From Gemmobacter megaterium (lineage in GTDB: Bacteria; Pseudomonadota; Alphaproteobacteria; Rhodobacterales; Rhodobacteraceae): 64,000 nucleotides of DNA. Below are positions 1-64,000 of the stretch, one piece after another (the stretch's first letter is position 1; the number at the start of each line of letters is the position of its first letter). The stretch spans positions 33,259-97,258 of the forward strand of contig NZ_FTOT01000008.1 in NCBI RefSeq assembly GCF_900156815.1. Reading direction: 5' to 3'. Both the position numbers and the translations under genes were made by a program. The notes below the pieces were generated by a model. The model was not told where the DNA came from, made no database searches, and saw only the letters and a list, made by a program, of their open reading frames with translations.

Positions 1-1
1 C

Positions 2-1159
2 GGACAGACGACAGCGTCGATCCTGTACGCCAAGGATGTTGGCAAGTCGTCGCTTGAGCGGGTCCACGTGCAGATGAAGCTATCGGTGGTTTCCCCTGCT
101 GTAATTGAGCAGGTCGTGCCGAAGATTTCACGGTTCGCGAACACTCAGAACCGGATCTCGGAGGCCGACTTCTTCTCCAGCCATCCCTTCCATCTGCAAA
201 TGGAGCGTTACTCGCGCACTCTCACCGCACCGCCGCAAAACGGAGCGATGACGGGCGACAAGTGGTTTTACGAACGAGCCCGCGGCCAGTACCGTGATGG
301 CACTGCATATGCATCAGCAGCAGGAAAGAAAAAATATCAGCTGGAGTACCCCAAGGAGAAGCTCATCGAGAAGACGGACCTTGCGAAATACATACTAAGT
401 TTTGAACGTAAGCCTTACATCGTCTCACGGGGTGCCCAGAAGGCCTTCGTGGCGTTTGCCGACGAGACTGCGAAAGCTTGGAAGTCCGCTCCCACCCAGT
501 TCAACGAAACCTGGTATCGAAATGCCTGCGCAATGGCGCTGATTTTCCGCTGGACAGACAAACACGTGGCCAGCTCTGACTGGTACAAGGATGACCGGGG
601 ATACAAATCTCAGACGGTAGCCTATACACTTTCCTGGATCGCCGAACAGATTGACCAGCAGGGGAAGGTAAATCTGAACTGGGGGCAAGTCTGGAACACA
701 CAGTCAGTGCCGGACGAGCTCCAAGACCTGATCGTCTCTCTTGCCCCACAAATAGCGGCCGCCATACGACGGACGCCCGCGAACGTCCGGAACGTAGGAG
801 AATACTGCAAGTTTGAACTGTGTTGGCAGAATATAAAGGCAGCAGAATTCAACGTGCCAGTTCTGCCTGATCATCTGATGCTCGATGCAGATGAGGTGCA
901 CCGAGAGAAAAAGGAGGCGAAGTCGACCGCGATGATCGATCACGAGATCGACTTCGATGTGCTCCTTCACACTCTCATTCCCAAGGCCGAGATCATTCGC
1001 CGAGTTGCTGAACAACGTAAATTCCTGTCGCCGAAGGCCGACCGAGCCCTTCAGAAGCTTGGGTCAGGTAATTTCAATCTGGCCCGGCCGGACAAGAATT
1101 CGATCAAGCTTCTTGTTAAGCGAATGGCGGAGGAAGGAATGCCTGTAGAAGAGATGTAG
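2..1159 (+). CDS. AIPR family abortive-infection protein, 5'-truncated by window edge
   Basis: The frame is open from base 2, so only the C-terminal ~385 residues are in the window; the Met codon at 68 is internal. The first residues read GQTTASI, a hallmark of AIPR (abortive infection phage resistance) proteins, and KWFYERARGQY about 85 residues on is the second family signature. AIPR genes are phage-defence genes whose biochemical activity is not settled. It is followed 95 bp later by a convergent C5-methyltransferase and then a vsr gene, a grouping seen in restriction-type islands that also carry a MutL/Hsp90-like ATPase, a Z1 helicase and a PD-(D/E)XK protein. Those partners would lie left of the window. 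Family assignment is confident; the activity is inferred. Confidence 0.88.
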   Translation, partial: GQTTASILYAKDVGKSSLERVHVQMKLSVVSPAVIEQVVPKISRFANTQNRISEADFFSSHPFHLQMERYSRTLTAPPQNGAMTGDKWFYERARGQYRDGTAYASAAGKKKYQLEYPKEKLIEKTDLAKYILSFERKPYIVSRGAQKAFVAFADETAKAWKSAPTQFNETWYRNACAMALIFRWTDKHVASSDWYKDDRGYKSQTVAYTLSWIAEQIDQQGKVNLNWGQVWNTQSVPDELQDLIVSLAPQIAAAIRRTPANVRNVGEYCKFELCWQNIKAAEFNVPVLPDHLMLDADEVHREKKEAKSTAMIDHEIDFDVLLHTLIPKAEIIRRVAEQRKFLSPKADRALQKLGSGNFNLARPDKNSIKLLVKRMAEEGMPVEEM

Positions 1160-1254
1160 TGAAACCGGTGCCGCGTTTTTATTACATTACCGGCCCAAGG
1201 TCTTCTGCGATGGACCGGCCTCGCTATTGGCCACCAAACTACATCAGCGAGAGC

Positions 1255-2850
1255 TCAAGGTACCTGCGACGGGGCATGGCGGCGCTCGGCTTTACGTTCT
1301 CTTCCGATCGACTGCCCGACCGCCAGCACGCGATGCAGCAGCTGTGCAATCTGCATTGCTAGAAACGGCGGCACGGCGTTTCCGACCTGGACATATTGTT
1401 GTGTACGATTTCCCAGAAACAGATAATCATCTGGGAAGGTCTGCAGCCTCGCTGCCTCGCGGACAGTCAGGCTGCGGCACTGCATCGGATCGGGATGGAT
1501 GAAGTAGTGGCCATCCTTGGAGATATGGCTCGTGACCGTGGTCGAAGCTTGGTCGGCCAGCTGGACCCGAAAACGGTCATTGAAGACGCCGCTGTGCCAG
1601 TTGCGGTGTTCTGGACTGAGTGCCAAGGGAAAATCGGCAGCCTTCGGGCTGTAGCCACGGACGGTGCCGAAAACGGCTGCGAACAGGTAGCGGCCGAGAT
1701 CTGAAGCCATGTGCCCACGCGTCTCGTGCTGGGCAATCGCGCGCATGTTCGGCCGCTCGAGCCAACGCAGCAGTTCATCGTTCGAAGTGCCATAGCCGTC
1801 CTGCAACCATGACGCGACCCGAAGGCTCGGTGATTCGTCACTCAGTCCCCTTGAAACGCCAAGGAACGCTTCACGGAGCGCGCTGTCGTCCTTCCCCTTG
1901 CAGATGCCAGCGAGCAACTTCGCGGCGTCGGTGACCTCCCTTCGCCATGCAGCCACGTCATCGAGGCCGCGGCTGATGCCGCTGCGCAGGGCGGGCAACG
2001 TTCCAATTGCATCGCCGACTGTCCGCGCCATACCCAACACGGCGACCTCGGCATCAGCGGCCTTGCGCGCGAGGTCGGACCGGATCCCGACAATGATCAC
2101 CCGATGGCGCCGCTGCGGAACTCCGAATGCCTCGGCGCGCACGATGAAGTCCGCAGGCTGTGTCGCCTCTTGCAGGCTGGCCTTGCCATTCTGGATCCGG
2201 ACGGCGCGCAGTTCGTATTGATGGCCGTGGCCAGTGCCGAGTGAGGACAGGTCCTCCATGAGCATCTCGAAGACAAGGCGGCTCTCGACCGTCGAGGACA
2301 GCATACCCTTGACGTTCTCCATCACGAAGGCGGCTGGGCGAAGCCTGTCGAGCACCCGGATGTACTCGCGAAACAGGTAATGCCGCGCATCCTCCTCGGG
2401 GACATAGCCGACCTTGCCCTTGGAGCGGGCGCGCCCCACCAGGGAATAGGCCTGACAGGGCGGGCCGCCGATCAGGATTGTGTCGTCGTATTTGTCCTTC
2501 AGCTCTACAATCGCACCATCGATGGCGCTTGCCGCATGCTCAGTGCCAAGCTCGAGCGCGCGGGCTTCGTCGATGGCATGCCGCCACGCCTCAGTGTCGA
2601 CGGCTGACCAGTCCGGTTCGGAGGTAAGTCCTGCGTGGAAATCGATGAACTGCTTGGGCAATGCATCATGACGCGCACGATAGTCGCGCAGGAACGCCCG
2701 TAGCGTAAGGGTCCGATGAGCGGATGCTTCCTTTTCGACCGAAATGCCGATCCGGAACGGCGCATGGCCGTCCTCCACGAGGGAAGCGAAGCCCTCGCCA
2801 AGTCCGCCGGGACCGGCAAACAGATCGACAATTCCGAAAGTTGAAGGCAA
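1255..2850 (-). CDS. DNA (cytosine-5-)-methyltransferase
   Basis: A 531-residue C5-methyltransferase. Motif I is VDLFAGPGG (residues 8-16), the catalytic PCQ loop is GGPPCQAYS with Cys132, motif VI is ENVKG, motif VIII is QRRHRV, and the C-terminal GNAVPP motif is present. The insert between motifs I and IV is long, so the protein exceeds the usual ~350-450 residues. I start it at the TTG at 2850, preceded by AGGAG five bases upstream, which puts motif I at the N-terminus as is normal. A GTG at 2982 would add 44 residues overlapping the vsr start. It is divergent from vsr (67 bp gap) and convergent with the AIPR gene, so it is probably the modification part of the local defence cluster. The target sequence cannot be read from the protein. 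Confidence 0.93.
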   Translation of the reverse strand: MPSTFGIVDLFAGPGGLGEGFASLVEDGHAPFRIGISVEKEASAHRTLTLRAFLRDYRARHDALPKQFIDFHAGLTSEPDWSAVDTEAWRHAIDEARALELGTEHAASAIDGAIVELKDKYDDTILIGGPPCQAYSLVGRARSKGKVGYVPEEDARHYLFREYIRVLDRLRPAAFVMENVKGMLSSTVESRLVFEMLMEDLSSLGTGHGHQYELRAVRIQNGKASLQEATQPADFIVRAEAFGVPQRRHRVIIVGIRSDLARKAADAEVAVLGMARTVGDAIGTLPALRSGISRGLDDVAAWRREVTDAAKLLAGICKGKDDSALREAFLGVSRGLSDESPSLRVASWLQDGYGTSNDELLRWLERPNMRAIAQHETRGHMASDLGRYLFAAVFGTVRGYSPKAADFPLALSPEHRNWHSGVFNDRFRVQLADQASTTVTSHISKDGHYFIHPDPMQCRSLTVREAARLQTFPDDYLFLGNRTQQYVQVGNAVPPFLAMQIAQLLHRVLAVGQSIGRERKAERRHAPSQVP

Positions 2851-2917
2851 ATCAGGCTCCTGACGAGTTTCATTCAGCCGGTGTATACCAGGTTCAGGGA
2901 CGAAGACCAGGACGGAT

Positions 2918-3415
2918 ATGACCGATATCGTGGACCAGCAAACCCGTTCCCGGATGATGTCGGGAATACGGGGAAAGAACACGAAGCCCGAGCTGGCTCT
3001 CAGGCGGGCATTGCACGCGCGCGGCTTTCGCTTCCGGCTTCATTCCGGAAAGGTTCACGGGCGGCCGGACCTCGTTCTTCCGAAGCATCGCGCCGTGGTC
3101 TTCGTACACGGCTGCTTCTGGCATCGCCACGAGGGCTGTCGCTACACGACCAGCCCATCGACCCGGCCGGAGTTCTGGCAGACAAAGTTCGAGGCAAACA
3201 TCGCTCGGGACAGCGCCGTGCGTACGACACTTCTGGAAGACGGATGGCGCGTAGCGACGATTTGGGAGTGCGCCCTGCGGAAGCCTACACAGATAAGCGC
3301 CACAACCGATCTTCTCGCAGCCTGGCTGCCCATGGCGCCTGTCACCATTGAGATCGGTGAGAGCGACATACTGCATGGCGGGATCATCGCCACCGGTGGG
3401 GATCGCGGCGGCTGA
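2918..3415 (+). CDS. vsr: Very short patch repair (Vsr) mismatch endonuclease
   Basis: A 165-residue Vsr endonuclease that nicks 5' of the T in T:G mismatches produced by deamination of 5-methylcytosine. The residues known from E. coli Vsr fall at the same positions here: Glu25, Asp51 (GRPDLVLP), His64 and His69 (VHGCFWHRH), with the zinc-site Cys residues following. The N-terminal RSRMMSGIRGKNT block is typical of the family. It is paired head-to-head with the C5-methyltransferase, whose mutagenic side effect it would correct. The ATG at 2918 fits the family length. Confidence 0.96.
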   Translation: MTDIVDQQTRSRMMSGIRGKNTKPELALRRALHARGFRFRLHSGKVHGRPDLVLPKHRAVVFVHGCFWHRHEGCRYTTSPSTRPEFWQTKFEANIARDSAVRTTLLEDGWRVATIWECALRKPTQISATTDLLAAWLPMAPVTIEIGESDILHGGIIATGGDRGG

Positions 3416-3709
3416 ACGGTCAACTCGCGCTGCGCCGACCTAGATAATGTTCGATTTCAGTTCCTTTTCGAAGCGCGACCCTGAAATCGAAGTGTTCAGA
3501 AGGCAGGAGATTAACTGACGCTATTTCAATGGCTTCTGATAAATTCACCAAAGCGGCGCAGTCATCAGCTCCGGAGAATATCGGCCCTTAGAGACCGCTT
3601 TCGTCCCTCGCGGCACACGGACCGGTTAACAGCCTCTCCCGCATAACCCTCGAAAACAACGAGAAAATCCGGCCGCAGCCGGATCGGGAGAACGCTTTCG
3701 CGAGGGCAA
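3416..3709. other. Intergenic stretch, possible left boundary of phage DNA
   Basis: I see no convincing gene in these 294 bases. A 64-residue leftward frame (3565-3759) has no ribosome site and overlaps the next gene. The stretch holds a perfect hairpin (3667-3684). It separates the defence cluster from small phage-type genes, so a prophage or island junction could lie here, but no tRNA gene or direct repeat that would mark an att site was found. Confidence 0.4.
3667..3684 (-). terminator. Hairpin followed by T-rich run on the minus strand
   Basis: A perfect 7-bp stem (ATCCGGC/GCCGGAT) with a 4-base loop. Read leftward it is followed by TTTTCTCGTTGTTTTC, which fits a factor-independent terminator for leftward transcription. 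No leftward gene clearly ends here, so the role is uncertain. Confidence 0.35.
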
Positions 3710-4003
3710 GTGGCGGACAGTGAGTCCGCCAATGACGCAATCAACAATAATAAAATCAATTACTTAGACCGAAATAGCGTATCAGAATGTGTATCAAATT
3801 GCGAATCAAATATTGGCCGCCAAATACCCTGTCGATTCTGCGGCAAAGCCCGGCGAATACTATATGACGATCTGACCTTTCCAGTACCAGGCCTCCGGCT
3901 GGCACCCTGCGAATGCATGGGCCTGAATGACGCACAGACCGAGCAGGTGATCGCCGCGTTGCGTGATCGTCCGAGGCATCCTGCTACGGGGATAGGCGAA
4001 TGA
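3710..4003 (+). CDS. Small Cys-rich phage-type protein, unknown function
   Basis: 97 residues starting at GTG, the only usable in-frame start before the conserved-looking part. A weak GAGGG lies four bases upstream. The N-terminal half is Asn/Ser rich. The second half has CRFCGKARR and, about 20 residues on, APCECM, a possible four-Cys zinc knuckle. It is first in a run of tiny rightward genes joined by ATGA overlaps, which is phage-like. I do not recognise the family. A perfect inverted repeat (3712-3730) covers the first codons. Confidence 0.55.
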   Translation: MADSESANDAINNNKINYLDRNSVSECVSNCESNIGRQIPCRFCGKARRILYDDLTFPVPGLRLAPCECMGLNDAQTEQVIAALRDRPRHPATGIGE

Positions 4004-4260
4004 TGCATCAGGCCGAGGCTATCCTGAACGCGCATCTGCGCGATCCAAGCAGCACGGTTGCCAGCGTGGGTGTCTGCTACGCGCTGTGCATCGGAGCCCG
4101 CCCACAGTTCAGCCCGGCAGAATGGCTCCGCATCCACGACGCCATTCGTGCGCGGTTCAATCCGAAAGACCACGCGGCATGGCTCAAGTTGCGCAACAGG
4201 ATCAACGGAGCCGGATGGCGACTCGTGGGGGCGGTGATCCAGGGGGACGAAAATGGCTGA
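4000..4260 (+). CDS. Small phage-type protein, unknown function
   Basis: 86 residues. Its ATG overlaps the stop of the previous gene in an ATGA junction, implying translational coupling. The sequence is mostly helical (AEWLRIHDAIRARFN, HAAWLKLRNRIN) with no recognisable motif. It is followed after 39 bases by the DUF551-like gene. Function unknown. Confidence 0.6.
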   Translation: MMHQAEAILNAHLRDPSSTVASVGVCYALCIGARPQFSPAEWLRIHDAIRARFNPKDHAAWLKLRNRINGAGWRLVGAVIQGDENG

Positions 4261-4299
4261 CCCCCTGAAAACCTGTGCCGACAAATATGGAGACGAAGA

Positions 4300-4788
4300 A
4301 TGACCCACCCCGTCAACCCCACCCCCGAGGACATCGCGGCGCTGCTGGAAGAACTGCGCACAATCGGGTGCCATGCGAACGGCGACGCGCGATGCACCTG
4401 TGGGATCGGACAGAATGCCGCTGATCTGATCCAATATTTGATGACCGAACGCGACGAGGCCCTTCGTCGCGCTGAACGATCAGAGCGCAACGAGGGGTGC
4501 AGAGAGGTGGCGGATATGCCGGGATGGCGCGCCATCGAGAGCGCGCCAGGGGTGAATGACGGGGAGTTCCTGATTGTCGGAATGAATGACAACGGCCCCG
4601 GCCACCCGAAAATATGGGATTACGCTGTGGTCTGGCGAGAAGCCGGCGGGTTCGGGATGGGTGTTGATGAAGATGGGGGGAGCGTGCCCCCATTCATTGA
4701 GGAAATCACCCACTGGATGGCGTTGCCGACGCCCCCATCAGGCTATAACGCCATCCTCGCAACGCAGGATCCGAAGGTAGAGGAGTGA
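4300..4788 (+). CDS. DUF551-like phage protein
   Basis: 162 residues with a GGAGA ribosome site nine bases before the ATG. The C-terminal half has the DUF551 pattern: a Trp-start block (WRAIESAPG), a strand block (GEFLIVG) and the closing ITHWMALPTPP, close to the family's THWMPLPEPP. DUF551 proteins are common in phage early or accessory operons and have no known activity. The N-terminal ~70 residues carry CRC-type cysteines (DARCTCGIG) and a helix with repeated Glu/Arg. Confidence 0.68.
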   Translation: MTHPVNPTPEDIAALLEELRTIGCHANGDARCTCGIGQNAADLIQYLMTERDEALRRAERSERNEGCREVADMPGWRAIESAPGVNDGEFLIVGMNDNGPGHPKIWDYAVVWREAGGFGMGVDEDGGSVPPFIEEITHWMALPTPPSGYNAILATQDPKVEE

Positions 4789-4922
4789 CTGGCAACATCG
4801 AAAAGGCGGCCTGGATCATATTCTACGGAATTGCCCTGCACGGATGCTTCTCAAACGTGCAAACCGTCAGGATCAAGGCCGCGCCCTCGCTTGTGCCGAT
4901 CAAGGTGAGAGTCGTGCCATGA
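4785..4922 (+). CDS. 45-residue hydrophobic peptide
   Basis: A small frame starting GTG that overlaps the stop of the DUF551-like gene by 4 bases (GTGA) and ends overlapping the next start by 4 bases (ATGA). The peptide has a hydrophobic segment (AAWIIFYGIALHGCF, residues 8-22) and could be a single-pass membrane peptide. The coupling junctions on both sides are the main support. Function unknown. Confidence 0.5.
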   Translation: MTGNIEKAAWIIFYGIALHGCFSNVQTVRIKAAPSLVPIKVRVVP

Positions 4923-5257
4923 GCAGGCTAGTGAAACCCGGTCCGATGCTGGATCGTTGCTATTGGGCAATGGGGGAGGATGGGTTCTCCATCCTCATTC
5001 CCGGCTGCTGGAACCGGGTGCATGATCCCGACGCCGCCTGTACCTGCGGGGAATGGGACGAGGATACAGCACGTGAAACGATCCGCGGGCTGGAACGCCA
5101 TGTCTATGCTGTTCGCCACGAGAACGAAAAGCTGCGCGCCATCCTGCGCAGGGCTGGCATCCCCGATCCGACGCGGCAGTACGATTGGAAGGCGGAGAAC
5201 GCCCGGCAGCGCAGGAGGAGGATGCATCTCTCCATCAACGGTGAGGATTGCGGATAG
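4919..5257 (+). CDS. Phage-type protein with Cys and coiled-coil segments
   Basis: 112 residues. The frame is open from 4844, but the ATG at 4919, overlapping the previous stop (ATGA), is the better start. It contains the pair ACTCG within DPDAACTCGEWDE, echoing CTCG in the DUF551-like neighbour, then a charged helix (RHENEKLRAILRRAGIPDP) that looks like a short coiled coil, and a basic RQRRRR tail region. Unknown function; probably one operon with its neighbours. Confidence 0.6.
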   Translation: MSRLVKPGPMLDRCYWAMGEDGFSILIPGCWNRVHDPDAACTCGEWDEDTARETIRGLERHVYAVRHENEKLRAILRRAGIPDPTRQYDWKAENARQRRRRMHLSINGEDCG

Positions 5258-5411
5258 GCGGGTAGGGAGGCGTTGTGGCCTTCACTGCCCTATTGACTAC
5301 GCTCCGCATGGTGATGATGATTATATGCGAGATATGGACGATGGACGTAGGATCAAAAGGTGGGGGGACGACTTCGAATTCGCGACGTCATGTACCGACT
5401 GTCCGGATTAA
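5241..5411 (+). CDS. 56-residue Cys-rich acidic phage-type peptide
   Basis: Starts at a GTG that overlaps the end of the preceding gene by 17 bases. The peptide has paired cysteines at both ends (CGLHCP near residue 13, CTDCPD at the C-terminus) around an acidic middle (HGDDDYMRDMDDG), suggesting a small metal-binding fold. It would be the last gene of the 3.7-5.4 kb operon. No family recognised. Confidence 0.45.
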   Translation: MRIADRRVGRRCGLHCPIDYAPHGDDDYMRDMDDGRRIKRWGDDFEFATSCTDCPD

Positions 5412-5472
5412 ATTCAGTATAAATTCACGTACCCTAAAAGGTTGGCATCGACAGAGATCGTAGGAGGAATAC

Positions 5473-5757
5473 TTGAAAATATTGTCTATAGGCGCGATTT
5501 ACCTCATCTCCGTCACCTCCATTTCTGCGGCTAGTTGGCAATTGAAGCAATGTAGTGACTTCGCTCCTGAGATTATTGGTGTTGGTGAGAAGCTTGACGC
5601 TATCATTGATCAAGCCATCGATCTCACTTTGTCACAAGGCGTTGACATCAAGTATGTCAACGATATCTCAATGTCGGCTATGATCATTGATGACGAACTT
5701 ACAAAAATTGTAAATTCAATACACCAGTTGTGTGCTGCTGTCGCAGAAGCCGAATAG
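5473..5757 (+). CDS. Small secreted protein, unknown
   Basis: 94 residues starting at TTG with a full AGGAGG seven bases upstream. Residues 1-19 form a signal peptide (hydrophobic core ILSIGAIYLISVTSISA, cut after SAA). The mature part is acidic and helical with two cysteines. Base composition is clearly more AT-rich than the phage structural genes, suggesting separate acquisition. It may be a periplasmic effector or immunity-type peptide; nothing specific supports either. Confidence 0.6.
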   Translation: MKILSIGAIYLISVTSISAASWQLKQCSDFAPEIIGVGEKLDAIIDQAIDLTLSQGVDIKYVNDISMSAMIIDDELTKIVNSIHQLCAAVAEAE

Positions 5758-6125
5758 TTTTCAATTCGATCTGAAGTTATTGTGGCATGGGAGAGAGGTT
5801 TCGAGGGTAATAGACTATCTGACGGCATTGTAGCGCCGGCCGAGAACTGGAAGCACTATGTAGGCGAGCGCGCTAAACGGCTGCCGGAATCCAGCAAACT
5901 GAAGAGCCAAAACCCCATCCGGTACCTTAACTGCTGAGCTGCTCTATGGGCGAGGATTACGAGGGGCAGGACATATTCTCGGCCACGCCTTCTGCTGCAA
6001 GAGCAGAAGGATTGCTCTCAGAGGGGGGGCTGCCGCCTGATTTGGAGTGCATAACTTGAACATATGACCGCTTGGAAGTACGTTAATAGCCAGAGGCCCG
6101 ATACCTTAAGCAGAGCGGAGCAAAA
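5758..6125. other. Gene-free stretch
   Basis: 368 bases without a supported gene. A segment around 5920-5950 looks vaguely like a tRNA D-arm on the minus strand but does not fold as a tRNA. The last part must contain the promoter of the HNH-type gene. Probably eroded DNA at a cargo junction. Confidence 0.4.
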
Positions 6126-6971
6126 TTGGCTGACATCGTTCTCGGGCACGCTACATCGTGCATTTATTGTGATAATGTTGAGGATGCGCGCACCAAGGAG
6201 CACCTCATTGCCGCCAGCCTAGGCGGTCGTTTTGTAGTTGAGGCAGCGTCGTGCTCGGCTTGTTGCCGATGCACTTCCTTACTAGAGCTCGGTGTGAGCC
6301 GTCGCATCTTTCACTTGGCTCGAGCATTTTACAAAATGCCCACTCGGCGCCCCAAGGAGTATCCGAAAACGGTCGCCGTGAATGTCCTCTTCGGTAAATA
6401 TGGCCCAAAGAGGGAGGTACTGGTACCCCTATCGGACGCGCCAATTGTCATTGTCGCTCCGATTTACAGGACGGACAACAAGAAAGATGCTGAGGGGAGA
6501 ATCTGGTCTCTCGGCCAGCTTGAAGTGACGCAGATCGACAGAGAGAGATTTCATGGAAGGGTAGACGCGATCCTGAGGCGGTACAAGGCGCACAGCGTCA
6601 CCATGGAATCTCTTCCATTTAAAGTCAATGGGGACTTCGAGCGAACCATATGGAAAACTGCCTATGGATTCTTCTGGTTAACAGATCGAGATAGCCTAGA
6701 GGCGTCTGCGGCAAAGGCGTTCATTTTCGGGACGACTGAATTGTACCAAGTGAGGGGCAATGAAATTTACTATCAGGATATGTTTTCTAGGAAGAGGCAA
6801 AAGCTATTGGGACATCGGGCTGCCGCGGCAGTTTACACCATGGAGGAGGAGAACCATTCGCACCTGTACTGTGAGATGAACTTCTTCGAGAAGCTGGGCC
6901 TCCCGCTTTACTATTGTCGCATCCTCAATGCGTCCGGCCAGCCATTTGAGCGTGTAAACTTCATCGACTAG
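6126..6971 (+). CDS. HNH-type endonuclease domain protein
   Basis: 281 residues, starting TTG. Residues 12-55 resemble the HNH fold used in phage and defence nucleases: CIYC, then TKEHLIAASLGGR (the EH...LGG core), then CSACCR in place of the usual C-x-x-C-N. Loss of that final Asn may weaken catalysis. The remaining ~220 residues are mixed alpha/beta with no recognised motif and may determine target or regulation. It sits in the AT-richer accessory stretch, convergent with the SRAP unit. A solitary defence or homing nuclease is plausible. Confidence 0.62.
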   Translation: MADIVLGHATSCIYCDNVEDARTKEHLIAASLGGRFVVEAASCSACCRCTSLLELGVSRRIFHLARAFYKMPTRRPKEYPKTVAVNVLFGKYGPKREVLVPLSDAPIVIVAPIYRTDNKKDAEGRIWSLGQLEVTQIDRERFHGRVDAILRRYKAHSVTMESLPFKVNGDFERTIWKTAYGFFWLTDRDSLEASAAKAFIFGTTELYQVRGNEIYYQDMFSRKRQKLLGHRAAAAVYTMEEENHSHLYCEMNFFEKLGLPLYYCRILNASGQPFERVNFID

Positions 6972-7197
6972 CCAGCAAGATTAGCTGATAGTTGTTCCCA
7001 ACGGCATCGCATACGTTCTTATCATCTTGTCGTCCCGACCCAGCGCAAGTTTTGCCTAAGACCTGGTCCGCTTCCTTCGCATCCGAGTTACTTTTGACCG
7101 TCACCTCAGGGCTCCGAAGGGCGATTCCGTGGAAATTGCGTGAATGACTGACTAGAGGATGCTGCGGCGCCACAACTGCAGGGTGGATGAACTTCAT
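6961..7197 (-). CDS. Small unknown protein downstream of SRAP gene
   Basis: 78 residues, starting 14 bases after the SRAP stop on the same strand and ending 11 bases inside the convergent HNH-type gene. No Shine-Dalgarno is evident. The C-terminal part (two Cys, GNNYQLILLAS) reads like a genuine protein end, so this could be a small operon partner or the remnant of a longer gene. Low certainty. Confidence 0.35.
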   Translation of the reverse strand: MKFIHPAVVAPQHPLVSHSRNFHGIALRSPEVTVKSNSDAKEADQVLGKTCAGSGRQDDKNVCDAVGNNYQLILLASR

Positions 7198-7211
7198 TTC
7201 TAGGCCGAACT

Positions 7212-7832
7212 CTACCCATGAAGATCAGGTTCCAGCAGCCCCTCCCCCTCGTCCCCGATCCCGAACCGTCGCACTGGATGATGCCGCACCCGCGCCTCAG
7301 CGCCAAGCGACAGATCGTCCGCCCCACCCAGCCAAGCCTCTCGCTCGTTGGTATCAAGGATCACAGGCATCCTGTCGTGGATCGGTTCAACACTGTCATT
7401 CGCGGCACGGGTCATGATGGTGCAGGTCAGCAAGTCGCGCCACTGGCTGATCAGGCCGGCGAACCACAGGGTGGCCTCGTTGCCATCTGACTGGAACAAA
7501 TGCGGCTGCTTGGGCGTCTTGTCGCCCGTCCATTCATAATACCCGCCTGCCGGGATCAGGCACCGACCATTCCGCCATGGGCCGCGAAAACTCGGCTTGT
7601 TGGCGGCCTCCTCGATCCGGGCGTTGATCGTGGCCGCCTTCCAGTCCTTCATCTCGCCGCGGTGCCATGCCGGGATCAGCCCCCAGCGCGCCCAGACCAG
7701 TTCCCCGTTGAGCAGCACATAGACGTCCTGCGTCGGCTTGACGTTGAACCGGCGCGGGATCGGGTTGATCTTGATCTGCGACATGTCGAATTCTGTGTTG
7801 CGCAGGTTCGGGTCCACATAGCGCCCGCACAT
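7212..7832 (-). CDS. SRAP domain protein (HMCES/YedK family)
   Basis: 206 residues. The start is set by the catalytic Cys2: the ATG at 7832 gives MCGRYVDP and has GGGAGG seven bases upstream; the frame runs further but the enzyme needs Cys at position 2. Further SRAP signatures are the Asn-containing NARIEEA, the Glu in PAGGYYEW and the His in IHDRMPVIL. SRAP proteins form a stable thiazolidine crosslink with abasic sites in single-stranded DNA, shielding forks. Here it lies among phage cargo; phage and mobile-element copies are common. Confidence 0.93.
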   Translation of the reverse strand: MCGRYVDPNLRNTEFDMSQIKINPIPRRFNVKPTQDVYVLLNGELVWARWGLIPAWHRGEMKDWKAATINARIEEAANKPSFRGPWRNGRCLIPAGGYYEWTGDKTPKQPHLFQSDGNEATLWFAGLISQWRDLLTCTIMTRAANDSVEPIHDRMPVILDTNEREAWLGGADDLSLGAEARVRHHPVRRFGIGDEGEGLLEPDLHG

Positions 7833-7914
7833 GATCTGCCCTCCCGATTCCTCATGCACCCTAGCACAGCGGATGTGATTTCCAGAATCGCAGGACGTTC
7901 CGCATACGTTCTTT

Positions 7915-8133
7915 ATGGTACTGGAGCGTGGAAGCTGGAAGGTTAGGGTTGCTTGTCGCGGTTGCGGCAAGCGTGTGGTGTTGTGGCTGGACGATATCCC
8001 GCTGTGGCTTCATGGTATGGGGTCGATCACCGAAGAGGGGCTTGCCCGGATGCGATGCCAAAACTGCGGCCAGACCCACCCTCGCACTGAGGTCTACTGG
8101 GCACAGGGGGCCTTCAAGGCACCAAAGCGATGA
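7915..8133 (+). CDS. Small zinc-ribbon protein
   Basis: 72 residues. Two CxxC pairs (CRGCGKR near residue 14 and CQNCGQ near residue 48) flank a hydrophobic WLDDIPLWLHGMG helix, the layout of a zinc ribbon. No ribosome site is obvious before the ATG. It is divergent from the SRAP gene (82 bp) and coupled to the next frame by an ATGA overlap. DNA or RNA binding is likely; the target is unknown. Confidence 0.55.
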   Translation: MVLERGSWKVRVACRGCGKRVVLWLDDIPLWLHGMGSITEEGLARMRCQNCGQTHPRTEVYWAQGAFKAPKR

Positions 8134-8387
8134 GGGAGTTGTCGCGCCGTGGCCATTTTGGATCTCCTATCTTGCTGCCATGCAAGCACCCCAACCGGCA
8201 GTATGGCTGGAAGGCACACAGGGTCCGCCTGGTGCTGCGCGGAGGGTGGCGTAGGTTCCGAAGGGCGGCAAGCGGGCGGCGAGTCTGCATCATAGGCTAC
8301 ATCACAAGCAGACGCCCGATCGCGCTGGCCGAACAGTTTGAAGAGTCGTCAAAAGGAGCCAATCAGGGACTTTCAACGACACCGTAA
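8130..8387 (+). CDS. Basic small protein, unknown
   Basis: 85 residues, Arg-rich (KAHRVRLVLRGGWRRFRRAASGRR), beginning in an ATGA overlap with the zinc-ribbon gene. It contains one CKHPNR cluster. The coupling is the main argument that it is translated. No family recognised; it could be a chance frame. Confidence 0.35.
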   Translation: MRELSRRGHFGSPILLPCKHPNRQYGWKAHRVRLVLRGGWRRFRRAASGRRVCIIGYITSRRPIALAEQFEESSKGANQGLSTTP

Positions 8388-8577
8388 TGAACCGCAGTCT
8401 TCGCTCGCACGACTGAAAAGCAGATACCAACTGGCAGGACCGCGCTGTGCTTGCCGGAGGGAACTCGATATGGACTTGCAAAGCCCGAAGTACTCTGGTG
8501 AGGTAACGTCAATCAATCCTGACGCTGATCAGCAACCATACCTAAAGTAGGTCCTGTAACGTCATTTGGGAGAAATA

Positions 8578-9126
8578 ATGTATTTGATCGTTGTAATTTT
8601 GAATGTGGCGGTCTTGATCCTTGCCCTGCTTGGCCTCTCCGCGCGCAGAGGGAGAAGTAAGATATATTTGGCGCAGTTGGACCTAATATCCTATATACTC
8701 ACATCTGCAACAGTTTTAATGCTTGTTATGGCGACACAAGGACAGATTAACCAAATCTTCATTGATGCGACTGGCAAAGACAAGGACTTATTTTATTCAC
8801 GCGCTGAGCTTTATCTGTTCTTGGAAGAAGGATGTGGCCGCGAGCCCGAGTGTGCCGCAGTGAAACGTGAAATAGTAGCCATTGCTAACCCTAGGGGTAT
8901 TTCCAAGTCACCATCGCGGGTTAATTCAGATGTGAGTCGCATTCCTGAACTCGCCGCACGCGTTGCGCATTACAATTCCGCGTTCGATCAGAGGAATGCG
9001 CGGGCAAATATTCTATTCTTTAGTCTTGCATTCTGGATTTCATCCGCTGCGCTCTGCGGTGTGGTAATTGGGATATGGCGACGTACTCTTGTGTTAAGAG
9101 AGGCTATTGCAGATCAAAAGACTTAA
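8578..9126 (+). CDS. Membrane protein with three predicted helices
   Basis: 182 residues. The ATG at 8578 follows GGGAGA by four bases and is preferred over a TTG 12 bases earlier. Hydrophobic helices lie at about residues 1-20, 35-54 and 143-163. Between helices 2 and 3 is an ~85-residue acidic domain with two cysteines. Composition is AT-rich compared with the phage body. Its place in the cargo stretch near a HEPN-type gene suggests an accessory role such as exclusion or defence, but nothing proves it. Confidence 0.6.
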   Translation: MYLIVVILNVAVLILALLGLSARRGRSKIYLAQLDLISYILTSATVLMLVMATQGQINQIFIDATGKDKDLFYSRAELYLFLEEGCGREPECAAVKREIVAIANPRGISKSPSRVNSDVSRIPELAARVAHYNSAFDQRNARANILFFSLAFWISSAALCGVVIGIWRRTLVLREAIADQKT

Positions 9127-9635
9127 GCGCCAGGTGGCAACAACAAAACAGCATATTCTACGATGCCCGCATAATCACCTTGCCAGCGGATCACAGAGTT
9201 CTGATGGCCGGTCGCACTCTGGCCCTGACGGCTCCTCTGCCGGAACTGCTAGCAGTAGCTCCATCTCCATCGCTAGCATGTCGGCCGGGTTCTGCTGCGT
9301 GCCCGATGAACGGGGGCTTTGGGGCGCGTGACGAAGAAGCATCTTGACAGTGCGACAGTAGGCTTCGGGCTGCCTATGTCTATGGGCCCAGACCAGTACA
9401 AAGTGCGGTTTCCGGGCTTTCGCCACATCTGCGAGAGGCTCCTGTCAGATAGGAATAAGCGGCCATTCACGGCCCTGTCACGAGAACACCGATGCCGCAA
9501 AGGCCATTAAGGCTAGCTTGTCGTGCCTAAGTCCTACTGATTACGCTTGTAGGGAGTGAGGGTGAAGCCCTAAGCTCAATTTTAGGGTATGATGTCGTGG
9601 GGGCAGAATAGTCCGTTTGCGGCAATAGCAAGAGG
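9127..9635. other. Gene-free stretch
   Basis: 509 bases. Short frames on both strands (9319-9510 plus, 9273-9500 minus) lack ribosome sites and recognisable content. A 6-bp stem (CCCTAA/TTAGGG, 9568-9587) lies near the end. It probably contains the promoter of the HEPN-type gene and degraded DNA. Confidence 0.4.
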
Positions 9636-10496
9636 TTGTACGGTAGAATTTGGGTTGCATCATGCCTTCAGAAGCAATCCGCAAACTTTGAGGATTTTGA
9701 CTTGGTAATACTAGAGTGGACTAAACCCGGAATATGGATTGAGGGCATAGACAAAGATGCGGCATGGCGAATCAGCAGGCAAATAGAATGTCTGGAGGGC
9801 GCAATCTTAGAGGCAATTGTAACGCTCAATATGTTCGATCAAGTTCAAGCTTCTAGGCAGAATATGGAGCGCGATAGGGGCGAGTTTGAGGCTCGCAGAA
9901 AAATATCCCGCGAAGTAGAAGCGGAATTATTTCCCGACGGCATGATGCCAACGGGAATGCCGAATGAGGATTTTGGAGAAGAGTTCGACAAAAGAAGACT
10001 TCTTGTGGATGCTAAGGTTCGCCACCAGATGTGGCAGCGCGGATTTTTGCCTCAGAGCCTTCTGAGCAAGCCGCCGTTTATCTTTGCGAAAGCGTTCATT
10101 CACGCATTGGATTTGTTTGACAAGTTTCTTGAAGACATAGCGAAGGATCTAGACGCGCCAAATAGCATAAAAGACATTCACAGGAGTTTCCGCGTTTCTC
10201 TTCCTGATTTGCGAGGGATTCGCAACTCAATTCAACATTCCGAAGACCGATCCAAGGGTGAACACTATGGAAAGAAGATAAATCTGAAGAGGGTCGATAA
10301 GTCCAAAATCGGCATTGAAGGCACTGCTCTCGTAAATATGGCCTTGAATGGGAATAAATTTGGCACGACGATGTCTGATGGCCACTACGGTGCAGTAGAC
10401 GTGTCAGTGCAAACTATCGACGTCCTGCGCAACACACTACTCGAGGTCTACTCGGCTTTCGAATGGAAAGGTGGGGAAAGGCTCTATCCTAGTTAA
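9636..10496 (+). CDS. HEPN-type domain protein, candidate defence cargo
   Basis: 286 residues, TTG start, AT-rich. Around residue 192 it has LRGIRNSIQHSED, which fits the HEPN signature R-x4-H (here RNSIQH) at the end of a helix. HEPN proteins are frequently RNA-cleaving toxins or abortive-infection effectors. The rest is helical with no membrane segment, and the C-terminus has a further helix (VQTIDVLRNTLLEVYSAF) as in other HEPN proteins. No antitoxin of the MNT type is adjacent. Motif-level evidence only; the protein could also be a non-catalytic HEPN relative. Confidence 0.55.
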   Translation: MYGRIWVASCLQKQSANFEDFDLVILEWTKPGIWIEGIDKDAAWRISRQIECLEGAILEAIVTLNMFDQVQASRQNMERDRGEFEARRKISREVEAELFPDGMMPTGMPNEDFGEEFDKRRLLVDAKVRHQMWQRGFLPQSLLSKPPFIFAKAFIHALDLFDKFLEDIAKDLDAPNSIKDIHRSFRVSLPDLRGIRNSIQHSEDRSKGEHYGKKINLKRVDKSKIGIEGTALVNMALNGNKFGTTMSDGHYGAVDVSVQTIDVLRNTLLEVYSAFEWKGGERLYPS

Positions 10497-10840
10497 GTGG
10501 CAGCCTCAAATGGGTTTCTGCCCCCTACCAGAAGCTACCTCATATTTTTAAAGGCCATACGCTCGCATACTCCTGACGTATTCCGGTCATCCGTGCGACC
10601 ACAGCGAAGTAGGGCTTTGTCCGCAGATTGTGAGTTCACTTGCAGCGAGATCTAGCAGTCGCGGCTAATAGCCGTTCCGAGGGGCCAAACCGCTGAATTT
10701 GCTCCCAAAGGTGAAAGGCTGCTTTGGGCCGAGCCCAACCTGCCAAGTTCAGCTTCCCTTTCGTCGCTTAACAGGATGATCTGCTGTCGTAGATTGGCAA
10801 GTGGTGTCTTTGGCGTGGCGGCGTCGGGCCCCGAAGGCCT
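10497..10840. other. Gene-free stretch
   Basis: 344 bases with no supported gene on either strand. Here the rightward cargo genes stop and the leftward phage array ends, so convergent transcription should terminate in it, but no strong GC hairpin plus T-run was found. Confidence 0.4.
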
Positions 10841-11329
10841 TCAGTTGCGCAGCGTTTGCATGAAACGCTCGTGATCGGCGTCCATCTGGCGCATCCGGTC
10901 CTGTCCCCACTGCATCCGGTCCTGCCCCCATTGCTGAATCGCGCCCATACGCTCGCCATGCGTGGCACCCAGCGGGTTCACGCCGGGTGCCATGGGTTGC
11001 TGCACCATGCCCTGCACCTGCTGGTAGGTGTTGACCAACTGGCCATAGGCGTTCTGGTAGTAGGCGCAGGCTTGCTGGTTGCCCTGAACCTGGCAGTCGT
11101 AGCCAGCATTCAGCATCGCCAGGCCTTCCTGCTGGACGGCCTGATGGGCCTGGCAGGCCTGTGGATTGCCCATCTGGCAGTAGGTGCCATAGACCATGGC
11201 GAGTTCGCTCAGCGCCTGAACGACCTGCGGGTCGGCGGTCTGGCGCCAGTGGTCGGCTGACACCTGACCAGAGGTGGTCGCGGAGAGCAAAATCGCAACG
11301 AAGGCGGCCCGCGCCGGAAACATGGACAT
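10841..11329 (-). CDS. Secreted Gln-rich protein, unknown
   Basis: 162 residues with a Sec signal peptide (hydrophobic core AAFVAILLSATTSG, cut near VSA). The mature protein has four cysteines in pairs (YCQMGNPQAC, DCQVQGNQQAC) reminiscent of short repeat modules, a Tyr/Gln-rich helix, and a near-repeat (QQWGQDRMQWGQDRMR) close to the C-terminus. It is the last gene of the leftward array after the lysis cassette. Probably periplasmic; no function recognised. Confidence 0.65.
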   Translation of the reverse strand: MSMFPARAAFVAILLSATTSGQVSADHWRQTADPQVVQALSELAMVYGTYCQMGNPQACQAHQAVQQEGLAMLNAGYDCQVQGNQQACAYYQNAYGQLVNTYQQVQGMVQQPMAPGVNPLGATHGERMGAIQQWGQDRMQWGQDRMRQMDADHERFMQTLRN

Positions 11330-11453
11330 GTTGGGATCCCTTTCCTGAAATCGGCTGACGCAGAAGTTCGCGCCAACAGGCTACGACCGCGCAGATGATT
11401 CTGGAAAGCCCGATCTTGGAGGGGGTGGGACGACCGACCGGACCAGCTATCAG

Positions 11454-11678
11454 CTAGCAACGCCCGCCATTCCGCAGTGCTAGGCTGACCAAGGTTGCGA
11501 GCCGCTTTGTCACTTGATCTGCATCTTTCGCGGCGGCTTCGAAGCCTGAAGCCAGTTCCTCGCGGCCTGCCGGGCTGCTGACGATTCCCTCTGCCATCCC
11601 GAGGATCATTGCCACGGCCGCGTTCCGCGTATCGACGAGCTCGCGCTCCAGTCGAATAAGTTCTTCTTCCTTCGCCAT
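11454..11678 (-). CDS. Small helical protein, unknown
   Basis: 74 residues from the ATG at 11678, six bases after a full AGGAGG, which I prefer to the longer frame from 11741. It is all-helical: an acidic/basic coiled-coil start (KEEELIRLERELVDTRN) then a hydrophobic helix. Located between two exported-protein genes at the end of the lysis module. Function unknown. Confidence 0.6.
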   Translation of the reverse strand: MAKEEELIRLERELVDTRNAAVAMILGMAEGIVSSPAGREELASGFEAAAKDADQVTKRLATLVSLALRNGGRC

Positions 11679-11731
11679 ATCGAACCTCCTGCGGGCAACT
11701 TGTGTCCGCAGGAGAGATTCGGCAAGTGGGG

Positions 11732-12058
11732 TCAGCGGCATCCCTTTCTCTGGCGCTCGCTGTCAATTTCCTGAATGTGTCCTTTCGCAACCGCGATTGC
11801 TGCCTCTTTGTCGTTGCCGGACATGCTCGAAAGCGGCAGGCCAAGCAAGAAGACGCCAAGTGCATCGCCGTTTTGCGCGGACTTCTGTTCAGCGCTCAGA
11901 TTGGTAAGATCGTGGCTGATTTTCAGTCGCTGCTGGGCGAGCTGGGCGCAGCTTTGTCCCCGGTAGATGCCGGAACCAATATCTACGGCTGCGATTTGAT
12001 CCGGTGATTTTGCGCACGCTGATGCGAGCAATGCGGCAATGATTACAATCTTCTTCAC
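11732..12058 (-). CDS. Small lipoprotein
   Basis: 108 residues from a GTG at 12058 with GGAG six bases upstream. The lipobox is LLASAC (Cys15), so the protein should be lipidated. The mature part has YRGQSCAQLAQQR, a Gly/Leu-rich middle (FLLGLPLSSMSGND) and a final GHIQEIDSERQRKGC, a layout I associate with small conserved lipoproteins of Rhodobacteraceae. Next to the spanins it may belong to the envelope-acting set of the phage or be a moron. Confidence 0.7.
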   Translation of the reverse strand: MKKIVIIAALLASACAKSPDQIAAVDIGSGIYRGQSCAQLAQQRLKISHDLTNLSAEQKSAQNGDALGVFLLGLPLSSMSGNDKEAAIAVAKGHIQEIDSERQRKGCR

Positions 12059-12216
12059 GTTCAACTCCAAGTTGGCAGAGACAAGAGTTCACGCATTCGT
12101 GAGTTTGTAAAGATCAAGATTTCACCACGCATGAGAAAGCGGCGACGCGCAGTCCAGAGGCATGTGGATGAGAGGAACGGCTCCGAATCCAGCCGCCGGT
12201 GCGAGCCAGCAGCAAT

Positions 12217-12465
12217 CTAGTGGCTACCGACTTGCACCCACCCTGCCAGCCCGGCCTGACGGCTGCCACAGGCGCGCAAGGCTGCTCGGTCGCGGCCCCA
12301 GAACACCTCCACCTCCTGATCGGTCAAGCTGCGCTCTGGCAGTGCCACCGGCACGGCACAGGGCAGGATCAGGCTGGGCGGCGGGGCGTGCCGCGGGGCA
12401 TCAGTAGCGGTTGAGCCGCAGGACGCGACCAGCAGGCAGGCCGCAGCCAGTTGCAGGGTCCGCAT
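12217..12465 (-). CDS. Rz1-like outer-membrane spanin lipoprotein (o-spanin)
   Basis: 82 residues from the ATG at 12465. Lipobox LLVASC with Cys at residue 16, then a Pro-rich mature region (RHAPPPSLILPCAVP), as in Rz1 proteins. Its start lies inside the Rz-like gene in another frame, the classic overlapping Rz/Rz1 arrangement. Together they would span the periplasm and fuse the two membranes in the last step of lysis. Closely follows the endolysin gene. Confidence 0.85.
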   Translation of the reverse strand: MRTLQLAAACLLVASCGSTATDAPRHAPPPSLILPCAVPVALPERSLTDQEVEVFWGRDRAALRACGSRQAGLAGWVQVGSH

Positions 12466-12709
12466 GGGCCATGTCCTCCAGTTGTCGTGCAAGCTCTGCC
12501 GCCTGTGCCTCGGCCATCAGCCGGTCTGCCTCGATCGCTGCCGCTGCATGGGCAGCCTCCAGGGCCTCGGCCTGCACCCTTGCAAGTGCGGCAAGATGGC
12601 GATCCTCCGCAGAGCCTGCCCCGAGGCGCCAGCCCGTGCCGAACGCGCTGACGAGGCAGGCCAACGCGGCCAGGATGAACCAGGGGTTGGGCAGCATCCG
12701 CAACATCAT
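12401..12709 (-). CDS. Rz-like inner-membrane spanin (i-spanin)
   Basis: 102 residues. One N-terminal membrane helix (PWFILAALACLVSAFGTGW, about residues 9-27) then an Ala-rich coiled coil (residues 35-85) in the periplasm. The start overlaps the stop of the amidase gene by 4 bases and its 3' part overlaps the Rz1-like gene. Topology and context identify it; Rz sequences are otherwise poorly conserved. Confidence 0.85.
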   Translation of the reverse strand: MMLRMLPNPWFILAALACLVSAFGTGWRLGAGSAEDRHLAALARVQAEALEAAHAAAAIEADRLMAEAQAAELARQLEDMAHADPATGCGLPAGRVLRLNRY

Positions 12710-13341
12710 GGCCGTCCCAGCCAGTCCGGGACGAAGAAGCCGGGACAGCCCTTCGCCGCATATTCATTGTGCCCGCTGACGCGCGTGATCCGGGTTCGGC
12801 CGGAAATGGCTGCGATCTGCTGGCGCAGCGTCACGGCCTGCTCAGGGGTGAAGTGACGTTCGAAGCTGTCCGATGCGGCGGCTTCATGTCCGCCGATCAG
12901 GCAGATGCCGATGCTGCCCTGATTGCGCTCGACCACATGCGCCCCGATCTGGGTCTCGGGCCGACCGGGCAGGATCAGACCATCGCGCCCGATGATCCAG
13001 TGATAGCCGATGTCGCGCCAACCATTGCCCTGAACATGCCAGCGGCGGATCTCTGCAACCTGTTCCAACAGGGGGCGGCCCGCCATCCAATCGGGCAAGG
13101 TTGCCGCGCAATGTACCACGATTTCCTCGACGGGATAGCGTGCTGCACCTTGATAGAGGACAGAGGCCGTTTTCGCGGCCAGGGGCGCCGGTGCAGATTG
13201 CCCGTTCTCCCGCCCCCAGGCAGCCACCGCCGACGCGGTACGATTGCCCCAGAGGCCGTCAACCGGACCGGGATCGAACCCCGCAGCAGTCAGGAGCCCC
13301 TGCAAGGCCTTGATGGCATCTTTCGTCAGAACGGCAGACAC
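12706..13341 (-). CDS. Endolysin: peptidoglycan-binding N-acetylmuramoyl-L-alanine amidase
   Basis: 211 residues from the GTG at 13341, reading MSAVLTKDAIKALQ. Residues ~5-55 are a peptidoglycan-binding type 1 repeat (LLTAAGFDPGPVDGLWGNRT). Residues ~70-205 are an Amidase_2 domain of T7-lysozyme type with zinc ligands His in IVVHCAA, His in VSGHNEY and Cys in AAKGCPG. It cleaves the amide between muramic acid and L-Ala. There is no signal peptide, so release needs the holin. The start overlaps a small membrane-protein frame. Confidence 0.93.
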   Translation of the reverse strand: MSAVLTKDAIKALQGLLTAAGFDPGPVDGLWGNRTASAVAAWGRENGQSAPAPLAAKTASVLYQGAARYPVEEIVVHCAATLPDWMAGRPLLEQVAEIRRWHVQGNGWRDIGYHWIIGRDGLILPGRPETQIGAHVVERNQGSIGICLIGGHEAAASDSFERHFTPEQAVTLRQQIAAISGRTRITRVSGHNEYAAKGCPGFFVPDWLGRP

Positions 13342-13457
13342 AGTTTCACCCCCAGATAGATTGCGATGACAGCCCCGGCAAAAATCCAGGCCCGCGCTTC
13401 CTCGCGCAGGGCGCATTGGATCGGGCTGGATGGCTTACGCTCCACGGTCTTGCCCAT
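13326..13457 (-). CDS. 43-residue membrane peptide overlapping endolysin start
   Basis: A frame starting ATG at 13457, behind GGAGGT, giving a charged N-terminus and one hydrophobic helix (AWIFAGAVIAIYLGVKLCL, about residues 23-41). It overlaps the end of the holin-like gene by 23 bases and the start of the amidase by 16 bases. Position and topology suggest a second lysis-timing protein (antiholin or accessory holin). Translation is supported by the ribosome site and the packed overlaps only. Confidence 0.6.
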   Translation of the reverse strand: MGKTVERKPSSPIQCALREEARAWIFAGAVIAIYLGVKLCLPF

Positions 13458-13827
13458 CCCCACCTCCCGATGTGTGCTGGCGCCCCCGCGCCTCGATGAC
13501 GGCAATGACGATCTTTGCGCCGCTGATCCCCATCATCCCTGCGATGAATCCGGCCATGGCCTGGGAGTCGCCACTCTCCGGCGACACGCCGGGCAAGAGC
13601 CCGATAGCCGCCAGAACCAGCGGCCAGAGGTAGCTGCCCACCAGAATGCCGGTGAAGACGGACAGGATGCCTTCGCGGATCCGCTTGCGTTCCGAGGCCA
13701 GCCAGCGAACGAGGCCGCCAGCCCCGGAAGCTACGACAATGCGGCCGGCCTCGCCGCTCAGCCAGGCGATGGCGCCGGCACCCAGCACCAGAAAGTCGTT
13801 CAGGACGGGGAGGAGATGATCAGGCAC
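13435..13827 (-). CDS. Holin-like membrane protein
   Basis: 130 residues, GTG start overlapping the previous gene. Hydrophobic helices at about residues 9-22, 56-78 and 88-110 (SVFTGILVGSYLWPLVLAAIG, MAGFIAGMMGISGAKIVIAVI) and a charged Gly-rich tail (GRQHTSGGGDGQDRGA). Class I-like topology immediately before the endolysin makes it the main holin candidate, permeabilising the inner membrane to release the amidase. Confidence 0.75.
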   Translation of the reverse strand: MPDHLLPVLNDFLVLGAGAIAWLSGEAGRIVVASGAGGLVRWLASERKRIREGILSVFTGILVGSYLWPLVLAAIGLLPGVSPESGDSQAMAGFIAGMMGISGAKIVIAVIEARGRQHTSGGGDGQDRGA

Positions 13828-14221
13828 GGCGCAGCCCCTTTACGACTGCCCCGGCCAGAAACAGCGGCAACACATAGGGCAGTCGGCGCCGAAGGCGTCG
13901 CGGGCCGAACATGGGATGGATGTTGCAAATCCAGCCCCGACCACGCACCCACAGCGCGGCATGGGCGGTGCCACGGTCGGTCCTGCCGACCCACAGCGCC
14001 ATCCGCAGCACGGCGATATTGAGGATCAATCTCCACCAGGACCGCTGGCTGAGGATCCATGCGGCTGTCAGTGCGAAATCATCGCAGTCACCGATCAGCG
14101 GCCCATCCTCTGCATCGAGGATGGTCCAGCGATCCGTGGCTTCGGCCTGATAGCGGAACCGCAGACGAAGATCGTCCAGAGGATCGACCCAATCTGCGCG
14201 GGGGGGAATATGCGACGGCAT
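13820..14221 (-). CDS. Transglutaminase-like cysteine peptidase fold protein
   Basis: 133 residues, ATG at 14221 behind AGGAG. IGDCDDFALTAAWIL (about residues 42-56) and GTAHAALWV (about residues 84-92) supply the Cys and His expected of transglutaminase/papain-like phage proteins, with a following Asn/His (CNIHPMFG). A C-terminal hydrophobic segment (LPYVLPLFLAGAVV) suggests membrane contact. It lies between the giant virion gene and the holin, so it may process a virion or wall component. Function is inferred from motif spacing. Confidence 0.62.
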   Translation of the reverse strand: MPSHIPPRADWVDPLDDLRLRFRYQAEATDRWTILDAEDGPLIGDCDDFALTAAWILSQRSWWRLILNIAVLRMALWVGRTDRGTAHAALWVRGRGWICNIHPMFGPRRLRRRLPYVLPLFLAGAVVKGLRRA

Positions 14222-14259
14222 TCGGACTCCTGCGTGTCATGCCCGAAGGCACGTCCCGC

Positions 14260-14272
14260 GCACGTCCTATGC
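14260..14272 (-). promoter_or_regulatory. Recurrent 13-bp motif, candidate late promoter element
   Basis: Read leftward it is GCATAGGACGTGC, 38 bases before the ATG at 14221. The identical 13-mer stands 37 bases before the major capsid gene and a close variant 33 bases before the giant gene. The shared position relative to three late genes suggests a promoter or activator site. Confidence 0.5.
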
Positions 14273-14311
14273 GTCGATTGACCCACACATACCAAATCTG
14301 GATGCGGCCCG

Positions 14312-17300
14312 CTAGTTGAAGATTGCCGGTGCCCTTTCGCTCCTGATCCGGTCGTTCAGCTTCGGGTTCAGCGAGACGCCGAACTCGTTGCGCTCGCTGG
14401 CCCGGATGCGCCCCAGCATCGACTGCCGCAGGGTGTCCGATGTGATCGGATATTCGGGGTAGCGCATGTTGAAGTCGCGGATTGCGTCGATCACGCCTTC
14501 CGGGATCGGCTGGCCCGACCGAAGGGCATCGCCTGCCTCACGGTGCAAGGATTTGCGCTCATCGGTGATGCGGCGCTCGACATTCCTCAGCCGGTTGTTG
14601 ATCCGATACCGCTCGGCCAGTTGCGCGGGTGTGAAGCCGCTGGCCTGCATGATCGCCTGATACGGGCTGACATCCTCGATCAGCGGATCGCCGTTGCGAG
14701 TGATTGCACCCTCGGTGCTGAACCTGCCAGCCTTCATCAGGTCGCGCACGGCCTTGGGCACTGCCGCCTCGATCCCGCGCCACCAGTCCCCATCTCCGAT
14801 GTAGTCGAGCCCTCGATAGAACCCCAGGGGAATGCCCGCGACCGGCCCAAGCAGTTCGCGCATATGGGCGTCGTAGAGATCCTGCCCCTCCAGATCGCGG
14901 TCATCCCCGCGGAACCACAGGTTTGGCATCCCGACACGCTCCGTCAGATCGGCGCCCAGAACCCGGCCAGGTACGCCGCTCATGGCCATGCCCATGGCAT
15001 AGTTCCAGGCCGCCACGCCGGGGGTGTCGCCCTCCATCAGCAAGGCATCCTGCAACCATTCCTCGGCATCGTCGCCCCCACCGGGGAAGAAGGCGCCAAG
15101 AAGCATCATCAGCAGGCCATAGCCCCATGTGCCGCGAATACCGGCATGGGCCATCATGGATAGGGTGATGCCGATCAACTGCGACCGGGCTTCTGCGCGT
15201 TCCTGCTTGCTGGCCCCGTGCAGTGATTGATGGGTATCGCGGAACAGCCGCCACAGCATGTTGACCACGAAGTTCTTCATGCTGGTCACGATGCGCGCCA
15301 GATCCCCTTGCATTGCGCGGGGACGGCTGCTGGACTGGTAGTCGAAATGCACCTCCCACGTCATGTCGGCTGCGGCATCGATCGCTGCCAGCCCGCTCAA
15401 CCCGTCCGCTTTGGCCAGCCGGTAGCCCGCAAGGAATGTCACCTCCCGGTTCAGGCGTTCGGCATGGTGGAACATCCAGCCGATCTTGCGCATGACGCGC
15501 TCACGCACCGCACTGTATTCCACGCCGGTTTCGGCCACGGCAGCAAGATCATGCGCCTGGGTCTTGTCGATGGTGCCCCGGCGATAGGCCTCGTTCAGCG
15601 CATCGCGTTCGTCTTGTGCCAGTCCTTCGGCATTGGCCGCGCTCCATGTCTCGCGCCAGTTGGCGCCGCGACCCTTGGAAAAGTCGCGCAATGCCCGCGC
15701 CAGTTCCGCTGATACGCCAGAGACGCCCGCCTTCCTGAACCGTGTCGCCATCAACGGGATGCCCACCACGGTCGTTTGCGTCAGGTTGGCGACCGCCGCC
15801 GCCGGTGTTGCGCCAAGATACCAGATGAAGGCGAGGTTGGTCAGGCCAGCCGCCCAGGCACTGGTCAGGGGCTCCATGGTGAAGTCGTGGCGGCGTTGCA
15901 TTTCCCGCACAACTGCCCCCATCCGGTTCGGATTGTCCGATTTGCGCGCCTCAAGCTCGGCCTCGTCCATGTGATCTTCCAGCAGGATGCCGTATTTGAG
16001 ACGGGCAAGCTGGTGCGCGCCATGGAACATGTGCTTGCCAAAGGCGCGATAGGCATCGCGGTTATAGCCAGCACGCCCCTTGCGATGGACCTTCGAGGTG
16101 CGGATCGAGCTATCCGGCAAGGTTTCCAACCACCGCTGCCAGACCGCATCCATCACTTCGAAATTGGCCCCGGACTCGGCCAGCACCTTTTCCACATCGG
16201 CAACGAAGGTGGGATCGACCTGTGACCGTAGCGCGCCCTTGTTCGAGACCAGACCATGCTGGACGCGACCGGGATGCAGTGCCTCCTGTTCACGAACGAA
16301 CGCCTGCTGCTGGCTCTCGCGCTCGAAGCGGGAGAAGGACATCACCTCGCCTTGCTCGTTGCGCACGGTGACAAAGTAGTCACCAAAGCGCGCCAAGGGC
16401 ACATAAGGCCCCTTCATCCGGTTCTGTTCGAACATCTTGCGCAGGGCCGTCAGGCGTGCCCGCGCCGCAAATCCACCGCGCGCCTTCACCGCATCCAGCT
16501 TTGCCTGTGCCTCTGCCAGCGCATCGGTTTTTTCCTGCCCGGTCAGACCCTCATCCTGAATCCGCCGGGCTTCCTTGTGGAAGGCGCGCTCGGCGCGCTT
16601 CAACCCGATCCGCGTTGCGTTTTGCAGGTTCTCCATCACCGCCTTGTCGAAGTCGTCCGCAATGGCGGTGTATTCGGCCAGCACCTTGCCATACATCGCC
16701 TTGAATGGCTCGGGCAGCGCATCATAGGCCCGCTTCAACTCCATGTGGGCCTCGGCTTTGCGGGCCGCGGCCTCCAGCGTGGCGCGTGCCCATGCCTCGG
16801 CACTGTCCCCGCGCCGGGACAGTTCCTCGCGCGCCCGTTGCAGCCAGACATGATCGGAGGGCAAAGGCTTGGAGGGATCGACCCCGGCCAGCGTGGCGCG
16901 GTGCATGAGGTCCATCATGTCGTCATTCGCCCTCGGGTCTTTGCGCCGCAGATCCAGCCATTCCTGCGCCACGGCATCCGCTCGGCCATGCCAGGCATTG
17001 CGCAAGGCATCCATTTCCTCCTTGGTCCGCAGATAGGCCCGCGCCGACACCAATCGCTTGCCAAGCTCCATGAACAGCGGGCGGCCCGGTACCAGCGAGA
17101 GCAGGTTGTATTCGCCATCGCGCCCCTTGCCGACCATGGCGTCGGTCAGGATCGAGGACACGAAGGCACCGGGTTCCTTCCAGTGGTGACTGCCAATCAG
17201 GCCCTTGGCCTTCGCTCCGCTGCGCATCAGGGCATCGCGCATTTCGCGGTCATCCATCCGCCCGGCACCCGGCCCATCCGGCCCGCGCCCGCCGACTGTG

Positions 17301-20300
17301 CCGCCCGCGATCCGCTCCATCACCAACGCAGGGGACACAAAGCCTTGACCGCGCAGCCCGGACGCAATGGCTTGCAGGAATCCCCGCACCTTGTTGAAGA
17401 TCCGCGCCAAGGGCCCAGCCGCATCGCGTGCAGTCGCCCATTCACGGTACATCTCGGCAACCGCCTCTTCGATCTGCACCGAAGTGACCTTGTCGCCATA
17501 GGCCCGCTCGACACGCGCCATCAGATCGGCATCGACCCGTGCAGCCCGGACCAGCGCCCGCCATTCCTCGGCGGTGAACAGGCCATAGGGCTGGCCCCAC
17601 AGGTCGGGATCGCGCAAGGCATGGACAATCTCATGCCGCATGACTCCGCGCGCATCCCGCGCCGCCGGGTTCAACTCGATCAAGGCCCCGCGCTGACGGC
17701 CCTGGATCGGTACGCCCGACGCCCCCAGCAGCCCGCGCACGACACGTGGCGTCACCTTGCCAGCCAGACCGGCCGCCGCAACCTCGGCCTCGGCCATCCG
17801 CGCAATGTCGCGCAGGGAATCCACCGGCACGGCGGCGGCGTTGATTTTCGGTGGTGCAAGCTGTAGGTTCAGCGTGTCGGCGCCGATTTGTAATTCTGGC
17901 TCCACGCGGGTCTCCCGCGCGTCCATCTGGCCTTGTGCCGGGGCGCCGATATTGCCGCCCAAGTTCAGGTCATAGAACATCCTGCCGTTGTCCATCTCGC
18001 GGATGACGATATGGATGGGCTCTTGGCGGCCGGCGACAGAAACCTGAGCCTGGAAATAGTGAATCTTGCGGACATGCGCGCGGCCGAAGCGGTCCTCGGA
18101 CTCGCCGGTTTTCTCCGCGCTTGCGACGATCTGTTCCAGCGCAGGCACGGCCCGCAGCAGATAGTCGAGCGGCTTCCCGCCGATCTTGCCCGCAGCGGCG
18201 CGCGTGAACGACACCTCCCAGCCCGTGGAAGTGTTCGTGACCTTCCTGCCTTGCAGGTTGTCGCGATACCACGCACGCGCCTTGCGTTGCAGATCAAGCA
18301 TGTCCTCCCACGGCCCGAGTTCGTCGCCGGTCAGGCGCGCGGCAGGTTCCTGATCATCAAAGCGGGATTCCTTGGCCTCGTCAGGCGCGTTCTCCGCCAG
18401 AAGGGCGCCTTCCAGTGCATCGACCTTTTCTGCCAGTTCGTTCAGCTTGTCCTGGTCTGCAAACCCTTTCAGCTTTGCCAGACCTTCCATCACATCGGCG
18501 CGCTCGCGCTCGCGCCGGGCAATATCGGCCTCGATCCGGCGCGGCGTGGCCTCGATCTTGGACAATGCCCCTTCGACCTTCCGGGCCATGCCAACCGGAT
18601 CCTCGGACCAGCCAACCATGACCTCGTTGTCGCGTGGCAGGGCGATATAGTAGGTCACGGCATTCATCGCGTGCGACACTTCGATGTGCAGCGGAAAGCC
18701 GGAAACGGTTCCGACCTTATCCTGATGTCTGAAACCCGTCCCGGCCAAGGCGTCCTCTGCGGCGCTGATCAGATCGGCGCCGAACTCCTTGCGCTCGGTA
18801 TAGGTCTTGCCGCCCATGCGCGCCTCGAAGGCATCGCCTGACAGGTCTTGTACCTTGGCGGCTTGCGGCTGCCAGAAGGTCAACTCCTCACGGTCCATTG
18901 CAATGGCGCGGCCCAGTCCGCGCGCCTTCGCCTCCATCTGCTGGCGTTCGCGCACCGCTGCCCCGGCCCGGCGCTGCAACTTGTCGCGCTCCGCCCGCAA
19001 CTCGGTCAGTTCCAGCACCCGAGGATCGGCGGTGGACATGGCTTTGGCTTGCTCATACTGGCTGGCCTCGCCAAGATCCTCCATGTCGCGCACATTGGGA
19101 TCGCCACGGAAGAACCCTTCGATGAACCCGGCCTTGCGCGCCATCATTTGCCACATGGTCGCGTCGTAGGTACCCTTGGCCGAGTAATCGAGGATTTCGA
19201 TTTCCCGGTTCATGTTGCCCTGCCGGATGCCGCGACCATTTCTCTGCTCGTCGTCGGCAGGGAACCACAACGGATCAAGGTTGTGGATCGCCGTGATGCG
19301 CCGTTGTGCATTGACGCCCGTGAACAGGGTCTTGGAACCGATCAGGATCCGTTTCTTGCCCTCGTTCATGTCATTGAACGCCCGCTGCTTGCGCGCATCG
19401 GATGTCAGATTCTCGGCCAGGATGATTTCGTCGGCTGGCACGCCCATGGCCACCAGTTGCGCCTTGATGAAGCGGTGAACCGAGAAGGACGGGTTGTGTT
19501 TCGACGGGTTCACGCCAAGGGTCGAGAACACCATTTGCGTGGTCGGGCCACGCATCAACGGTTCGTCGGTGTAGCCACCTTCCTTCTTCACCCCGTAAAG
19601 TGGGGCGTCGGCGCCTTCTTTCCAGCGGCGGTAGATGTTGTTGATCATCCGCTCCAGCTTGGAGTTGTTCTCGCCGGCGCTGGGGTCGACAAGGCGCATG
19701 TCGATGGCTGCAAGGCGACCATCGTTGATGACCGACAACAGGATGTCGTCACCCTTCTTCACCGGCCCCTTCCGATTTTCGATCATGCGCATCCGCGCGC
19801 CCAACTGCTGCTGGTACGCCTTCAGCTCGGGCGAAGCCTCCACCACGATCAGGTTGCGCTTGCCATCTTTCAGCGCAGGCCGGGTCACGTACTGTTCAAG
19901 GTCTTTCGACGACACCACATCCATGACCTGCCGCACCATGAGCGACAGTTCCGGGGTGTTCACGAACTTGGCGAAGCGCGTGACCAGCTTGTACCCCCCA
20001 TCGGGGGCTTGCTCCAAGGCGTTCTCCGTGGTGCCGAAGGTGGCTGCCCAGGAATCGAAGGCCGAGATGTTGCGATCATCCAGCGCCTGCGGCTGCAAGT
20101 ACCGGCTGATCGAATAGAGTTCCGCCATCGTGTTGGTAATGGGCGTGCCGGATGCCAGTACCAGACTGCGCCCCGGATTGCGTTGTGCAAGCGAGCGGGT
20201 CTTGATGAACAGGTCCATCGACTGTTGCGAGCCCTGCGGATCGACCCCCTTGATGCTGCCAAGGCTGGTGGCGAAGGATAGTTTGCGGAACAGGTGCGCC

Positions 20301-23300
20301 TCGTCCACGAACAACATGTCGGCGCCGGTCTCATCGAAATCGAACACGGCGTCCTTGCCCTTGTCCGAAGTTTGCCGTGCGATCCGCTGTTCAGCCGCCT
20401 CAAGAAGGGCCTCGATCTTCTTGCGGGTCTTGGTCTCCCCGCTGGTGATGCCCTTTACATCAACTCCCAGCGTGGCCGCCATGCTGTGGAGGGCGCCAAG
20501 AACGGAACGTTCCATCCCGGCATCCTCGCCAAACTGGCCGCCGCTCAGCCCTTCCAGAACATCGCGCACATCCTGCAACATGCCTTCGACGGCAGCTTTC
20601 TTGGATGCCTCCGATGCCGGGATCAACTGGAACGCAGAATGGGTGATGATGACCGCATCGTAGTCACCAAGCGCGGCATCCGCGACGAACTGCTTGCGGC
20701 GCGAGGTATGAAACCGCTTCTCGTCCGCGACCAGAACCTTCGCCAATGGGTATTGCTGATAGAACTCGGTGGCGAACTGGATCAGCATGTGGTTCGGCAC
20801 AGTGTACCAAGGCTTCCGTGCCAGCCCGAGGCGCTTGGCCTCCATGCCAGCGCCGATCATGGCGGAGGTTTTCCCGGCCCCTACGGTATGCGCCATGTAG
20901 GTATCGCCAGATTGCAGGATCCGGGCGATCACTGCCGTCTGGTGCGGGCGCCAACTCCAATCGGAATGGATGCCCGGCGTGGTCAGGTATTCGCCATCGT
21001 ATTTCGGCGCCACTTCCGCATTGAAGGTCCGGTTGTAGAGGGTTTCCATCTCCGCCGTTCTGGCGGGATCAGACCAGAACCAGTCGCGGAATCGGGTCTG
21101 CAATTCATTGGCCTTGTCGGTTGCTGCCTGGGTGGCTTCTTCATCGACCCAGGAGTCTGTGCTTCCATCCTGATTGCGGCGAGTTCGGCGCACCTCGACC
21201 TTCTTGTTCGCCATGACCAGCCCCATCAACTCGCCAAAGGGGCGATCCTCGGTGCCGAACTCCGAGGTGGCCTTCGCGCCGGTGGTGGTGCCGTTCACCA
21301 GCCAGATGCCAAGACGCGGTTTGAATTCGACCTGCAACTCCAGGCCAAGAGCCTCGGCAAAGTCCGGATAGATCGAGGTAGGAAACCAATGGGCGCCAAG
21401 CGGGACGGAAATGTCCTGCGCCGCGACGGGCGCGGGCTGCACTGCGCGCAAGGCATCGACGTTCGGCTGATACTCTGGGTTCGCCCGCGCCTCGCGCTCG
21501 GCTTCTTCCAGTTTCACCACCACGTTGCCAGACAGGTATCTCGCGCGGGTTTCCCACTCCCTTGTGCGCGGGTTCTGGAAGATCTTGCCTTCCAGTTCGC
21601 TGATCACCCGTTCCGATGTGCTGTTGGACAGCGCAGCAATCCTGCCGGGATCGACGCGCCCGGTTTCGCCCAGCAGGTGCAGAAGCGCATCCTCCGGGCT
21701 ATTGATCTGGGGCCGCGACGAAACCCTCACAGCATTCTCGGTGAACACGCGGGTTTTCTGCGCGGTATCCGTTTTCTCGTCGTACTTCTCGATGGCCAGA
21801 AGGCGATAGGACTCGGGGTCATCCATGAACGGGTCGATATTCGGCCGCGTCACGATGATCTTGTCGTCCATGGCTTCTGGCGCGAATGTGCCCTCACGAT
21901 AGCCGGGCGCCTGTCGTGCTTCCTGCCGTGCCCGCGCGATTTCCGCCATGGACGCGCCCGCCTCGATCATTGGACCGGCATCGAAGCTGCCAATATCGAA
22001 GGGTTCACCAGCGGCGCGGGCATCGTTCTCGGCCTGTTGCCGCGCGCTCTCCTGCTCCACGATGCTAGGTCGTTGCGTGCGCCTATGCTGCAAGCCGATA
22101 GGGCCACGCTCCTTCACATAAGCATCGTAGGAATCATTCAGCGCCTTGCGGGCGGCGCTCGCATCCTTCCCATCCACATCGGCGGCGTACACATCGCGCA
22201 GTGCGTTCTTGATCGGGATCAGGGCTTTCACCGCCTCCATGGCGGCTTTCGGCATCCCCTTGGTGTTTTCGCGGCTGCGCGGCTCGACCTTTCGGCCCGT
22301 ATTGCCGTCGAACAGCCACAGGGCGCCATCCTTCAGGTAGAATGAGCCAGGCTTGGTCTCGGCGTGATCGGCGTCCAGCGCGTCCAGTTTCACCGATTCC
22401 GGTGGGGCCGACATGATGTTGCTGGGAAACTGCGACAGGACCGATTTGAGGTCGGCACGCAGATCGGCGTTCGGGCGCGGGCGCACACCAACGCGCGCCC
22501 CGGCGGTGAGTGTGTCATAGAGCCCTTGTTCGCCAAGGATCATATCGGGATTTTCGATGAAATAGCGGTTCACCGCCGCCTGTCCAGTGGTGCCGTCACT
22601 GCCGGGAAGGTCGATCACCTCGGACTGGCGCCATGCCGGATTGGCCTCGGCCTCACTGTCCACGCGCTTGCGCAGCACGATGATGTCGGTAGTGACTTCG
22701 GTTCCATTTTCCTTGAAGGCTGTATTGGGCAGCCGGATTGCACCGACCAGATCGGCCCTGTCAGCCAGATAGTCGCGTGCCTTGCTGTCCATCTTGTTCA
22801 TGGTCCCTGCGGACGTGATGAACATGAGAACCCCGCCTGGGCGCACGGCATCCAGCGATTTGGCAAAGAAATAGTCGTGGATGAAGAACCCTTGCGGGTA
22901 GTCGGGATCGGCCTTGATCTGTGTTCCGGCAAACGGAGGGTTGCCGATAACCAGATCGTAGAACCCTTGCGGCAGCTTCTCCTTGATGAAGTCGCCGTTC
23001 TTGATGTTGTGCCGGGGGTACAGGGCTGCCGCGATCTGGGCAGTGATATGATCCAGCTCCAACCCGGTGTAGGTGGCGTTCAGGCTTCCGGGCATAGTGC
23101 CAGCAAAGCCGCCGACCCCCATTCCTGGCTCATAGACGCGCCCGCCGGTGAACCCAAGCTGCTGGGCAAGTGTCCACATGCTCCGCAGCGCGGACTCTGC
23201 GGTATAGAAGGCGTATTGAGAGGTGCGCGAAAGGGTTGCCCGCTCCTCGGGCGTTGTCATGGTCTCGATTTCAGCGGCCAGATCGGGAAAACGGATGGTG

Positions 23301-26300
23301 CCATCGCTGCGCGGAAGGGTGCCCGCCAAGGTGCCGGCGCCGCCATATTTGGCGAGGGTCGCGCGTTCCTCAGCCGTCGCCGGACGACCCTCTTGCTGGA
23401 TGGTGCGCAGGGTGCGGATCGCCGCAATGCTCTCTCGTGCGCGGGTCTTTTCCCCGCGCGCCAGTTCAAGCCCGCCGGGCTCGATGACGTGGTTTACTGG
23501 TCCTCGCCCGCCAGTGCCGTTTCCAGGGCCAGAGCCATCGCCACTTCTCTGACCATCACGTCGCGGGCCGGATCGTTCTCCGGTACGTTCTGCAACGCGA
23601 TTTCCTGGTCTGCCTGCTGTACGATCATCCGAACGTAGGCTTCCAGCTTGTCCGGTCCCCGCTTGGAGATCTCCCGCGCCTTCTTGGGGGCTCGGTCGAT
23701 CATCGCTTGCATTATTGCGGTTATCATCGCGGCGGTTCTCCGGTTCGGCATCGACGCCAACATTACGGGATTCCGGCTCAGAATGCACCTTGCTTTGCGA
23801 TGCTTCTGCCTCGGCCATCGCGCGGCGCACCTCGTCCAGGACGGCCTTGGCATCGTCCATGTCCGACACGTCTTGCCCGTCGAGGTCCATGGTATCGCGG
23901 ACATGATTGTAAGCGGCGCGCATCGGAGCCTGGGCTTCGCGCATGGTCAGGCCGGTGCTTTCCGCAAAATCACGCAGCATCTGTCCGAACCGCTTGGTTC
24001 CGGCCTCGATGTAGAGCCCGACCAGTTCCGCCCCGAGGGTGATGTATTCCGGGTCAAGCCCGCTGCTGGTCTGATTGCGCGCTTTGGCTGCAAGGCGTGC
24101 TTTCAGTTCGTCGGCACGCTTCTGCTTGTCCTCCGACAGGGCAGAGAGGATGCCGCTTGCAGGCTTGCGCCTCTGTGCCCCCGCCGATTCCGGCCCGAAG
24201 ATCGCTGTGCGCAACGTTTCCATCTGCTCGCCGGTAAGGCGATCAGCCACCTCGCCGGAGGTCAGTCCTGTTGAGACGGTCGTGTCCAGCCCGGCATTTT
24301 TCAGGGCTTCGCGCCGCTGGTCGCGGTTGTTGGTCCACCACCAATCAAAGCGGCGCGGGCCGGTGGGCTGCGGGCTGATTGGGACAGGTGCATCGCTGGC
24401 CTTGCTGCCCACAGGCGTTTCCCTGCGCGCTGCTTGTTCAGGCTTGCGGGCATCAGCAATCACGGACTCGATCTTGGCCTCGTCCACATTGTGGGTGCCA
24501 GCGAAGATCTGGCGGCCTTTCGGGTCCGTGATCGTGGTGCGATTGACCTGGCGCTTCACCACATAGCCATCATCGGTCACGCGGGCCTGATCGGTTGTCG
24601 GCTCCCCGAATGCGTCTCTGGTTCGTTCGTAGCCAGACAGCAGATCGCCAAGACCGACCGCAGGTTTCTGTCCTGCAATCTGATAGGATGGTGCTTCAAT
24701 GGTTCCGGTGTTTTCCAGCGTCCCGGCGCGGTACAGTCGCCCGAAGGCATCGGTCAGCGCGCGCTTACCGTCATCCGACAATCCATCCCACGCCATGCCT
24801 TGCCGATACTCGCGTTCCGCCTTTGGCCCGGCTTCCTTCAGGATCGCATCCCGCATCGCCTTGTCGGCATTGTCCCACCATGGGGCGCGGGTCGGGGTCG
24901 GCGCGGCTTGCAGGTCGATACCGGCAACCTTGGCGCCAGCCTGACGCACATCAGCATCGTCCTGCGGCGTGATGATTTCGCCATCCAGCGGCTTGGCCTC
25001 GGGGCGGCGCACCTCATATGCCCGTTCGCCATTCGGAAGGTCGACAAGGCGAACATCATAGCCCTTGCGCTTGAGCCCATCATAGAACGCCCGGCCATCT
25101 TCGGTCAGTTCGTAGCCAGAGAGGAACCGCCAGCCGCGCTCTGCGGCATATTCGATGGCCTTGTCATGCAGTGCGGTCGAGACACCCTGACGCTGCATGT
25201 CCTCGCGAACCTCGGTCACGTCAGCTTGCAATGTCTTGGAAGCTGCGTCGGGGAAGGCAATCATGGCAGCATCACCGAGGCGGAACGCCACGGAGTGCTC
25301 CCCTTCGTTCTCGACCTTCACATCAGCGGCTCCTGGACGGCGCGGCTGGGATGGCCCGGTATCGACAATGCGCGTCTTGCCGGTCTGCAAGCTGTTGAGG
25401 ATCAGGACGCCGGGCGTGCCCTCTTTCGGCGCAGGCTTCGGCATGACTGCATCGCGCACCTTGTCAGCGTGCTTGCGGGAAAAGATGAAGCCGCCTTCCT
25501 TGTCGTCCCATTTCAGGCTGACACCGGAAACAGCCGGCGGCTGATCCTTCGGAACCCCGCGCAGGACTGCGGCCTTTTCGCGGATGTTTTCGATGACAGG
25601 GGAGATGGATTCGGACGAAGCCGGGGGAGGGGAAATTTTCCCGCCTGCCTTTGCCTTTCCGCTCACCGGCGTGTCGGTCTCGCCAGAATCCAGCCATGCC
25701 TTGAACTCGGGCAGCGCCATCTTGCGGATGCCGCCGATGCGTGCGGCCCCGCGCCCGTCGCTGAACCCGGCCTGATAAGTGGCCTTGGCATCTGCCGGGG
25801 TGTCGAAGCCCAGCATGACTTTATGTTCATCGAACGTGCCGCTGTCCGGGTCGATCTGATCCACCACCCAGACGGACTCGCTGGCAGTGTTCGGCCCCAT
25901 GTAAAAATCCACATGGTCGCCATCGGCGCCTGTCGTGCGCAGGATGCGGCCATACTCGGCCGGCATCGTCACCTTCCATTCGGTGCCGTCGGGCGAGGTG
26001 CCCTTGCGCTCGCTGCCCTTGGCGTTTTCAATGGAAAGGCGCATCCCCTGCCAGTCGATCTTCGCCGTCTTGTAGTTCTCGGCCTCCTTCTGGGCCGGGG
26101 TCGGGTCAGGGTTGGTCTCGGCGGCTGCGGCCTCGAACTGTTCACGGGTGGGCACCGGCTTTTGAGGCTCATTCGTTGGCGGCAATGCCGTTTGAGGATC
26201 ACCTTGGGCCGGTTTGCTGTCAGCAACGGTAGTAGGCTTGCGATTCAGGCTTTCCAGATGCTCGCGCGCCGGCACAGCCTCATATTTCGCGGTGTTCAGG

Positions 26301-28963
26301 GCATCGACCTTTTTGCGGTCGAATGTCTCCATGACGGTTTCGCCGGTCTCCCGGTTGCGAATGACCCAGCTTGCGCCCGGCCCGGCCTGCTCATCGGTCA
26401 AGGATTGCTTGACGGTTGCAGGCTTGGGCAAAGGCGCCACCCGGTCCAGTTCCTGCAAGGCACCGCGCATCCGTGCGGCGATGGTGTCGCGGTCCATGCC
26501 ATCGGTGTCGATTGTATAGTCCAGATCGCTGCGACCATTGGGGGTCGCCCGGATCACAATCTTGTTCGGGCGGATCAGAACATCGCGCCCCTCAAGCGTT
26601 GTGTCGTCGCTGCTGCGGCCAGAGGCCACGCCCAGAACGCGCCCCCATTCCCGGCGCCGCCGCTCTTTTGCCGCCATGTCGGCTTCCGTGACCGACTTGC
26701 CGCCAAGCATATCGGGCTGGACACGCTGCTCCGGTGGCGTGCGGATCGGCTCGACAGTCGGGCGCGGGCGGGTCGGCGCGGCCTCTGGCTCGGTGCCGGG
26801 ATCGGTGATCTCCCCGGTGTCCTGGTCAAACTGCGGGGCCGTCTCCGCGATTTTGCCCAAGGCGTCGTATTTGCGCTTCATCGGCCCAGTCCAGCCGCCT
26901 TCGCGCGCACGATCTTCCATCTGGCGCATCTGCCTGATCGCTTCATCAGGCGTGACAGGCTGCTTTGGCTTCTTTTCCTTGGGCGGCTTGACCTTGCCCA
27001 ATGCCTGTTGGGACAGTGCCTCGGTTTCCGGCGCGGCGGGCAGGGTTTCCTGCGTTGGCGACGGCATGGGCGTGGATTGCGCCGGTGCGGGCTTGGCTTC
27101 CGATTCAGCGGCTGGTTGTTGCGCGGTCGGCTGTTCCTGATCCTTCGGCTTGCTCTTGGTGGCCTGTTCCGCGGCCTTGTCCATGTCAGCCGCCTGACGG
27201 CGCGCAGTATCGAATGCCACCGGGTCGAGGTCGATTTCGACGCCATCAACGCGGATCACTACATTACCGTCCGGTGTTTCGCGCTGGAATACCACATCGC
27301 GGACGAGCCCGGCCTCGTCGTCATAGACACGAACGGCCCCGCCGGGCTTCTGGTCAGGGAACATCTGTGGTGCCGGAACCGGCTCCGGTTGGGGCGTCAG
27401 ATCAGGTGCGAGGCGCGCCGCAGCCTCGATGGGTCCGGCAGGAGGGATTTCGTCGACCGCCGCGCCCACACCGGAGGGAGAACTCACCGGAGGGGAATCG
27501 GGCGCGGCGGTCTGCCCCCCGGCGCTGCCATCGCCGGGGTATGCGGATTGCGGGCGGAAACCTGCTGGCTGGGATGCTGGTGGGGTTCCATCAGGGGCGG
27601 AAGCGCCATCTGCGAAGACCGTTCCTCCATCAACCGGCGATGGAAGCTCCAACATCGGTGCCGGAAGGGCCAGCATCGGTGTGGGGGCTTCCGGCTCCGG
27701 CTGAGGCTCCTGCTGCGGACGGCGGGCGCCAAGCGCGCCCATGGGTCCACCGGCCAAAGCACCCGCAGCGGCAGCCTCGATCGCGCCTTCGGTCGGGTTC
27801 AAGCTGGTCCCGGCACCTCGGTTGATCCCGATCCGGGCGCCAGTGCTTTCCAGACCTTCTTGCAAGCCTTCCTCGGTCGCGCCAACGGCAACACCTCGGG
27901 CGACGTTCCCGGCAAGACTCTTTCCGGCAAGGCTTTGCGGCAGACCCTTGGCCACAAGCCCGCCGGTAATGGCGCCACCGGCGCCGCCGATCATAGCCTG
28001 AATGTCACCTGCGGCGTCCATGGCGCGGCGCCGGGTCTCTTGATAGGCCGCATTCGGGTCCATGCCCTGCGCGGTCAATTCGCGGAACACATCAGACTGC
28101 CGGGCTAGTTCCGGCGTGCCGTCCTCGCCCTTGGCCTTCCACAGATCGTCAATGACCTGCGCGGCGGTTTCACGGCCTTCTCCGCCCGCCATCGCCCCGC
28201 CGACACTGGCTGCGGCAAGGCTGCTGCCACGAGTAGCAATGGCCGTGGCGACGACAGGGGCAAGGCTTCCAAGCCCCTCTGCGCTGACCTGTGCCAGACC
28301 GCGCCAGGAGAAGTCCTCCGGCGCCTTCCATGTCGATGGATCAAGCGGGTCACCTGTCGGCAAGGTCTTTTCCGAGGCTGCCCGCGCCTCTGGCGAAACC
28401 GCCGACAGGATGCCCTCGCCAGCACCCTTCACGGCTTTGCTCGCGGGGTCGGTGAGGCGGGTTGCGACAGCCCCCAAAGGCTCCTGTCGGCCAGTCGCGG
28501 CTTGAATGATCCGCTGCGCAGGATCGGAATTCAGGGCACGGTCGGCCAGGTTTCCGGCGTAGTCGATGGCCCCGCCAACGCCGCGCACTGCGGCACCAAG
28601 CGCCCCGGCGCCAAGGTCTTTGACCAGCGATGGGCCATCTTTGGCGGTCGCGGCCTTTGGCTGTGGATCAAGCTCGTCCGCGATGCGATAGGCCACATCC
28701 AATAGATCGTCGCCGCCCCGCTCACGAAGCACGTCCTCGATCCCGCGCCCGGCTTTCACCTGTGCCGCCATCTCGGCAGCGAGGGCTTCTGCGCGCGCCT
28801 CGCTGCGATCCTTGTCAGTGGACAACACAGCCAGAATGGCGTTGGCAGGGATCCGATGCTTCGCAGCGATCCGGTTCAGCGATACTTTCGGATCTGCATC
28901 AGCACTCTGGCGCTTGGCGCCCAGTGGTTGCACCAAGTCGCCAGCAAAGATGTTTCCTGCCAT
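14312..28963 (-). CDS. Giant 4883-residue polyvalent virion protein (PLxRFG family)
   Basis: Uninterrupted 14.65 kb gene. Approximate layout: residues 1-420 helical with Gly/Ala-rich membrane-active segments; 420-720 Pro-rich linker; 965-1088 an inorganic-pyrophosphatase-like domain (DGDHVDFYMGP); ~1210-1310 a GNAT-like domain (RQGVSTALHDKA); ~1840-2110 an N6-adenine methylase (EPGMGVGGF at ~1948, NPPF at ~2008); ~2650-3330 an SF2 helicase (Walker A VGAGKT ~2696, VDEAH ~2888, QRNGRGIRQ ~3243); ~3778 a zincin motif HEIVH; ~4189 PLARFG, the PLxRFG signature; then long helices with hydrophobic stretches near 4388 and 4610. This is the polyvalent-protein architecture described for phage proteins delivered with the DNA. 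It lies last in the ejection-protein run, so delivery into the cell and protection of incoming DNA are the likely role. The activity of each domain is inferred. Confidence 0.93.
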   Translation of the reverse strand: MAGNIFAGDLVQPLGAKRQSADADPKVSLNRIAAKHRIPANAILAVLSTDKDRSEARAEALAAEMAAQVKAGRGIEDVLRERGGDDLLDVAYRIADELDPQPKAATAKDGPSLVKDLGAGALGAAVRGVGGAIDYAGNLADRALNSDPAQRIIQAATGRQEPLGAVATRLTDPASKAVKGAGEGILSAVSPEARAASEKTLPTGDPLDPSTWKAPEDFSWRGLAQVSAEGLGSLAPVVATAIATRGSSLAAASVGGAMAGGEGRETAAQVIDDLWKAKGEDGTPELARQSDVFRELTAQGMDPNAAYQETRRRAMDAAGDIQAMIGGAGGAITGGLVAKGLPQSLAGKSLAGNVARGVAVGATEEGLQEGLESTGARIGINRGAGTSLNPTEGAIEAAAAGALAGGPMGALGARRPQQEPQPEPEAPTPMLALPAPMLELPSPVDGGTVFADGASAPDGTPPASQPAGFRPQSAYPGDGSAGGQTAAPDSPPVSSPSGVGAAVDEIPPAGPIEAAARLAPDLTPQPEPVPAPQMFPDQKPGGAVRVYDDEAGLVRDVVFQRETPDGNVVIRVDGVEIDLDPVAFDTARRQAADMDKAAEQATKSKPKDQEQPTAQQPAAESEAKPAPAQSTPMPSPTQETLPAAPETEALSQQALGKVKPPKEKKPKQPVTPDEAIRQMRQMEDRAREGGWTGPMKRKYDALGKIAETAPQFDQDTGEITDPGTEPEAAPTRPRPTVEPIRTPPEQRVQPDMLGGKSVTEADMAAKERRRREWGRVLGVASGRSSDDTTLEGRDVLIRPNKIVIRATPNGRSDLDYTIDTDGMDRDTIAARMRGALQELDRVAPLPKPATVKQSLTDEQAGPGASWVIRNRETGETVMETFDRKKVDALNTAKYEAVPAREHLESLNRKPTTVADSKPAQGDPQTALPPTNEPQKPVPTREQFEAAAAETNPDPTPAQKEAENYKTAKIDWQGMRLSIENAKGSERKGTSPDGTEWKVTMPAEYGRILRTTGADGDHVDFYMGPNTASESVWVVDQIDPDSGTFDEHKVMLGFDTPADAKATYQAGFSDGRGAARIGGIRKMALPEFKAWLDSGETDTPVSGKAKAGGKISPPPASSESISPVIENIREKAAVLRGVPKDQPPAVSGVSLKWDDKEGGFIFSRKHADKVRDAVMPKPAPKEGTPGVLILNSLQTGKTRIVDTGPSQPRRPGAADVKVENEGEHSVAFRLGDAAMIAFPDAASKTLQADVTEVREDMQRQGVSTALHDKAIEYAAERGWRFLSGYELTEDGRAFYDGLKRKGYDVRLVDLPNGERAYEVRRPEAKPLDGEIITPQDDADVRQAGAKVAGIDLQAAPTPTRAPWWDNADKAMRDAILKEAGPKAEREYRQGMAWDGLSDDGKRALTDAFGRLYRAGTLENTGTIEAPSYQIAGQKPAVGLGDLLSGYERTRDAFGEPTTDQARVTDDGYVVKRQVNRTTITDPKGRQIFAGTHNVDEAKIESVIADARKPEQAARRETPVGSKASDAPVPISPQPTGPRRFDWWWTNNRDQRREALKNAGLDTTVSTGLTSGEVADRLTGEQMETLRTAIFGPESAGAQRRKPASGILSALSEDKQKRADELKARLAAKARNQTSSGLDPEYITLGAELVGLYIEAGTKRFGQMLRDFAESTGLTMREAQAPMRAAYNHVRDTMDLDGQDVSDMDDAKAVLDEVRRAMAEAEASQSKVHSEPESRNVGVDAEPENRRDDNRNNASDDRPSPQEGAGDLQAGTGQAGSLRSDDRTAGRPGNRVAERTGERSGPRRDGQRSGDGSGPGNGTGGRGPVNHVIEPGGLELARGEKTRARESIAAIRTLRTIQQEGRPATAEERATLAKYGGAGTLAGTLPRSDGTIRFPDLAAEIETMTTPEERATLSRTSQYAFYTAESALRSMWTLAQQLGFTGGRVYEPGMGVGGFAGTMPGSLNATYTGLELDHITAQIAAALYPRHNIKNGDFIKEKLPQGFYDLVIGNPPFAGTQIKADPDYPQGFFIHDYFFAKSLDAVRPGGVLMFITSAGTMNKMDSKARDYLADRADLVGAIRLPNTAFKENGTEVTTDIIVLRKRVDSEAEANPAWRQSEVIDLPGSDGTTGQAAVNRYFIENPDMILGEQGLYDTLTAGARVGVRPRPNADLRADLKSVLSQFPSNIMSAPPESVKLDALDADHAETKPGSFYLKDGALWLFDGNTGRKVEPRSRENTKGMPKAAMEAVKALIPIKNALRDVYAADVDGKDASAARKALNDSYDAYVKERGPIGLQHRRTQRPSIVEQESARQQAENDARAAGEPFDIGSFDAGPMIEAGASMAEIARARQEARQAPGYREGTFAPEAMDDKIIVTRPNIDPFMDDPESYRLLAIEKYDEKTDTAQKTRVFTENAVRVSSRPQINSPEDALLHLLGETGRVDPGRIAALSNSTSERVISELEGKIFQNPRTREWETRARYLSGNVVVKLEEAEREARANPEYQPNVDALRAVQPAPVAAQDISVPLGAHWFPTSIYPDFAEALGLELQVEFKPRLGIWLVNGTTTGAKATSEFGTEDRPFGELMGLVMANKKVEVRRTRRNQDGSTDSWVDEEATQAATDKANELQTRFRDWFWSDPARTAEMETLYNRTFNAEVAPKYDGEYLTTPGIHSDWSWRPHQTAVIARILQSGDTYMAHTVGAGKTSAMIGAGMEAKRLGLARKPWYTVPNHMLIQFATEFYQQYPLAKVLVADEKRFHTSRRKQFVADAALGDYDAVIITHSAFQLIPASEASKKAAVEGMLQDVRDVLEGLSGGQFGEDAGMERSVLGALHSMAATLGVDVKGITSGETKTRKKIEALLEAAEQRIARQTSDKGKDAVFDFDETGADMLFVDEAHLFRKLSFATSLGSIKGVDPQGSQQSMDLFIKTRSLAQRNPGRSLVLASGTPITNTMAELYSISRYLQPQALDDRNISAFDSWAATFGTTENALEQAPDGGYKLVTRFAKFVNTPELSLMVRQVMDVVSSKDLEQYVTRPALKDGKRNLIVVEASPELKAYQQQLGARMRMIENRKGPVKKGDDILLSVINDGRLAAIDMRLVDPSAGENNSKLERMINNIYRRWKEGADAPLYGVKKEGGYTDEPLMRGPTTQMVFSTLGVNPSKHNPSFSVHRFIKAQLVAMGVPADEIILAENLTSDARKQRAFNDMNEGKKRILIGSKTLFTGVNAQRRITAIHNLDPLWFPADDEQRNGRGIRQGNMNREIEILDYSAKGTYDATMWQMMARKAGFIEGFFRGDPNVRDMEDLGEASQYEQAKAMSTADPRVLELTELRAERDKLQRRAGAAVRERQQMEAKARGLGRAIAMDREELTFWQPQAAKVQDLSGDAFEARMGGKTYTERKEFGADLISAAEDALAGTGFRHQDKVGTVSGFPLHIEVSHAMNAVTYYIALPRDNEVMVGWSEDPVGMARKVEGALSKIEATPRRIEADIARRERERADVMEGLAKLKGFADQDKLNELAEKVDALEGALLAENAPDEAKESRFDDQEPAARLTGDELGPWEDMLDLQRKARAWYRDNLQGRKVTNTSTGWEVSFTRAAAGKIGGKPLDYLLRAVPALEQIVASAEKTGESEDRFGRAHVRKIHYFQAQVSVAGRQEPIHIVIREMDNGRMFYDLNLGGNIGAPAQGQMDARETRVEPELQIGADTLNLQLAPPKINAAAVPVDSLRDIARMAEAEVAAAGLAGKVTPRVVRGLLGASGVPIQGRQRGALIELNPAARDARGVMRHEIVHALRDPDLWGQPYGLFTAEEWRALVRAARVDADLMARVERAYGDKVTSVQIEEAVAEMYREWATARDAAGPLARIFNKVRGFLQAIASGLRGQGFVSPALVMERIAGGTVGGRGPDGPGAGRMDDREMRDALMRSGAKAKGLIGSHHWKEPGAFVSSILTDAMVGKGRDGEYNLLSLVPGRPLFMELGKRLVSARAYLRTKEEMDALRNAWHGRADAVAQEWLDLRRKDPRANDDMMDLMHRATLAGVDPSKPLPSDHVWLQRAREELSRRGDSAEAWARATLEAAARKAEAHMELKRAYDALPEPFKAMYGKVLAEYTAIADDFDKAVMENLQNATRIGLKRAERAFHKEARRIQDEGLTGQEKTDALAEAQAKLDAVKARGGFAARARLTALRKMFEQNRMKGPYVPLARFGDYFVTVRNEQGEVMSFSRFERESQQQAFVREQEALHPGRVQHGLVSNKGALRSQVDPTFVADVEKVLAESGANFEVMDAVWQRWLETLPDSSIRTSKVHRKGRAGYNRDAYRAFGKHMFHGAHQLARLKYGILLEDHMDEAELEARKSDNPNRMGAVVREMQRRHDFTMEPLTSAWAAGLTNLAFIWYLGATPAAAVANLTQTTVVGIPLMATRFRKAGVSGVSAELARALRDFSKGRGANWRETWSAANAEGLAQDERDALNEAYRRGTIDKTQAHDLAAVAETGVEYSAVRERVMRKIGWMFHHAERLNREVTFLAGYRLAKADGLSGLAAIDAAADMTWEVHFDYQSSSRPRAMQGDLARIVTSMKNFVVNMLWRLFRDTHQSLHGASKQERAEARSQLIGITLSMMAHAGIRGTWGYGLLMMLLGAFFPGGGDDAEEWLQDALLMEGDTPGVAAWNYAMGMAMSGVPGRVLGADLTERVGMPNLWFRGDDRDLEGQDLYDAHMRELLGPVAGIPLGFYRGLDYIGDGDWWRGIEAAVPKAVRDLMKAGRFSTEGAITRNGDPLIEDVSPYQAIMQASGFTPAQLAERYRINNRLRNVERRITDERKSLHREAGDALRSGQPIPEGVIDAIRDFNMRYPEYPITSDTLRQSMLGRIRASERNEFGVSLNPKLNDRIRSERAPAIFN

Positions 28964-28996
28964 AGAACGGCCCCCTTACGGTTCGGTCTATGGCTG

Positions 28997-29009
28997 TCAC
29001 ATCCTATGG
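28997..29009 (-). promoter_or_regulatory. Variant of the 13-bp late motif
   Basis: Read leftward it is CCATAGGATGTGA, matching the capsid-gene motif at 10 of 13 positions, 33 bases before the giant gene's ATG. A second CATAG (in CATAGACCGAACC) lies about 10 bases closer to the gene and resembles CATAGCCGAACC in the gap before the tail-fibre gene at 34.5 kb. Confidence 0.42.
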
Positions 29010-29059
29010 CAGCCTGTTCCCCTCCTGATACCGTATGATGGCCCCCGCCGACAAGCGCG

Positions 29060-31075
29060 TCAGTTCTTTCGAAGCAAGGGGGGTGGGTCCGATGCTGCGG
29101 ATTGCCCGGCGCTCGGGAAGGCGCGGCGGGCTTCTTCGAGTGCAATATCGAAGGTGATCGGGGACTGCTGTCCGGGAAGGACATTCTTGCCTGCCTGCTC
29201 GAAAATCATCTTCGCCACATCGAAGATGCGCTTTTCGCGATCCTTCTCAGCCGCCTTCGCATCATCACGCGCTGCCTTTTTCGCTCCAAGCGCGGCCTCG
29301 TTGGCGGATTTGATCCTGGCTGCCGTCTCGGTGAAGGCATTGAGGGGATCGGCGGCAGACAAGCCAACCATGTATAGCTGGTTCGGATCGTCATAGACAC
29401 GTTCGTAGGTATCGCCCGTAGCCTCGTTGCGGAAGGTGATGACCGCGCCATTCACTGCCCCGGCCTCATCCATGGTAAACCGCGATTGCTCAGGCACGAT
29501 GGTCGTTCCATCGTTGTAGTAGCCCAGCCGATTGTAGGCCGCGATGAAGTGTCTGCCAAAGGTCTCCATGTCCTGCTCGCCTGCGGCGACGACCATATGG
29601 ACATAATCCTTCATCGCGCGCTTGGTCTCGGCGGTCTGCATGAACTCCTGAAACTTCACCGCGCGGTCGATGTCGCCGTTCCTGACCATCGCCTCGATCA
29701 GCTTGGGTACGACAGTGGTTGTGTACCGATCCATTGCAGAGGTTGCCGCGCGGTCTCGCTGCTGGGACGACAACGGCTTGCGGTCGGACGCGCCGAGAGG
29801 GGCGCCGCCTGCCTTTTGCGCCTCCTCGACTGCGATTGCGGCGGCTGGCCCTACAGCCTGAGCCGCTTGTGCAACTTCCTTCTGCCTGGCTGCTTCGACG
29901 GTCGGACCAAGGCGCGCGCCCGGTGTCGCCGTGTCATTGGGTAGGCTGGCCGGTGGCGCGGGTCGTGCACCCAGGGGTGCATCTGGTGCAGGGGGCGAGG
30001 ATCCGGCCAACTGATCAATCACACTGCCCGGCCCGAACGGAGCATCCTTGACCAACGGGACTTCTTTTCCGGTCGCGTAGCGCACCAAGGGGTTGATTGC
30101 ACGATTTACCGCATTGGCGGCGCCACCCAGCATGGGCTCGATCACCCCCTTGTCCACGGCCTCGTTTACGCCACCGACGACAGCCCCAGCCACACGCGGC
30201 GCTCGAGTGACAAGCTCCGCAGCATCACCCATCATCCCGCCATCTTGCCCGAACTGATGATCATAGTTCGGCTGCATGGCCTTGGCCCAGGCATCAGCGC
30301 CCGGCTTCAAGGCCGCCTTAACACGGGCACCAAGGCTTGGCCTCTGTTCCGGCATCGGCTGAACGCCTGGATCAATCTGGCGATCCGGCGGAATGAAGCG
30401 GGCGCCGACCGGGCCTTGCTGATGGAGCTCATCGGCGATTGCGGCGGAAGGCGCAGGTGCGACCAATGTTCCGTCCTGAAGGCGCGGCAGGCCAGAAACG
30501 GGGTCATGTCCGGTTTGCGAAGGCGGTACCGGAGGCAGGGTACCGGCGCCAATCTGCCCGCCCATCACATCGGAACCTGCACCTCCGGCAAGCGTGTCGG
30601 CATCCGCACCGCCAGCCTGTGTCTGCTTTTTCGCCCCAAGGCTTTCCAAGGGCACGGCACGAACAAACGCATCAGCCGCGCGCGTCGGTGCGCCAACCAT
30701 AGGGAGATTTGAAGCCACGCCAGCGACCGCAGCCCCGGCCTCCGGGGTGCCGGATTTCGCCGCAGGTGGGCGGGCACCGAGGGACGCGGGCGCCTCTGGC
30801 TCCGCCATGCCTTCCTGCATGATACGGCGATACTCTTCCTCATTGGCGGCCTGTCGCCGCGCTGAGTCCAGCGTCAGCTTGTCGGCATCGAGACGCACAC
30901 GGCGCCCTTGCATGTCCAGGCCGTGGGCCTCGGCAGCACGTCCTTCCCGGCTTTCGAGGATCTGATCCATGCGCTTTTGACGCTCGATCTGGTGCTTCCG
31001 ATCCTCGCGGCCATCACGGTACTCACGGCCCTTGAAGAACCCATCGACAAACGCCGAAAATCCATATGTGCTCAT
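29060..31075 (-). CDS. Internal virion (ejection) protein
   Basis: 671 residues from the ATG at 31075, which overlaps the lysozyme stop (ATGA). The frame extends upstream but without a ribosome site. A charged N-terminal helix (EYRDGREDRKHQIERQKRMDQ) leads into a long low-complexity Pro/Gly/Ala region with five LGA(R/K) motifs, then a helical C-terminal third. Low complexity, length and position between the virion lysozyme and the giant protein fit a podovirus core/ejection protein of the T7 gp15/gp16 kind. No enzymatic motif seen. Confidence 0.7.
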   Translation of the reverse strand: MSTYGFSAFVDGFFKGREYRDGREDRKHQIERQKRMDQILESREGRAAEAHGLDMQGRRVRLDADKLTLDSARRQAANEEEYRRIMQEGMAEPEAPASLGARPPAAKSGTPEAGAAVAGVASNLPMVGAPTRAADAFVRAVPLESLGAKKQTQAGGADADTLAGGAGSDVMGGQIGAGTLPPVPPSQTGHDPVSGLPRLQDGTLVAPAPSAAIADELHQQGPVGARFIPPDRQIDPGVQPMPEQRPSLGARVKAALKPGADAWAKAMQPNYDHQFGQDGGMMGDAAELVTRAPRVAGAVVGGVNEAVDKGVIEPMLGGAANAVNRAINPLVRYATGKEVPLVKDAPFGPGSVIDQLAGSSPPAPDAPLGARPAPPASLPNDTATPGARLGPTVEAARQKEVAQAAQAVGPAAAIAVEEAQKAGGAPLGASDRKPLSSQQRDRAATSAMDRYTTTVVPKLIEAMVRNGDIDRAVKFQEFMQTAETKRAMKDYVHMVVAAGEQDMETFGRHFIAAYNRLGYYNDGTTIVPEQSRFTMDEAGAVNGAVITFRNEATGDTYERVYDDPNQLYMVGLSAADPLNAFTETAARIKSANEAALGAKKAARDDAKAAEKDREKRIFDVAKMIFEQAGKNVLPGQQSPITFDIALEEARRAFPSAGQSAASDPPPLLRKN

Positions 31076-31800
31076 TGCGGCTGGCCTCCGATTGCGCCTA
31101 GCGCCCGCGGGCCGAACGATCCGCCGCCGGCCTCGAACTGTGCGATTGCCTGATCCAGGTGCGAATCCGGCACATGTTTGAACCCTTCCCATTCCGCGCG
31201 CATGGCAATGCGTTTCGCAGCCGGGCTCCGGGCTGATGACAAGCGCTTGCGGGCCAGATGCTCTGCGATTGCCGTCTGTGTCTGTGGGCTGAATACGGTA
31301 TCGCCAGACAGACCCATCTCAGTCGCCGCATTGCGCAGGGTGGTGCCGACGATCTGATACCGGCCCATGGGGGTGGCAACACGCCCGACCTTGCCTTTCA
31401 CCCATTGGCCATATTCGCCGTTCGGGTCCGCGAAATCTCCAAGCTGCGCCAGTGTCATCCTCGACACGTCGATTCCATGGAATCGCCCGCCATTCTGCGA
31501 ATGCCCAAACAGGGTGGAGAAGCTGCCGCCACCTTCAGTCTGGTCGATCAGGCCAAGCAGTGTTCCATCGCCATTGACTGGCGTGCGCGGCGCGGCGCCA
31601 AGGGTATCGGCGCCAGCACTGCCCATCATGTTGCCCATACCGCCGCCGCCGCTGAGCAGTTCGGTGTCGGGACGTGCGCCAAGGGCGGTGATAAGCCGGT
31701 CTTGGCGTTCGGCGTCGGCCAGCCGTTCGGCCCGATCCTTTCGCTTTATCCGCGCGCTTGCAAATCCTTCGGCAAAGGCACCGAGACCTGCGAGGCTCAC
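31072..31800 (-). CDS. Virion-associated lysozyme-like muramidase
   Basis: 242 residues, GTG start overlapping the previous stop. After a linker with one LGARP motif, residues ~80-210 form a lysozyme-like domain: LLGLIDQTEGGG with the probable catalytic Glu89, GRYQIVGTTL and DTVFSPQTQTAIAEHL, as in phage muramidases. Unlike the endolysin it is encoded among the internal virion proteins, so it likely opens the wall locally during DNA entry. Confidence 0.78.
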   Translation of the reverse strand: MSLAGLGAFAEGFASARIKRKDRAERLADAERQDRLITALGARPDTELLSGGGGMGNMMGSAGADTLGAAPRTPVNGDGTLLGLIDQTEGGGSFSTLFGHSQNGGRFHGIDVSRMTLAQLGDFADPNGEYGQWVKGKVGRVATPMGRYQIVGTTLRNAATEMGLSGDTVFSPQTQTAIAEHLARKRLSSARSPAAKRIAMRAEWEGFKHVPDSHLDQAIAQFEAGGGSFGPRALGAIGGQPQ

Positions 31801-32756
31801 GCTGCGGCCCTCGCCTCGGACGGGCGGCGCTTGGCCCCAAGAGTCTGGGTCAGCTTCTCCACCTTGGCATCAAGCTGTCGAACCGCGCCCATCGTCACGC
31901 CCATCATCGTGATCGGGTCAATGGCCGTGCCATCGCCCTTGCCAGTGGCAGCGGCGAAGTCTTCGGCATAGGGGCCCACATGGGTTCCACCGTCTCCGGC
32001 ACCCTCGTTATAGGTCCATTTCTCCACCGGCATCTTGCGGATCGCCCCGAGCGAGTCGAATGCCTGCTTGTCGTGCTTGATTTCCTTCGACGATGGGATG
32101 AATGCGCCCGCCAATGTCCCCAGCGCGCCGAGAACACCGCCGATGCCCTGCTGATTGGCCTGCCATGCCTGCATTCGGTTCTGATGGTCCTGATTCAAGA
32201 TATTGGCCTGCTGCCCATACCCACTCATGGCGCCGGAGAACCCGGCCTGTGAGGCGCCGTTCGACAGCCCCATCGAGGTTGCCGGGTTCACGGCGAGCCC
32301 GGACCCCATGTTGATGGCATTGGCGCGCTTTGCTTCCGCCTCCTGCATGACATTGCGGCGCGCGGTATTGGCGGCGCCGGCCGATGCCAGCGCAACCGCA
32401 TTGCCCTGCGTGCGCGAAGCTTCTGCGAACCGGCCAGAATCCGGGGACACACCCATGGCCATCGCGGCTCGGCGCTGCTGGTCCTGCGCTTGCGACGATG
32501 CAAGCTGGACATCGGCCACCGATTCCCGCGCGGCCTGTTGCTGTCGGGCCGGGCTGTCCCAAGTCTGGGCTTCCGCAATGTACTGATCTTGCAATGGAAC
32601 AAAGACACGCTGCTGGCGCGTCCGGTCCTCATCGGCCCAACGATTGGTGGTCGTGGCCTGTTGCTGCATCCAGGCCAGCATTTCGCGGCCCGTTTCAGCC
32701 GACATCTTGGCCGCGATACCCATATTCGGATCTTGAGCTGGCGCACTTCCACCCAT
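31797..32756 (-). CDS. Internal virion protein with C-terminal S74 intramolecular chaperone domain
   Basis: 319 residues. Residues 1-220 are Ala/Gln/Asn-rich helix (QQQATTTNRWADEDR, QAQDQQRRAAMAMG). A hydrophobic glycine stretch (GIGGVLGALGTLAGAF) precedes an S74-type domain at ~227-310: SSKEIKHDKQAFDSLG, VEKWTYNEG, HVGPYAEDF and a closing AVRQLDAKVEKL helix. S74 domains normally trimerise and self-cleave at their first Ser on tail spikes; finding one on an internal-type protein is uncommon. One LGAKRR motif lies at the C-terminus. Confidence 0.75.
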   Translation of the reverse strand: MGGSAPAQDPNMGIAAKMSAETGREMLAWMQQQATTTNRWADEDRTRQQRVFVPLQDQYIAEAQTWDSPARQQQAARESVADVQLASSQAQDQQRRAAMAMGVSPDSGRFAEASRTQGNAVALASAGAANTARRNVMQEAEAKRANAINMGSGLAVNPATSMGLSNGASQAGFSGAMSGYGQQANILNQDHQNRMQAWQANQQGIGGVLGALGTLAGAFIPSSKEIKHDKQAFDSLGAIRKMPVEKWTYNEGAGDGGTHVGPYAEDFAAATGKGDGTAIDPITMMGVTMGAVRQLDAKVEKLTQTLGAKRRPSEARAAA

Positions 32757-32764
32757 GGCTTACC

Positions 32765-33223
32765 TCACACCCCGCGCACAGCGGGATCGGTTGCATCATC
32801 GGCAGTGCGCTGGAGCGCATCCCCTCGTTCCAGCACCATCACGATAGCATCCCTGCCACCCCTCAATCCACCCCGGATGCGGTATTCAAAGCTGGCACCA
32901 CATTTCAGGGCAGCGGCTTGCGCAGCCCGGTTGTCCGCGGCGATATGAGCGAACAGTCGCGGCAGGTTCATCCCTCGCGGATGCGTTGCCATGGCGATCA
33001 GGCTTTCGATGATGCCGCGTGTCAGCCGACGACCGGGCGCGAGGCCGAAATGGAACTCAGCACCGTTCACGTCCATGTTCTGGAACACCGCAACACCGAG
33101 CAGATCGCCGTCAGGCGCGTCATAGATGCCCCATGCGACCACATCCGCGCGCCAGCCAGTCGAGTGGGTGAGGTGGAGGGCGGTCTCAAGAAGCCGGGTC
33201 TGATCCATGCGAGAAAAGTGCAT
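32765..33223 (-). CDS. GNAT-like acetyltransferase-fold protein of the tail region
   Basis: 152 residues. Its ATG overlaps the tail-fibre stop (TGATG). The middle has the GNAT order of strands and helices: DLLGVAVFQNM, FHFGLAPGRRLTRGIIESLIAMA (pyrophosphate-loop-like APGRRLTRG) and RAAQAAALKCGASFEYRIRGG. Similar GNAT-like genes lie beside tail-fibre genes in podoviruses. Whether it acetylates a virion or host protein is unknown. Confidence 0.6.
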   Translation of the reverse strand: MHFSRMDQTRLLETALHLTHSTGWRADVVAWGIYDAPDGDLLGVAVFQNMDVNGAEFHFGLAPGRRLTRGIIESLIAMATHPRGMNLPRLFAHIAADNRAAQAAALKCGASFEYRIRGGLRGGRDAIVMVLERGDALQRTADDATDPAVRGV

Positions 33224-34437
33224 CAGGCCACCTCTGCTTCATGCAGCCTGACATCGACCCAACGTCCGCCGGGCACGTCTATCGGATTGCCTGCGATCCA
33301 GAGGCCATTGTCCCAGACAGGCTCCGCGACGGTGATGGTCAGCACACCATCCGCCCAGCCGGTGGTTACATGGCACAGCCGGTTCCCGTTGTGATCACGG
33401 GGCACCTCGATCTGCCAGCCGGATTGCGCGAGGCCGAGGCTGCCGGTGATCTGGTAGACTCCGGTTTCGCTGCGGGTGATGGCAACACCGCTGGCGTCCG
33501 AGTTGACCGCGCCATCGCCCGCTGCCGCAAAGCCCTGGCCTGCGTCGGCCCCGCCGCCGACGCGCGCAATGGGCGAGGCTGATTTCACAAAGCCGTTGAC
33601 ATCGACAGTGGTGTTTGCCGTGTTGCGCACCTGGTGCCAGCTGCTCCAGACGCCATTCCCGTAACGGCGCATCCAAGTCTCGTCCGAGTTGGCCATAGCC
33701 GCCCGCATAACGCGCAGGGTGAAGAACGTCGGGCTGAATCGCTCGACCACGACGCTGCCGTAGTTACCGCTGACAAAGCCCGGAGGCATGTCGGTCTGAT
33801 CCGCCGTCCCTGGTCCAAAGACATAGACCCCGCTTGGCGCATCTGTGCGTATCCACGAACCGATGTTCACCGGGGCGCTGTCAAGCGACCCCCAGCCGAA
33901 ATCTCCAACCTTGGTGACGCGCCCCGCTGTGGCATCGGTTGAAGATTGGGTCACGGCGGCGCCCGTCAGCGGCACATCGACCTGGAATGCGGCGTTGCTC
34001 AGCAGCGCCCTGCGCGTGCCCCCGGCAACAAAGCCGAGTTGATTTGAGGCGGGGTTGTTCAGGCCGGTGTCTACATCACCAGCGAAGCTGACACCCGGCA
34101 GTGCGTTCGTCCCTGCCGGAAACTTCCCTGCCAAGGCGCCGGCCATATATCCAGACAGGTTCGCCCGAACCTGGTTCAACAGGTCATAGGTTTCCCTGAC
34201 CACACCGCGCGTCGGCTGGATCGCATAGGTTTGCCCCGAGGCATTGGAGCCCAGATACCCCTTGTCCAGAGTCAGGGTAGTATTGCTGGAGATCCCGACA
34301 ATTTCGTAGACGCGGCCATCGGGTAGATGGATTGCATCGGACACAGCCGCGTTGGCGATCCATGCCGTTCCAGTGCCGGTGACGGTTGTGTTGCCGTTGG
34401 TCACGGCAATCGTTCCTGTGCGATACCAATTCGACAC
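33223..34437 (-). CDS. Tail fibre protein
   Basis: 404 residues, GTG start behind AGGAGA. The N-terminal ~65 residues (WYRTGTIAVTNGNTTVTGTGTAW, then DGRVYEIVGIS) are the beta-rich module found at the N-terminus of phage fibres. The central region has fibre-like repeats, including YGNGVWSSWHQV typical of fibre shafts. The C-terminal ~120 residues probably form the receptor-binding tip. Adjacent to the stalk and GNAT-like genes. Confidence 0.72.
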   Translation of the reverse strand: MSNWYRTGTIAVTNGNTTVTGTGTAWIANAAVSDAIHLPDGRVYEIVGISSNTTLTLDKGYLGSNASGQTYAIQPTRGVVRETYDLLNQVRANLSGYMAGALAGKFPAGTNALPGVSFAGDVDTGLNNPASNQLGFVAGGTRRALLSNAAFQVDVPLTGAAVTQSSTDATAGRVTKVGDFGWGSLDSAPVNIGSWIRTDAPSGVYVFGPGTADQTDMPPGFVSGNYGSVVVERFSPTFFTLRVMRAAMANSDETWMRRYGNGVWSSWHQVRNTANTTVDVNGFVKSASPIARVGGGADAGQGFAAAGDGAVNSDASGVAITRSETGVYQITGSLGLAQSGWQIEVPRDHNGNRLCHVTTGWADGVLTITVAEPVWDNGLWIAGNPIDVPGGRWVDVRLHEAEVA

Positions 34438-34563
34438 TTCTGTCTCCTGCGGACATGACTATGCGCGCCCGGCCAAAACTGGCGGGGCGGGCGGTTTCAG
34501 GTTCGGCTATGCCGGGAATGCTGCGAGTCTAGACCAGTTTTCCTACCAAAGGTAGCGATCAGC

Positions 34564-37500
34564 CTAGCGCTTCATTTCTGTCGTCTGCATGAACACGTTT
34601 TTGACCCTCGGACTATATGGTGCAACGCGCTTCGCCCGCACCTCTATCGTCATCATCGACGCCGCGCCGGCCTGAACGATGAGCCCGAATGTCACGATCT
34701 GCTCCTCGTACATGTATTGCGTGTAGACATCCACGTTCACGTTGTTGCCGCCGGTGACGTACCCCGTCGCGCCGGTTGTCAGCTGCCAGATATTCGATGA
34801 CGCGCGAAAGGTTCGCTGGACGATCCCGTTCCTGACCACTTCAATGTCGCACGCCCCATCATTGATGCCCATTGTCAGAAGTGTGGATACAGGTTTGCCG
34901 TCCGTCTCGGTGGTGACGGAGATGAGCGTGGTGAAGTCATCCACGATCTGCACATCGTCCGGTGCAAAACTGGCGGTGGTATTGCTGACAGCGCCCTCAC
35001 GCAGCGCCAGTGTGCCGAATTCAGCGTTGCCGGAACTGTCGATCCTCCATCCATCGCCGTATCGACCGGCAGAGTAATTGGCGGATCGCAACTCTCCGCC
35101 AAAGACGGCAAGGCCCGAGGCGTTGAAGTCGATGGTGTCGATCAGGTTGGTGGTGATGCTGTTTGGCGTCAGAAAGGTGCGACCATCCCGCTGCCGAACC
35201 ACCTCGATATTGGTGACAAATGCGTTTCCGCTGCCTCCGCCGCCACGGCGCAGCCCGATGTCCACCGTGGCCGCATTTGCCGGGACGGATATGTCCTCCG
35301 CGAAGGTCGCCCAAGAGGTGGCCGAGGCGTTGGCGACACCAATCACGTTTTGCCCAAGCGCCTCCCCGTCCGGGCCGAACCAACTGAACAGCAAGCGCAG
35401 GGTGGCGGATCTTGGTGTGGCTCCCTGCATTGCATAGCTGAACCGCGCATGGAACCTGTCGCCCTCGCGCGCCGCGACGCCCGTCGCCATGGTGGCGGTC
35501 CGGGTGGAGCCCGTGCTGCCGATCCGAAGGAAATGCGCAGTCGGGGCCGACTGGCCTGCCGGATCGTTCGCCCCCTCGCGCGCCGCGACGGAGAATGTCG
35601 CCGGCACCGCTTCCCATCCTCGGAGATCACCATAGAGGAATCGCCCGTTCGGTATGCTGCTGCCATCAAAATCGGTGATGACCAACTGCTTCGCGGCAAC
35701 GGACCCATCCAGAAGGATGTCGTCTGCCTTCAGCTTGGCCACCGAAGCTGTGCCGTTGGAGCCATCCGCTGCGATCAGATCGAGAAGCGAAACGGCACCT
35801 CCCGCCTGCGCCTTGATCAGATATCCGGCTGACGCCCCGTCTTGCAGGGTGGCAATCGCGGTGCCTTGGCTGGTGATCTTCGCAGAGCTTCCCCCCGCGT
35901 CCACATCAAGCTGCGTCAGCAGGACGCCAAGCGCGGTCCCGTTCAGCTTTGACATGTCGAGACCACGAACATCGGAGATCTGCCCGGACAGGCTGCTGAT
36001 TTCCGGCAGTTCCCCTGCGACCGATGCAATCTCGATGAACACTCGGGCAATCTGAACAGCCCGGCCAGCCTTGTCGTGGTCTCCGAAGATCCCGAGATAC
36101 CCCGGCCCACCGCTGATGGAAGGCGGGATTGTCAGGTGGAAGACATGCCATGCCCAGGCAGTCGTCAGGTTCTGGTTAGACGCCACATACCCGGAGTTCC
36201 CGTTGTCATTGGTGGAATAGCAGACGCCAAAGCGGGTCGCGGGATTGCTCGATGGTCGCTTCGCCAGGACGCCGACCTTGATGCGTTGCCCGGCGAACAG
36301 CACGGCGCGCGCCATGGGGATCTGCACATAAGCGCCATTCGTGTAGCCTGTCAGAACGCGAGGGGCACTTCCTTCCGCAACGATGATCGTGCCGACCTGC
36401 CCAAGTGCCGACCCACCAAGGGAAAGGGTGACGGCTTCACCGGCGGTCAATGTCGCCAGCGTGTCGAGGGTGCGTTGGAAGCCCTGAATCGTGTCGGCCA
36501 CGTTGTCGATCGAGGCCGTGAGCGCGTTTGCGGAGGCCGAAATAGCATCATTCGTGCTGGCCGATGTCATGTAGGCCGAAAGGGCCGCGGCTTTCACCTG
36601 CCCGGTTTCCGGGGTGAAGTATTCCGCCTCGAAGGTCTCGATCCTGGTGGAAATGGCCTCATCCGTGGCCGCTGTGGTGTAGTAGTTCGTCAGAATGCCA
36701 GCCTTGATCTGCCCATTCGGGTTGCGAAGGGCGGAATTGAGTTCATCCACCTTGGCTGCGATGGCGCCGTCCGTATCGACCTTGGTGTAATAGTCGCTGG
36801 TCAATGTCGCCGCGACTTCCGCGGCAGCGCCGACGCTTGCCACACTGATGATATCGACTTCAGCAACAGGCGCCCCCGCATACTGCGCACCACGAAACAG
36901 GAGGCCCGGCCGCACATATCCGGCACCAGCCGGCGCCGCGCGGTCGATGGTGTGGACGCTCCATGCAGCGCCGGGAGCAACGGAGAGGTCGTTGGATTGA
37001 GAGGAAAGCGCGGTCCACGAACCGGCAGGAATCCAGGTCCACTGGATGCGAAGACCGTTGTTGCCCCCGCTGCCGCCGATTGCGCGCACCCTGACGGTGA
37101 TGCGGATCGTCTCGCCTTCCCGCACGGGCAGGACGCCTCGGGTCCGCAGCGCCGGTGTATTGGCCGCGCCGATTGCGACGGAGGCTTTTCCATCAGCAAC
37201 TGACCATGCCGGATCCAGCGCGGCTGCAACATCCGGGGCGGCGCTGGCGCTGCTGGTCCAGTCAGCCGCTCCGGCCAGGAAGTCGCTTTTCGGCGCGGTC
37301 GCGGTCAGTACGGATCGCAGTTCCAACTGCGACGCCGCTATGGCCTCGTTCGCAGCGGTCTTGGTGTAATAGTTCTGCTCCAGATCGGCGGTGACATTTC
37401 CCACCGCTGTATTCGCCGCTGCTGCCGCTGCTGCCGCATCCGTCGCCACCTTGTCCGTTACCGCTGCCCACGCGCTGCCGTTCCATCGCTTGGGGGTGTT

Positions 37501-40029
37501 CGCCCCGCCCGTGGTGTCGATCCACAGGTTCTGTGCCAACCGTTCCGATGCGGCAGGGGCTGCGGACTGGAAGAACACCTTGCCCTTGCCGCCTGCGAGG
37601 TCCGAGGCCGCCTGCGCCGCGTCCTGCGCCTGCTTCACCGATCCGCCTGCACCTTCCATGGTGGATTTCAAGGTGGTGGACGCAGCCGAAATGGCCGCAT
37701 CTGCATCGGTCTTTGTATAATAATCGCTGCTCAGAGTGGCGGCGAGGCCGCCGATGGCGCCTTCTGGTCCGGTCAGACTGCTTTCCAGTGCCATGGTGGC
37801 CGCCGAAATGGCGAGGTCCGCGGCAGTCTTGGTATAGTAGTCTGCGGACAAGGTTGCCGTCAGGCTGCCAATCGCCCCCTCTGGTGCCGTCAAGCTGCTT
37901 TCCAGCGCCATGGTTGCGGCGGCGATAGCGGCATCCGCGCCGGACTTGGTGTAATAGTTCACTGAGAGGTTGGCCGAAACATCGTCGACATCTGCCAGCA
38001 GGCTCGTCATCTGGGCGGCCATCGCAGTATCGGCGGTGGCTCTTGCAACCTCCTCGGTCCTGATTGCGGTCTCGGCCCCGCTCAAACGCGCCGATAGCAG
38101 TTGCAGGTTGGTGGAGGTGGCCTCCACCCCTTCTTGAACGAATGCCCGCGTCTGCTGGACAGCGGTGGCAAGTTCCGTCGCCGCGTTTTGCTCGCCCACG
38201 AACTCTGACAGCGCCAGCATGAGTCGTGTCATGTCATCGGCTGCCATGCCCCGATAGATCGGGCCGGTGGCGATCAGGCTTCGCTCATAGGCGGCTTCCG
38301 CCGTCAATTCCTCGGTCTGTGTGCGGGTATAGTAGTTTTCCGCAAGGTTTGCGGCGAGACCGCCAATCGCGCCCTCGGGTGCCGTCAGGCCGCTTTCCAG
38401 CGCCATAGTGGCGGCGGACATCGCCATATCGGCCTGGGTTTTGGTGTAATAGTCGCTCGTCAAGGTCGCTGTCAGGCCACCGATAGAACCCTCTGGCGCC
38501 TCCATTGAGGATTTGAGCGCAAGGGTTGCCGCGCTGATCGCAGTGTCGGCGGCGGCCTTGGTGTAATAGTTCTGCGCGAGGTTTGCGTTGAAGTCGCCCA
38601 TCGTCGTTCCCAGAGAGGTGATCTGGGCGGCGATGGATGCGTTTTCATCAATGCGCAGGGTCATTTCCTGCTGCAAGGTGGCTACGGAGCCATTGAGGGT
38701 CGCGGCCAGCGTGGTTCGCGCACTGGCTTCGGCCAGCAGGCCATCATCCACATAAGCGCGGATCTGGGTCTGCGCCAAAGCAAGGTCTTCCCGCGCGGCC
38801 TCGCCCTCCATGTGGGCCTGCAACAGTGCATGGAGGTTGGAAAGATCGCCGGCCTCGACACCGGCAAGGGTGCTGCGTGCGGACTGGACAGTCTGGATGA
38901 TGGACGGGCCATCCAAGGCGGACAGGGTAATCTCTGCCGCGTCAAGGCGGGACTCGACCCCCTGGAACTCGGAATTTGTGACGCGCAGGGCTATTTCCGC
39001 TTCCAGCCCGTCAATGTCGATTTCTGCCTGGGTCAGCCGCACCGTCATATCCGACACGGTGAGGCTGTCAGCCTTGAGTTCGATGGCGGCGAGGGCACCG
39101 CTCAGGCCAATTTCGGCGGTCGTGATGCGCAGATCGAGATCTTCGATGATCGGAATCTGGGTCGGGTCCAGCACCGCATTGCTGATTGCGGTGTTCACAT
39201 AGGCGACCGAAGCCTTGAGGGAGATTTCGGCCTGCACTGCGTCCAGGTTGATCTGGGCCTGCGAAACCCGATCCTCGATGGTGTCTATACCAGCGATCCG
39301 AACCCGGCCATTTGCGGGGTCTACCCAGATGCCTGCGTCGGTGATGCGCTTTTCGGTGGCGAACTGGAGGGCCTGCAATCCGGCCAGCCGGTCATAGATT
39401 GCGTCAACGGCATCCTCGGATCGCCAGATGCGCAGCCGGTCGATGTCGATTTCGGTGGAAAGGTCGGCAATGTCGCTTGCGACCTCGGCGGCCATATTGC
39501 CCACGACCTGTTCCAGATCGTTCAGTGCCTGCGCGGTCTGCTGGATTGCCTCGGCGGCCTGTTCCAGGCCAACTGTGACTTCCTCGTCAATCAGGTCAAC
39601 GTCAGCGCGCAGGGTATTGAGGTCTTTGTCGATCTGGGCGCGGACATAGCCCAGGCTCTCGGCGGATTCGGCCTGCACGCGGTCGATCAACTGCGACAGG
39701 TTGGAGGTGAATCCCTCGGTCAGGGCGTCCAGTTCTTCCCTGATCTGCTGGGATATGTAAGCCGCGCGCCGTGCCTGCGCCGCTGCCGCATCAGCGGCGG
39801 CCCGTAGATCGGCCACCTGCTGGGCCAGCCCTTCTGCACTGGTGCTACTGCCACCGGCACTGGCGGCGCCAATCGCTGCCGCCGCCTTTCTGGCGGTCAG
39901 GTCTGCCATGGATTGCAGATCGGCTGTCAGTTTCTTGAGGTCGCGGAACCTGACGGCATGGTCGGGCTGCTTGCCACGTTCCCCCAGAAGGGTTTCCACC
40001 TTGGATTTGAGGATCGGATCATCCCTCAT
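34564..40029 (-). CDS. Very long tail stalk/fibre protein with 39-residue repeats
   Basis: 1821 residues from the ATG at 40029, which overlaps the nozzle gene's stop (ATGA) behind GAGGTG. Residues 1-480 are coiled-coil-like heptads. Residues ~480-1140 carry nine copies of a module beginning YYTK, the best four being 39 residues with APEGAIGGL in the second half. The C-terminal third is beta-rich with GWRIDSSGNAEFGTL, a segment also common in central tail-fibre (gpJ/DUF1983-type) proteins. Probably a trimeric stalk that carries or replaces side fibres. Confidence 0.72.
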   Translation of the reverse strand: MRDDPILKSKVETLLGERGKQPDHAVRFRDLKKLTADLQSMADLTARKAAAAIGAASAGGSSTSAEGLAQQVADLRAAADAAAAQARRAAYISQQIREELDALTEGFTSNLSQLIDRVQAESAESLGYVRAQIDKDLNTLRADVDLIDEEVTVGLEQAAEAIQQTAQALNDLEQVVGNMAAEVASDIADLSTEIDIDRLRIWRSEDAVDAIYDRLAGLQALQFATEKRITDAGIWVDPANGRVRIAGIDTIEDRVSQAQINLDAVQAEISLKASVAYVNTAISNAVLDPTQIPIIEDLDLRITTAEIGLSGALAAIELKADSLTVSDMTVRLTQAEIDIDGLEAEIALRVTNSEFQGVESRLDAAEITLSALDGPSIIQTVQSARSTLAGVEAGDLSNLHALLQAHMEGEAAREDLALAQTQIRAYVDDGLLAEASARTTLAATLNGSVATLQQEMTLRIDENASIAAQITSLGTTMGDFNANLAQNYYTKAAADTAISAATLALKSSMEAPEGSIGGLTATLTSDYYTKTQADMAMSAATMALESGLTAPEGAIGGLAANLAENYYTRTQTEELTAEAAYERSLIATGPIYRGMAADDMTRLMLALSEFVGEQNAATELATAVQQTRAFVQEGVEATSTNLQLLSARLSGAETAIRTEEVARATADTAMAAQMTSLLADVDDVSANLSVNYYTKSGADAAIAAATMALESSLTAPEGAIGSLTATLSADYYTKTAADLAISAATMALESSLTGPEGAIGGLAATLSSDYYTKTDADAAISAASTTLKSTMEGAGGSVKQAQDAAQAASDLAGGKGKVFFQSAAPAASERLAQNLWIDTTGGANTPKRWNGSAWAAVTDKVATDAAAAAAAANTAVGNVTADLEQNYYTKTAANEAIAASQLELRSVLTATAPKSDFLAGAADWTSSASAAPDVAAALDPAWSVADGKASVAIGAANTPALRTRGVLPVREGETIRITVRVRAIGGSGGNNGLRIQWTWIPAGSWTALSSQSNDLSVAPGAAWSVHTIDRAAPAGAGYVRPGLLFRGAQYAGAPVAEVDIISVASVGAAAEVAATLTSDYYTKVDTDGAIAAKVDELNSALRNPNGQIKAGILTNYYTTAATDEAISTRIETFEAEYFTPETGQVKAAALSAYMTSASTNDAISASANALTASIDNVADTIQGFQRTLDTLATLTAGEAVTLSLGGSALGQVGTIIVAEGSAPRVLTGYTNGAYVQIPMARAVLFAGQRIKVGVLAKRPSSNPATRFGVCYSTNDNGNSGYVASNQNLTTAWAWHVFHLTIPPSISGGPGYLGIFGDHDKAGRAVQIARVFIEIASVAGELPEISSLSGQISDVRGLDMSKLNGTALGVLLTQLDVDAGGSSAKITSQGTAIATLQDGASAGYLIKAQAGGAVSLLDLIAADGSNGTASVAKLKADDILLDGSVAAKQLVITDFDGSSIPNGRFLYGDLRGWEAVPATFSVAAREGANDPAGQSAPTAHFLRIGSTGSTRTATMATGVAAREGDRFHARFSYAMQGATPRSATLRLLFSWFGPDGEALGQNVIGVANASATSWATFAEDISVPANAATVDIGLRRGGGGSGNAFVTNIEVVRQRDGRTFLTPNSITTNLIDTIDFNASGLAVFGGELRSANYSAGRYGDGWRIDSSGNAEFGTLALREGAVSNTTASFAPDDVQIVDDFTTLISVTTETDGKPVSTLLTMGINDGACDIEVVRNGIVQRTFRASSNIWQLTTGATGYVTGGNNVNVDVYTQYMYEEQIVTFGLIVQAGAASMMTIEVRAKRVAPYSPRVKNVFMQTTEMKR
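36660..38581 (-). repeat. 117-bp tandem repeat family within the stalk gene
   Basis: Nine YYT(K/R/T) modules are encoded, each about 117 bp, in two well-conserved blocks (near 38350-38580 and 37680-37975) plus degenerate copies towards 36660. Copies differ at many third positions, so they are old or under selection. Block copy number could vary by recombination. Confidence 0.7.
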
Positions 40030-42728
40030 TGCCACACCTCATCGGGCACTCCGGCCAGCACGATACGAGTGGTCGATACATTGCCTGCGACCTCGACCTG
40101 CCACTCGGTTGCCAATACGGGGGGAAGCCGCTCGATGCGGCCAAAGGCTGATGCGCCGGATGTCTCGCGGATCAGGTTGCCATCGGCCCATACCTTGAAA
40201 TCCAGTGCTGGCACGGCGCCGGCCAAGGGTTTTGCATCAACCATGATACAGCCGAAGTTCACCGGGCCAGGGAGGCGCATGGGCTTGGACCGCCAGAGAT
40301 AGGTGCCGATCTGTTCCGATGGATCATCGACGCTGACCACAGTGAGGCGATCAGCTTGCAACGCGAACAATCGCCCGGTCTCGCGGTGGTGGATCAGCGA
40401 TGTCAGGCCGACAGGTGCCGCTGGCACCAGGTAGGGCTGCTGGCCTGATACATCGACATAGGCAAGCTGGCGATTTGCACTGCCGATGGGCTGATATGAC
40501 ATCGCATAGCGCCCGCGCGAGGCGGCGGCGTGGATGGTGGCCGGCGCTATCTGGCGCCATTGATCAACATCCCAGAGGGCTTGCGATACCACTGATGCCC
40601 CGCTCTGGCTGATCTGGACGAGGCCCTCCGTGGATGGATAGACCGCGAAATGGCCCAGATCGACGATGCCTGCCTTGGACAGGCACGGAAGGGACACCTC
40701 CATGCGGGTGAGTGCCATGGAGTCAGGGTGGAGACCTTGGGCGACGTAGGGCGTGGCGGTTGTCAGAATGGCAAGTGATGTGCCGAAGGCGGCAAGTCCG
40801 ACGATCTGATCTGAGACGGTCAAGACATACTTCTCGGGCCAGGCATGGGGTTGATAGGGTTCCGAAAAGCAGACCTTGCGCCCGCTGAATGCGGCCATGA
40901 TCCCGTTGGGCATTGCGATGATACCGGCCAGATCGGCCGGCGGCGGGTCAAAATCCGTGCTTGGCATCACCTCCTGCGGGGGCTTGACGGTTGGATCGTG
41001 CGTATAGATCGTCGTGGCGGCTGGTACCTCGTCCACGAAAAAGAACTCGGTGGCGCCCGCTGCGCTGGTAACGGACCTGTAGACGCGCTTGTGGGTGATC
41101 AGGCGGCCCGCAGGTGCTGCCGCCGACATGGTGACGGTCACAATCTGATTGTCGTGGGCGTCGATTGGGGCGCTTGCCAGCGAGGGCTGCGATTCCTCGC
41201 CCAGCGATGTGACATAGGTATAGGCATAGAGGACCGTTTCGGTGGTCAGATCGCCTGCCATGCCGAATACCTCGACCTCCATGGCGCCGATACGTTTGAT
41301 CCTCACCGGATCATTGGCCGCCGATGGCAAGGAAATGGCTACTGCCTGGTCGGACGTGACTGCGATGATCGTCTCGCCCGAAGTTGCCGATGTGTCGCGC
41401 GTGACTGCCCGGTATGTCGAGGCGGTCGTGATCCATTCGCTCCCCGAGTAGGTGAACCGCGTGCAGGCACCCCCCGGATAGATCGTCGCTGGCAGCGCGG
41501 CCCCGTTGATCTGCGTTCCCATCGGGAGGATCACAGCCCGGCGGTCGCCCAGCACGCCTACATCGATCGTATCGCCCACGCTGCCGGAGGGCGGCATGGA
41601 GAAGATGATGGTTTCGGGAGCGGAGGTGGTCAGGAACCGTCGCACCTTCATCGTTTCCAGCGCGGCATCGGCTGCGGTGGAAAGGTAGCTATCGTCGAAG
41701 GCGCCACCGATCTTCAGGACACGCCAGTTCGTGCCGGTCCAGATGAAGGCGTGCCGGTCGCCCTGAGCGGAAATCGTGAATGATGCACCCCCACCGAAGA
41801 AGCTGGCGCCGGGAGCGTTCACAGTGACGGCAGCAGCGCCCTTGCGCTCCACGGAGACCGTCGATCCGGCTGGCAATCCAGAAGTTGCCGGCAGGCTGAC
41901 AGCGACACCCCGGGCTCCGTTCACGCTGATATTCTGGCCAGCAGCGGCGGCGTGGGCATAGGTCGAGTCTTCGCTGGTCGGCGGCGTCAGGATTGTTCCT
42001 GGCGGCGCGATCAGTATTGCAATCCATGCCGTGCCGTTGAACAGCAACGCCAGACGCTGGCCAGCCCCATCAAGGGAAATGTCACCGGCCCTGCCGACGA
42101 TGGCCCTGCCATTGCGGTGGACTCTGACGATCCCGGTGCCCTCGTTCACAACCCCGACGCAATCGCCGCCAGTGGGCGCAGCGGGCAGGCAGGCCACGAG
42201 GCGCTTGTTTGCGGATTTCGGGTTGGCGATGTTGACGGTTCCTGCCACCAGATCGGCACCGGATGCGTGCAGCGTGACCGGAATTGTCGCGGCGGCTGAG
42301 ACCCATTTCTCCCCGTCATGGGTGAAACTGCGAGCGGCCCCGTCCGTGGCCAGGGTCTCTCGCTCAGCGATTGCCGGGGCAGTGACACCGGGTGTTTCGT
42401 TGGGCGCAGGCAGGGCCAGGCCATAGTAGACCCCGCTGTAGAGCATCTGCGGGGCACCTGCTGCGCCACGGGTGATGTAAAGGCGATCCTGAGCCACGGG
42501 ACCGGCAGCAGCATCGGCATCATGGTTCCAGCCCAGCCATGTCGATCCGTGCAAATGGATGCGCTGTGCGACGGCCCCCAGCACGGTCGCCTGCGCGTTC
42601 CCCCGCATGGGGGCAAGATCGCCATTGGTCAGCTTGGCATTGCTGACGGCGGCGGCGTTCTGCGGGGGCAGATAGGCAGGATTCAGCTTCGGGATTTCAC
42701 CGGCGAACCCTTCGAACGTGATCTTCAT
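40026..42728 (-). CDS. Tail nozzle / tail tubular protein B-like
   Basis: 900 residues, mostly beta. The N-terminus (FEGFAGEIPKLNPAYLPPQNA, then LTNGDLAPMRG) is the typical opening of podovirus nozzle proteins (T7 gp12 type), in which a short peptide precedes Pro-rich loops. Glycine-rich beta repeats follow. Its place after two adaptor genes and before the fibres matches the order adaptor, nozzle, fibre. Confidence 0.68.
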   Translation of the reverse strand: MKITFEGFAGEIPKLNPAYLPPQNAAAVSNAKLTNGDLAPMRGNAQATVLGAVAQRIHLHGSTWLGWNHDADAAAGPVAQDRLYITRGAAGAPQMLYSGVYYGLALPAPNETPGVTAPAIAERETLATDGAARSFTHDGEKWVSAAATIPVTLHASGADLVAGTVNIANPKSANKRLVACLPAAPTGGDCVGVVNEGTGIVRVHRNGRAIVGRAGDISLDGAGQRLALLFNGTAWIAILIAPPGTILTPPTSEDSTYAHAAAAGQNISVNGARGVAVSLPATSGLPAGSTVSVERKGAAAVTVNAPGASFFGGGASFTISAQGDRHAFIWTGTNWRVLKIGGAFDDSYLSTAADAALETMKVRRFLTTSAPETIIFSMPPSGSVGDTIDVGVLGDRRAVILPMGTQINGAALPATIYPGGACTRFTYSGSEWITTASTYRAVTRDTSATSGETIIAVTSDQAVAISLPSAANDPVRIKRIGAMEVEVFGMAGDLTTETVLYAYTYVTSLGEESQPSLASAPIDAHDNQIVTVTMSAAAPAGRLITHKRVYRSVTSAAGATEFFFVDEVPAATTIYTHDPTVKPPQEVMPSTDFDPPPADLAGIIAMPNGIMAAFSGRKVCFSEPYQPHAWPEKYVLTVSDQIVGLAAFGTSLAILTTATPYVAQGLHPDSMALTRMEVSLPCLSKAGIVDLGHFAVYPSTEGLVQISQSGASVVSQALWDVDQWRQIAPATIHAAASRGRYAMSYQPIGSANRQLAYVDVSGQQPYLVPAAPVGLTSLIHHRETGRLFALQADRLTVVSVDDPSEQIGTYLWRSKPMRLPGPVNFGCIMVDAKPLAGAVPALDFKVWADGNLIRETSGASAFGRIERLPPVLATEWQVEVAGNVSTTRIVLAGVPDEVWQ

Positions 42729-42731
42729 GTC

Positions 42732-43397
42732 TCAGAACCATCTGGCGGTGGTGCGGATCTTCGCGCGGGTTTGCGTGCGCATGTGGGTCGAGAAGGCAGA
42801 GTTGCAGGCGCGTTCGAAGCGTTCGAGGTGGAACATGGCGCGCTTTGGATCGGTCCAGCGTTCCTCTGGTGTTGCGAGGATGCGGGCGAGGGCGCCATCG
42901 GTGATGGCCTCGGCCTTCTGAATTGACAGAAACTCCGGCACGACATTGTAGGCATCGTGCAGCGGGTCGTTGGGGTCTGTTCCGAATAGCTGGCCGCTAC
43001 GGGGTTTCAGGAACAGCGAGACACGCAGCAGGCCAGCCTGGAACGGATAGATGGACACCGTGTTCTGGTCGATCTGAGTAAGGTACCTCGGGCGGCCAAT
43101 CTGGACGGCCCCGGTCAACTCGTCTGGGTCCGTATCCGTCCATTGAGTGGGGGTCAGCGGAGCCCCGTCATGGGTCGCTTCCTCGATTTCATGGATGGCT
43201 GAATAGTCCGGGGCGACGATGGCCTGACCATTGGCGGTCAAGCTCACCTCGATGATGTGGCGCCAGCACCGGGTGCGCTCGCAGAACTCGATGGCCGCGA
43301 GCCGTGCGGCCTGCTCTGCGAAGAAGCGGGGGCAGCCGGGGGCCTGCGGCAGGATGATCGGCAGGAAAACCGCCGTTCTGATGACAGGCAGAGCCAC
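42732..43397 (-). CDS. Head-tail adaptor / tail tube protein
   Basis: 221 residues, GTG start seven bases after AAGGAG. Opens with a helix-rich segment (FFAEQAARLAAIEFCERTRCWRH), then beta strands, then helix (VPEFLSIQKAEAITDGALARIL) and a basic C-terminus. This resembles small podovirus adaptor proteins that bind the portal. Assignment rests mainly on position between the DUF6682-like and nozzle genes. Confidence 0.55.
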   Translation of the reverse strand: MALPVIRTAVFLPIILPQAPGCPRFFAEQAARLAAIEFCERTRCWRHIIEVSLTANGQAIVAPDYSAIHEIEEATHDGAPLTPTQWTDTDPDELTGAVQIGRPRYLTQIDQNTVSIYPFQAGLLRVSLFLKPRSGQLFGTDPNDPLHDAYNVVPEFLSIQKAEAITDGALARILATPEERWTDPKRAMFHLERFERACNSAFSTHMRTQTRAKIRTTARWF

Positions 43398-43413
43398 CGG
43401 CTATCTCCTTGGA

Positions 43414-44133
43414 TCAGGTGGAGGCTCGCCCGTAGTTGGCCAGCGCCATGCCCATTTCGCCATTGTTGATGGCCGCGATGGCCTCGCGGAACTGCGTGAA
43501 ATGGGCACCGGCCCGGTTCGCCGCGTTCGGCACACCGCTGTCCTTCGAGAAGGCCCGGTACAGGATGAAGTCCACGATTGCGTTGCGATAGATGTCGGGG
43601 AAATCGACCGTCTCGGTGTAGTTCTCGATTGCGAGGTTCGCCGGTGCTGCGGGCGGCGTGACGCTGGGCGGAACCATTCCGACCATGGCCTCGATCTTGC
43701 CGGTGCCATCGTTTCCGGGCACCACATAGAACGAGCGTGGATCCGCCATGTCGTGGATCACGTTCTCTACCGCGACGGCGAAGGGCAGCGTGGCGGCGGC
43801 TTGCCAGCCGGGAATCTGGGCGTCGATGATTTCGCGGCGCGCAAGGGTCCGAATGGCTTTTCCGCCTGTCGGCCCGCCAACGTCATCGTGGCCGAGCACG
43901 AGGTTGCGCGTCACGCGCGACAGGACAGTGTATTCCGCCGGAAGGCTTTGGAGTGTGCCTTCTACCAGTTCCAGCGTGACGGTGCCGGATTTGGCATTGG
44001 GTTTCAGGGCCACGATCTCGCGCATCGCGTCGTTGAGATAGGTGTGCAGTTCAGGCGCCGTCCAATGGACGTTGCCAAAGTCTTGCAGCGTGACAGATGC
44101 GCTGTGCATCACATCTTTGGCTTGGAACGGCAT
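43414..44133 (-). CDS. DUF6682-like phage adaptor protein
   Basis: 239 residues. The N-terminus (SASVTLQDFGNVHWTAPEL, then LNDAMREIVALKPNA) follows the pattern of DUF6682 proteins, which sit in podovirus head-tail regions. A helical C-terminus ends with NNGEMGMALANYGR. Probably the portal-proximal connector. Family from memory of the pattern, so moderately sure. Confidence 0.6.
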   Translation of the reverse strand: MPFQAKDVMHSASVTLQDFGNVHWTAPELHTYLNDAMREIVALKPNAKSGTVTLELVEGTLQSLPAEYTVLSRVTRNLVLGHDDVGGPTGGKAIRTLARREIIDAQIPGWQAAATLPFAVAVENVIHDMADPRSFYVVPGNDGTGKIEAMVGMVPPSVTPPAAPANLAIENYTETVDFPDIYRNAIVDFILYRAFSKDSGVPNAANRAGAHFTQFREAIAAINNGEMGMALANYGRAST

Positions 44134-44174
44134 CTGGGGTCACTCCTTCTGAGCGGTGCCGGTGGGAGGGAGGA

Positions 44175-44579
44175 TCAGCCCTGGCGGGCCGCCTTGATTG
44201 CCGTGAGCAGGGTTTCGTCCTTGGCGGCGGGGTGGGGCTTTTTGCCGGTCGCCTTGAGGTAGAGGGCTTCCAGCGCCTCGCGGTTCAGAGGCTGATCCGT
44301 GGGCTGGGTCGGCTCTGTTGGTTCGGTCGGCTCACTGGGCTCTGTGATCGCAGCAGGCGTGGCTTGCGCAGGTTTCGCGCCGATTGCCGGAGCGGCCTGC
44401 ACAGTGCCGGGGGCGATGCGATATCCTTCGGTGATCGACAGGAAACGCTCGATATGCTCGGGCACCGTCACGAACGCGACATGCCGTCCTTCGGGATCGG
44501 GGGCGAAATGATAGGTCGCACCATCCGCCATGGTGACGCGGCTTCCGTCGACTCGCTTGATCTTGGATTCAATGAACAT
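44175..44579 (-). CDS. Small phage protein with Thr-Glu-Pro repeat and C-terminal HeH/LEM-like helices
   Basis: 134 residues. Residues 1-60 are beta-rich (IKRVDGSRVTMADGATYHF). A simple repeat (EPTEPTEPTQPTDQP) links to a ~33-residue helix-extended-helix end (REALEALYLKATGKKPHP, then DETLLTAIKAAR) like HeH/LEM motifs found at the C-termini of phage head proteins. Position between capsid and adaptor genes suggests a head accessory protein. Confidence 0.5.
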   Translation of the reverse strand: MFIESKIKRVDGSRVTMADGATYHFAPDPEGRHVAFVTVPEHIERFLSITEGYRIAPGTVQAAPAIGAKPAQATPAAITEPSEPTEPTEPTQPTDQPLNREALEALYLKATGKKPHPAAKDETLLTAIKAARQG

Positions 44580-44602
44580 GGCAGTTCTCCCGTTTCAGAT
44601 GG

Positions 44603-44629
44603 GCCGCGCCTGCCGCAGCGAGGCGCGGC
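44603..44629. terminator. GC hairpin between decoration and 134-residue genes
   Basis: A perfect 9-bp stem (GCCGCGCCT/AGGCGCGGC) with a 9-base loop in the 59-base gap. No T-run follows on the minus strand, so it may attenuate or stabilise mRNA 3' ends rather than stop transcription. Confidence 0.4.
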
Positions 44630-44638
44630 GGAGGCTCA

Positions 44639-45082
44639 TCACGCCGATGCGTAGCGCAGGCGCAGGTGCAGCTTCTTGTTGGCTGCGGGGGTGATGGCTG
44701 CCGATGGCACCACACCAATGCTGCGATGTTCGCCGGCAACCGCGAGCCCGACGATGCCGATCAGGGGCTTTGCCGCCGGTGTCCCCGCTGCCTGGTCGTT
44801 GAACAACTCCGCGCCGCAGCTCCGCGCGCTTTCCACATCGCCCGGCGTGCCGGACATGAAGCCCACGTCGAGAGTGATGGCCCCGAGGTTCTCGGTTGCA
44901 ACATCCACCGCCAGAATGCGGTTTCCGGCAGCAAGCGGCGCCAGTTCCAGCACATCGGTATCGGCAACGGCCTCGGTGAAGGTGTGGGTGATGATGACTT
45001 CGCAGACCACGCCTGCCTTGTTCGGCACGGGAATGGGAGTGCGGGCATTGCCCTTGAAATAGGTGGACTGTTTCGTGGCCAT
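44639..45082 (-). CDS. Capsid decoration-type protein
   Basis: 147 residues, beta-rich with few charges (VCEVIITHTFTEAV, RILAVDVATENLGAITLDVGF). It lies directly downstream of the major capsid gene, as head decoration or cement proteins do, and its size fits. A similar gene pair is common next to N4-gp56-type capsids. Call from context and composition. Confidence 0.55.
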   Translation of the reverse strand: MATKQSTYFKGNARTPIPVPNKAGVVCEVIITHTFTEAVADTDVLELAPLAAGNRILAVDVATENLGAITLDVGFMSGTPGDVESARSCGAELFNDQAAGTPAAKPLIGIVGLAVAGEHRSIGVVPSAAITPAANKKLHLRLRYASA

Positions 45083-45118
45083 GGTGGCGATCCTTGTGCT
45101 GTCCGGTTGCTGGATGGC

Positions 45119-45138
45119 GGGGCCGGTCGGGCGGCCCC
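45119..45138. terminator. GC hairpin after the major capsid gene
   Basis: A perfect 7-bp stem (GGGGCCG/CGGCCCC) with a 6-base loop, 13 bases beyond the capsid stop on the minus strand. No T-run; it may set the ratio of capsid to downstream products. Confidence 0.38.
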
Positions 45139-45150
45139 TGCCGGATCAGA

Positions 45151-46245
45151 TCAGGCGGCGTTGGGGTCGCGGCAGGAGGTATCGACGGCGATGACGCCAA
45201 AGTCCTTGCCGTTGAACCGGGTCTTTTTCATCCCGAGGATCGCCCCGCAGTAGATGGCCACCTGGTTGTCGGCGTCGAACATCTTCTCGACCCATGTGAA
45301 GCGGGTACCGCGCCCACCCGAGCCATAGGCGACGACACCGGCTTGCCGACCCATCAAGAGCGACCGGGCCGCGCTGACGTTGCCGCCGACGCCGTAATCG
45401 CTGAAACGACGCACGCCTTCATGCTGATGCAGTACGGTGTCGTTGATCATGCCGAGGCCGCCCTTCACGATGGGGCTATTGCGGCCCTCGCTGGTGGCCA
45501 GCGCCTGCTGGATCTTGGACCACGACAGATCGCCGGTTTCCACGCGCATGTCGTAGGCTTGGAAGGGGCTCATCAGGAGGATGAACCGCTTCGCGCCTTC
45601 GATGCTCACCGGCGTCATCTTCATCACGTCCGGGTTGGTGGCATTCATCATGCGCGGCTTGACCGTCACCCGTTCGATCAGGGCGACGTTCATCTTGTCG
45701 GCGGCGGTCAGGGTGGCCTTGGAAACAGCGGTCCCGCCGTAAAGCTGGTGGTCGGAATCGGGTGCCTGGATCGGGTTGCCTGCGAACTCGCCCGAGAACT
45801 TGCTGTCCTGGTTGGCCGCGGTGGGGGCGCCGGACAGATAGACGTGGAATCCCTCGTCCACCCATTCGGCCATGTAGGTCGCGGTGCGGTCGCGGGCGAT
45901 GCGGCGCAAGTCGTGCAAGGTGCGCTTGCGCGTCATGCGACCGCCACCCGAGGCGCCTTTGCGTACCTGGTCGATTTTCACTTCGTCCTGGTAGAAAGTC
46001 AGGGGTTCCTCGGTGCCTTCGACCACATTGTCGCCTGTGGTGACGCCCCCCCGGAGGTTCACCGACAGGTCGAACTTGATGGCGTCACCGGCATCGTCTT
46101 CGAGGTCGGTGCGGCGCTCGATGATGTTGTTTTCACCGGAGCCGATGAAGCGTTGGTAGTAGGTTTGCTTGTCGGCTTCGAGGGCCAGCGACGTGGCCCA
46201 CCGCTTCACCGCCTGGGGGGAGTTTACGCCAACAGTCGTCAGCAT
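45151..46245 (-). CDS. Major capsid protein, N4-gp56 family
   Basis: 364 residues from the ATG at 46245, six bases after AAAGGAGCG; a longer frame adds seven residues. The sequence has the N4-gp56 family blocks: KFDLSVNLRGGVTTGDNVVEG, EVKIDQVRKG, RRIARDRTATYMAEW and the C-terminal HK97-fold strands (ILGMKKTRFNGKDFGV). Assembles the procapsid with the scaffold gene two genes upstream. A recurrent 13-bp motif lies 37 bases before its start. Confidence 0.9.
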   Translation of the reverse strand: MLTTVGVNSPQAVKRWATSLALEADKQTYYQRFIGSGENNIIERRTDLEDDAGDAIKFDLSVNLRGGVTTGDNVVEGTEEPLTFYQDEVKIDQVRKGASGGGRMTRKRTLHDLRRIARDRTATYMAEWVDEGFHVYLSGAPTAANQDSKFSGEFAGNPIQAPDSDHQLYGGTAVSKATLTAADKMNVALIERVTVKPRMMNATNPDVMKMTPVSIEGAKRFILLMSPFQAYDMRVETGDLSWSKIQQALATSEGRNSPIVKGGLGMINDTVLHQHEGVRRFSDYGVGGNVSAARSLLMGRQAGVVAYGSGGRGTRFTWVEKMFDADNQVAIYCGAILGMKKTRFNGKDFGVIAVDTSCRDPNAA

Positions 46246-46282
46246 ATCGGACGCTCCTTTGGTCAAGAGAGGTTTGACCCAG

Positions 46283-46295
46283 GCACGTCCTATGC
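46283..46295 (-). promoter_or_regulatory. 13-bp late motif before the capsid gene
   Basis: Reads GCATAGGACGTGC in the direction of transcription, identical to the copy at 14260-14272 and at almost the same distance from the start codon. ATAGG recalls the initiation region of T7-type promoters, but no phage RNA polymerase is encoded in the window. Confidence 0.5.
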
Positions 46296-46300
46296 TTGGC

Positions 46301-46498
46301 TTAGGAGTCCCCTACCACATGTTGGGTGTGTGTATCAACTGGCGGATTATCTCCGCCATCCGACATTGTGATCTTGACGTCTGGGGGCGCCGAAACTGCG
46401 ACACGGATACGTCTGTCACCGGCCTTGATCAGGTCGAGAGTGACGTCTCCCACCCTGATCTTGGCGCCGGTCCCCATCAAGATATTGCGAACAAGCAC
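46301..46498 (-). CDS. Small CsrA-like protein in the head operon
   Basis: 65 residues from the GTG at 46498, eight bases after GGGAGG. The order of strands matches CsrA/RsmA: MLV start, IRVGDVTLDLIKAGDRR, IRVAVSAPPDVKI (CsrA has IGVNAPKEV at the same place). The RNA-binding residues are not kept: the LTR at positions 4-6 and the Arg44 region (HREEI) are replaced by RNI and TMSDGG. Located between scaffold and capsid genes, it may bind RNA differently or may have become a small head protein. Homology is by eye. Confidence 0.5.
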   Translation of the reverse strand: MLVRNILMGTGAKIRVGDVTLDLIKAGDRRIRVAVSAPPDVKITMSDGGDNPPVDTHTQHVVGDS

Positions 46499-46514
46499 GG
46501 CGTGCACCTCCCTA

Positions 46515-47408
46515 TCAGTTCAGGTATGCGGCTTGGCGTTCGGGCGGGAGGCGAGCCAGCATGGCTTCCGCCCGTTCAGGATCCACGCCCATCATGCGGT
46601 CGATGGCTGCGAAGGTTCCATCATCGGCATCTGCACCCGGTTCAGCGCCGGAAAGGCCGGTCAAGGTGCGGGGCGGTTCTGGCCGCGGATCGGTGCGTGG
46701 GCCGGCGTCGTCAGGCTTGGCCTGCTTGGTGGCATTCGGGCGGGTAATCGACTGTCCTGTCGTCACCTCCACATGATCAGCATAGAGCCGGTGGGCCAGT
46801 TCGATCTGCTTCTCCATGGGCAGGCTTGCATAGGCGGCGCTGCCGGTGACAGACCGCAATGCGGCGTCCCAGCCGTCGATATGAGCCTCTGATGCCAGAT
46901 CGGGGTGCTGGGTATGGTAGGCGTCCAGCTTGGCATACCATGCCTGGGCGCGGGCTTGCTGCTGCTGGTTCAGCACGGTCTGTGCCAGTTCGATCTGGGC
47001 CATGGCGCGGGCCTTGGACTGCACCAATTCGGCTTGCTGTGCATCCCATTCAGCGCGGGTGAGGTCGCCATCATCGTATTTCTGGACCAGCTCTGCCAGC
47101 TTGGTATCGGCTTCGGCCAGGGCCTGCTGTGCTGCGGACACGTCAGGCAGCGGCACAGCCGTGGCTGCAGGTGCCGGTTCCGGCTCCGGCTCGGGCTGCT
47201 TCGCTTCGATGGTCTGAGGCGTCTCGTCCTTGGCGGGTTCTTCCTGCGTTTCGAGGGCGGCCAGAACGGAGTCCTCGCCTTCGGTCAGCGCGGCAATCTC
47301 GCCTTCATCGAGGAATGCCTTCAGGCCATCCATGGAGAAGGCGTCGGGCAGCCCCGCCGCGTTGAGGGCCTTATTCGGGTTCGGGGTTTCGGTGGTGGTG
47401 TCGGTCAC
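46515..47408 (-). CDS. Scaffolding protein
   Basis: 297 residues, GTG start overlapping the portal stop (GTGA). Acidic, low-complexity N-terminus (PEPEPEPAPAATA), a long coiled coil (residues ~95-150, AEADTKLAELVQKYDDGD) and a charged C-terminus. This composition between portal and capsid genes is diagnostic of podovirus scaffolds, which guide procapsid assembly and then leave. Confidence 0.78.
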   Translation of the reverse strand: MTDTTTETPNPNKALNAAGLPDAFSMDGLKAFLDEGEIAALTEGEDSVLAALETQEEPAKDETPQTIEAKQPEPEPEPAPAATAVPLPDVSAAQQALAEADTKLAELVQKYDDGDLTRAEWDAQQAELVQSKARAMAQIELAQTVLNQQQQARAQAWYAKLDAYHTQHPDLASEAHIDGWDAALRSVTGSAAYASLPMEKQIELAHRLYADHVEVTTGQSITRPNATKQAKPDDAGPRTDPRPEPPRTLTGLSGAEPGADADDGTFAAIDRMMGVDPERAEAMLARLPPERQAAYLN

Positions 47409-49663
47409 TGGATCGCTCCTTGTGCGGCGGGTTGTGCGGTAGGTTGCTCGGTGGGCTGGACGGCACCGGGTGGGATCGTGGCGGCGGCTGGCGCTGCCGC
47501 TGGCGGGGCGCCGCTGGCTTCGGCATTGGCGAGGATCTGGTCAGCGGCTCTGGCGACGGCCGGGGCGCCCGCGATGGCTACGGCGGCTTCGAAGGCGGCT
47601 TTCAGCTTGGCAATCTGGTCGGCAGGCAGGGAGGCAGCGGCCTTTTCGGCTTCGGCGCGGGTCTTTGCGGCCTTGGCTTCCTTCTCGGCCAGTTCGGCCT
47701 CGGCCGCGCGCTTCTGCATTGCGTCCGCTTCGGCTTTTGCGGCATCTGCGGCCTGCTTTTCCGGCGTCGGGTTATTCGGGTCCGCATCGGGATCCTCGGC
47801 GCCGGTGATCTGACGGATGCGCTTGACCAGTTCGTCGCGCTTGGGCACGTCCAGAGCCTCTACGACCAGATCGAGGGTTTGCAGGACGATCTGGGGCGCA
47901 GTGGCGGCCAACCGTTCCATGAGCCCAAGCAATTCTTCGGCCTGAGCCTGCCGGGCGGTCGCACGCCAGTCATCTTCGGTGATGACGAAATCCGCCTTCG
48001 AGTTGGCGATGGCGGTGTTCGGATCGCCATTGTTGATGCTGATGTACTGAGGGTTTCCCCGACTGTCCGTGATGCGGAATTCGTCGGCCTCGGTGTAGAA
48101 CTGCTCGACGTTCACCAGCAGTTTTTCGCCATGGATCATGCGGGCCTGGCGCAGGTTCTCGAAGAAGATGAAGGTGGCAAGCTGGCCCTGCTCCTGACGG
48201 GCAATGATCGCCTTGCCGGAGGCAGCATTGGTCTTGCGCCCGAGGTTTTCATCGGTAACGCCAGACACCTGCTGGATCATCTGGGCGTCCCGGCTCATCA
48301 GGTCGATATGTGCCGCTGCGAGGTTGGTGTCAGTCTCGATCTTGGGCGGCGTTCGGTTCGGCTTGTGAACGATCACCGCATCGGGCCTGCCTGCCTCGTC
48401 GCGCAGTTCCTCGATGTCATCCACGGCACCTTCCTCGACAGTGACGCGGGTTGTGGACAGGTGATGCAGCGCCTTGGAGGCGCGCTTGTTCAGGTCACGC
48501 TGAATGTCGCGCAGGCCACGGATGAGGCCATAGGGCATTCCGTCCGAGGCTCGGCGGTAGCCCCAGATCGGGGTGAATGGGTAGCGGTTGTGCCGATAGG
48601 GCGACTCCCGAATATCGAGAAAGCCCGCATCGGTCAGCAATGCGCAATGAACAACCTCGCGCGGTCGGGTGACGAGGGTTGCGCGGCCAGTGGCCAGTTC
48701 CTGCCAGTGACCGGGGCTCCATTCATCCAGAAGCTCGCCATTGAACTGCCCGCCCCGGATGATCTTGGCATTGGGCTGGACGCGCTTGAACCAGACTTCG
48801 ATGCAGCGCACGCGGCGGCGTTCGGTGTCGTAATGTCGGTTGACCGGGCCGCTGGTATCGAAGTGTGCCAGTTCCTGCGCATCCATGGCCTCATCACCCA
48901 GATCGTCCAGTGTCAGCAGGCCGGGTGTCACATCATCTGCCGCCGACAGCAGCACGCCCTTCCGTTCGGGCCACAGAGCGGTCGCCAGGTCCAGATCGAG
49001 CCACTTGGCCCGCATGACATAGCGGGCATCTGCGATGTCCATGCGTGTGCTGGTGCTGTCCCACAGCATTGATCGCCACGATTCCCAGCGGTCGAACACG
49101 ATAGTGCCGTCCTCTGGATCGCCTTGGCCCGTCTCGACCCAGCCGACACCGGCTTTGACCGCATCGGTGAATGCCTGGGCATAGGCGAATTCGCTGCGGT
49201 TCACGTCGCGCAGGTGGGCGAGCAACTGTGACTTGATTTCCGCCTGCTTCAGCCCGTCCCTGTGGCGTGGCAGCACCTTGTAATCCATCGGCGCGCGGCG
49301 CTGGCTGCCCAGCACCCAGTTCACCGAGGTCTGGATCATGTTGAACACGATGGGGGCCTGACCTCGTGCAGCCAGGGCGGCCAGTTCTTCGTCCGTCCAT
49401 TGCTGGTGGTCGTACATTGCCTCGTCCATCGCCATTTGCAGACGATTTTCGTTCTGGCGTTCCAGTTCGCGGGTGTAGTGGCCCAGCACACGGACATGCA
49501 TTGCCTGCCCTTGGGGGCCGTCCATCCATTCAATCTTGGAGGATGCCTTGTCGGCGCTGTGCTGAGCCTGCATTCGCTCGAAATAGCCGTCGCCCGCCTG
49601 CGCTGGCCTGCGCGGGTCATACTCCACCATGTTTCGCGGGTTGGTATCCTGTGGATCAAACAT
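47405..49663 (-). CDS. Portal protein, P22-like
   Basis: 752 residues from the ATG at 49663. Core blocks of the P22-type portal family are present: GQAPIVFNMIQTSVNWVLG, TDAVKAGVGWVETG, YRHNRYPFTPIWGYR and GVTDENLGRKTNAASGKAI. The C-terminal ~150 residues are an Ala/Glu coiled coil and Pro-rich tail, probably the barrel plus an extension. Follows terminase after a 165-residue gene. Forms the dodecameric DNA entry ring. Confidence 0.9.
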   Translation of the reverse strand: MFDPQDTNPRNMVEYDPRRPAQAGDGYFERMQAQHSADKASSKIEWMDGPQGQAMHVRVLGHYTRELERQNENRLQMAMDEAMYDHQQWTDEELAALAARGQAPIVFNMIQTSVNWVLGSQRRAPMDYKVLPRHRDGLKQAEIKSQLLAHLRDVNRSEFAYAQAFTDAVKAGVGWVETGQGDPEDGTIVFDRWESWRSMLWDSTSTRMDIADARYVMRAKWLDLDLATALWPERKGVLLSAADDVTPGLLTLDDLGDEAMDAQELAHFDTSGPVNRHYDTERRRVRCIEVWFKRVQPNAKIIRGGQFNGELLDEWSPGHWQELATGRATLVTRPREVVHCALLTDAGFLDIRESPYRHNRYPFTPIWGYRRASDGMPYGLIRGLRDIQRDLNKRASKALHHLSTTRVTVEEGAVDDIEELRDEAGRPDAVIVHKPNRTPPKIETDTNLAAAHIDLMSRDAQMIQQVSGVTDENLGRKTNAASGKAIIARQEQGQLATFIFFENLRQARMIHGEKLLVNVEQFYTEADEFRITDSRGNPQYISINNGDPNTAIANSKADFVITEDDWRATARQAQAEELLGLMERLAATAPQIVLQTLDLVVEALDVPKRDELVKRIRQITGAEDPDADPNNPTPEKQAADAAKAEADAMQKRAAEAELAEKEAKAAKTRAEAEKAAASLPADQIAKLKAAFEAAVAIAGAPAVARAADQILANAEASGAPPAAAPAAATIPPGAVQPTEQPTAQPAAQGAIQ

Positions 49664-50153
49664 CGCGGGAGATCTCCGACTGGCGGGTTTCGCCGGTGAC
49701 GGTGTTGGTGATCTTGATCTCACCGAAGGACGGGCCGCTTCTGCGGCGATCCAGCGCCGGTGCCGGCGGCATGGACAGAAGATCGGGCAGATAGTGGTTG
49801 ATCGTGTCCAGGACGCGCAGGCGGTCGCGCGGGCTGTGAGCATTGCCGGGAAGCAGGCCATCTGCGAGCCATTGGAATGTGCGTGCCCCGCAATGCTCTG
49901 GGTCGCCGACATCGCCATGTGCGGCCCATCGCCATGCCTCACTCAGCGGGATCACGACCGGGACCGTTCTGCCGCGGGCGATAGGGCGCAGTGGGTGCAG
50001 CAGCACCATGCAGGGCTCTGGCAAGGGGCTTGCATCGGTACGGATCCACGATCCGACGACGACGATGCCATTGCGTTCGCCGTCGAAGTGCCGCCGACGC
50101 AGATCAAGGGCTGGTGCCTCGATCATGGCGCGGGGAATGAGCATTTCGGTCAC
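49656..50153 (-). CDS. Unknown protein between terminase and portal
   Basis: 165 residues from a GTG that overlaps the terminase stop (GTGA); longer starts would lie deep in the terminase gene. It ends 8 bases inside the portal gene. Mixed alpha/beta with GIVVVGSWIRTDASP and the C-terminal DRLRVLDTINHYLPDLLSMPP. No family recognised; the tight coupling suggests a packaging or portal-linked role. Confidence 0.62.
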   Translation of the reverse strand: MTEMLIPRAMIEAPALDLRRRHFDGERNGIVVVGSWIRTDASPLPEPCMVLLHPLRPIARGRTVPVVIPLSEAWRWAAHGDVGDPEHCGARTFQWLADGLLPGNAHSPRDRLRVLDTINHYLPDLLSMPPAPALDRRRSGPSFGEIKITNTVTGETRQSEISRDV

Positions 50154-51559
50154 GCAGTCAATCCTGACGTTCGGCGCGGCCTCTTGCTCGCGGAGTTGTT
50201 CTTGGGGTGGAGGAAATCGACGGACTGGCCCCACTGACGGAGGGCGTCGGCATAGTTCGAATAGCGGTCGTGCTCGGGTTCGTCGGTGAACGCATCGAGC
50301 CGGGCGTTGTACTTCTTGCGGTAGTTATCCATCGCCACGATGCCGTCGCCGCACTCGTCAGCGTCGAAATACACGTTGTGGCCGAGGGCCAGCCGGGTCT
50401 GGTTGATGCCGGTCAGCACTTCCTGCACGCGGGGCACAATCTCGAAGCGCAGGCCGGGCAGCAGCTCTTGCAGGAGCTGGACCGCACTCTTGCCGGTTTG
50501 CAGGCTCTTGTTGGCGGCGTCATGCGGCAGATAATGCGTGCCGGAAAGATTGTAGCCGGTGGCCAGCAGGAACTTGGCGTAATGCTCCAGGCTCTCCCCG
50601 CTGTTCTCGTATGCCTTGATGAAGCGTGTCTCACCCGCAACCTGCTGCATGAACCAGATTGCGGTGGTGTCATTCCAGCCCAAGTCCCAGAAGGTATGGA
50701 CCGGCAGGCCGGTGGAATAGGGCACATGCCGGATTCGGCCCTCGGCCCGCAGCTTCTGCATCTCGTTGGCATAGTAGGCTCCCCGGATGCGACCCTGCCG
50801 CCAGAGGCCCATCAGCAGGGCATCGCGTTCCTCGGGCGGAAGCTGCAACAGGGCTTCGCGGTAGCCTGTGCCGCCCAGATGGGTATTCTCGGACAAGCGC
50901 GCCGGGATGAACTGGCGGAACATCGTCGTGATGGTGCCGAGTTCTTCATCCACGATGTCGACGGGAATGCAGGTTGCCTTCCCATCTTCCTGAATGCCCC
51001 AGCGTTCCATCACCCACTTCTGGCCGGGACCATCCGGGTTGGTGGTGGCCCGGATGTAGCGGGGCAGCGTCTTGTCGGTGCTGCGGCAGCGTGAGAACAG
51101 GTAGAGATAGCAGGTCGGCGTCGGCCAAAGGGTGAGTTCGTCAAAGCCGATGTAGTTCCAGGCCCGGCCCCGGTATTTCAGGCGGTCGCTGTCGTTTTGC
51201 AGATAGCCGAATTCGACCTTGGCACCGCTGGAAAAGGTCCAGACCTTTTCGGTGGAGTTGTAGGAGGCGCCTGGGTCCAGATCCTTGTAGACCTCCAAGC
51301 TGCGCCCGATCAGGTCGCGCAACTCGGGGAAGCTGCGGCGGAACAGGACGGCGCGGTGGTTGGGATTGTCGATGCCGTCATGTTGCAGGCACAGCGCATC
51401 AATCAGCAGGGCATCAGACTTTCCCCCGCCGGCCGCCCCGCCATAGAGCACCTCGAAGTCGTCGCATTCCAGAAATACGGCCTGCTTGGGCGTGGGCTTC
51501 CAGATCACCTCATAGGTGTCTGGATCAGCGTCCCACTCACCAGGGCGCAACATGCTCAT
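50150..51559 (-). CDS. Terminase large subunit
   Basis: 469 residues, ATG overlapping the small-subunit stop. ATPase: Walker A GGAAGGGKS (residues 40-48), Walker B YIGFDEL (Asp140, Glu141), coupling motif ATTNP near residue 170. Nuclease: DLGWNDTTAIW near residue 290 supplies the first metal-binding Asp, and further acidic residues (YFDADECGDG, NYADALRQWG) follow. Powers packaging and cuts concatemers. Slightly short for the family but all motifs are intact. Confidence 0.95.
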   Translation of the reverse strand: MSMLRPGEWDADPDTYEVIWKPTPKQAVFLECDDFEVLYGGAAGGGKSDALLIDALCLQHDGIDNPNHRAVLFRRSFPELRDLIGRSLEVYKDLDPGASYNSTEKVWTFSSGAKVEFGYLQNDSDRLKYRGRAWNYIGFDELTLWPTPTCYLYLFSRCRSTDKTLPRYIRATTNPDGPGQKWVMERWGIQEDGKATCIPVDIVDEELGTITTMFRQFIPARLSENTHLGGTGYREALLQLPPEERDALLMGLWRQGRIRGAYYANEMQKLRAEGRIRHVPYSTGLPVHTFWDLGWNDTTAIWFMQQVAGETRFIKAYENSGESLEHYAKFLLATGYNLSGTHYLPHDAANKSLQTGKSAVQLLQELLPGLRFEIVPRVQEVLTGINQTRLALGHNVYFDADECGDGIVAMDNYRKKYNARLDAFTDEPEHDRYSNYADALRQWGQSVDFLHPKNNSASKRPRRTSGLTA

Positions 51560-51945
51560 TGAGCATCATCCTCGCGCCTGAGTGGCCGGGTTTCGATTGG
51601 CGCCTCGACCTTGGGCGGGACAAGGATCACGCGCACCTTGACCTTGTGGTCATGCTCGATGGGTTTCCCGCCCTTGCCGGTGTGTTCGACCGAGGACAGC
51701 GGCTTGCCATAGGCTCTGTCGAGAATAGCCGTTGCGGCTGACACACGCGCGGCCGGCGGCGCGGTGCGGCTTTTGGCAATCGTGACAAGTGCTTGCAGGG
51801 CGGCTTCGCCATGCTCTTGAGCCTGCTCGCGGATGGCCTTCTTGAGGACATTGTGAGCAGCAGGCTTTCGGCCAGCGCCGGGGCGCTTTCCGCCGCGCTT
51901 TTTGGGCGCGCTGATTTCCTCGTCTTTTTTCAATTCATCACCCAT
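51556..51945 (-). CDS. Terminase small subunit-like protein
   Basis: 129 residues from the ATG at 51945; the frame is open further but overlaps the HNH gene. Starts with a basic KKRGGKRPGAGRKP segment and then helices (KAIREQAQEHGEAALQALV, AARVSAATAILDRAYGKP), the pattern of small DUF5681-like or terS proteins next to terL. Would recognise the packaging site. Confidence 0.75.
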   Translation of the reverse strand: MGDELKKDEEISAPKKRGGKRPGAGRKPAAHNVLKKAIREQAQEHGEAALQALVTIAKSRTAPPAARVSAATAILDRAYGKPLSSVEHTGKGGKPIEHDHKVKVRVILVPPKVEAPIETRPLRREDDAQ

Positions 51946-52532
51946 TGCCGGGCGACGTTCTTGAAGCTGATGCCCAAGACCGCTTTCGCGATTGTTCGCT
52001 GGCAGACGCCATGTCTTGCCGCCAATTGCCGCTGTGTTGCGCCACCACGGGCGTATTTCTCTCGGATGGCTGCGACTTCGGTATCGGTCAGCTTTGCCTG
52101 CGGGTGCTTTTCCCCGCGAATGGCATTCTTGACCTTGGCGTGTCGGCCTTTTCTGGTCATGTCGAGGTTGTTGTCGGCCCGTGTTCCGCCGAAAAGATGC
52201 GCGGGGTTGCAGCATCTCGGGTTGTCGCAAGAGTGGCAGACAGCTTCCGGCAATTTGCCGTTGGCGAGCCCGTAGGCAATCCTGTGCGCCAGCATCACTG
52301 ACGAACTAGACCTCCCGACATGGAATTGTCCGTAGCCCTTGTTCAGGGCGCCAGACCACTCCCAGCATGATTGCGGGGATGGGCGGTCTACCTTGGACCA
52401 AAACCGTTCGACGTTCACCTGGTATTCCGCCGCGAAGGCGGCGTGATCTACGATGTTCCGCTCGTTGAGTGCTCCGACCTTGCGCGCCACGTCCTGTGCT
52501 CCATCCGCCATGTGGTGCACATTGTGCATCAT
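51930..52532 (-). CDS. HNH homing-type endonuclease with C-terminal HTH
   Basis: About 200 residues; the start is uncertain (TTG 52550, ATG 52532 or ATG 52511; none has a good ribosome site). The core is an HNH_3 domain: CWEWSGALNKGYGQF, MLAHRIAYGL, VCHSCDNPRCCNPAHLFGGT. The C-terminal ~50 residues (LTDTEVAAIREKYARGGATQRQLAARHG) are a DNA-binding helix-turn-helix usual in free-standing homing enzymes. Immediately before the terminase genes, it could be either a homing invader or the packaging HNH. Confidence 0.82.
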   Translation of the reverse strand: MMHNVHHMADGAQDVARKVGALNERNIVDHAAFAAEYQVNVERFWSKVDRPSPQSCWEWSGALNKGYGQFHVGRSSSSVMLAHRIAYGLANGKLPEAVCHSCDNPRCCNPAHLFGGTRADNNLDMTRKGRHAKVKNAIRGEKHPQAKLTDTEVAAIREKYARGGATQRQLAARHGVCQRTIAKAVLGISFKNVARQWVMN

Positions 52533-52616
52533 TTTGGCGGACTCGGGCAATGGGGCTGAGGCTTGCGCTTAGCTGGGGGAACTGAATGGCCCGACAGGCA
52601 AGGTGAAATGTGCCTT

Positions 52617-52871
52617 CTACGCGCCCATGGCCAGCCTGATTGCGCGTTTCAGTCGGGCGACGACCGCATCCTGATTGATGCGGCCCCGCGGTGTGCAGGC
52701 AATGGTGAAGGCCATCGTATCGCCGTGTGGCAAGGTGATGCGCAGGAATGGATGGCCCTTGCCCGGATGGTTGACGACCTCGAAGCGCAGGCCGATCTGG
52801 TCAAGATAGGACGAGGCTGCGAGGTAATCGGGGTTCTTGCGAACCTTGGCGGCGATACGCATCCGGCTCAT
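52617..52871 (-). CDS. Small HicA-like fold protein
   Basis: 84 residues from the ATG at 52871 that overlaps the previous stop (ATGA). NHPGKGHPFLRITLPHGDTM and the closing DAVVARLKRAIRLAMGA helix resemble the small dsRNA-binding-like HicA fold, but the catalytic His is uncertain and no HicB partner is adjacent. Likely a phage nucleic-acid-binding protein. Confidence 0.5.
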   Translation of the reverse strand: MSRMRIAAKVRKNPDYLAASSYLDQIGLRFEVVNHPGKGHPFLRITLPHGDTMAFTIACTPRGRINQDAVVARLKRAIRLAMGA

Positions 52872-53215
52872 TCTGGCAACGCATATTCGACGACCCAATG
52901 GCCGCGCAGATACTGACGGGTGCGCGACAGTGTTCCTTGCCGCCACATTGCGTCCATCGTCTTGCTGACCATCATGCTCGGTTCGCCAATGGCCTTGGCT
53001 GTGCGCGCTGCGGTCAGCCTGGTTCCTGCCGGACTGGATTTGAAATGGTTCAGTACGGCCTCGGCGCGTGGCATGTCTGCGGTCGCCTTGACTGCCTGCT
53101 TGGCGAAGGGCCGGGCCTCTGTTGACCATGGTTCGGCGGGGAGACGAATTGGGGCGGAGGTCTGACCGAGGTCTCGGCGGATGGGGGTATAGTCGCGCAC
53201 CATGACAGGCTGCAT
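52868..53215 (-). CDS. Winged-helix type DNA-binding protein
   Basis: 115 residues from the ATG at 53215, six bases after AAGGAGG. A disordered N-terminus (~45 residues) precedes a winged-helix-like part: AEAVLNHFKSSPAGTRLTA, TAKAIGEPSMMVSKTMDAM, WRQGTLSRTRQ. Possibly a late-gene or replication regulator. Confidence 0.58.
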   Translation of the reverse strand: MQPVMVRDYTPIRRDLGQTSAPIRLPAEPWSTEARPFAKQAVKATADMPRAEAVLNHFKSSPAGTRLTAARTAKAIGEPSMMVSKTMDAMWRQGTLSRTRQYLRGHWVVEYALPE

Positions 53216-53217
53216 GT

Positions 53218-53805
53218 TCAATCCTCCTTGGCGTGGGTGAGTTGGTTGCCGATTGCGGTCCAGCCCGGTCGCGGTGCGCGGGCGAAAATCTCGACCTTGG
53301 ACGCCTCGGGGAACCGGGCGTCGATAACTTCATGGATCCAGTCAGGCTTGGCGCTGTGTCGTCCCTGTGCGCCGGGAATGACGCTGGTGGGAAACAAGGC
53401 TGGCATTTCGCAGGGGAACCTGCCGCGCCGCCCGATCAGGACGATTTCGTGCCTGTTCCTTGCCCAATATCCTGTGCCGTTCCGCGCCTTGGTCCAGACC
53501 AGCTGCGACTTGTACCGGAAGCCCCACGAGCGCAGGACACGGAAGCCATGTTCGGCAAATGGCACCGTGACCCAGAGCAGCAATAGGGCGTTGGCGGCGG
53601 ACATCGCCCGGATGGGCAGCGCCTCGATGTCGGCCAGCGGCATGGTGTCGTAGTGGCGGCGCGCATTGCGGCCCGGCTTGCTCTTGCTGTTGCCTGCGAA
53701 GTTCCACGGCGGGTCGGCCAGAATGATCTGGAAGCCGCCTGCGGGCCGGATTTCCTGCGCCTGCACGGCATCGCCGGGCCGCAGGGTGATGGGGTAGATG
53801 GTCAT
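53218..53805 (-). CDS. MT-A70 family N6-adenine DNA methyltransferase
   Basis: 195 residues from the ATG at 53805 (ATGA with the preceding stop). Motif IV is ILADPPWNF near residue 30; the second MT-A70 blocks are LLLLWVTVPF, YKSQLVWTKARNGTGYW and HEIVLIGRRG. Phage enzymes of this family methylate adenine in DNA, often to evade restriction. One of three methylase activities encoded by the phage. Confidence 0.92.
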   Translation of the reverse strand: MTIYPITLRPGDAVQAQEIRPAGGFQIILADPPWNFAGNSKSKPGRNARRHYDTMPLADIEALPIRAMSAANALLLLWVTVPFAEHGFRVLRSWGFRYKSQLVWTKARNGTGYWARNRHEIVLIGRRGRFPCEMPALFPTSVIPGAQGRHSAKPDWIHEVIDARFPEASKVEIFARAPRPGWTAIGNQLTHAKED

Positions 53806-54056
53806 GGTGCTACCTCGCTCAGCTTGGCTTGAGCGGCTTCGAGGGCGGCGGTATCGGCGGCGTAGAAGCCATGCCACGGGCCGGGTTCGATGATCCTGCC
53901 CTTGGGATCGGTCCTGGCCATGCGATCCCGCAGGCGGCGGTAGAGGGCGATCCAGTTCGGCAGGTCGCTGGCCTGGATTGTCGCCCGCCAATCGGCCTTG
54001 GCGAGGATGATGCGCTTGCGGTCTCGGGTCGGGATGGCGCGAAGGGGCTGCCTCAA
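53802..54056 (-). CDS. Small phage protein, unknown
   Basis: 84 residues starting TTG in a TTGA overlap with the replication gene's stop. Helical, with LPNWIALYRRLRDRMAR and GPWHGFYAADTAALEAAQAK. Held in the replication operon by 4-base overlaps on both sides. No recognised domain. Confidence 0.6.
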   Translation of the reverse strand: MRQPLRAIPTRDRKRIILAKADWRATIQASDLPNWIALYRRLRDRMARTDPKGRIIEPGPWHGFYAADTAALEAAQAKLSEVAP

Positions 54057-55042
54057 AATGCGATCCCCCGAACCTTGAGCGTTTCCGGCTCGACGAGCCC
54101 CATGGCCAGCAGGTCACGGGCCTGAACCGGGGTGACGACGCTGGGCGGGCAGTACCCGCCGCTGTTGATCATCCTTGCCTTGAGTTGCAGCACCTCGGCC
54201 TTTGACGGTGGAGGTGCATCGTTCCGCCGCTGGGCCTTCTGCGGCGCGGCCATGAAGCCGGAGAGAGCCTGCGGCGTTGCCGGTGGTTCCGGGTGGACCT
54301 CCCGGCTTTTCCGTGCCCGGTCGATGATGGCGTCCTCGGTCAGCCCGGCGATGAGCCATCCCGAGACGAGGTCGGCGGCCTTCGTGCCGAGCCATGCCCC
54401 CGGTATTGCCTCGGACTGGTATCCGCAGGCTGTCGCAATCTCTGACAGGAAATCCTGATCCACCGCCGCCATTGGTGGTGGAGAGGATTCTTCGTCAGAA
54501 GAATACTCTCTACCACCATATGTTGGGTTGTTGGGTTGTTGGGAAGGATAGTGCCGCGGATGGTTCCGTGGATCATCTGCGGATGCGTCTGCGGTGTTAT
54601 CCGTGGATATATCCGTGGATGATGCCAGTTTGTTTGTTTTCAGTGCCTTGCGGGAATTTTCGCGTTTATCTTCGTCACGTTCCGCAGATCTTTTTTTGTC
54701 ACTCTGGCGCTTAACCTCACGTTCAACGTAAGCCGCCTCAAATTTCAGGCGCTTCGAGAAGATCATGCCATCTTCGACCAGCATGAAGGGTCGGATGACG
54801 GGTCCGATCCGGGCGTTCCACAGCCGCGTGGACACCTTGGCGACCTGCGCCAGGCGGCGGTCATCGTCTGGCAGATCACAGCTTCGGCGGCGCCACATCG
54901 CCATCAGGATCAGCAGATAGGCCCCGACTTCATCGGCTTGCAGTTCCTGCGTATCGCGCAGGAAGGCATCGGCCCAGAGCGGGATAGGACGCTTGGCGCG
55001 GGCGGCCTGGGCATCGAATGGGGCACGCTTGGAGGAGGTCAT
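54053..55042 (-). CDS. DUF1376 (YdaU-type) phage replication protein
   Basis: 329 residues from the ATG at 55042. Residues ~18-110 are DUF1376: PLWADAFLRDTQELQADEVGAYLLILMAMW, then DDDRRLAQVAKVS and a helix-turn-helix that ends LWNARIGPVI. A charged, Asn/Thr-rich linker follows, then a helical C-terminus. Such proteins sit in the replication module of prophages and probably load helicase or bind the origin. Confidence 0.85.
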   Translation of the reverse strand: MTSSKRAPFDAQAARAKRPIPLWADAFLRDTQELQADEVGAYLLILMAMWRRRSCDLPDDDRRLAQVAKVSTRLWNARIGPVIRPFMLVEDGMIFSKRLKFEAAYVEREVKRQSDKKRSAERDEDKRENSRKALKTNKLASSTDISTDNTADASADDPRNHPRHYPSQQPNNPTYGGREYSSDEESSPPPMAAVDQDFLSEIATACGYQSEAIPGAWLGTKAADLVSGWLIAGLTEDAIIDRARKSREVHPEPPATPQALSGFMAAPQKAQRRNDAPPPSKAEVLQLKARMINSGGYCPPSVVTPVQARDLLAMGLVEPETLKVRGIAF

Positions 55043-55122
55043 ATCATCACCCCCTGGACCTCTGGCGTGGGCGCCTCCCATGCCGCGCGCAGGCCGGCCT
55101 CCTTGGCGAATGAATGCTTCAC
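55039..55122 (-). CDS. 27-residue bridging peptide frame
   Basis: GTG start overlaps the RusA stop by 4 bases (GTGA) and its TGA overlaps the replication-gene ATG (ATGA). It fills exactly the gap between the two genes and has an AAGGAGG inside. It may be translated as a coupling leader for the replication protein rather than as a functional peptide. Confidence 0.4.
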   Translation of the reverse strand: MKHSFAKEAGLRAAWEAPTPEVQGVMI

Positions 55123-55484
55123 GGTCCTGCTCTTTCGATCAGCACCACGACCACCTTGCCGTTTGGCCGGTGGGGTGGGTGGATGTGATAGGATGGACGC
55201 CATGTGGAATCGTCGTGCCTGATCGCCGCCGCGATACCGTCGCGGGCGTGCTTGAAGGCACCGATCATTCCGTCATCATCACGGGCGCGGTCATCCGGTG
55301 GATGGAAATGGACCTCGACCAGCGGGGGGTGGGCGAAGCGGCGCCGCCCGATGGCTGCCAGCGTCAGGATGCAGGCCGCTTCTTTTGCCTCGCGGGCCGG
55401 GCGCAGGTATCTGGACCAGTGCTTGCGGCGCTTGGCATTCGGCGTCAGGCGCTTGTCGGGCCATGGCAGGTCGATCTGGATCAT
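55119..55484 (-). CDS. RusA-type Holliday junction resolvase
   Basis: 121 residues, ATG overlapping the C5-methyltransferase stop. The N-terminal LTPNAKRRKHW and the catalytic block RARDDDGMIGAFKHARDGI with a later HDDS give the RusA acidic cluster (Asp69-71, Asp82, Asp91/92). The usual Asn in DxDN is Gly here. Cleaves four-way DNA junctions during replication or packaging. Confidence 0.9.
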   Translation of the reverse strand: MIQIDLPWPDKRLTPNAKRRKHWSRYLRPAREAKEAACILTLAAIGRRRFAHPPLVEVHFHPPDDRARDDDGMIGAFKHARDGIAAAIRHDDSTWRPSYHIHPPHRPNGKVVVVLIERAGP

Positions 55485-56593
55485 GCCCGGATCTCCCTCA
55501 CCGATGCCATGAATGCCCTTACGAACTCTGCCGCCGCGTGCGGGTTGATCGCATTGCCGTAGCCGCGCAGTCGTCCCACACGGGCGGAAACCCCATGAGC
55601 CAACGGGAATGTGCCGGATTCAACTGGCCGCCACTTTCCATCCCGGCACAGGAGCCAGTCAGGATCTGACCAGAAGCCGTCAGTCGGGCCGGGCTGTTCG
55701 CCGCCAGCATTGCGAAATCCATCAGATCGTTGCTGCGCTCCGGGTTCATGGCCCGCTTTGCCTGGCCGCCCCCCGAACCATCCGATGCCGCTGCTGTCGG
55801 CCATCCGGCAAGTTGTGCTTGCCGGGGTAGCTGGTCCAGCCGCAGCCGGGCCGATCCGTCCGGGTTCGTGGCCTCGATCGCCATACCGGGCGTGTCCTTC
55901 CAGTCCCGGCTGCTGGCTGTCGCCCAGCCTGCCAATTGTGCCGTCTCGGGCAGTGCCATCATGTTCTTGCGCGGGCCAACTGCACCGCCTTTCAGCGCAT
56001 CCGTCGCCGTGCAAGTCGGCCAGCCAGTCAAGATCGACGGCTCCGAAGAACGTGCGTTGCCGGATGTGCGGGGCGCCGATGCCCGCAGACGGAATATCTG
56101 ACGCCCCAACGGCGTATCGTGCCGCTTCCAGACGATCCGATAGATCGTCGAGCCACGCCCATGGAGGCGTGCCTTCAAATGCCGGTCGATTGCCCTTTGC
56201 AGCCGGTCCGAACACATCCGCGCTTGCGACCTGTTCGCCAAACAGCATTGGGGGGCGGGCGGCCCCGACCAGTCCTGCAAATTTGGGGGAGAGATGTCGG
56301 GGATCGTCTCGTCCAAGGCTCTTGCCTGCAACGCTGAACGGCTGGCAAGGCGGACTGCCTGTCCAGACCGGGCGGCAGTCTGGCCACCCGGCGAGGCGCA
56401 GGGCATAGGGCCAGCCGCCGATGCCCGCGAAGAAATGGCAGGTGCTGTATCCTGCCAGATCGGAAGATCGAACATCGAGAATTGACCGCTCATCTACATC
56501 CCCGTCAGGCAAGTGCCCGCGCGCGATCAGCTCGCGCAGCCATGCGCAAGCCTGCGGGTCATTGTCGTTGTAGTAAGCGCGGGGTGCGGTCAT
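55481..56593 (-). CDS. Phage DNA (cytosine-5-)-methyltransferase
   Basis: 370 residues from the ATG at 56593 (ATGA with the previous stop). Motif I FFAGIGGW at residues 54-61 and catalytic GSPPCQPFS with Cys83. Motif VI is GEQVAS where ENV is usual, as in many phage copies. PHIRQRTFF is motif VIII and YGNAINP the C-terminal motif. Lone methylase without a nuclease partner, so probably protects phage DNA from restriction; unrelated in detail to the enzyme at 1.3-2.9 kb. Confidence 0.92.
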   Translation of the reverse strand: MTAPRAYYNDNDPQACAWLRELIARGHLPDGDVDERSILDVRSSDLAGYSTCHFFAGIGGWPYALRLAGWPDCRPVWTGSPPCQPFSVAGKSLGRDDPRHLSPKFAGLVGAARPPMLFGEQVASADVFGPAAKGNRPAFEGTPPWAWLDDLSDRLEAARYAVGASDIPSAGIGAPHIRQRTFFGAVDLDWLADLHGDGCAERRCSWPAQEHDGTARDGTIGRLGDSQQPGLEGHARYGDRGHEPGRIGPAAAGPATPASTTCRMADSSGIGWFGGRPGKAGHEPGAQQRSDGFRNAGGEQPGPTDGFWSDPDWLLCRDGKWRPVESGTFPLAHGVSARVGRLRGYGNAINPHAAAEFVRAFMASVREIRA

Positions 56594-56865
56594 GCCCGCG
56601 CCGTCCGCTTCTGGATCGCGTAGCACCAACGCCGCATCGGGGTATCAACCCCGCCATTCGGGAACTGAACGAGGGCAAGGCCAATCACCCCCGCAACCTT
56701 TGCGGCGGTGGCGCACAGCTTGTCCGGGGCACAGCCATACAGCCCCTCATAATACACCAGCATCTTGCCCGGCGGCAGACTGTGGGCAGCGTCATGCAGG
56801 CTGTTCTGCCAGTCCTCCCAGTTCTTTGGCCGCTTCCACAGGACAATCTTGTCAGCGTGACGCAT
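56590..56865 (-). CDS. Small phage protein, unknown
   Basis: 91 residues from the ATG at 56865, six bases after GGGGGT. Contains WKRPKNWEDWQNSLHDA, a KMLVYYEGLYG strand-turn and a Pro-rich C-terminus. Coupled to the methyltransferase by ATGA. No family recognised. Confidence 0.58.
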   Translation of the reverse strand: MRHADKIVLWKRPKNWEDWQNSLHDAAHSLPPGKMLVYYEGLYGCAPDKLCATAAKVAGVIGLALVQFPNGGVDTPMRRWCYAIQKRTARA

Positions 56866-56877
56866 CACCTGACCCCC

Positions 56878-57108
56878 TTATTCCGATGATTGATTTTGGT
56901 TGCGCAGTCGCGCGAGGTATTCCTCCAGCGAGGCGGTGCGGGCCTCGGTGGCTTCGATCTGCCGCTCGATCCGCTCCGGCAGTCGGTAATCCTTGAATAG
57001 GAGGTTCGTGACAGTGCCGGGCTTCACCCCGGTCAGGTCCGCAGCCTCTTGAATGCGGGCTAGAACCTCCCGCAGATCGGCAGCTTGTCTGGGCGTCTGG
57101 TTGGCCAT
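56878..57108 (-). CDS. Small helix-turn-helix protein
   Basis: 76 residues, ATG start. LREVLARIQEAADLTGVKPGTVTNLLFKD has the spacing of a helix-turn-helix, followed by a Glu-rich coiled-coil tail. Probably an early regulator in the leftward operon. Confidence 0.55.
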   Translation of the reverse strand: MANQTPRQAADLREVLARIQEAADLTGVKPGTVTNLLFKDYRLPERIERQIEATEARTASLEEYLARLRNQNQSSE

Positions 57109-57111
57109 GCG

Positions 57112-57231
57112 TCAGCCGTCCAGTCGCAGAAAGTAGGCTGCGGCCTTGGCGCGGCGCTGTCGTCCTCGCCGCTCCGCGCGCCGGGCTAATGCCTCGTTCC
57201 AGCGTCCAAGCAGGTACCAGATCACCCTCAT
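57112..57231 (-). CDS. 39-residue basic peptide
   Basis: ATG at 57231 overlaps the preceding stop (ATGA). Hydrophobic start (IWYLLGRW) then very basic (RRAERRGRQRRAKAAA). Three bases before the next gene. Supported only by coupling and packing. Confidence 0.4.
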   Translation of the reverse strand: MRVIWYLLGRWNEALARRAERRGRQRRAKAAAYFLRLDG

Positions 57232-57479
57232 CCCTGACCCTCGATCCTTGTGAGAACAACTTCGGCGCCAGCGATCACGAGGACCGCGACGACATGGCGA
57301 AGCGAGGCGTCGTTCTCGCCACGCAGCCAGTTCTGGACTTGCCGAGACGACACCCCGAGAACTCGGGCGGCCTTGACCGCAACCTCGCGCTCGGACCTGC
57401 CCGGAAATGCCCGCCACAAAAGCGCGGCAAACCATGCACGCGCACCGTCAACACCCTGCGATTGCGCAAGATTTTTCAT
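57228..57479 (-). CDS. Helix-turn-helix regulator
   Basis: 83 residues, ATG overlapping the Cro-like stop. The middle (EREVAVKAARVLGVSSRQVQNWLRGEND) is a clear helix-turn-helix; a hydrophobic C-terminal helix may dimerise. Second gene of the leftward early operon, like CII-type activators by position only. Confidence 0.6.
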   Translation of the reverse strand: MKNLAQSQGVDGARAWFAALLWRAFPGRSEREVAVKAARVLGVSSRQVQNWLRGENDASLRHVVAVLVIAGAEVVLTRIEGQG

Positions 57480-57727
57480 ACAAACCCCTCCATGTTGCGC
57501 TGGTCAGAGGCAGAATCAGAGGGAGGGGTAGTTGGGTGTTTGAACCAGACGAGCACGGGCACCTGCCCGTCAGATTCTCGCTCGATCCGCAGCATGGTTT
57601 CCCTGCCGGGCAACTTCTTGCCCGCCAGAATCTCGCTCAAGAAGGAGCGGGACATGCCGAAGGCACGCGCCCAATCCTCTTGGGTCCGCTCGGGATGTTG
57701 CTTGGTATATTCGTTGAGGGTCATCAT
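57476..57727 (-). CDS. Cro-like helix-turn-helix repressor
   Basis: 83 residues from the ATG at 57727. TQEDWARAFGMSRSFLSEILAGKKLPG (residues ~13-39) is a canonical lambda-type helix-turn-helix. Divergent from CI across a 92-base operator region, first gene of the leftward array. No Shine-Dalgarno precedes the start and the candidate -10 ends about 8 bases away, so the mRNA may be leaderless. CI/Cro antagonism over the shared operators is inferred. Confidence 0.78.
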   Translation of the reverse strand: MMTLNEYTKQHPERTQEDWARAFGMSRSFLSEILAGKKLPGRETMLRIERESDGQVPVLVWFKHPTTPPSDSASDQRNMEGFV

Positions 57728-57734
57728 GGCGCAA

Positions 57735-57753
57735 ACGTCGCACATAGCGACAT
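57735..57753. promoter_or_regulatory. CI/Cro operator, copy 1
   Basis: Inverted repeat ACGTCGC-ACATA-GCGACAT, with one mismatch to the arms ATGTCGC/GCGACAT seen in the early-operon copies. It overlaps the likely -10 region of the leftward promoter (TTGCAC at 57757-57762 on the minus strand as -35). Confidence 0.72.
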
Positions 57754-57768
57754 TTCGTGCAAGGCGGA

Positions 57769-57787
57769 TTGTCGCTATTATCGACGC
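57769..57787. promoter_or_regulatory. CI/Cro operator, copy 2 (imperfect)
   Basis: TTGTCGC-TATTA-TCGACGC; the central GTCG/CGAC pairs are kept. Its centre is 34 bp from copy 1. A further half-site GCGACAT follows at 57786-57792, before the CI start. Confidence 0.55.
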
Positions 57788-57819
57788 GACATTCTGCGGC
57801 CTGTGTGGAAACTCAGGTC

Positions 57820-58428
57820 ATGCGCTTCTTGATCCGACAACTGCGCCAGGAACGGCGCCTCACACTGGAAGAACTTGCCGAGAAAGCAGGGATCAGCCGG
57901 TCATACCTGAACGAACTTGAGCTTGGCGCGAAAACGATCAATGCGAACCGCTTGCAGCAGGTGGCGAGAGCCCTCGGGGTAGAAGTGACTGACCTTTTCG
58001 CGTCAGAGCCAACCCCCGTTGCTGTTGCTGGTCAGGTTGGCGCAGGGGCGCGTGTTCCCTTGGTCGATATGTATGCGAAAGGCGGGGGGCTGTATCACGT
58101 CGCTAGGCCACCCCAGTTGGCGGGGCAGAGTGTTGTCGCAGTCGAGGTGGAGGGCGACTCCATGGCGCCGATGTATCAGCCTGGGCACGTCCTGTTTTTC
58201 TCGCGCAACACGCACGAAGGTATCCCGGAGGAAGATGTTGGCCGTCCTTGTGTGGTCGAGGATGCAAGCGGCATGGCTTGGGTGAAGATGGTCAAGCGCG
58301 GCTCCGAGCCGGGGCGGTGGAACCTGATCAGCCTTAATCCTGACGCAGAGTCGGTATGGGATGTGCCGATCAAATGGGCCGCAAGGGTGCGGTTTGCGCT
58401 GCCAGCAGAGCTTGTAGAGAGGATATGA
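57820..58428 (+). CDS. CI-like repressor: HTH plus S24 LexA-type peptidase
   Basis: 202 residues from the ATG at 57820. HTH at residues ~7-40 (LTLEELAEKAGISRSYLNEL). C-terminal S24 peptidase with Ser114 in EGDSMAP and Lys156 in AWVKMVK; the cleavage site is probably Ala70-Gly71 (AVAGQVG). It should keep the prophage silent and be inactivated by RecA-stimulated self-cleavage. Divergent from the Cro-like gene and directly followed by a secreted-protein gene. Confidence 0.93.
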   Translation: MRFLIRQLRQERRLTLEELAEKAGISRSYLNELELGAKTINANRLQQVARALGVEVTDLFASEPTPVAVAGQVGAGARVPLVDMYAKGGGLYHVARPPQLAGQSVVAVEVEGDSMAPMYQPGHVLFFSRNTHEGIPEEDVGRPCVVEDASGMAWVKMVKRGSEPGRWNLISLNPDAESVWDVPIKWAARVRFALPAELVERI

Positions 58429-59172
58429 ATGAGGCGGCACTTTTGCGCTGCGGCTACAGCGGTCTCATTTGCACTGGTATCGCCACCTCCGGTCTTCGCA
58501 GGTGCAATTTCAGATATACTCACTGCCCCATCTCACGGATCGCTTCAGGGTTTACTTCAGAAGTATGGTGACAACGGCTTGTGCCGGTCAATGCGGCGAC
58601 GGTCGGGGGGCAACGTCTTTGCTGTCGACGTTTTGGATGACAGTGCGCTGCCGCCGCTGCGTGGTGAAATTAACAGGATTGCAGTGACTTACTACGTTCC
58701 AGTCAATGTTCTTCTGGCCATTGCATCACTGGCTGGAGCGGAAGATCGTAAGTCGATACTTTGCATTTCGGAAGTTTCAGGCAGAGAACTTGAGGCTTCT
58801 GTGGCACTTGGCCACGATCTGGCCGGGGCAATCTGCGCGAAAATTGGGGACAGCGCCAAGTGCGAGGCTGTCATAAAAGAAGCATATCGGATAGCTGATG
58901 TGATTGATCCAAAGCCCAAACCGGTGCCTGAAGTGCCGCAAGTGCGCCAGTCCGCCGACGATGATACGAAGAAGCGGCCTCGCCAGAGAAACGTGGAGAC
59001 GGCGAGGAGATGGGCTATTCGCACCATGAATGACACGAGATCCTGCTTGGCTGGCGTCGAAAACGAGACGTTCGAGCTTGATGGAGATTGCGGTGCATCT
59101 TGGGACTACAACAGTAGGCTCAACCACTACCTTCAGATCATTGAGGGCCTACCTCCGCCGATCTATCCGTAG
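58429..59172 (+). CDS. Secreted protein cotranscribed with CI, candidate moron
   Basis: 247 residues; the ATG follows the CI stop with no gap (TGAATG). Signal peptide with core AAATAVSFALVSPPPVFA, cut near residue 24. The mature part has three or more cysteines, a helical region (NVLLAIASLAGAED) and a linker rich in Lys/Pro. Being behind CI it should be expressed in the lysogen, as expected for a conversion gene such as an exclusion or envelope-modifying factor. No family recognised. Confidence 0.66.
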   Translation: MRRHFCAAATAVSFALVSPPPVFAGAISDILTAPSHGSLQGLLQKYGDNGLCRSMRRRSGGNVFAVDVLDDSALPPLRGEINRIAVTYYVPVNVLLAIASLAGAEDRKSILCISEVSGRELEASVALGHDLAGAICAKIGDSAKCEAVIKEAYRIADVIDPKPKPVPEVPQVRQSADDDTKKRPRQRNVETARRWAIRTMNDTRSCLAGVENETFELDGDCGASWDYNSRLNHYLQIIEGLPPPIYP

Positions 59173-59314
59173 AAGTCTGGCTGTGATGCCCCGCACCGGC
59201 AGCACTTGATCTTAGAAGATCGTGAAACTCGACGTTGCCATCGCGTCGGATGCGCCATCCTTCGCTACCGTCTGACTTGTCGAACGCCTTCGACCTGATT
59301 TCGTCATGGTCCAT
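59138..59314 (-). CDS. 58-residue protein with fibre-like GWRI...GNVEF segment
   Basis: ATG at 59314 lies five bases after a full AGGAGG, so translation is likely. The middle (GWRIRRDGNVEFHDLLRS) matches the pattern GWRI-x4-GN-x-EF seen in the stalk protein of this phage. It overlaps the convergent moron gene by 35 bases. Function unknown. Confidence 0.55.
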   Translation of the reverse strand: MDHDEIRSKAFDKSDGSEGWRIRRDGNVEFHDLLRSSAAGAGHHSQTSTDRSAEVGPQ

Positions 59315-59366
59315 TTTGGCCTCCTGATCTGGGTCTGAGCTAGCACATGCGTGATCGAAATGCAGC

Positions 59367-59386
59367 AGCCCCGCTTCGGCGGGGCT
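59367..59386. terminator. Strong GC hairpin in the early intergenic region
   Basis: A perfect 8-bp stem AGCCCCGC/GCGGGGCT with a TTCG tetraloop. It lies after the CI-moron unit on the plus strand and in the leader of the 58-residue gene on the minus strand. T-runs are weak on both sides, so it is a possible bidirectional terminator that separates CI transcription from the early operon. Confidence 0.6.
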
Positions 59387-59403
59387 ATCTGATTCGAGCA
59401 TCA

Positions 59404-59422
59404 ATGTCGCAGATGGCGACAT
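59404..59422. promoter_or_regulatory. CI operator, copy 3 (perfect)
   Basis: ATGTCGC-AGATG-GCGACAT, perfect 7-bp arms with a 5-bp spacer. It lies just upstream of the -35 of the early promoter. Confidence 0.75.
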
Positions 59423-59427
59423 TTTCC

Positions 59428-59456
59428 TTGACGTCTAATGTCGCCATATGCGACAT
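59428..59456 (+). promoter_or_regulatory. Early rightward promoter
   Basis: TTGACG (59428-59433) with a 17-base spacer to CGACAT (59451-59456), or an 18-base spacer to GACATA. The -10 is poor, as often in alphaproteobacteria. Operator copy 4 covers the spacer and -10, so CI binding would block it. First gene starts 30 bases downstream. Confidence 0.5.
59438..59456. promoter_or_regulatory. CI operator, copy 4 (perfect)
   Basis: ATGTCGC-CATAT-GCGACAT, perfect arms. Its centre is 34 bp from copy 3, the same spacing as copies 1 and 2, which suggests cooperative binding of repressor dimers. Confidence 0.75.
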
Positions 59457-59486
59457 ATCGCCTGACCCCATTGTGGAGGACAGGGA

Positions 59487-59894
59487 ATGTTGCACCGCCA
59501 CCATGTTCAGCCCGGCACGGTGATGCTGGAACACGCGCTGGATGGCCTTGGCGCAAGCCCGCACGGCATGGCCTATGCCCTTGGCGCATGGATTGTTCGG
59601 CGGTTCGGCCCGGTGAAGGCCGGGCAGTTTGCCGATACCGTGGTCAAGGCAGTCCAGATCGAGATCCGCAAGGAGCAGCGCGAGGCGCCCTTTGTCGAGG
59701 TTCAGGATGAACCGGAGACGATCAGCGCGATTGCGGCGGATCTCGATACCAGCACTGGCATTGTCGCCCCATTGGCGGCGGGGCTGGCGGGGGGCACGCT
59801 TGCTCTCCTGATTTTCGGCATGGGCTGGGTGTCTGTCGACGTGACGACCCGTGCAGTGGAATTGCAGATTGCTGCGGGTGCTGCGGAATGGTGA
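59487..59894 (+). CDS. First early-operon protein, one membrane helix
   Basis: 135 residues, ATG seven bases after GGAGG. The N-terminal half is soluble and helical (FGPVKAGQFADTVVKAVQIEI). A membrane helix lies at about residues 91-110 (IVAPLAAGLAGGTLALLIFGM). Directly downstream of the CI-controlled promoter. Unknown function. Confidence 0.6.
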   Translation: MLHRHHVQPGTVMLEHALDGLGASPHGMAYALGAWIVRRFGPVKAGQFADTVVKAVQIEIRKEQREAPFVEVQDEPETISAIAADLDTSTGIVAPLAAGLAGGTLALLIFGMGWVSVDVTTRAVELQIAAGAAEW

Positions 59895-60271
59895 TGCGGC
59901 AACCCAGCCCTGCGGCGGAGCTTTACGCTTGGCATCGCGCTGCCGTCGCCGGTGAGGCCCCTCCGATCCATGATGGCCTTCCTGAATGCGGATGGTTCAA
60001 GCGCCGTCTCGTCAAGGGCGGCCCGTGGGTGCCGGTGCGCATCTTCGTGCGGCGCGAAATCGAGATGGATACCGGCGAACTGCTCGGGCCGGAAATCCTC
60101 GTGGCCGATGTGGATGGCAAGCTGGACGATCCGGCCCGCCACTGGACCTATCTGACTCCGATCACGCGGTCGGATTACGAGGCACTGCTGTACCGGCAAA
60201 GCATCGTGCCGGGCATGGCCGATTCCCAAAAACCCCTGGACCTGACAAAGGAGCCCATCCGATGGATGTGA
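59888..60271 (+). CDS. Early phage protein, unknown
   Basis: 127 residues; overlaps the previous gene by 7 bases. Beta-rich centre (GPWVPVRIFVRREIE, then EILVADVDGK) and C-terminal YLTPITRSDYEALLYRQ. Such small proteins often precede recombination genes in Rhodobacterales prophages. No domain recognised. Confidence 0.6.
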   Translation: MVMRQPSPAAELYAWHRAAVAGEAPPIHDGLPECGWFKRRLVKGGPWVPVRIFVRREIEMDTGELLGPEILVADVDGKLDDPARHWTYLTPITRSDYEALLYRQSIVPGMADSQKPLDLTKEPIRWM

Positions 60272-61026
60272 TCGAAGAAGGCCGCGCGCCCGCCGCGCCC
60301 GGACACAATAACCCCCCGCCATACGACCCTGACAAGCACGCCGATCTGGCAGCCCGCGTTGAGAAGTTCATGGCGACCTGCAACGAGGTGCGCGCGGCAG
60401 GGGAAATCACCAGCGAGGAGAATGCCCAGCACCTTTCAGACCTGATCGCCGGTTTGCGCGGCCTCAAAAAGCAGGTCGAGGCGCAAAAGAAGGCTGACAA
60501 GGCACCGCATGACGAGGCGGGTAAGGCAGTTGTGGCGGCGTTCAGCCCGCTTGAGGAGCGTCTTGAACGGGCAGCCAAAGCGATGCTTGTCGTCATGCAA
60601 GGCTGGCTGGACAAGAAGAAGGCCGAGGCCGAGGCCGAAAAGGCGCGTAAGGCGGCAGAGGCCGAGGCCGCACGCAAAGCCGCCGAGGACGCAGCCGCGC
60701 AGGCAGCCGCTACTGGCAACATCGACGCTGAAATCGAGGCCGAACGGCTGGCCAAGGAAGCGGCCAAGGCCGAGAAGCGGGCCGCGAAACAGGTGAAGGT
60801 CTCGGTTGGCAGTGCCACCGGCGCCGGGCGCACAGTCAGTACCCGGAAGGTGCGCAGCGCGGAAATCACCAACGCCCGTGCGCTGTTCTTGCGCTACGCC
60901 GATCATCCGAAGGTGCTGGACGTTCTGCAATCGCTGGCCAATGCCGATGTGCGGTCGGGTGAAATCACCGAGGCGAATGCTGCCCTGTTCGGGGTGAGCA
61001 TTCGGGAAACGGCGGTGGCCGCATGA
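60262..61026 (+). CDS. Ala/Glu-rich coiled-coil protein upstream of RecT-type gene
   Basis: 254 residues from the ATG at 60262. A helical N-terminal domain (residues ~25-110) is followed by a long Ala/Glu/Lys coiled coil (about 115-170, AEAEAEKARKAAEAEAARK) and a small C-terminal domain (SAEITNARALFLRYADHPKV). Probably a recombination or replication accessory that accompanies the annealing protein three genes on. Confidence 0.62.
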   Translation: MDVIEEGRAPAAPGHNNPPPYDPDKHADLAARVEKFMATCNEVRAAGEITSEENAQHLSDLIAGLRGLKKQVEAQKKADKAPHDEAGKAVVAAFSPLEERLERAAKAMLVVMQGWLDKKKAEAEAEKARKAAEAEAARKAAEDAAAQAAATGNIDAEIEAERLAKEAAKAEKRAAKQVKVSVGSATGAGRTVSTRKVRSAEITNARALFLRYADHPKVLDVLQSLANADVRSGEITEANAALFGVSIRETAVAA

Positions 61027-61301
61027 GCCTCGGTCGCACGATCACCATCGACACCTACGCGCGGCGCGAGGAAGGCGTCTATGGCGTGATTGTCGAATAC
61101 GCCGGTCAGGCGCCGATCCTGCTGGAGCGTGAGGGCTGCGACTCGTCGTTCCGGTCCTGCATGGAGCAAGTGGAGCGGATCAGCACGGACAGGCGCGCAA
61201 TCCGCTACTGCATCGTCCGTCTTGTGCCGATCGATGGCAACGAACTCCTGCTGCTCGACTTCGAGCGGCTTCAAGCCTTCAACAAGGAATCCGAAGAATG
61301 A
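61023..61301 (+). CDS. Small early phage protein, unknown
   Basis: 92 residues, ATGA-type overlaps on both sides. Mixed alpha/beta (GVYGVIVEYAGQAPILLERE). Between the coiled-coil and RecT-type genes. No domain recognised. Confidence 0.58.
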   Translation: MSLGRTITIDTYARREEGVYGVIVEYAGQAPILLEREGCDSSFRSCMEQVERISTDRRAIRYCIVRLVPIDGNELLLLDFERLQAFNKESEE

Positions 61302-62458
61302 ACACCGCCCTCATTGCGGCGCCGCAGAATCCTGCGCTGTCGCTGCTCATGGACGTCCAGAAATTCGAGCACATGCAGCGGATCGGCAGGATGTTTGCCC
61401 TGTCCCCCTTGTTCCCCGAACACCTGCGCAAAGGCGGGCTGGATCCTGCCACCGCCAACGCAGTGCTGGTGCTGAACATGGCGAACCGGCTGAACGAGGA
61501 TCCGCTGACGGTCGCCCAGCAAATCTATTTCGTGGGTGGAAAGCCGGGCTGGTCGACCTCTTACATGATCGGCAAGGCCAACCAGCACGGCGTGTTCCGC
61601 GATCCCATTGATTGGGAAGTGACCGGGAAAGGCGAAAGCTTGTCCGTCACCGCCTTCGGCATCCTCAAGGCCACCGGCACGCGGGTTCAGATCACCTGCG
61701 ACATGGCGATGGCCAAGGCCGAGGGCTGGACGAAAAATCCCAAGTACCAGTCCATGCCGGAGCAGATGCTGCGCTATCGCAGTGCCGCGTTCCTGATCCG
61801 CCTCTACTGCCCGGAGGTGATGATTGGCGTGCCCATGCAGGTCGAGAATGAACTCGAGACCATGCGCGACGTGTCACCGAATGATGCGCCCGTGGTCGAG
61901 GCCAACAAGGAACCACCCGTTGAAGCAAAGGCCGAGGAGGCGGTCGAGGCCGATCCCCCGCGGCGCAGCAGGCACGAGATCCAGAAGGAATTTGCACGTC
62001 AGCAACGCACGGCATCCGAAAAGCCCGCGCCTGCCGAAGCCGTAAGGCAGAAGGAACCCGAAGGGCCGACCGAGGCCCAGATGCAGGGCCTGCTGGATCT
62101 GATGCTGGCCGAACTGGCACAGGCCGGGCCGGACGTGGTGCGTTCGACCTATTCTGAACAGATCGACCTGATGCGTCGGGCATTTCCGAACCTTCACGCC
62201 AAGCTGGCGACGGCGCTGGATGGCCCCCAGCCGCAGGACTCGATGGCCCAAGGTGGCCTGTTCCAGGGTGAACGGAGCAACGAGCCGGACTTCCTCTCCA
62301 CGCCCATCGCGCGCCAGTTCCTTGCCGATGTTGATGCCGTTGGCTTGCAGGAGGCGGTCAGTCTGCATGAGCCGTCGCTTGAAAATCTGCGGCGCACCTC
62401 TGCCGAAGGCTACCGCGCACTGATCCGCAAGGCCGAGGACATCGAGGCCTCGGCTTGA
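61298..62458 (+). CDS. RecT-family single-strand annealing protein
   Basis: 386 residues. The N-terminal ~210 residues follow the RecT pattern: LNMANRLNEDPLTVAQQIYF, GGKPGWSTSYMIGKAN, KYQSMPEQMLRYRSAAFLIRLYCPEVM. The C-terminal part is a Pro/Glu linker and helices. RecT proteins pair complementary single strands for phage recombination; a partner exonuclease is not in the window and may lie to the right. Confidence 0.82.
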   Translation: MNTALIAAPQNPALSLLMDVQKFEHMQRIGRMFALSPLFPEHLRKGGLDPATANAVLVLNMANRLNEDPLTVAQQIYFVGGKPGWSTSYMIGKANQHGVFRDPIDWEVTGKGESLSVTAFGILKATGTRVQITCDMAMAKAEGWTKNPKYQSMPEQMLRYRSAAFLIRLYCPEVMIGVPMQVENELETMRDVSPNDAPVVEANKEPPVEAKAEEAVEADPPRRSRHEIQKEFARQQRTASEKPAPAEAVRQKEPEGPTEAQMQGLLDLMLAELAQAGPDVVRSTYSEQIDLMRRAFPNLHAKLATALDGPQPQDSMAQGGLFQGERSNEPDFLSTPIARQFLADVDAVGLQEAVSLHEPSLENLRRTSAEGYRALIRKAEDIEASA

Positions 62459-62513
62459 TCCGCCGCCCGGCCTTCGGGCCGGGCCACACCCTCGCGTAGC
62501 AGAGAGCATTCCG

Positions 62514-62885
62514 ATGAAACGGCGGAACTGGACCAAGGCGCAGCGGGCGCGACTCTATGAGGCCCATGCTGGCGTCTGCCATATCTGCGGTGAACCCATC
62601 GACCTCGATACCGACCGCATGGAGGTCGAGCATGTGGTTCCCCTCGCGCTTGGCGGGGCAGACGAATGGTCGAATGTCCGACCGGCCCATGCCTCGTGCC
62701 ACGCCGCCAAGACACGGGCCGATGTGACCCACATCGCCAAGGCAAAGCGCGTCAACCTGAAACACACCGGCCAGTTCAGGCCGCCAAGGCGCATCGTTCC
62801 GGGCTCCAGGACGAGCCGGTTCAAGAAGTGCCTGAACGGCACGGTGCTTATTCGACAGAAAGGAGCCCCCAATGCGCGGGCATGA
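62514..62885 (+). CDS. HNH endonuclease
   Basis: 123 residues. Canonical HNH: CHICGEP, EVEHVVPLALGGAD, NVRPAHASCHAAKT. A basic C-terminal tail (KAKRVNLKHTGQFRPPRR) follows. The family includes packaging and homing enzymes; here it stands in the early operon between RecT-type and DNA-binding genes. Confidence 0.88.
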   Translation: MKRRNWTKAQRARLYEAHAGVCHICGEPIDLDTDRMEVEHVVPLALGGADEWSNVRPAHASCHAAKTRADVTHIAKAKRVNLKHTGQFRPPRRIVPGSRTSRFKKCLNGTVLIRQKGAPNARA

Positions 62886-63156
62886 GACACGGCGCCGTCC
62901 ATTGAAAATGTCGCCGCTGATGATGACCAAGGCCTACTTGATCTGGGCGCACTGCCAGTCGCGCGGCTGGGGGCAGTCCTTCCAGAGCGTGGCCGATGCA
63001 CTCGGTTTTCCCCGGCAAACAGTGATCAGCATTGCGCGGGGCAAGGGGTGGATTGGACGCTTCCGGTCCGAGACGCCCAACGCCATCGACGTGCCCCTGA
63101 TCGGTGAGGATCAGGAAGTTTCCCTTGAACCCCAATCCGCGCCCCGCTGGGCGTAA
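62872..63156 (+). CDS. Small putative DNA-binding protein
   Basis: 94 residues overlapping the HNH gene by 14 bases. SFQSVADALGFPRQTVISIARGKGW resembles a helix-turn-helix. Probably an early regulator. The start could be the ATG at 62872 or the later Met codons. Confidence 0.55.
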   Translation: MRGHETRRRPLKMSPLMMTKAYLIWAHCQSRGWGQSFQSVADALGFPRQTVISIARGKGWIGRFRSETPNAIDVPLIGEDQEVSLEPQSAPRWA

Positions 63157-63171
63157 GCAGGAGCCGCAGTG

Positions 63172-63426
63172 ATGAGCAATCCGACCGATGCCTATGCGGT
63201 GACCGCCGACGAACTGCGCCAGTTCATCGAACGTGCCGAACAACTGGCCGCCGAAAAGAAGGACATTGCCGAACAGGAGAAGGAACTGTTCGCCGAGGCC
63301 AAGGGCCGGGGCTACGACACGAAGGTGATGAAGAAGGTCATCGCCTTGCGCAAACGCAAGCCCGACGACATCGCTGAGGAAGAAGCGGTTCTGGATATGT
63401 ACCGGGCCGCCCTCGGGATGGGCTGA
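63172..63426 (+). CDS. GapR-like (DUF2312) DNA-binding protein
   Basis: 84 residues from the ATG at 63172 behind GGAG. Matches the GapR/DUF2312 pattern along its length: ADELRQFIERAEQLAAEKKDI, ELFAEAKGRGYD, KVIALRKRKPDD, EEEAVLDMYRAALG. Caulobacter GapR binds overtwisted AT-rich DNA ahead of forks and aids topoisomerases. A phage copy in the early operon may support phage replication or change host chromosome state. Confidence 0.9.
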   Translation: MSNPTDAYAVTADELRQFIERAEQLAAEKKDIAEQEKELFAEAKGRGYDTKVMKKVIALRKRKPDDIAEEEAVLDMYRAALGMG

Positions 63427-63428
63427 CC

Positions 63429-63584
63429 ATGCCCAAGTACCTCGCCACCGTGAAGCAGGTGATCGTCGTCAAGGTGACGGTCCATGCCGCGAATGAAGCG
63501 GTCGCCAAAGCACGCGCGGAACAGGTTGTCAGGGGTTTTGCCAAGACGACCGGCGCCACCACCCTCAAGGTTCAGGAGTTGTAG
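63429..63584 (+). CDS. 51-residue phage protein
   Basis: ATG two bases after the previous stop. A small beta-alpha-beta peptide (VIVVKVTVHAANEAVAKARAE, then KVQEL). Coupled to GapR-like and the next gene (adjacent TAG-ATG). Unknown function. Confidence 0.52.
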   Translation: MPKYLATVKQVIVVKVTVHAANEAVAKARAEQVVRGFAKTTGATTLKVQEL

Positions 63585-63845
63585 ATGGCAGATCTTGCCG
63601 CCTCCCTTTCGCAGAGACTCGCCAGCACCGCCACGGGCTACGCTGCCGTGATCGACGGCATTCTGAATGTCAGAACGGTGACGGAAACCCGCAACATGGC
63701 CGCCTTCAATGCCATGTTGGTGCAAGGTCTCCAGGTCGTATCGACCTGCCAGAACGTGGATTGTGATTGCATGGTCAAACTGTTGTCGCAGTTGCGGCCG
63801 GGCTCAAAGATCGTTGCCGTGCAGGTGGGGGTCGCCAATGCGTGA
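63585..63845 (+). CDS. Small early phage protein, unknown
   Basis: 86 residues beginning right after the previous stop. Helical with CQNVDCDCMVK, a Cys cluster that may bind metal. No family recognised. Confidence 0.52.
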   Translation: MADLAASLSQRLASTATGYAAVIDGILNVRTVTETRNMAAFNAMLVQGLQVVSTCQNVDCDCMVKLLSQLRPGSKIVAVQVGVANA

Positions 63846-64000
63846 CGGCCCGATCCGCTGCGTCCAGATCGGCGCACATTCCCTGGCCCAAGGCCCTGTG
63901 ACCACCACGCCGGTCAATCCAGCCGATCACCGTCCCATGACGGTGCGGACCGGAGAGACCAGCACCGCGACCGGGCTCCCGGTCCCGAGCCTCAGAAAGG
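63838..64000 (+). CDS. Phage protein, truncated by right window edge
   Basis: ATG at 63838 overlaps the previous gene by 8 bases; 54 codons are open to the edge (MRDGPIRCVQIGAHSLAQ, then a Thr/Pro-rich part). Too short to assign. Confidence 0.45.
   Translation, partial: MRDGPIRCVQIGAHSLAQGPVTTTPVNPADHRPMTVRTGETSTATGLPVPSLRK

Follow-up and report, generated by a model that had tools for sequence, protein, structure and literature searches.

P1 DarB is described as a virion-borne antirestriction protein directed against type I restriction (PMC12810830, PMC5512222), and the methylase-SWI2/SNF2 dyad that defines DarB was described by Iyer et al. in 2017, who proposed that the methylase modifies the incoming DNA as the SWI2/SNF2 motor travels along it (PMC5512222). 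Parts of the same paper report InPase, zincin and LPD domains in polyvalent proteins and orthologues with diversified architectures in Helicobacter prophages, and propose that the zincin frees domains through self-cleavage (PMC5512222). Another relative, the DarB-like gp69 of Burkholderia phage JC1, is listed with gp61, gp64 and gp68 in a virion-protein table for purified virions, with 51 peptides for gp69 (PMC9144972). The giant protein analysed here is a new DarB-like polyvalent member of a kind already known from P1 DarB, JC1 gp69 and the 2017 survey. What is added is a frame-and-cassette organisation, in which the ends (the frame, consisting of the N-terminal domain, the zincin, LPD39 and the PLxRFG end) and the middle (a methylase-helicase cassette) appear from sequence comparison to be of different ancestry.

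The gene is located on the minus strand of the window, which is the whole stretch of 64,000 nucleotides of Gemmobacter megaterium DNA that was analysed, and it follows a series of genes for virion proteins (coordinates are window positions):

14312..28963, minus strand: giant DarB-type polyvalent protein gene, 4883 aa
29060..31192, minus strand: 710-aa virion protein, JC1 gp68-like, directly upstream (phrog_9667; 25% to the JC1 gp68 region, 5e-6)
31072..31800, minus strand: 242-aa endolysin-like protein (phrog_14527, phrog_90; no Pfam match)
31797..32756, minus strand: 319-aa virion protein, JC1 gp64-like (phrog_8003; 38% to the JC1 gp64 region)
40026..42728, minus strand: 900-aa internal virion or head-closure-like protein (phrog_511; 33-39% to the JC1 gp61 region)

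Also encoded upstream on the same strand are a GNAT, tail-fibre proteins, the major head protein, the portal and the terminase; a repressor, an exonuclease and a RecT-like protein are found farther along, and an amidase gene lies about 0.9 kb past the end of the giant gene. From these genes we read the element as a temperate, podovirus-like prophage. A sequence-only reading of this DNA had placed the giant gene beside ejection genes, which is true only in a loose sense: virion genes adjoin it, three of which encode products like the JC1 virion proteins gp61, gp64 and gp68, in JC1's order ahead of the giant gene. To the left of the late module (68-6971) lies a defence-like group of genes, which encodes an AIPR/MzaE-like protein and a C5 DNA methylase and includes a weak HNH match. 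The prophage has separate methylase genes (MT-A70-type, 53218-54117; C5-type, 55481-56629), and in the host genome a single contig carries the genes for a type I HsdR and HsdM, separated by about 2.5 kb, while N6-methylases are encoded at three further loci. The location in a prophage and the separate MT-A70 and C5 genes would suit a methylase that mainly modifies the host chromosome, or works in the lysogen, and is never delivered. However, the giant gene belongs to the late virion module and adjoins virion genes, and the JC1 homologue of its core is reported to be virion-borne (PMC9144972), so that we consider an undelivered methylase very improbable. Few of the host's kin encode the giant protein: PLxRFG was found in 1 of 61 and LPD39 in 4 of 198 of their genomes, the host's own genome being counted in both.

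The giant gene is a single ATG-to-stop frame, as first proposed, and since the longest stop-free run in 20 shuffles of the same bases was 275 codons, against the 4883 codons of this frame, it is not a product of chance. An AAGGGGG stretch precedes the ATG, MAGNIF is the consensus N-terminus in a 16-row alignment of chosen relatives, and homologues align to most of the protein's length. Nine motif strings, starting at residues 1014, 1258, 1945, 2008, 2694, 2886, 3240, 3777 and 4189, stand in the order in which they had been reported. Long frames on the opposite strand are read as shadows of the giant gene on the basis of homology, not of composition; codon-position G+C was discarded as a test because it cannot separate the giant gene from a 1224-aa opposite-strand frame inside it, which homology can. 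The protein had also been called unusually large, and this part of the sequence-only reading has to be withdrawn, because its size is ordinary among PLxRFG relatives. In searches that limited relatives to 0.55-1.75 times the query length, the 87 listed PLxRFG proteins with a DarB-type helicase (query included) had a median of 4689 aa and a range of 2708-6435 aa, and the giant proteins of isolated phages agree (JC1, 4515 aa; LASTA, 4433; SopranoGao, 4369; ZX1, 3867). Phage records label such genes as hypothetical protein, PLxRFG protein, methylase, transglycosylase or DarB-like.

The product can be divided into the following segments:

27704..28963, minus strand: N-terminal frame domain, residues 1-420 (profile match in 115 of 225 listed proteins)
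26144..27703, minus strand: proline-rich linker, residues 421-940 (composition)
25691..26095, minus strand: InPase (type I pyrophosphatase-like), residues 957-1091, with DGDxxD at 1014-1019 (Pfam 1e-50)
25127..25273, minus strand: possible GNAT, residues 1231-1279 (Pfam 7e-4, under the cut-off)
17846..25438, minus strand: block apparently of other ancestry than the ends, residues 1176-3706 (two-breakpoint fit against the relatives P0121/P0122)
23804..24166, minus strand: joint-like conserved segment bordering the cassette on its 5' side, residues 1600-1720 (in 125 of 225 listed proteins)
22421..23461, minus strand: helical part (LPD36 position) and gamma-class N6-adenine methylase, residues 1835-2181
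18884..21046, minus strand: SWI2/SNF2-type helicase, residues 2640-3360 (profiles and motif residues)
17972..18304, minus strand: LPD3, residues 3554-3664 (Pfam 1.6e-26)
17294..17839, minus strand: zincin metallopeptidase, residues 3709-3890, with HEIVH at 3777-3781
16529..17158, minus strand: LPD39, residues 3936-4145 (Pfam 2.5e-68)
14354..16411, minus strand: PLxRFG (tail-700) end domain, residues 4185-4870 (NCBIfam 673.4 bits)

With at least two unrelated enzymatic domains in one chain near packaging and virion genes, this is a polyvalent protein, and the pyrophosphatase-type, methylase, helicase, zincin and PLxRFG segments noticed earlier are backed by Pfam, PHROG, NCBIfam and conserved motif residues; the HMM search suggested for polyvalent domains found InPase, LPD3 and LPD39 at the values given above. 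The score of the end domain compares with a threshold of more than 100 bits for PLxRFG/tail-700 (NF032893), and the N-terminal domain profile matches 115 of the 143 listed PLxRFG proteins and none of the 82 without PLxRFG. The GNAT is the doubtful member of the series: a weak Pfam match of 20.1 bits exists, but it is under the cut-off of 30, and the segment is present in 2 of the 225 listed proteins, query included. When residues were counted over rows with a BLAST alignment over more than 60% of the module, a requirement by which rows resembling the query are over-represented, D1014 and D1019 of the InPase were found in 148 of 148 rows and D1016 in 121 of 148; H3777, E3778 and H3781 of the zincin each in 164 of 164; N2008 and P2009 of the methylase in 137 and 125 of 137; and, in the helicase, K2698 in 167, D2887 and E2888 in 168 and H2890 in 151 of 168, with R3244 in 140 of 140 and a gap at that position in 28 further rows. 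The InPase domain has the DGDxxD metal-binding aspartates of active inorganic pyrophosphatases, and its segment matches a portal, PDB 9b41, in the C-terminal part. Linker residues 864-908 (window 26240-26374) match phrog_25603 and are 80% identical to a stretch of Pseudomonas phage F116, making this 45-residue stretch a mini-module common to distant phages; gene 60 of F116 (L137:9100-14049) encodes a PLxRFG end and HExxH motifs, and nothing in it matches the DarB methylase or helicase. A hydropathy scan of the whole giant protein found no 19-residue window above 1.4, for which reason we claim neither a membrane channel nor a membrane-spanning frame.

The protein gives a match of 2498 bits to the DarB-like antirestriction family over four stretches, the best of which is residues 1748-3667, and it has the pairing typical of the DarB-like methylase-helicase (phrog_10089; P1 DarB): a gamma-class N6 methylase with NPP(F/Y) beside a SWI2/SNF2-type helicase in one chain. 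In Pfam, the Eco57I methylase model scores 30.1 bits against a cut-off of 25.3, and Helicase_C scores 23.9 against 23.5. The sequence-only reading had stressed the union of methylation with a helicase, but this is the very dyad that defines DarB and was described in 2017 (PMC5512222); that reading did not name DarB, nor could it have seen the mosaic of frame and cassette. Structure prediction, which had been proposed as a check, was informative for the methylase and less so for the C-terminal end. In structure comparison, the model of residues 1830-2593 (mean pLDDT 80.6, alignment of 32 sequences) resembles M.TaqI, the HsdM subunits of type I systems and type ISP enzymes, and its aligned part takes in N-terminal helices matched to the HsdM N-domain, so the predicted methylase fold is HsdM/TaqI-like, as in type I and type ISP enzymes; for the C-terminal end, only a weak model was obtained (pLDDT 67.8). 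The N-terminal helices of DarB-type methylases correspond to the LPD36 position (PMC5512222). The LPD36 model is absent from the Pfam hits of the giant protein, and G1875 and G1877, candidate residues of the LPD36 GXG(G/A/S) motif, are invariant in the 16 chosen rows. Neither Pfam nor structure comparison found a nuclease or a target-recognition domain, residues 2182-2640 being barely covered.

P1 DarB (L123:10469-17236) resembles the query in having a methylase and then a SWI2/SNF2-type helicase, with aligned pieces at 22-32% identity. However, it has 2255 aa, and of the 12 query segments compared, only the methylase and the helicase matched. Its methylase motif is NVPF instead of NPPF, which raises the question of whether P1 DarB methylates. 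JC1 gp69 is similar in size and gene order and aligns to the core at 36% identity (query residues 2406-3666), but neither BLAST nor a profile matched it to the PLxRFG end. Since gp69 shares the core without this end, the JC1 virion data are no proof that the frame of the query delivers, and the virion location of the giant protein in this phage is a prediction by analogy with its relatives.

Of the 1344 and 1331 candidates scored in two protein searches, 1022 and 432 were relatives, and the best 120 of each made up a working set of 225 distinct proteins, query included. Among the relatives listed, those closest to the query in the ends differ from the one closest in the middle. In BLAST by segment and sliding identity, P0121/P0122 resemble the query closely at the ends (identity 76-78% for the N-terminal domain, 78-80% for the zincin, 84% for PLxRFG) and less so in the middle (44-45% for the methylase, 52% for the helicase); P0002 shows the reverse, with 86-87% identity for the methylase and helicase and 48-60% for the zincin, LPD39 and PLxRFG. 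A two-breakpoint fit against P0121/P0122 delimited residues 1176-3706 (identity 44% inside, 79% outside), and a fit against P0002 delimited residues 1816-3411 (85% inside, 51% outside). A third block at about 3540-3700, which contains LPD3, is closest to P0123 (65-95%), a protein in which neither the DarB methylase nor the helicase has a match. Within the dissimilar sequence, residues 1620-1670 form an island of 70-90% identity to P0121/P0122; the surrounding 1600-1720 segment is also found in 15 listed proteins without a DarB-type helicase, and may be a recombination handle or merely a slow-changing domain.

These differences in identity might have arisen in an ordinary DarB-like protein that was vertically inherited, with domains changing at different rates and no exchange. 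The discordance is reciprocal, which argues against this, and so do the trees. With 40 rows (4 named and 36 drawn at random from the remainder of 55) and a quick LG+G4 search, P0001 joined P0002 in the methylase tree and P0121 and P0122 in the LPD39-PLxRFG tree, both with SH-aLRT 100. The AU test, for groups picked after the identities or the other tree were known, rejected P0001+P0121+P0122 for the methylase (delta lnL 118, p 0.00024) and P0001+P0002 for the frame (delta lnL 403, p 0.0022), so that shared groupings fail in both directions; P0002+P0141+P0144 was likewise rejected for the methylase (delta lnL 456, p 2e-5). The methylase and frame trees are incompatible. P0002, P0121 and P0122 are each represented by one contig, and single cases could therefore be chimeric assemblies. 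Because the ancestry of the block appears to differ from that of the frame, the cassette was likely swapped between phages. In the parts of the Iyer et al. paper that were available, there was no test of separate frame and cassette ancestry within such a gene, and the words "swap" and "shuffl" are absent from its main text (PMC5512222); a literature search conducted largely outside the subscription journals found no description of frame-cassette exchange.

Across the relatives, linkage between frame and cassette depended on the sample. In the set of 225, pairwise identities were correlated for methylase and helicase (rho 0.95, n=136), LPD39 and PLxRFG (0.62, n=131), zincin and PLxRFG (0.41, n=125) and the N-terminal domain and PLxRFG (0.30, n=86), against rho 0.01 (n=55) for methylase and PLxRFG and 0.04 (n=82) for helicase and PLxRFG. 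The list from the core search alone gave 0.57 (n=36) for methylase and PLxRFG, 0.52 (n=35) for helicase and PLxRFG and 0.63 (n=61) for methylase and zincin, and the C-terminal list alone gave a slight link of helicase with PLxRFG (0.16, n=61). Frame and cassette are thus linked in one of the two samples, which counts against exchange and in favour of vertical inheritance. The same is true of close relatives: 42 distinct complete giants gave 30 pairs with a C-terminal identity of at least 68%, and all 28 that were aligned keep the same core, although 27 of them fall among eight Rhizobiaceae-type loci (Agrobacterium, Rhizobium, Sinorhizobium, Shinella, Ciceribacter) and are not independent, and one pair comes from other phages. 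Universal exchange is rejected by these 28 pairs. Against vertical inheritance, 56 of the 143 listed PLxRFG proteins have no BLAST match to a DarB-type helicase; by a count made by hand from the Pfam assignments of listed relatives, 11 of them have Strawberry-notch-type helicase models and 45 have neither. The N-terminal domain profile matches 54 of these 56 and 61 of the 87 with the helicase, counts that are confounded by evolutionary distance because the profile was trained outward from the query. In 13 chosen proteins without a DarB-type helicase, LPD39 and InPase were each present in all 13, together with LPD1 (7), LPD5 (6), LPD3 (5), LPD37 (3), Strawberry-notch helicase (3), N6_Mtase (2) and ParB, PBECR3, ART and GNAT (1 each). 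Homologues of the same upstream virion genes are found both at loci with the DarB-type core (for instance L089, L092, L097-L099) and at loci without it (L091, L093, L095, L115), and a homologue of the 319-aa protein lies at most 6 kb upstream in 30 of the 52 PLxRFG frames that are complete, a number that includes duplicates and short frames. The 34 genome loci include strains of Paracoccus, Frigidibacter, Sagittula and Thioclava and metagenome-assembled Cypionkella and Sediminimonas. As a separate observation, the DarB-bearing giants P0050, P0110 and P0111 have PF00990, which we take to be GGDEF, among their Pfam assignments, and P0110 and P0153 have PF14528, presumably LAGLIDADG; P0054 is named LAGLIDADG homing endonuclease in its source record, and inteins or homing elements inside the giant genes of P0054, P0110 and P0153 are possible.

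The cleanest case comes from isolated phages. The Klebsiella phages LASTA and ZX1, two Lastaviruses that are 93% identical over the 8.4 kb upstream of the giant gene, carry different helicase-methylase cassettes. In 100-residue LASTA windows, leaving out at 1501-3300 those with fewer than 40 aligned residues, their giant proteins are 91-98% identical over the first 300 residues, 15-27% at 301-600, 58-100% at 601-1500, 17-35% at 1501-3300 and then 49-88% to the C-terminus. The order in LASTA is methylase and then helicase, as in the query, whereas in ZX1 a Strawberry-notch-type helicase comes first, followed by a methylase and then a weak GNAT; SopranoGao shares the LASTA cassette (90-100% over 1501-3300). 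The counterpart of query residues 1600-1720 is found at 1368-1465 in LASTA and 1431-1528 in ZX1, and is also present in SopranoGao; the DNA similarity of LASTA and ZX1 passes through it and ends at about LASTA residue 1499. A second variable stretch, LASTA residues 301-600, was seen in these giant genes (L139-L141), with ZX1 and SopranoGao each differing from LASTA (15-27%). All three resemble the query in LPD39 and the PLxRFG end (about 40% identity in PLxRFG), but LASTA and ZX1 differ from it in having an N-terminal SLT domain and no InPase match. The available text of a previous report calls the ZX1 PLxRFG protein significantly different from those of the other three phages, the manner being left unstated there (PMC9505181). 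When the ZX1 helicase was used as a seed, it had no relative among the 225 proteins. A cassette block that differs wholly behind near-identical upstream DNA is hard to reconcile with vertical inheritance, which was already disfavoured and which we regard as unlikely.

It is therefore fairly likely that the product of the giant gene is a DarB-type polyvalent protein, with a conserved frame around a methylase-helicase cassette that has probably been exchanged, and that it is predicted to be packaged and ejected and would likely protect phage DNA from restriction. For this phage, packaging, ejection, cleavage and antirestriction are all predictions. The frame would take the protein into the particle and then across the envelope; inside the cell, the zincin would cleave the chain, perhaps at proline-rich linkers; the SWI2/SNF2 motor would follow the incoming DNA, and the HsdM-like methylase would mark adenines before type I-like restriction enzymes act. 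As a guess, the InPase would remove pyrophosphate or a nucleotide signal. Alternatively, the core may act on host or phage transcription or replication, with the SWI2/SNF2 part freeing polymerases, the InPase clearing pyrophosphate and the methylase marking DNA for regulation instead of protecting it from restriction. In favour of this, a match to the N4 virion RNA polymerase family covers residues 223-411 (phrog_2206, 8e-9), the InPase is present in 52 of the 56 listed PLxRFG proteins without a DarB-type helicase, and a part of the Iyer et al. paper raised such a role for the InPase (PMC5512222). Nevertheless, the closest characterised relative, P1 DarB, is described as an antirestriction protein (PMC12810830, PMC5512222), and no polymerase domain, including a T7-like RNA polymerase domain, is among the Pfam hits of the giant protein, the phrog_2206 match being confined to 223-411. 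A role in transcription or replication thus seems improbable.

The gene could also work in a manner comparable to the genes of polymorphic toxins. It may be a cassette-exchange locus with a fixed delivery frame and a cargo bay, at the 5' edge of which lies the conserved joint of about 100 residues, and by way of this joint one pre-packaged methylase-translocase, DarB-type or Strawberry-notch-type, or an unrelated effector block would be swapped for another, retuning what is injected during the first minutes of infection; we put this forward tentatively, as somewhat less than an even chance. If the frame and the cassette are separable, then a phage lineage could change its antirestriction payload while the delivery part is kept. 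The conserved ends would be the candidate packaging and ejection signal, and the middle would be each phage's means against the restriction systems of its hosts. Pairs such as ZX1 and LASTA are ready natural comparisons, and a giant hypothetical protein would resolve into a delivery part and a payload, each of which can be assayed apart.
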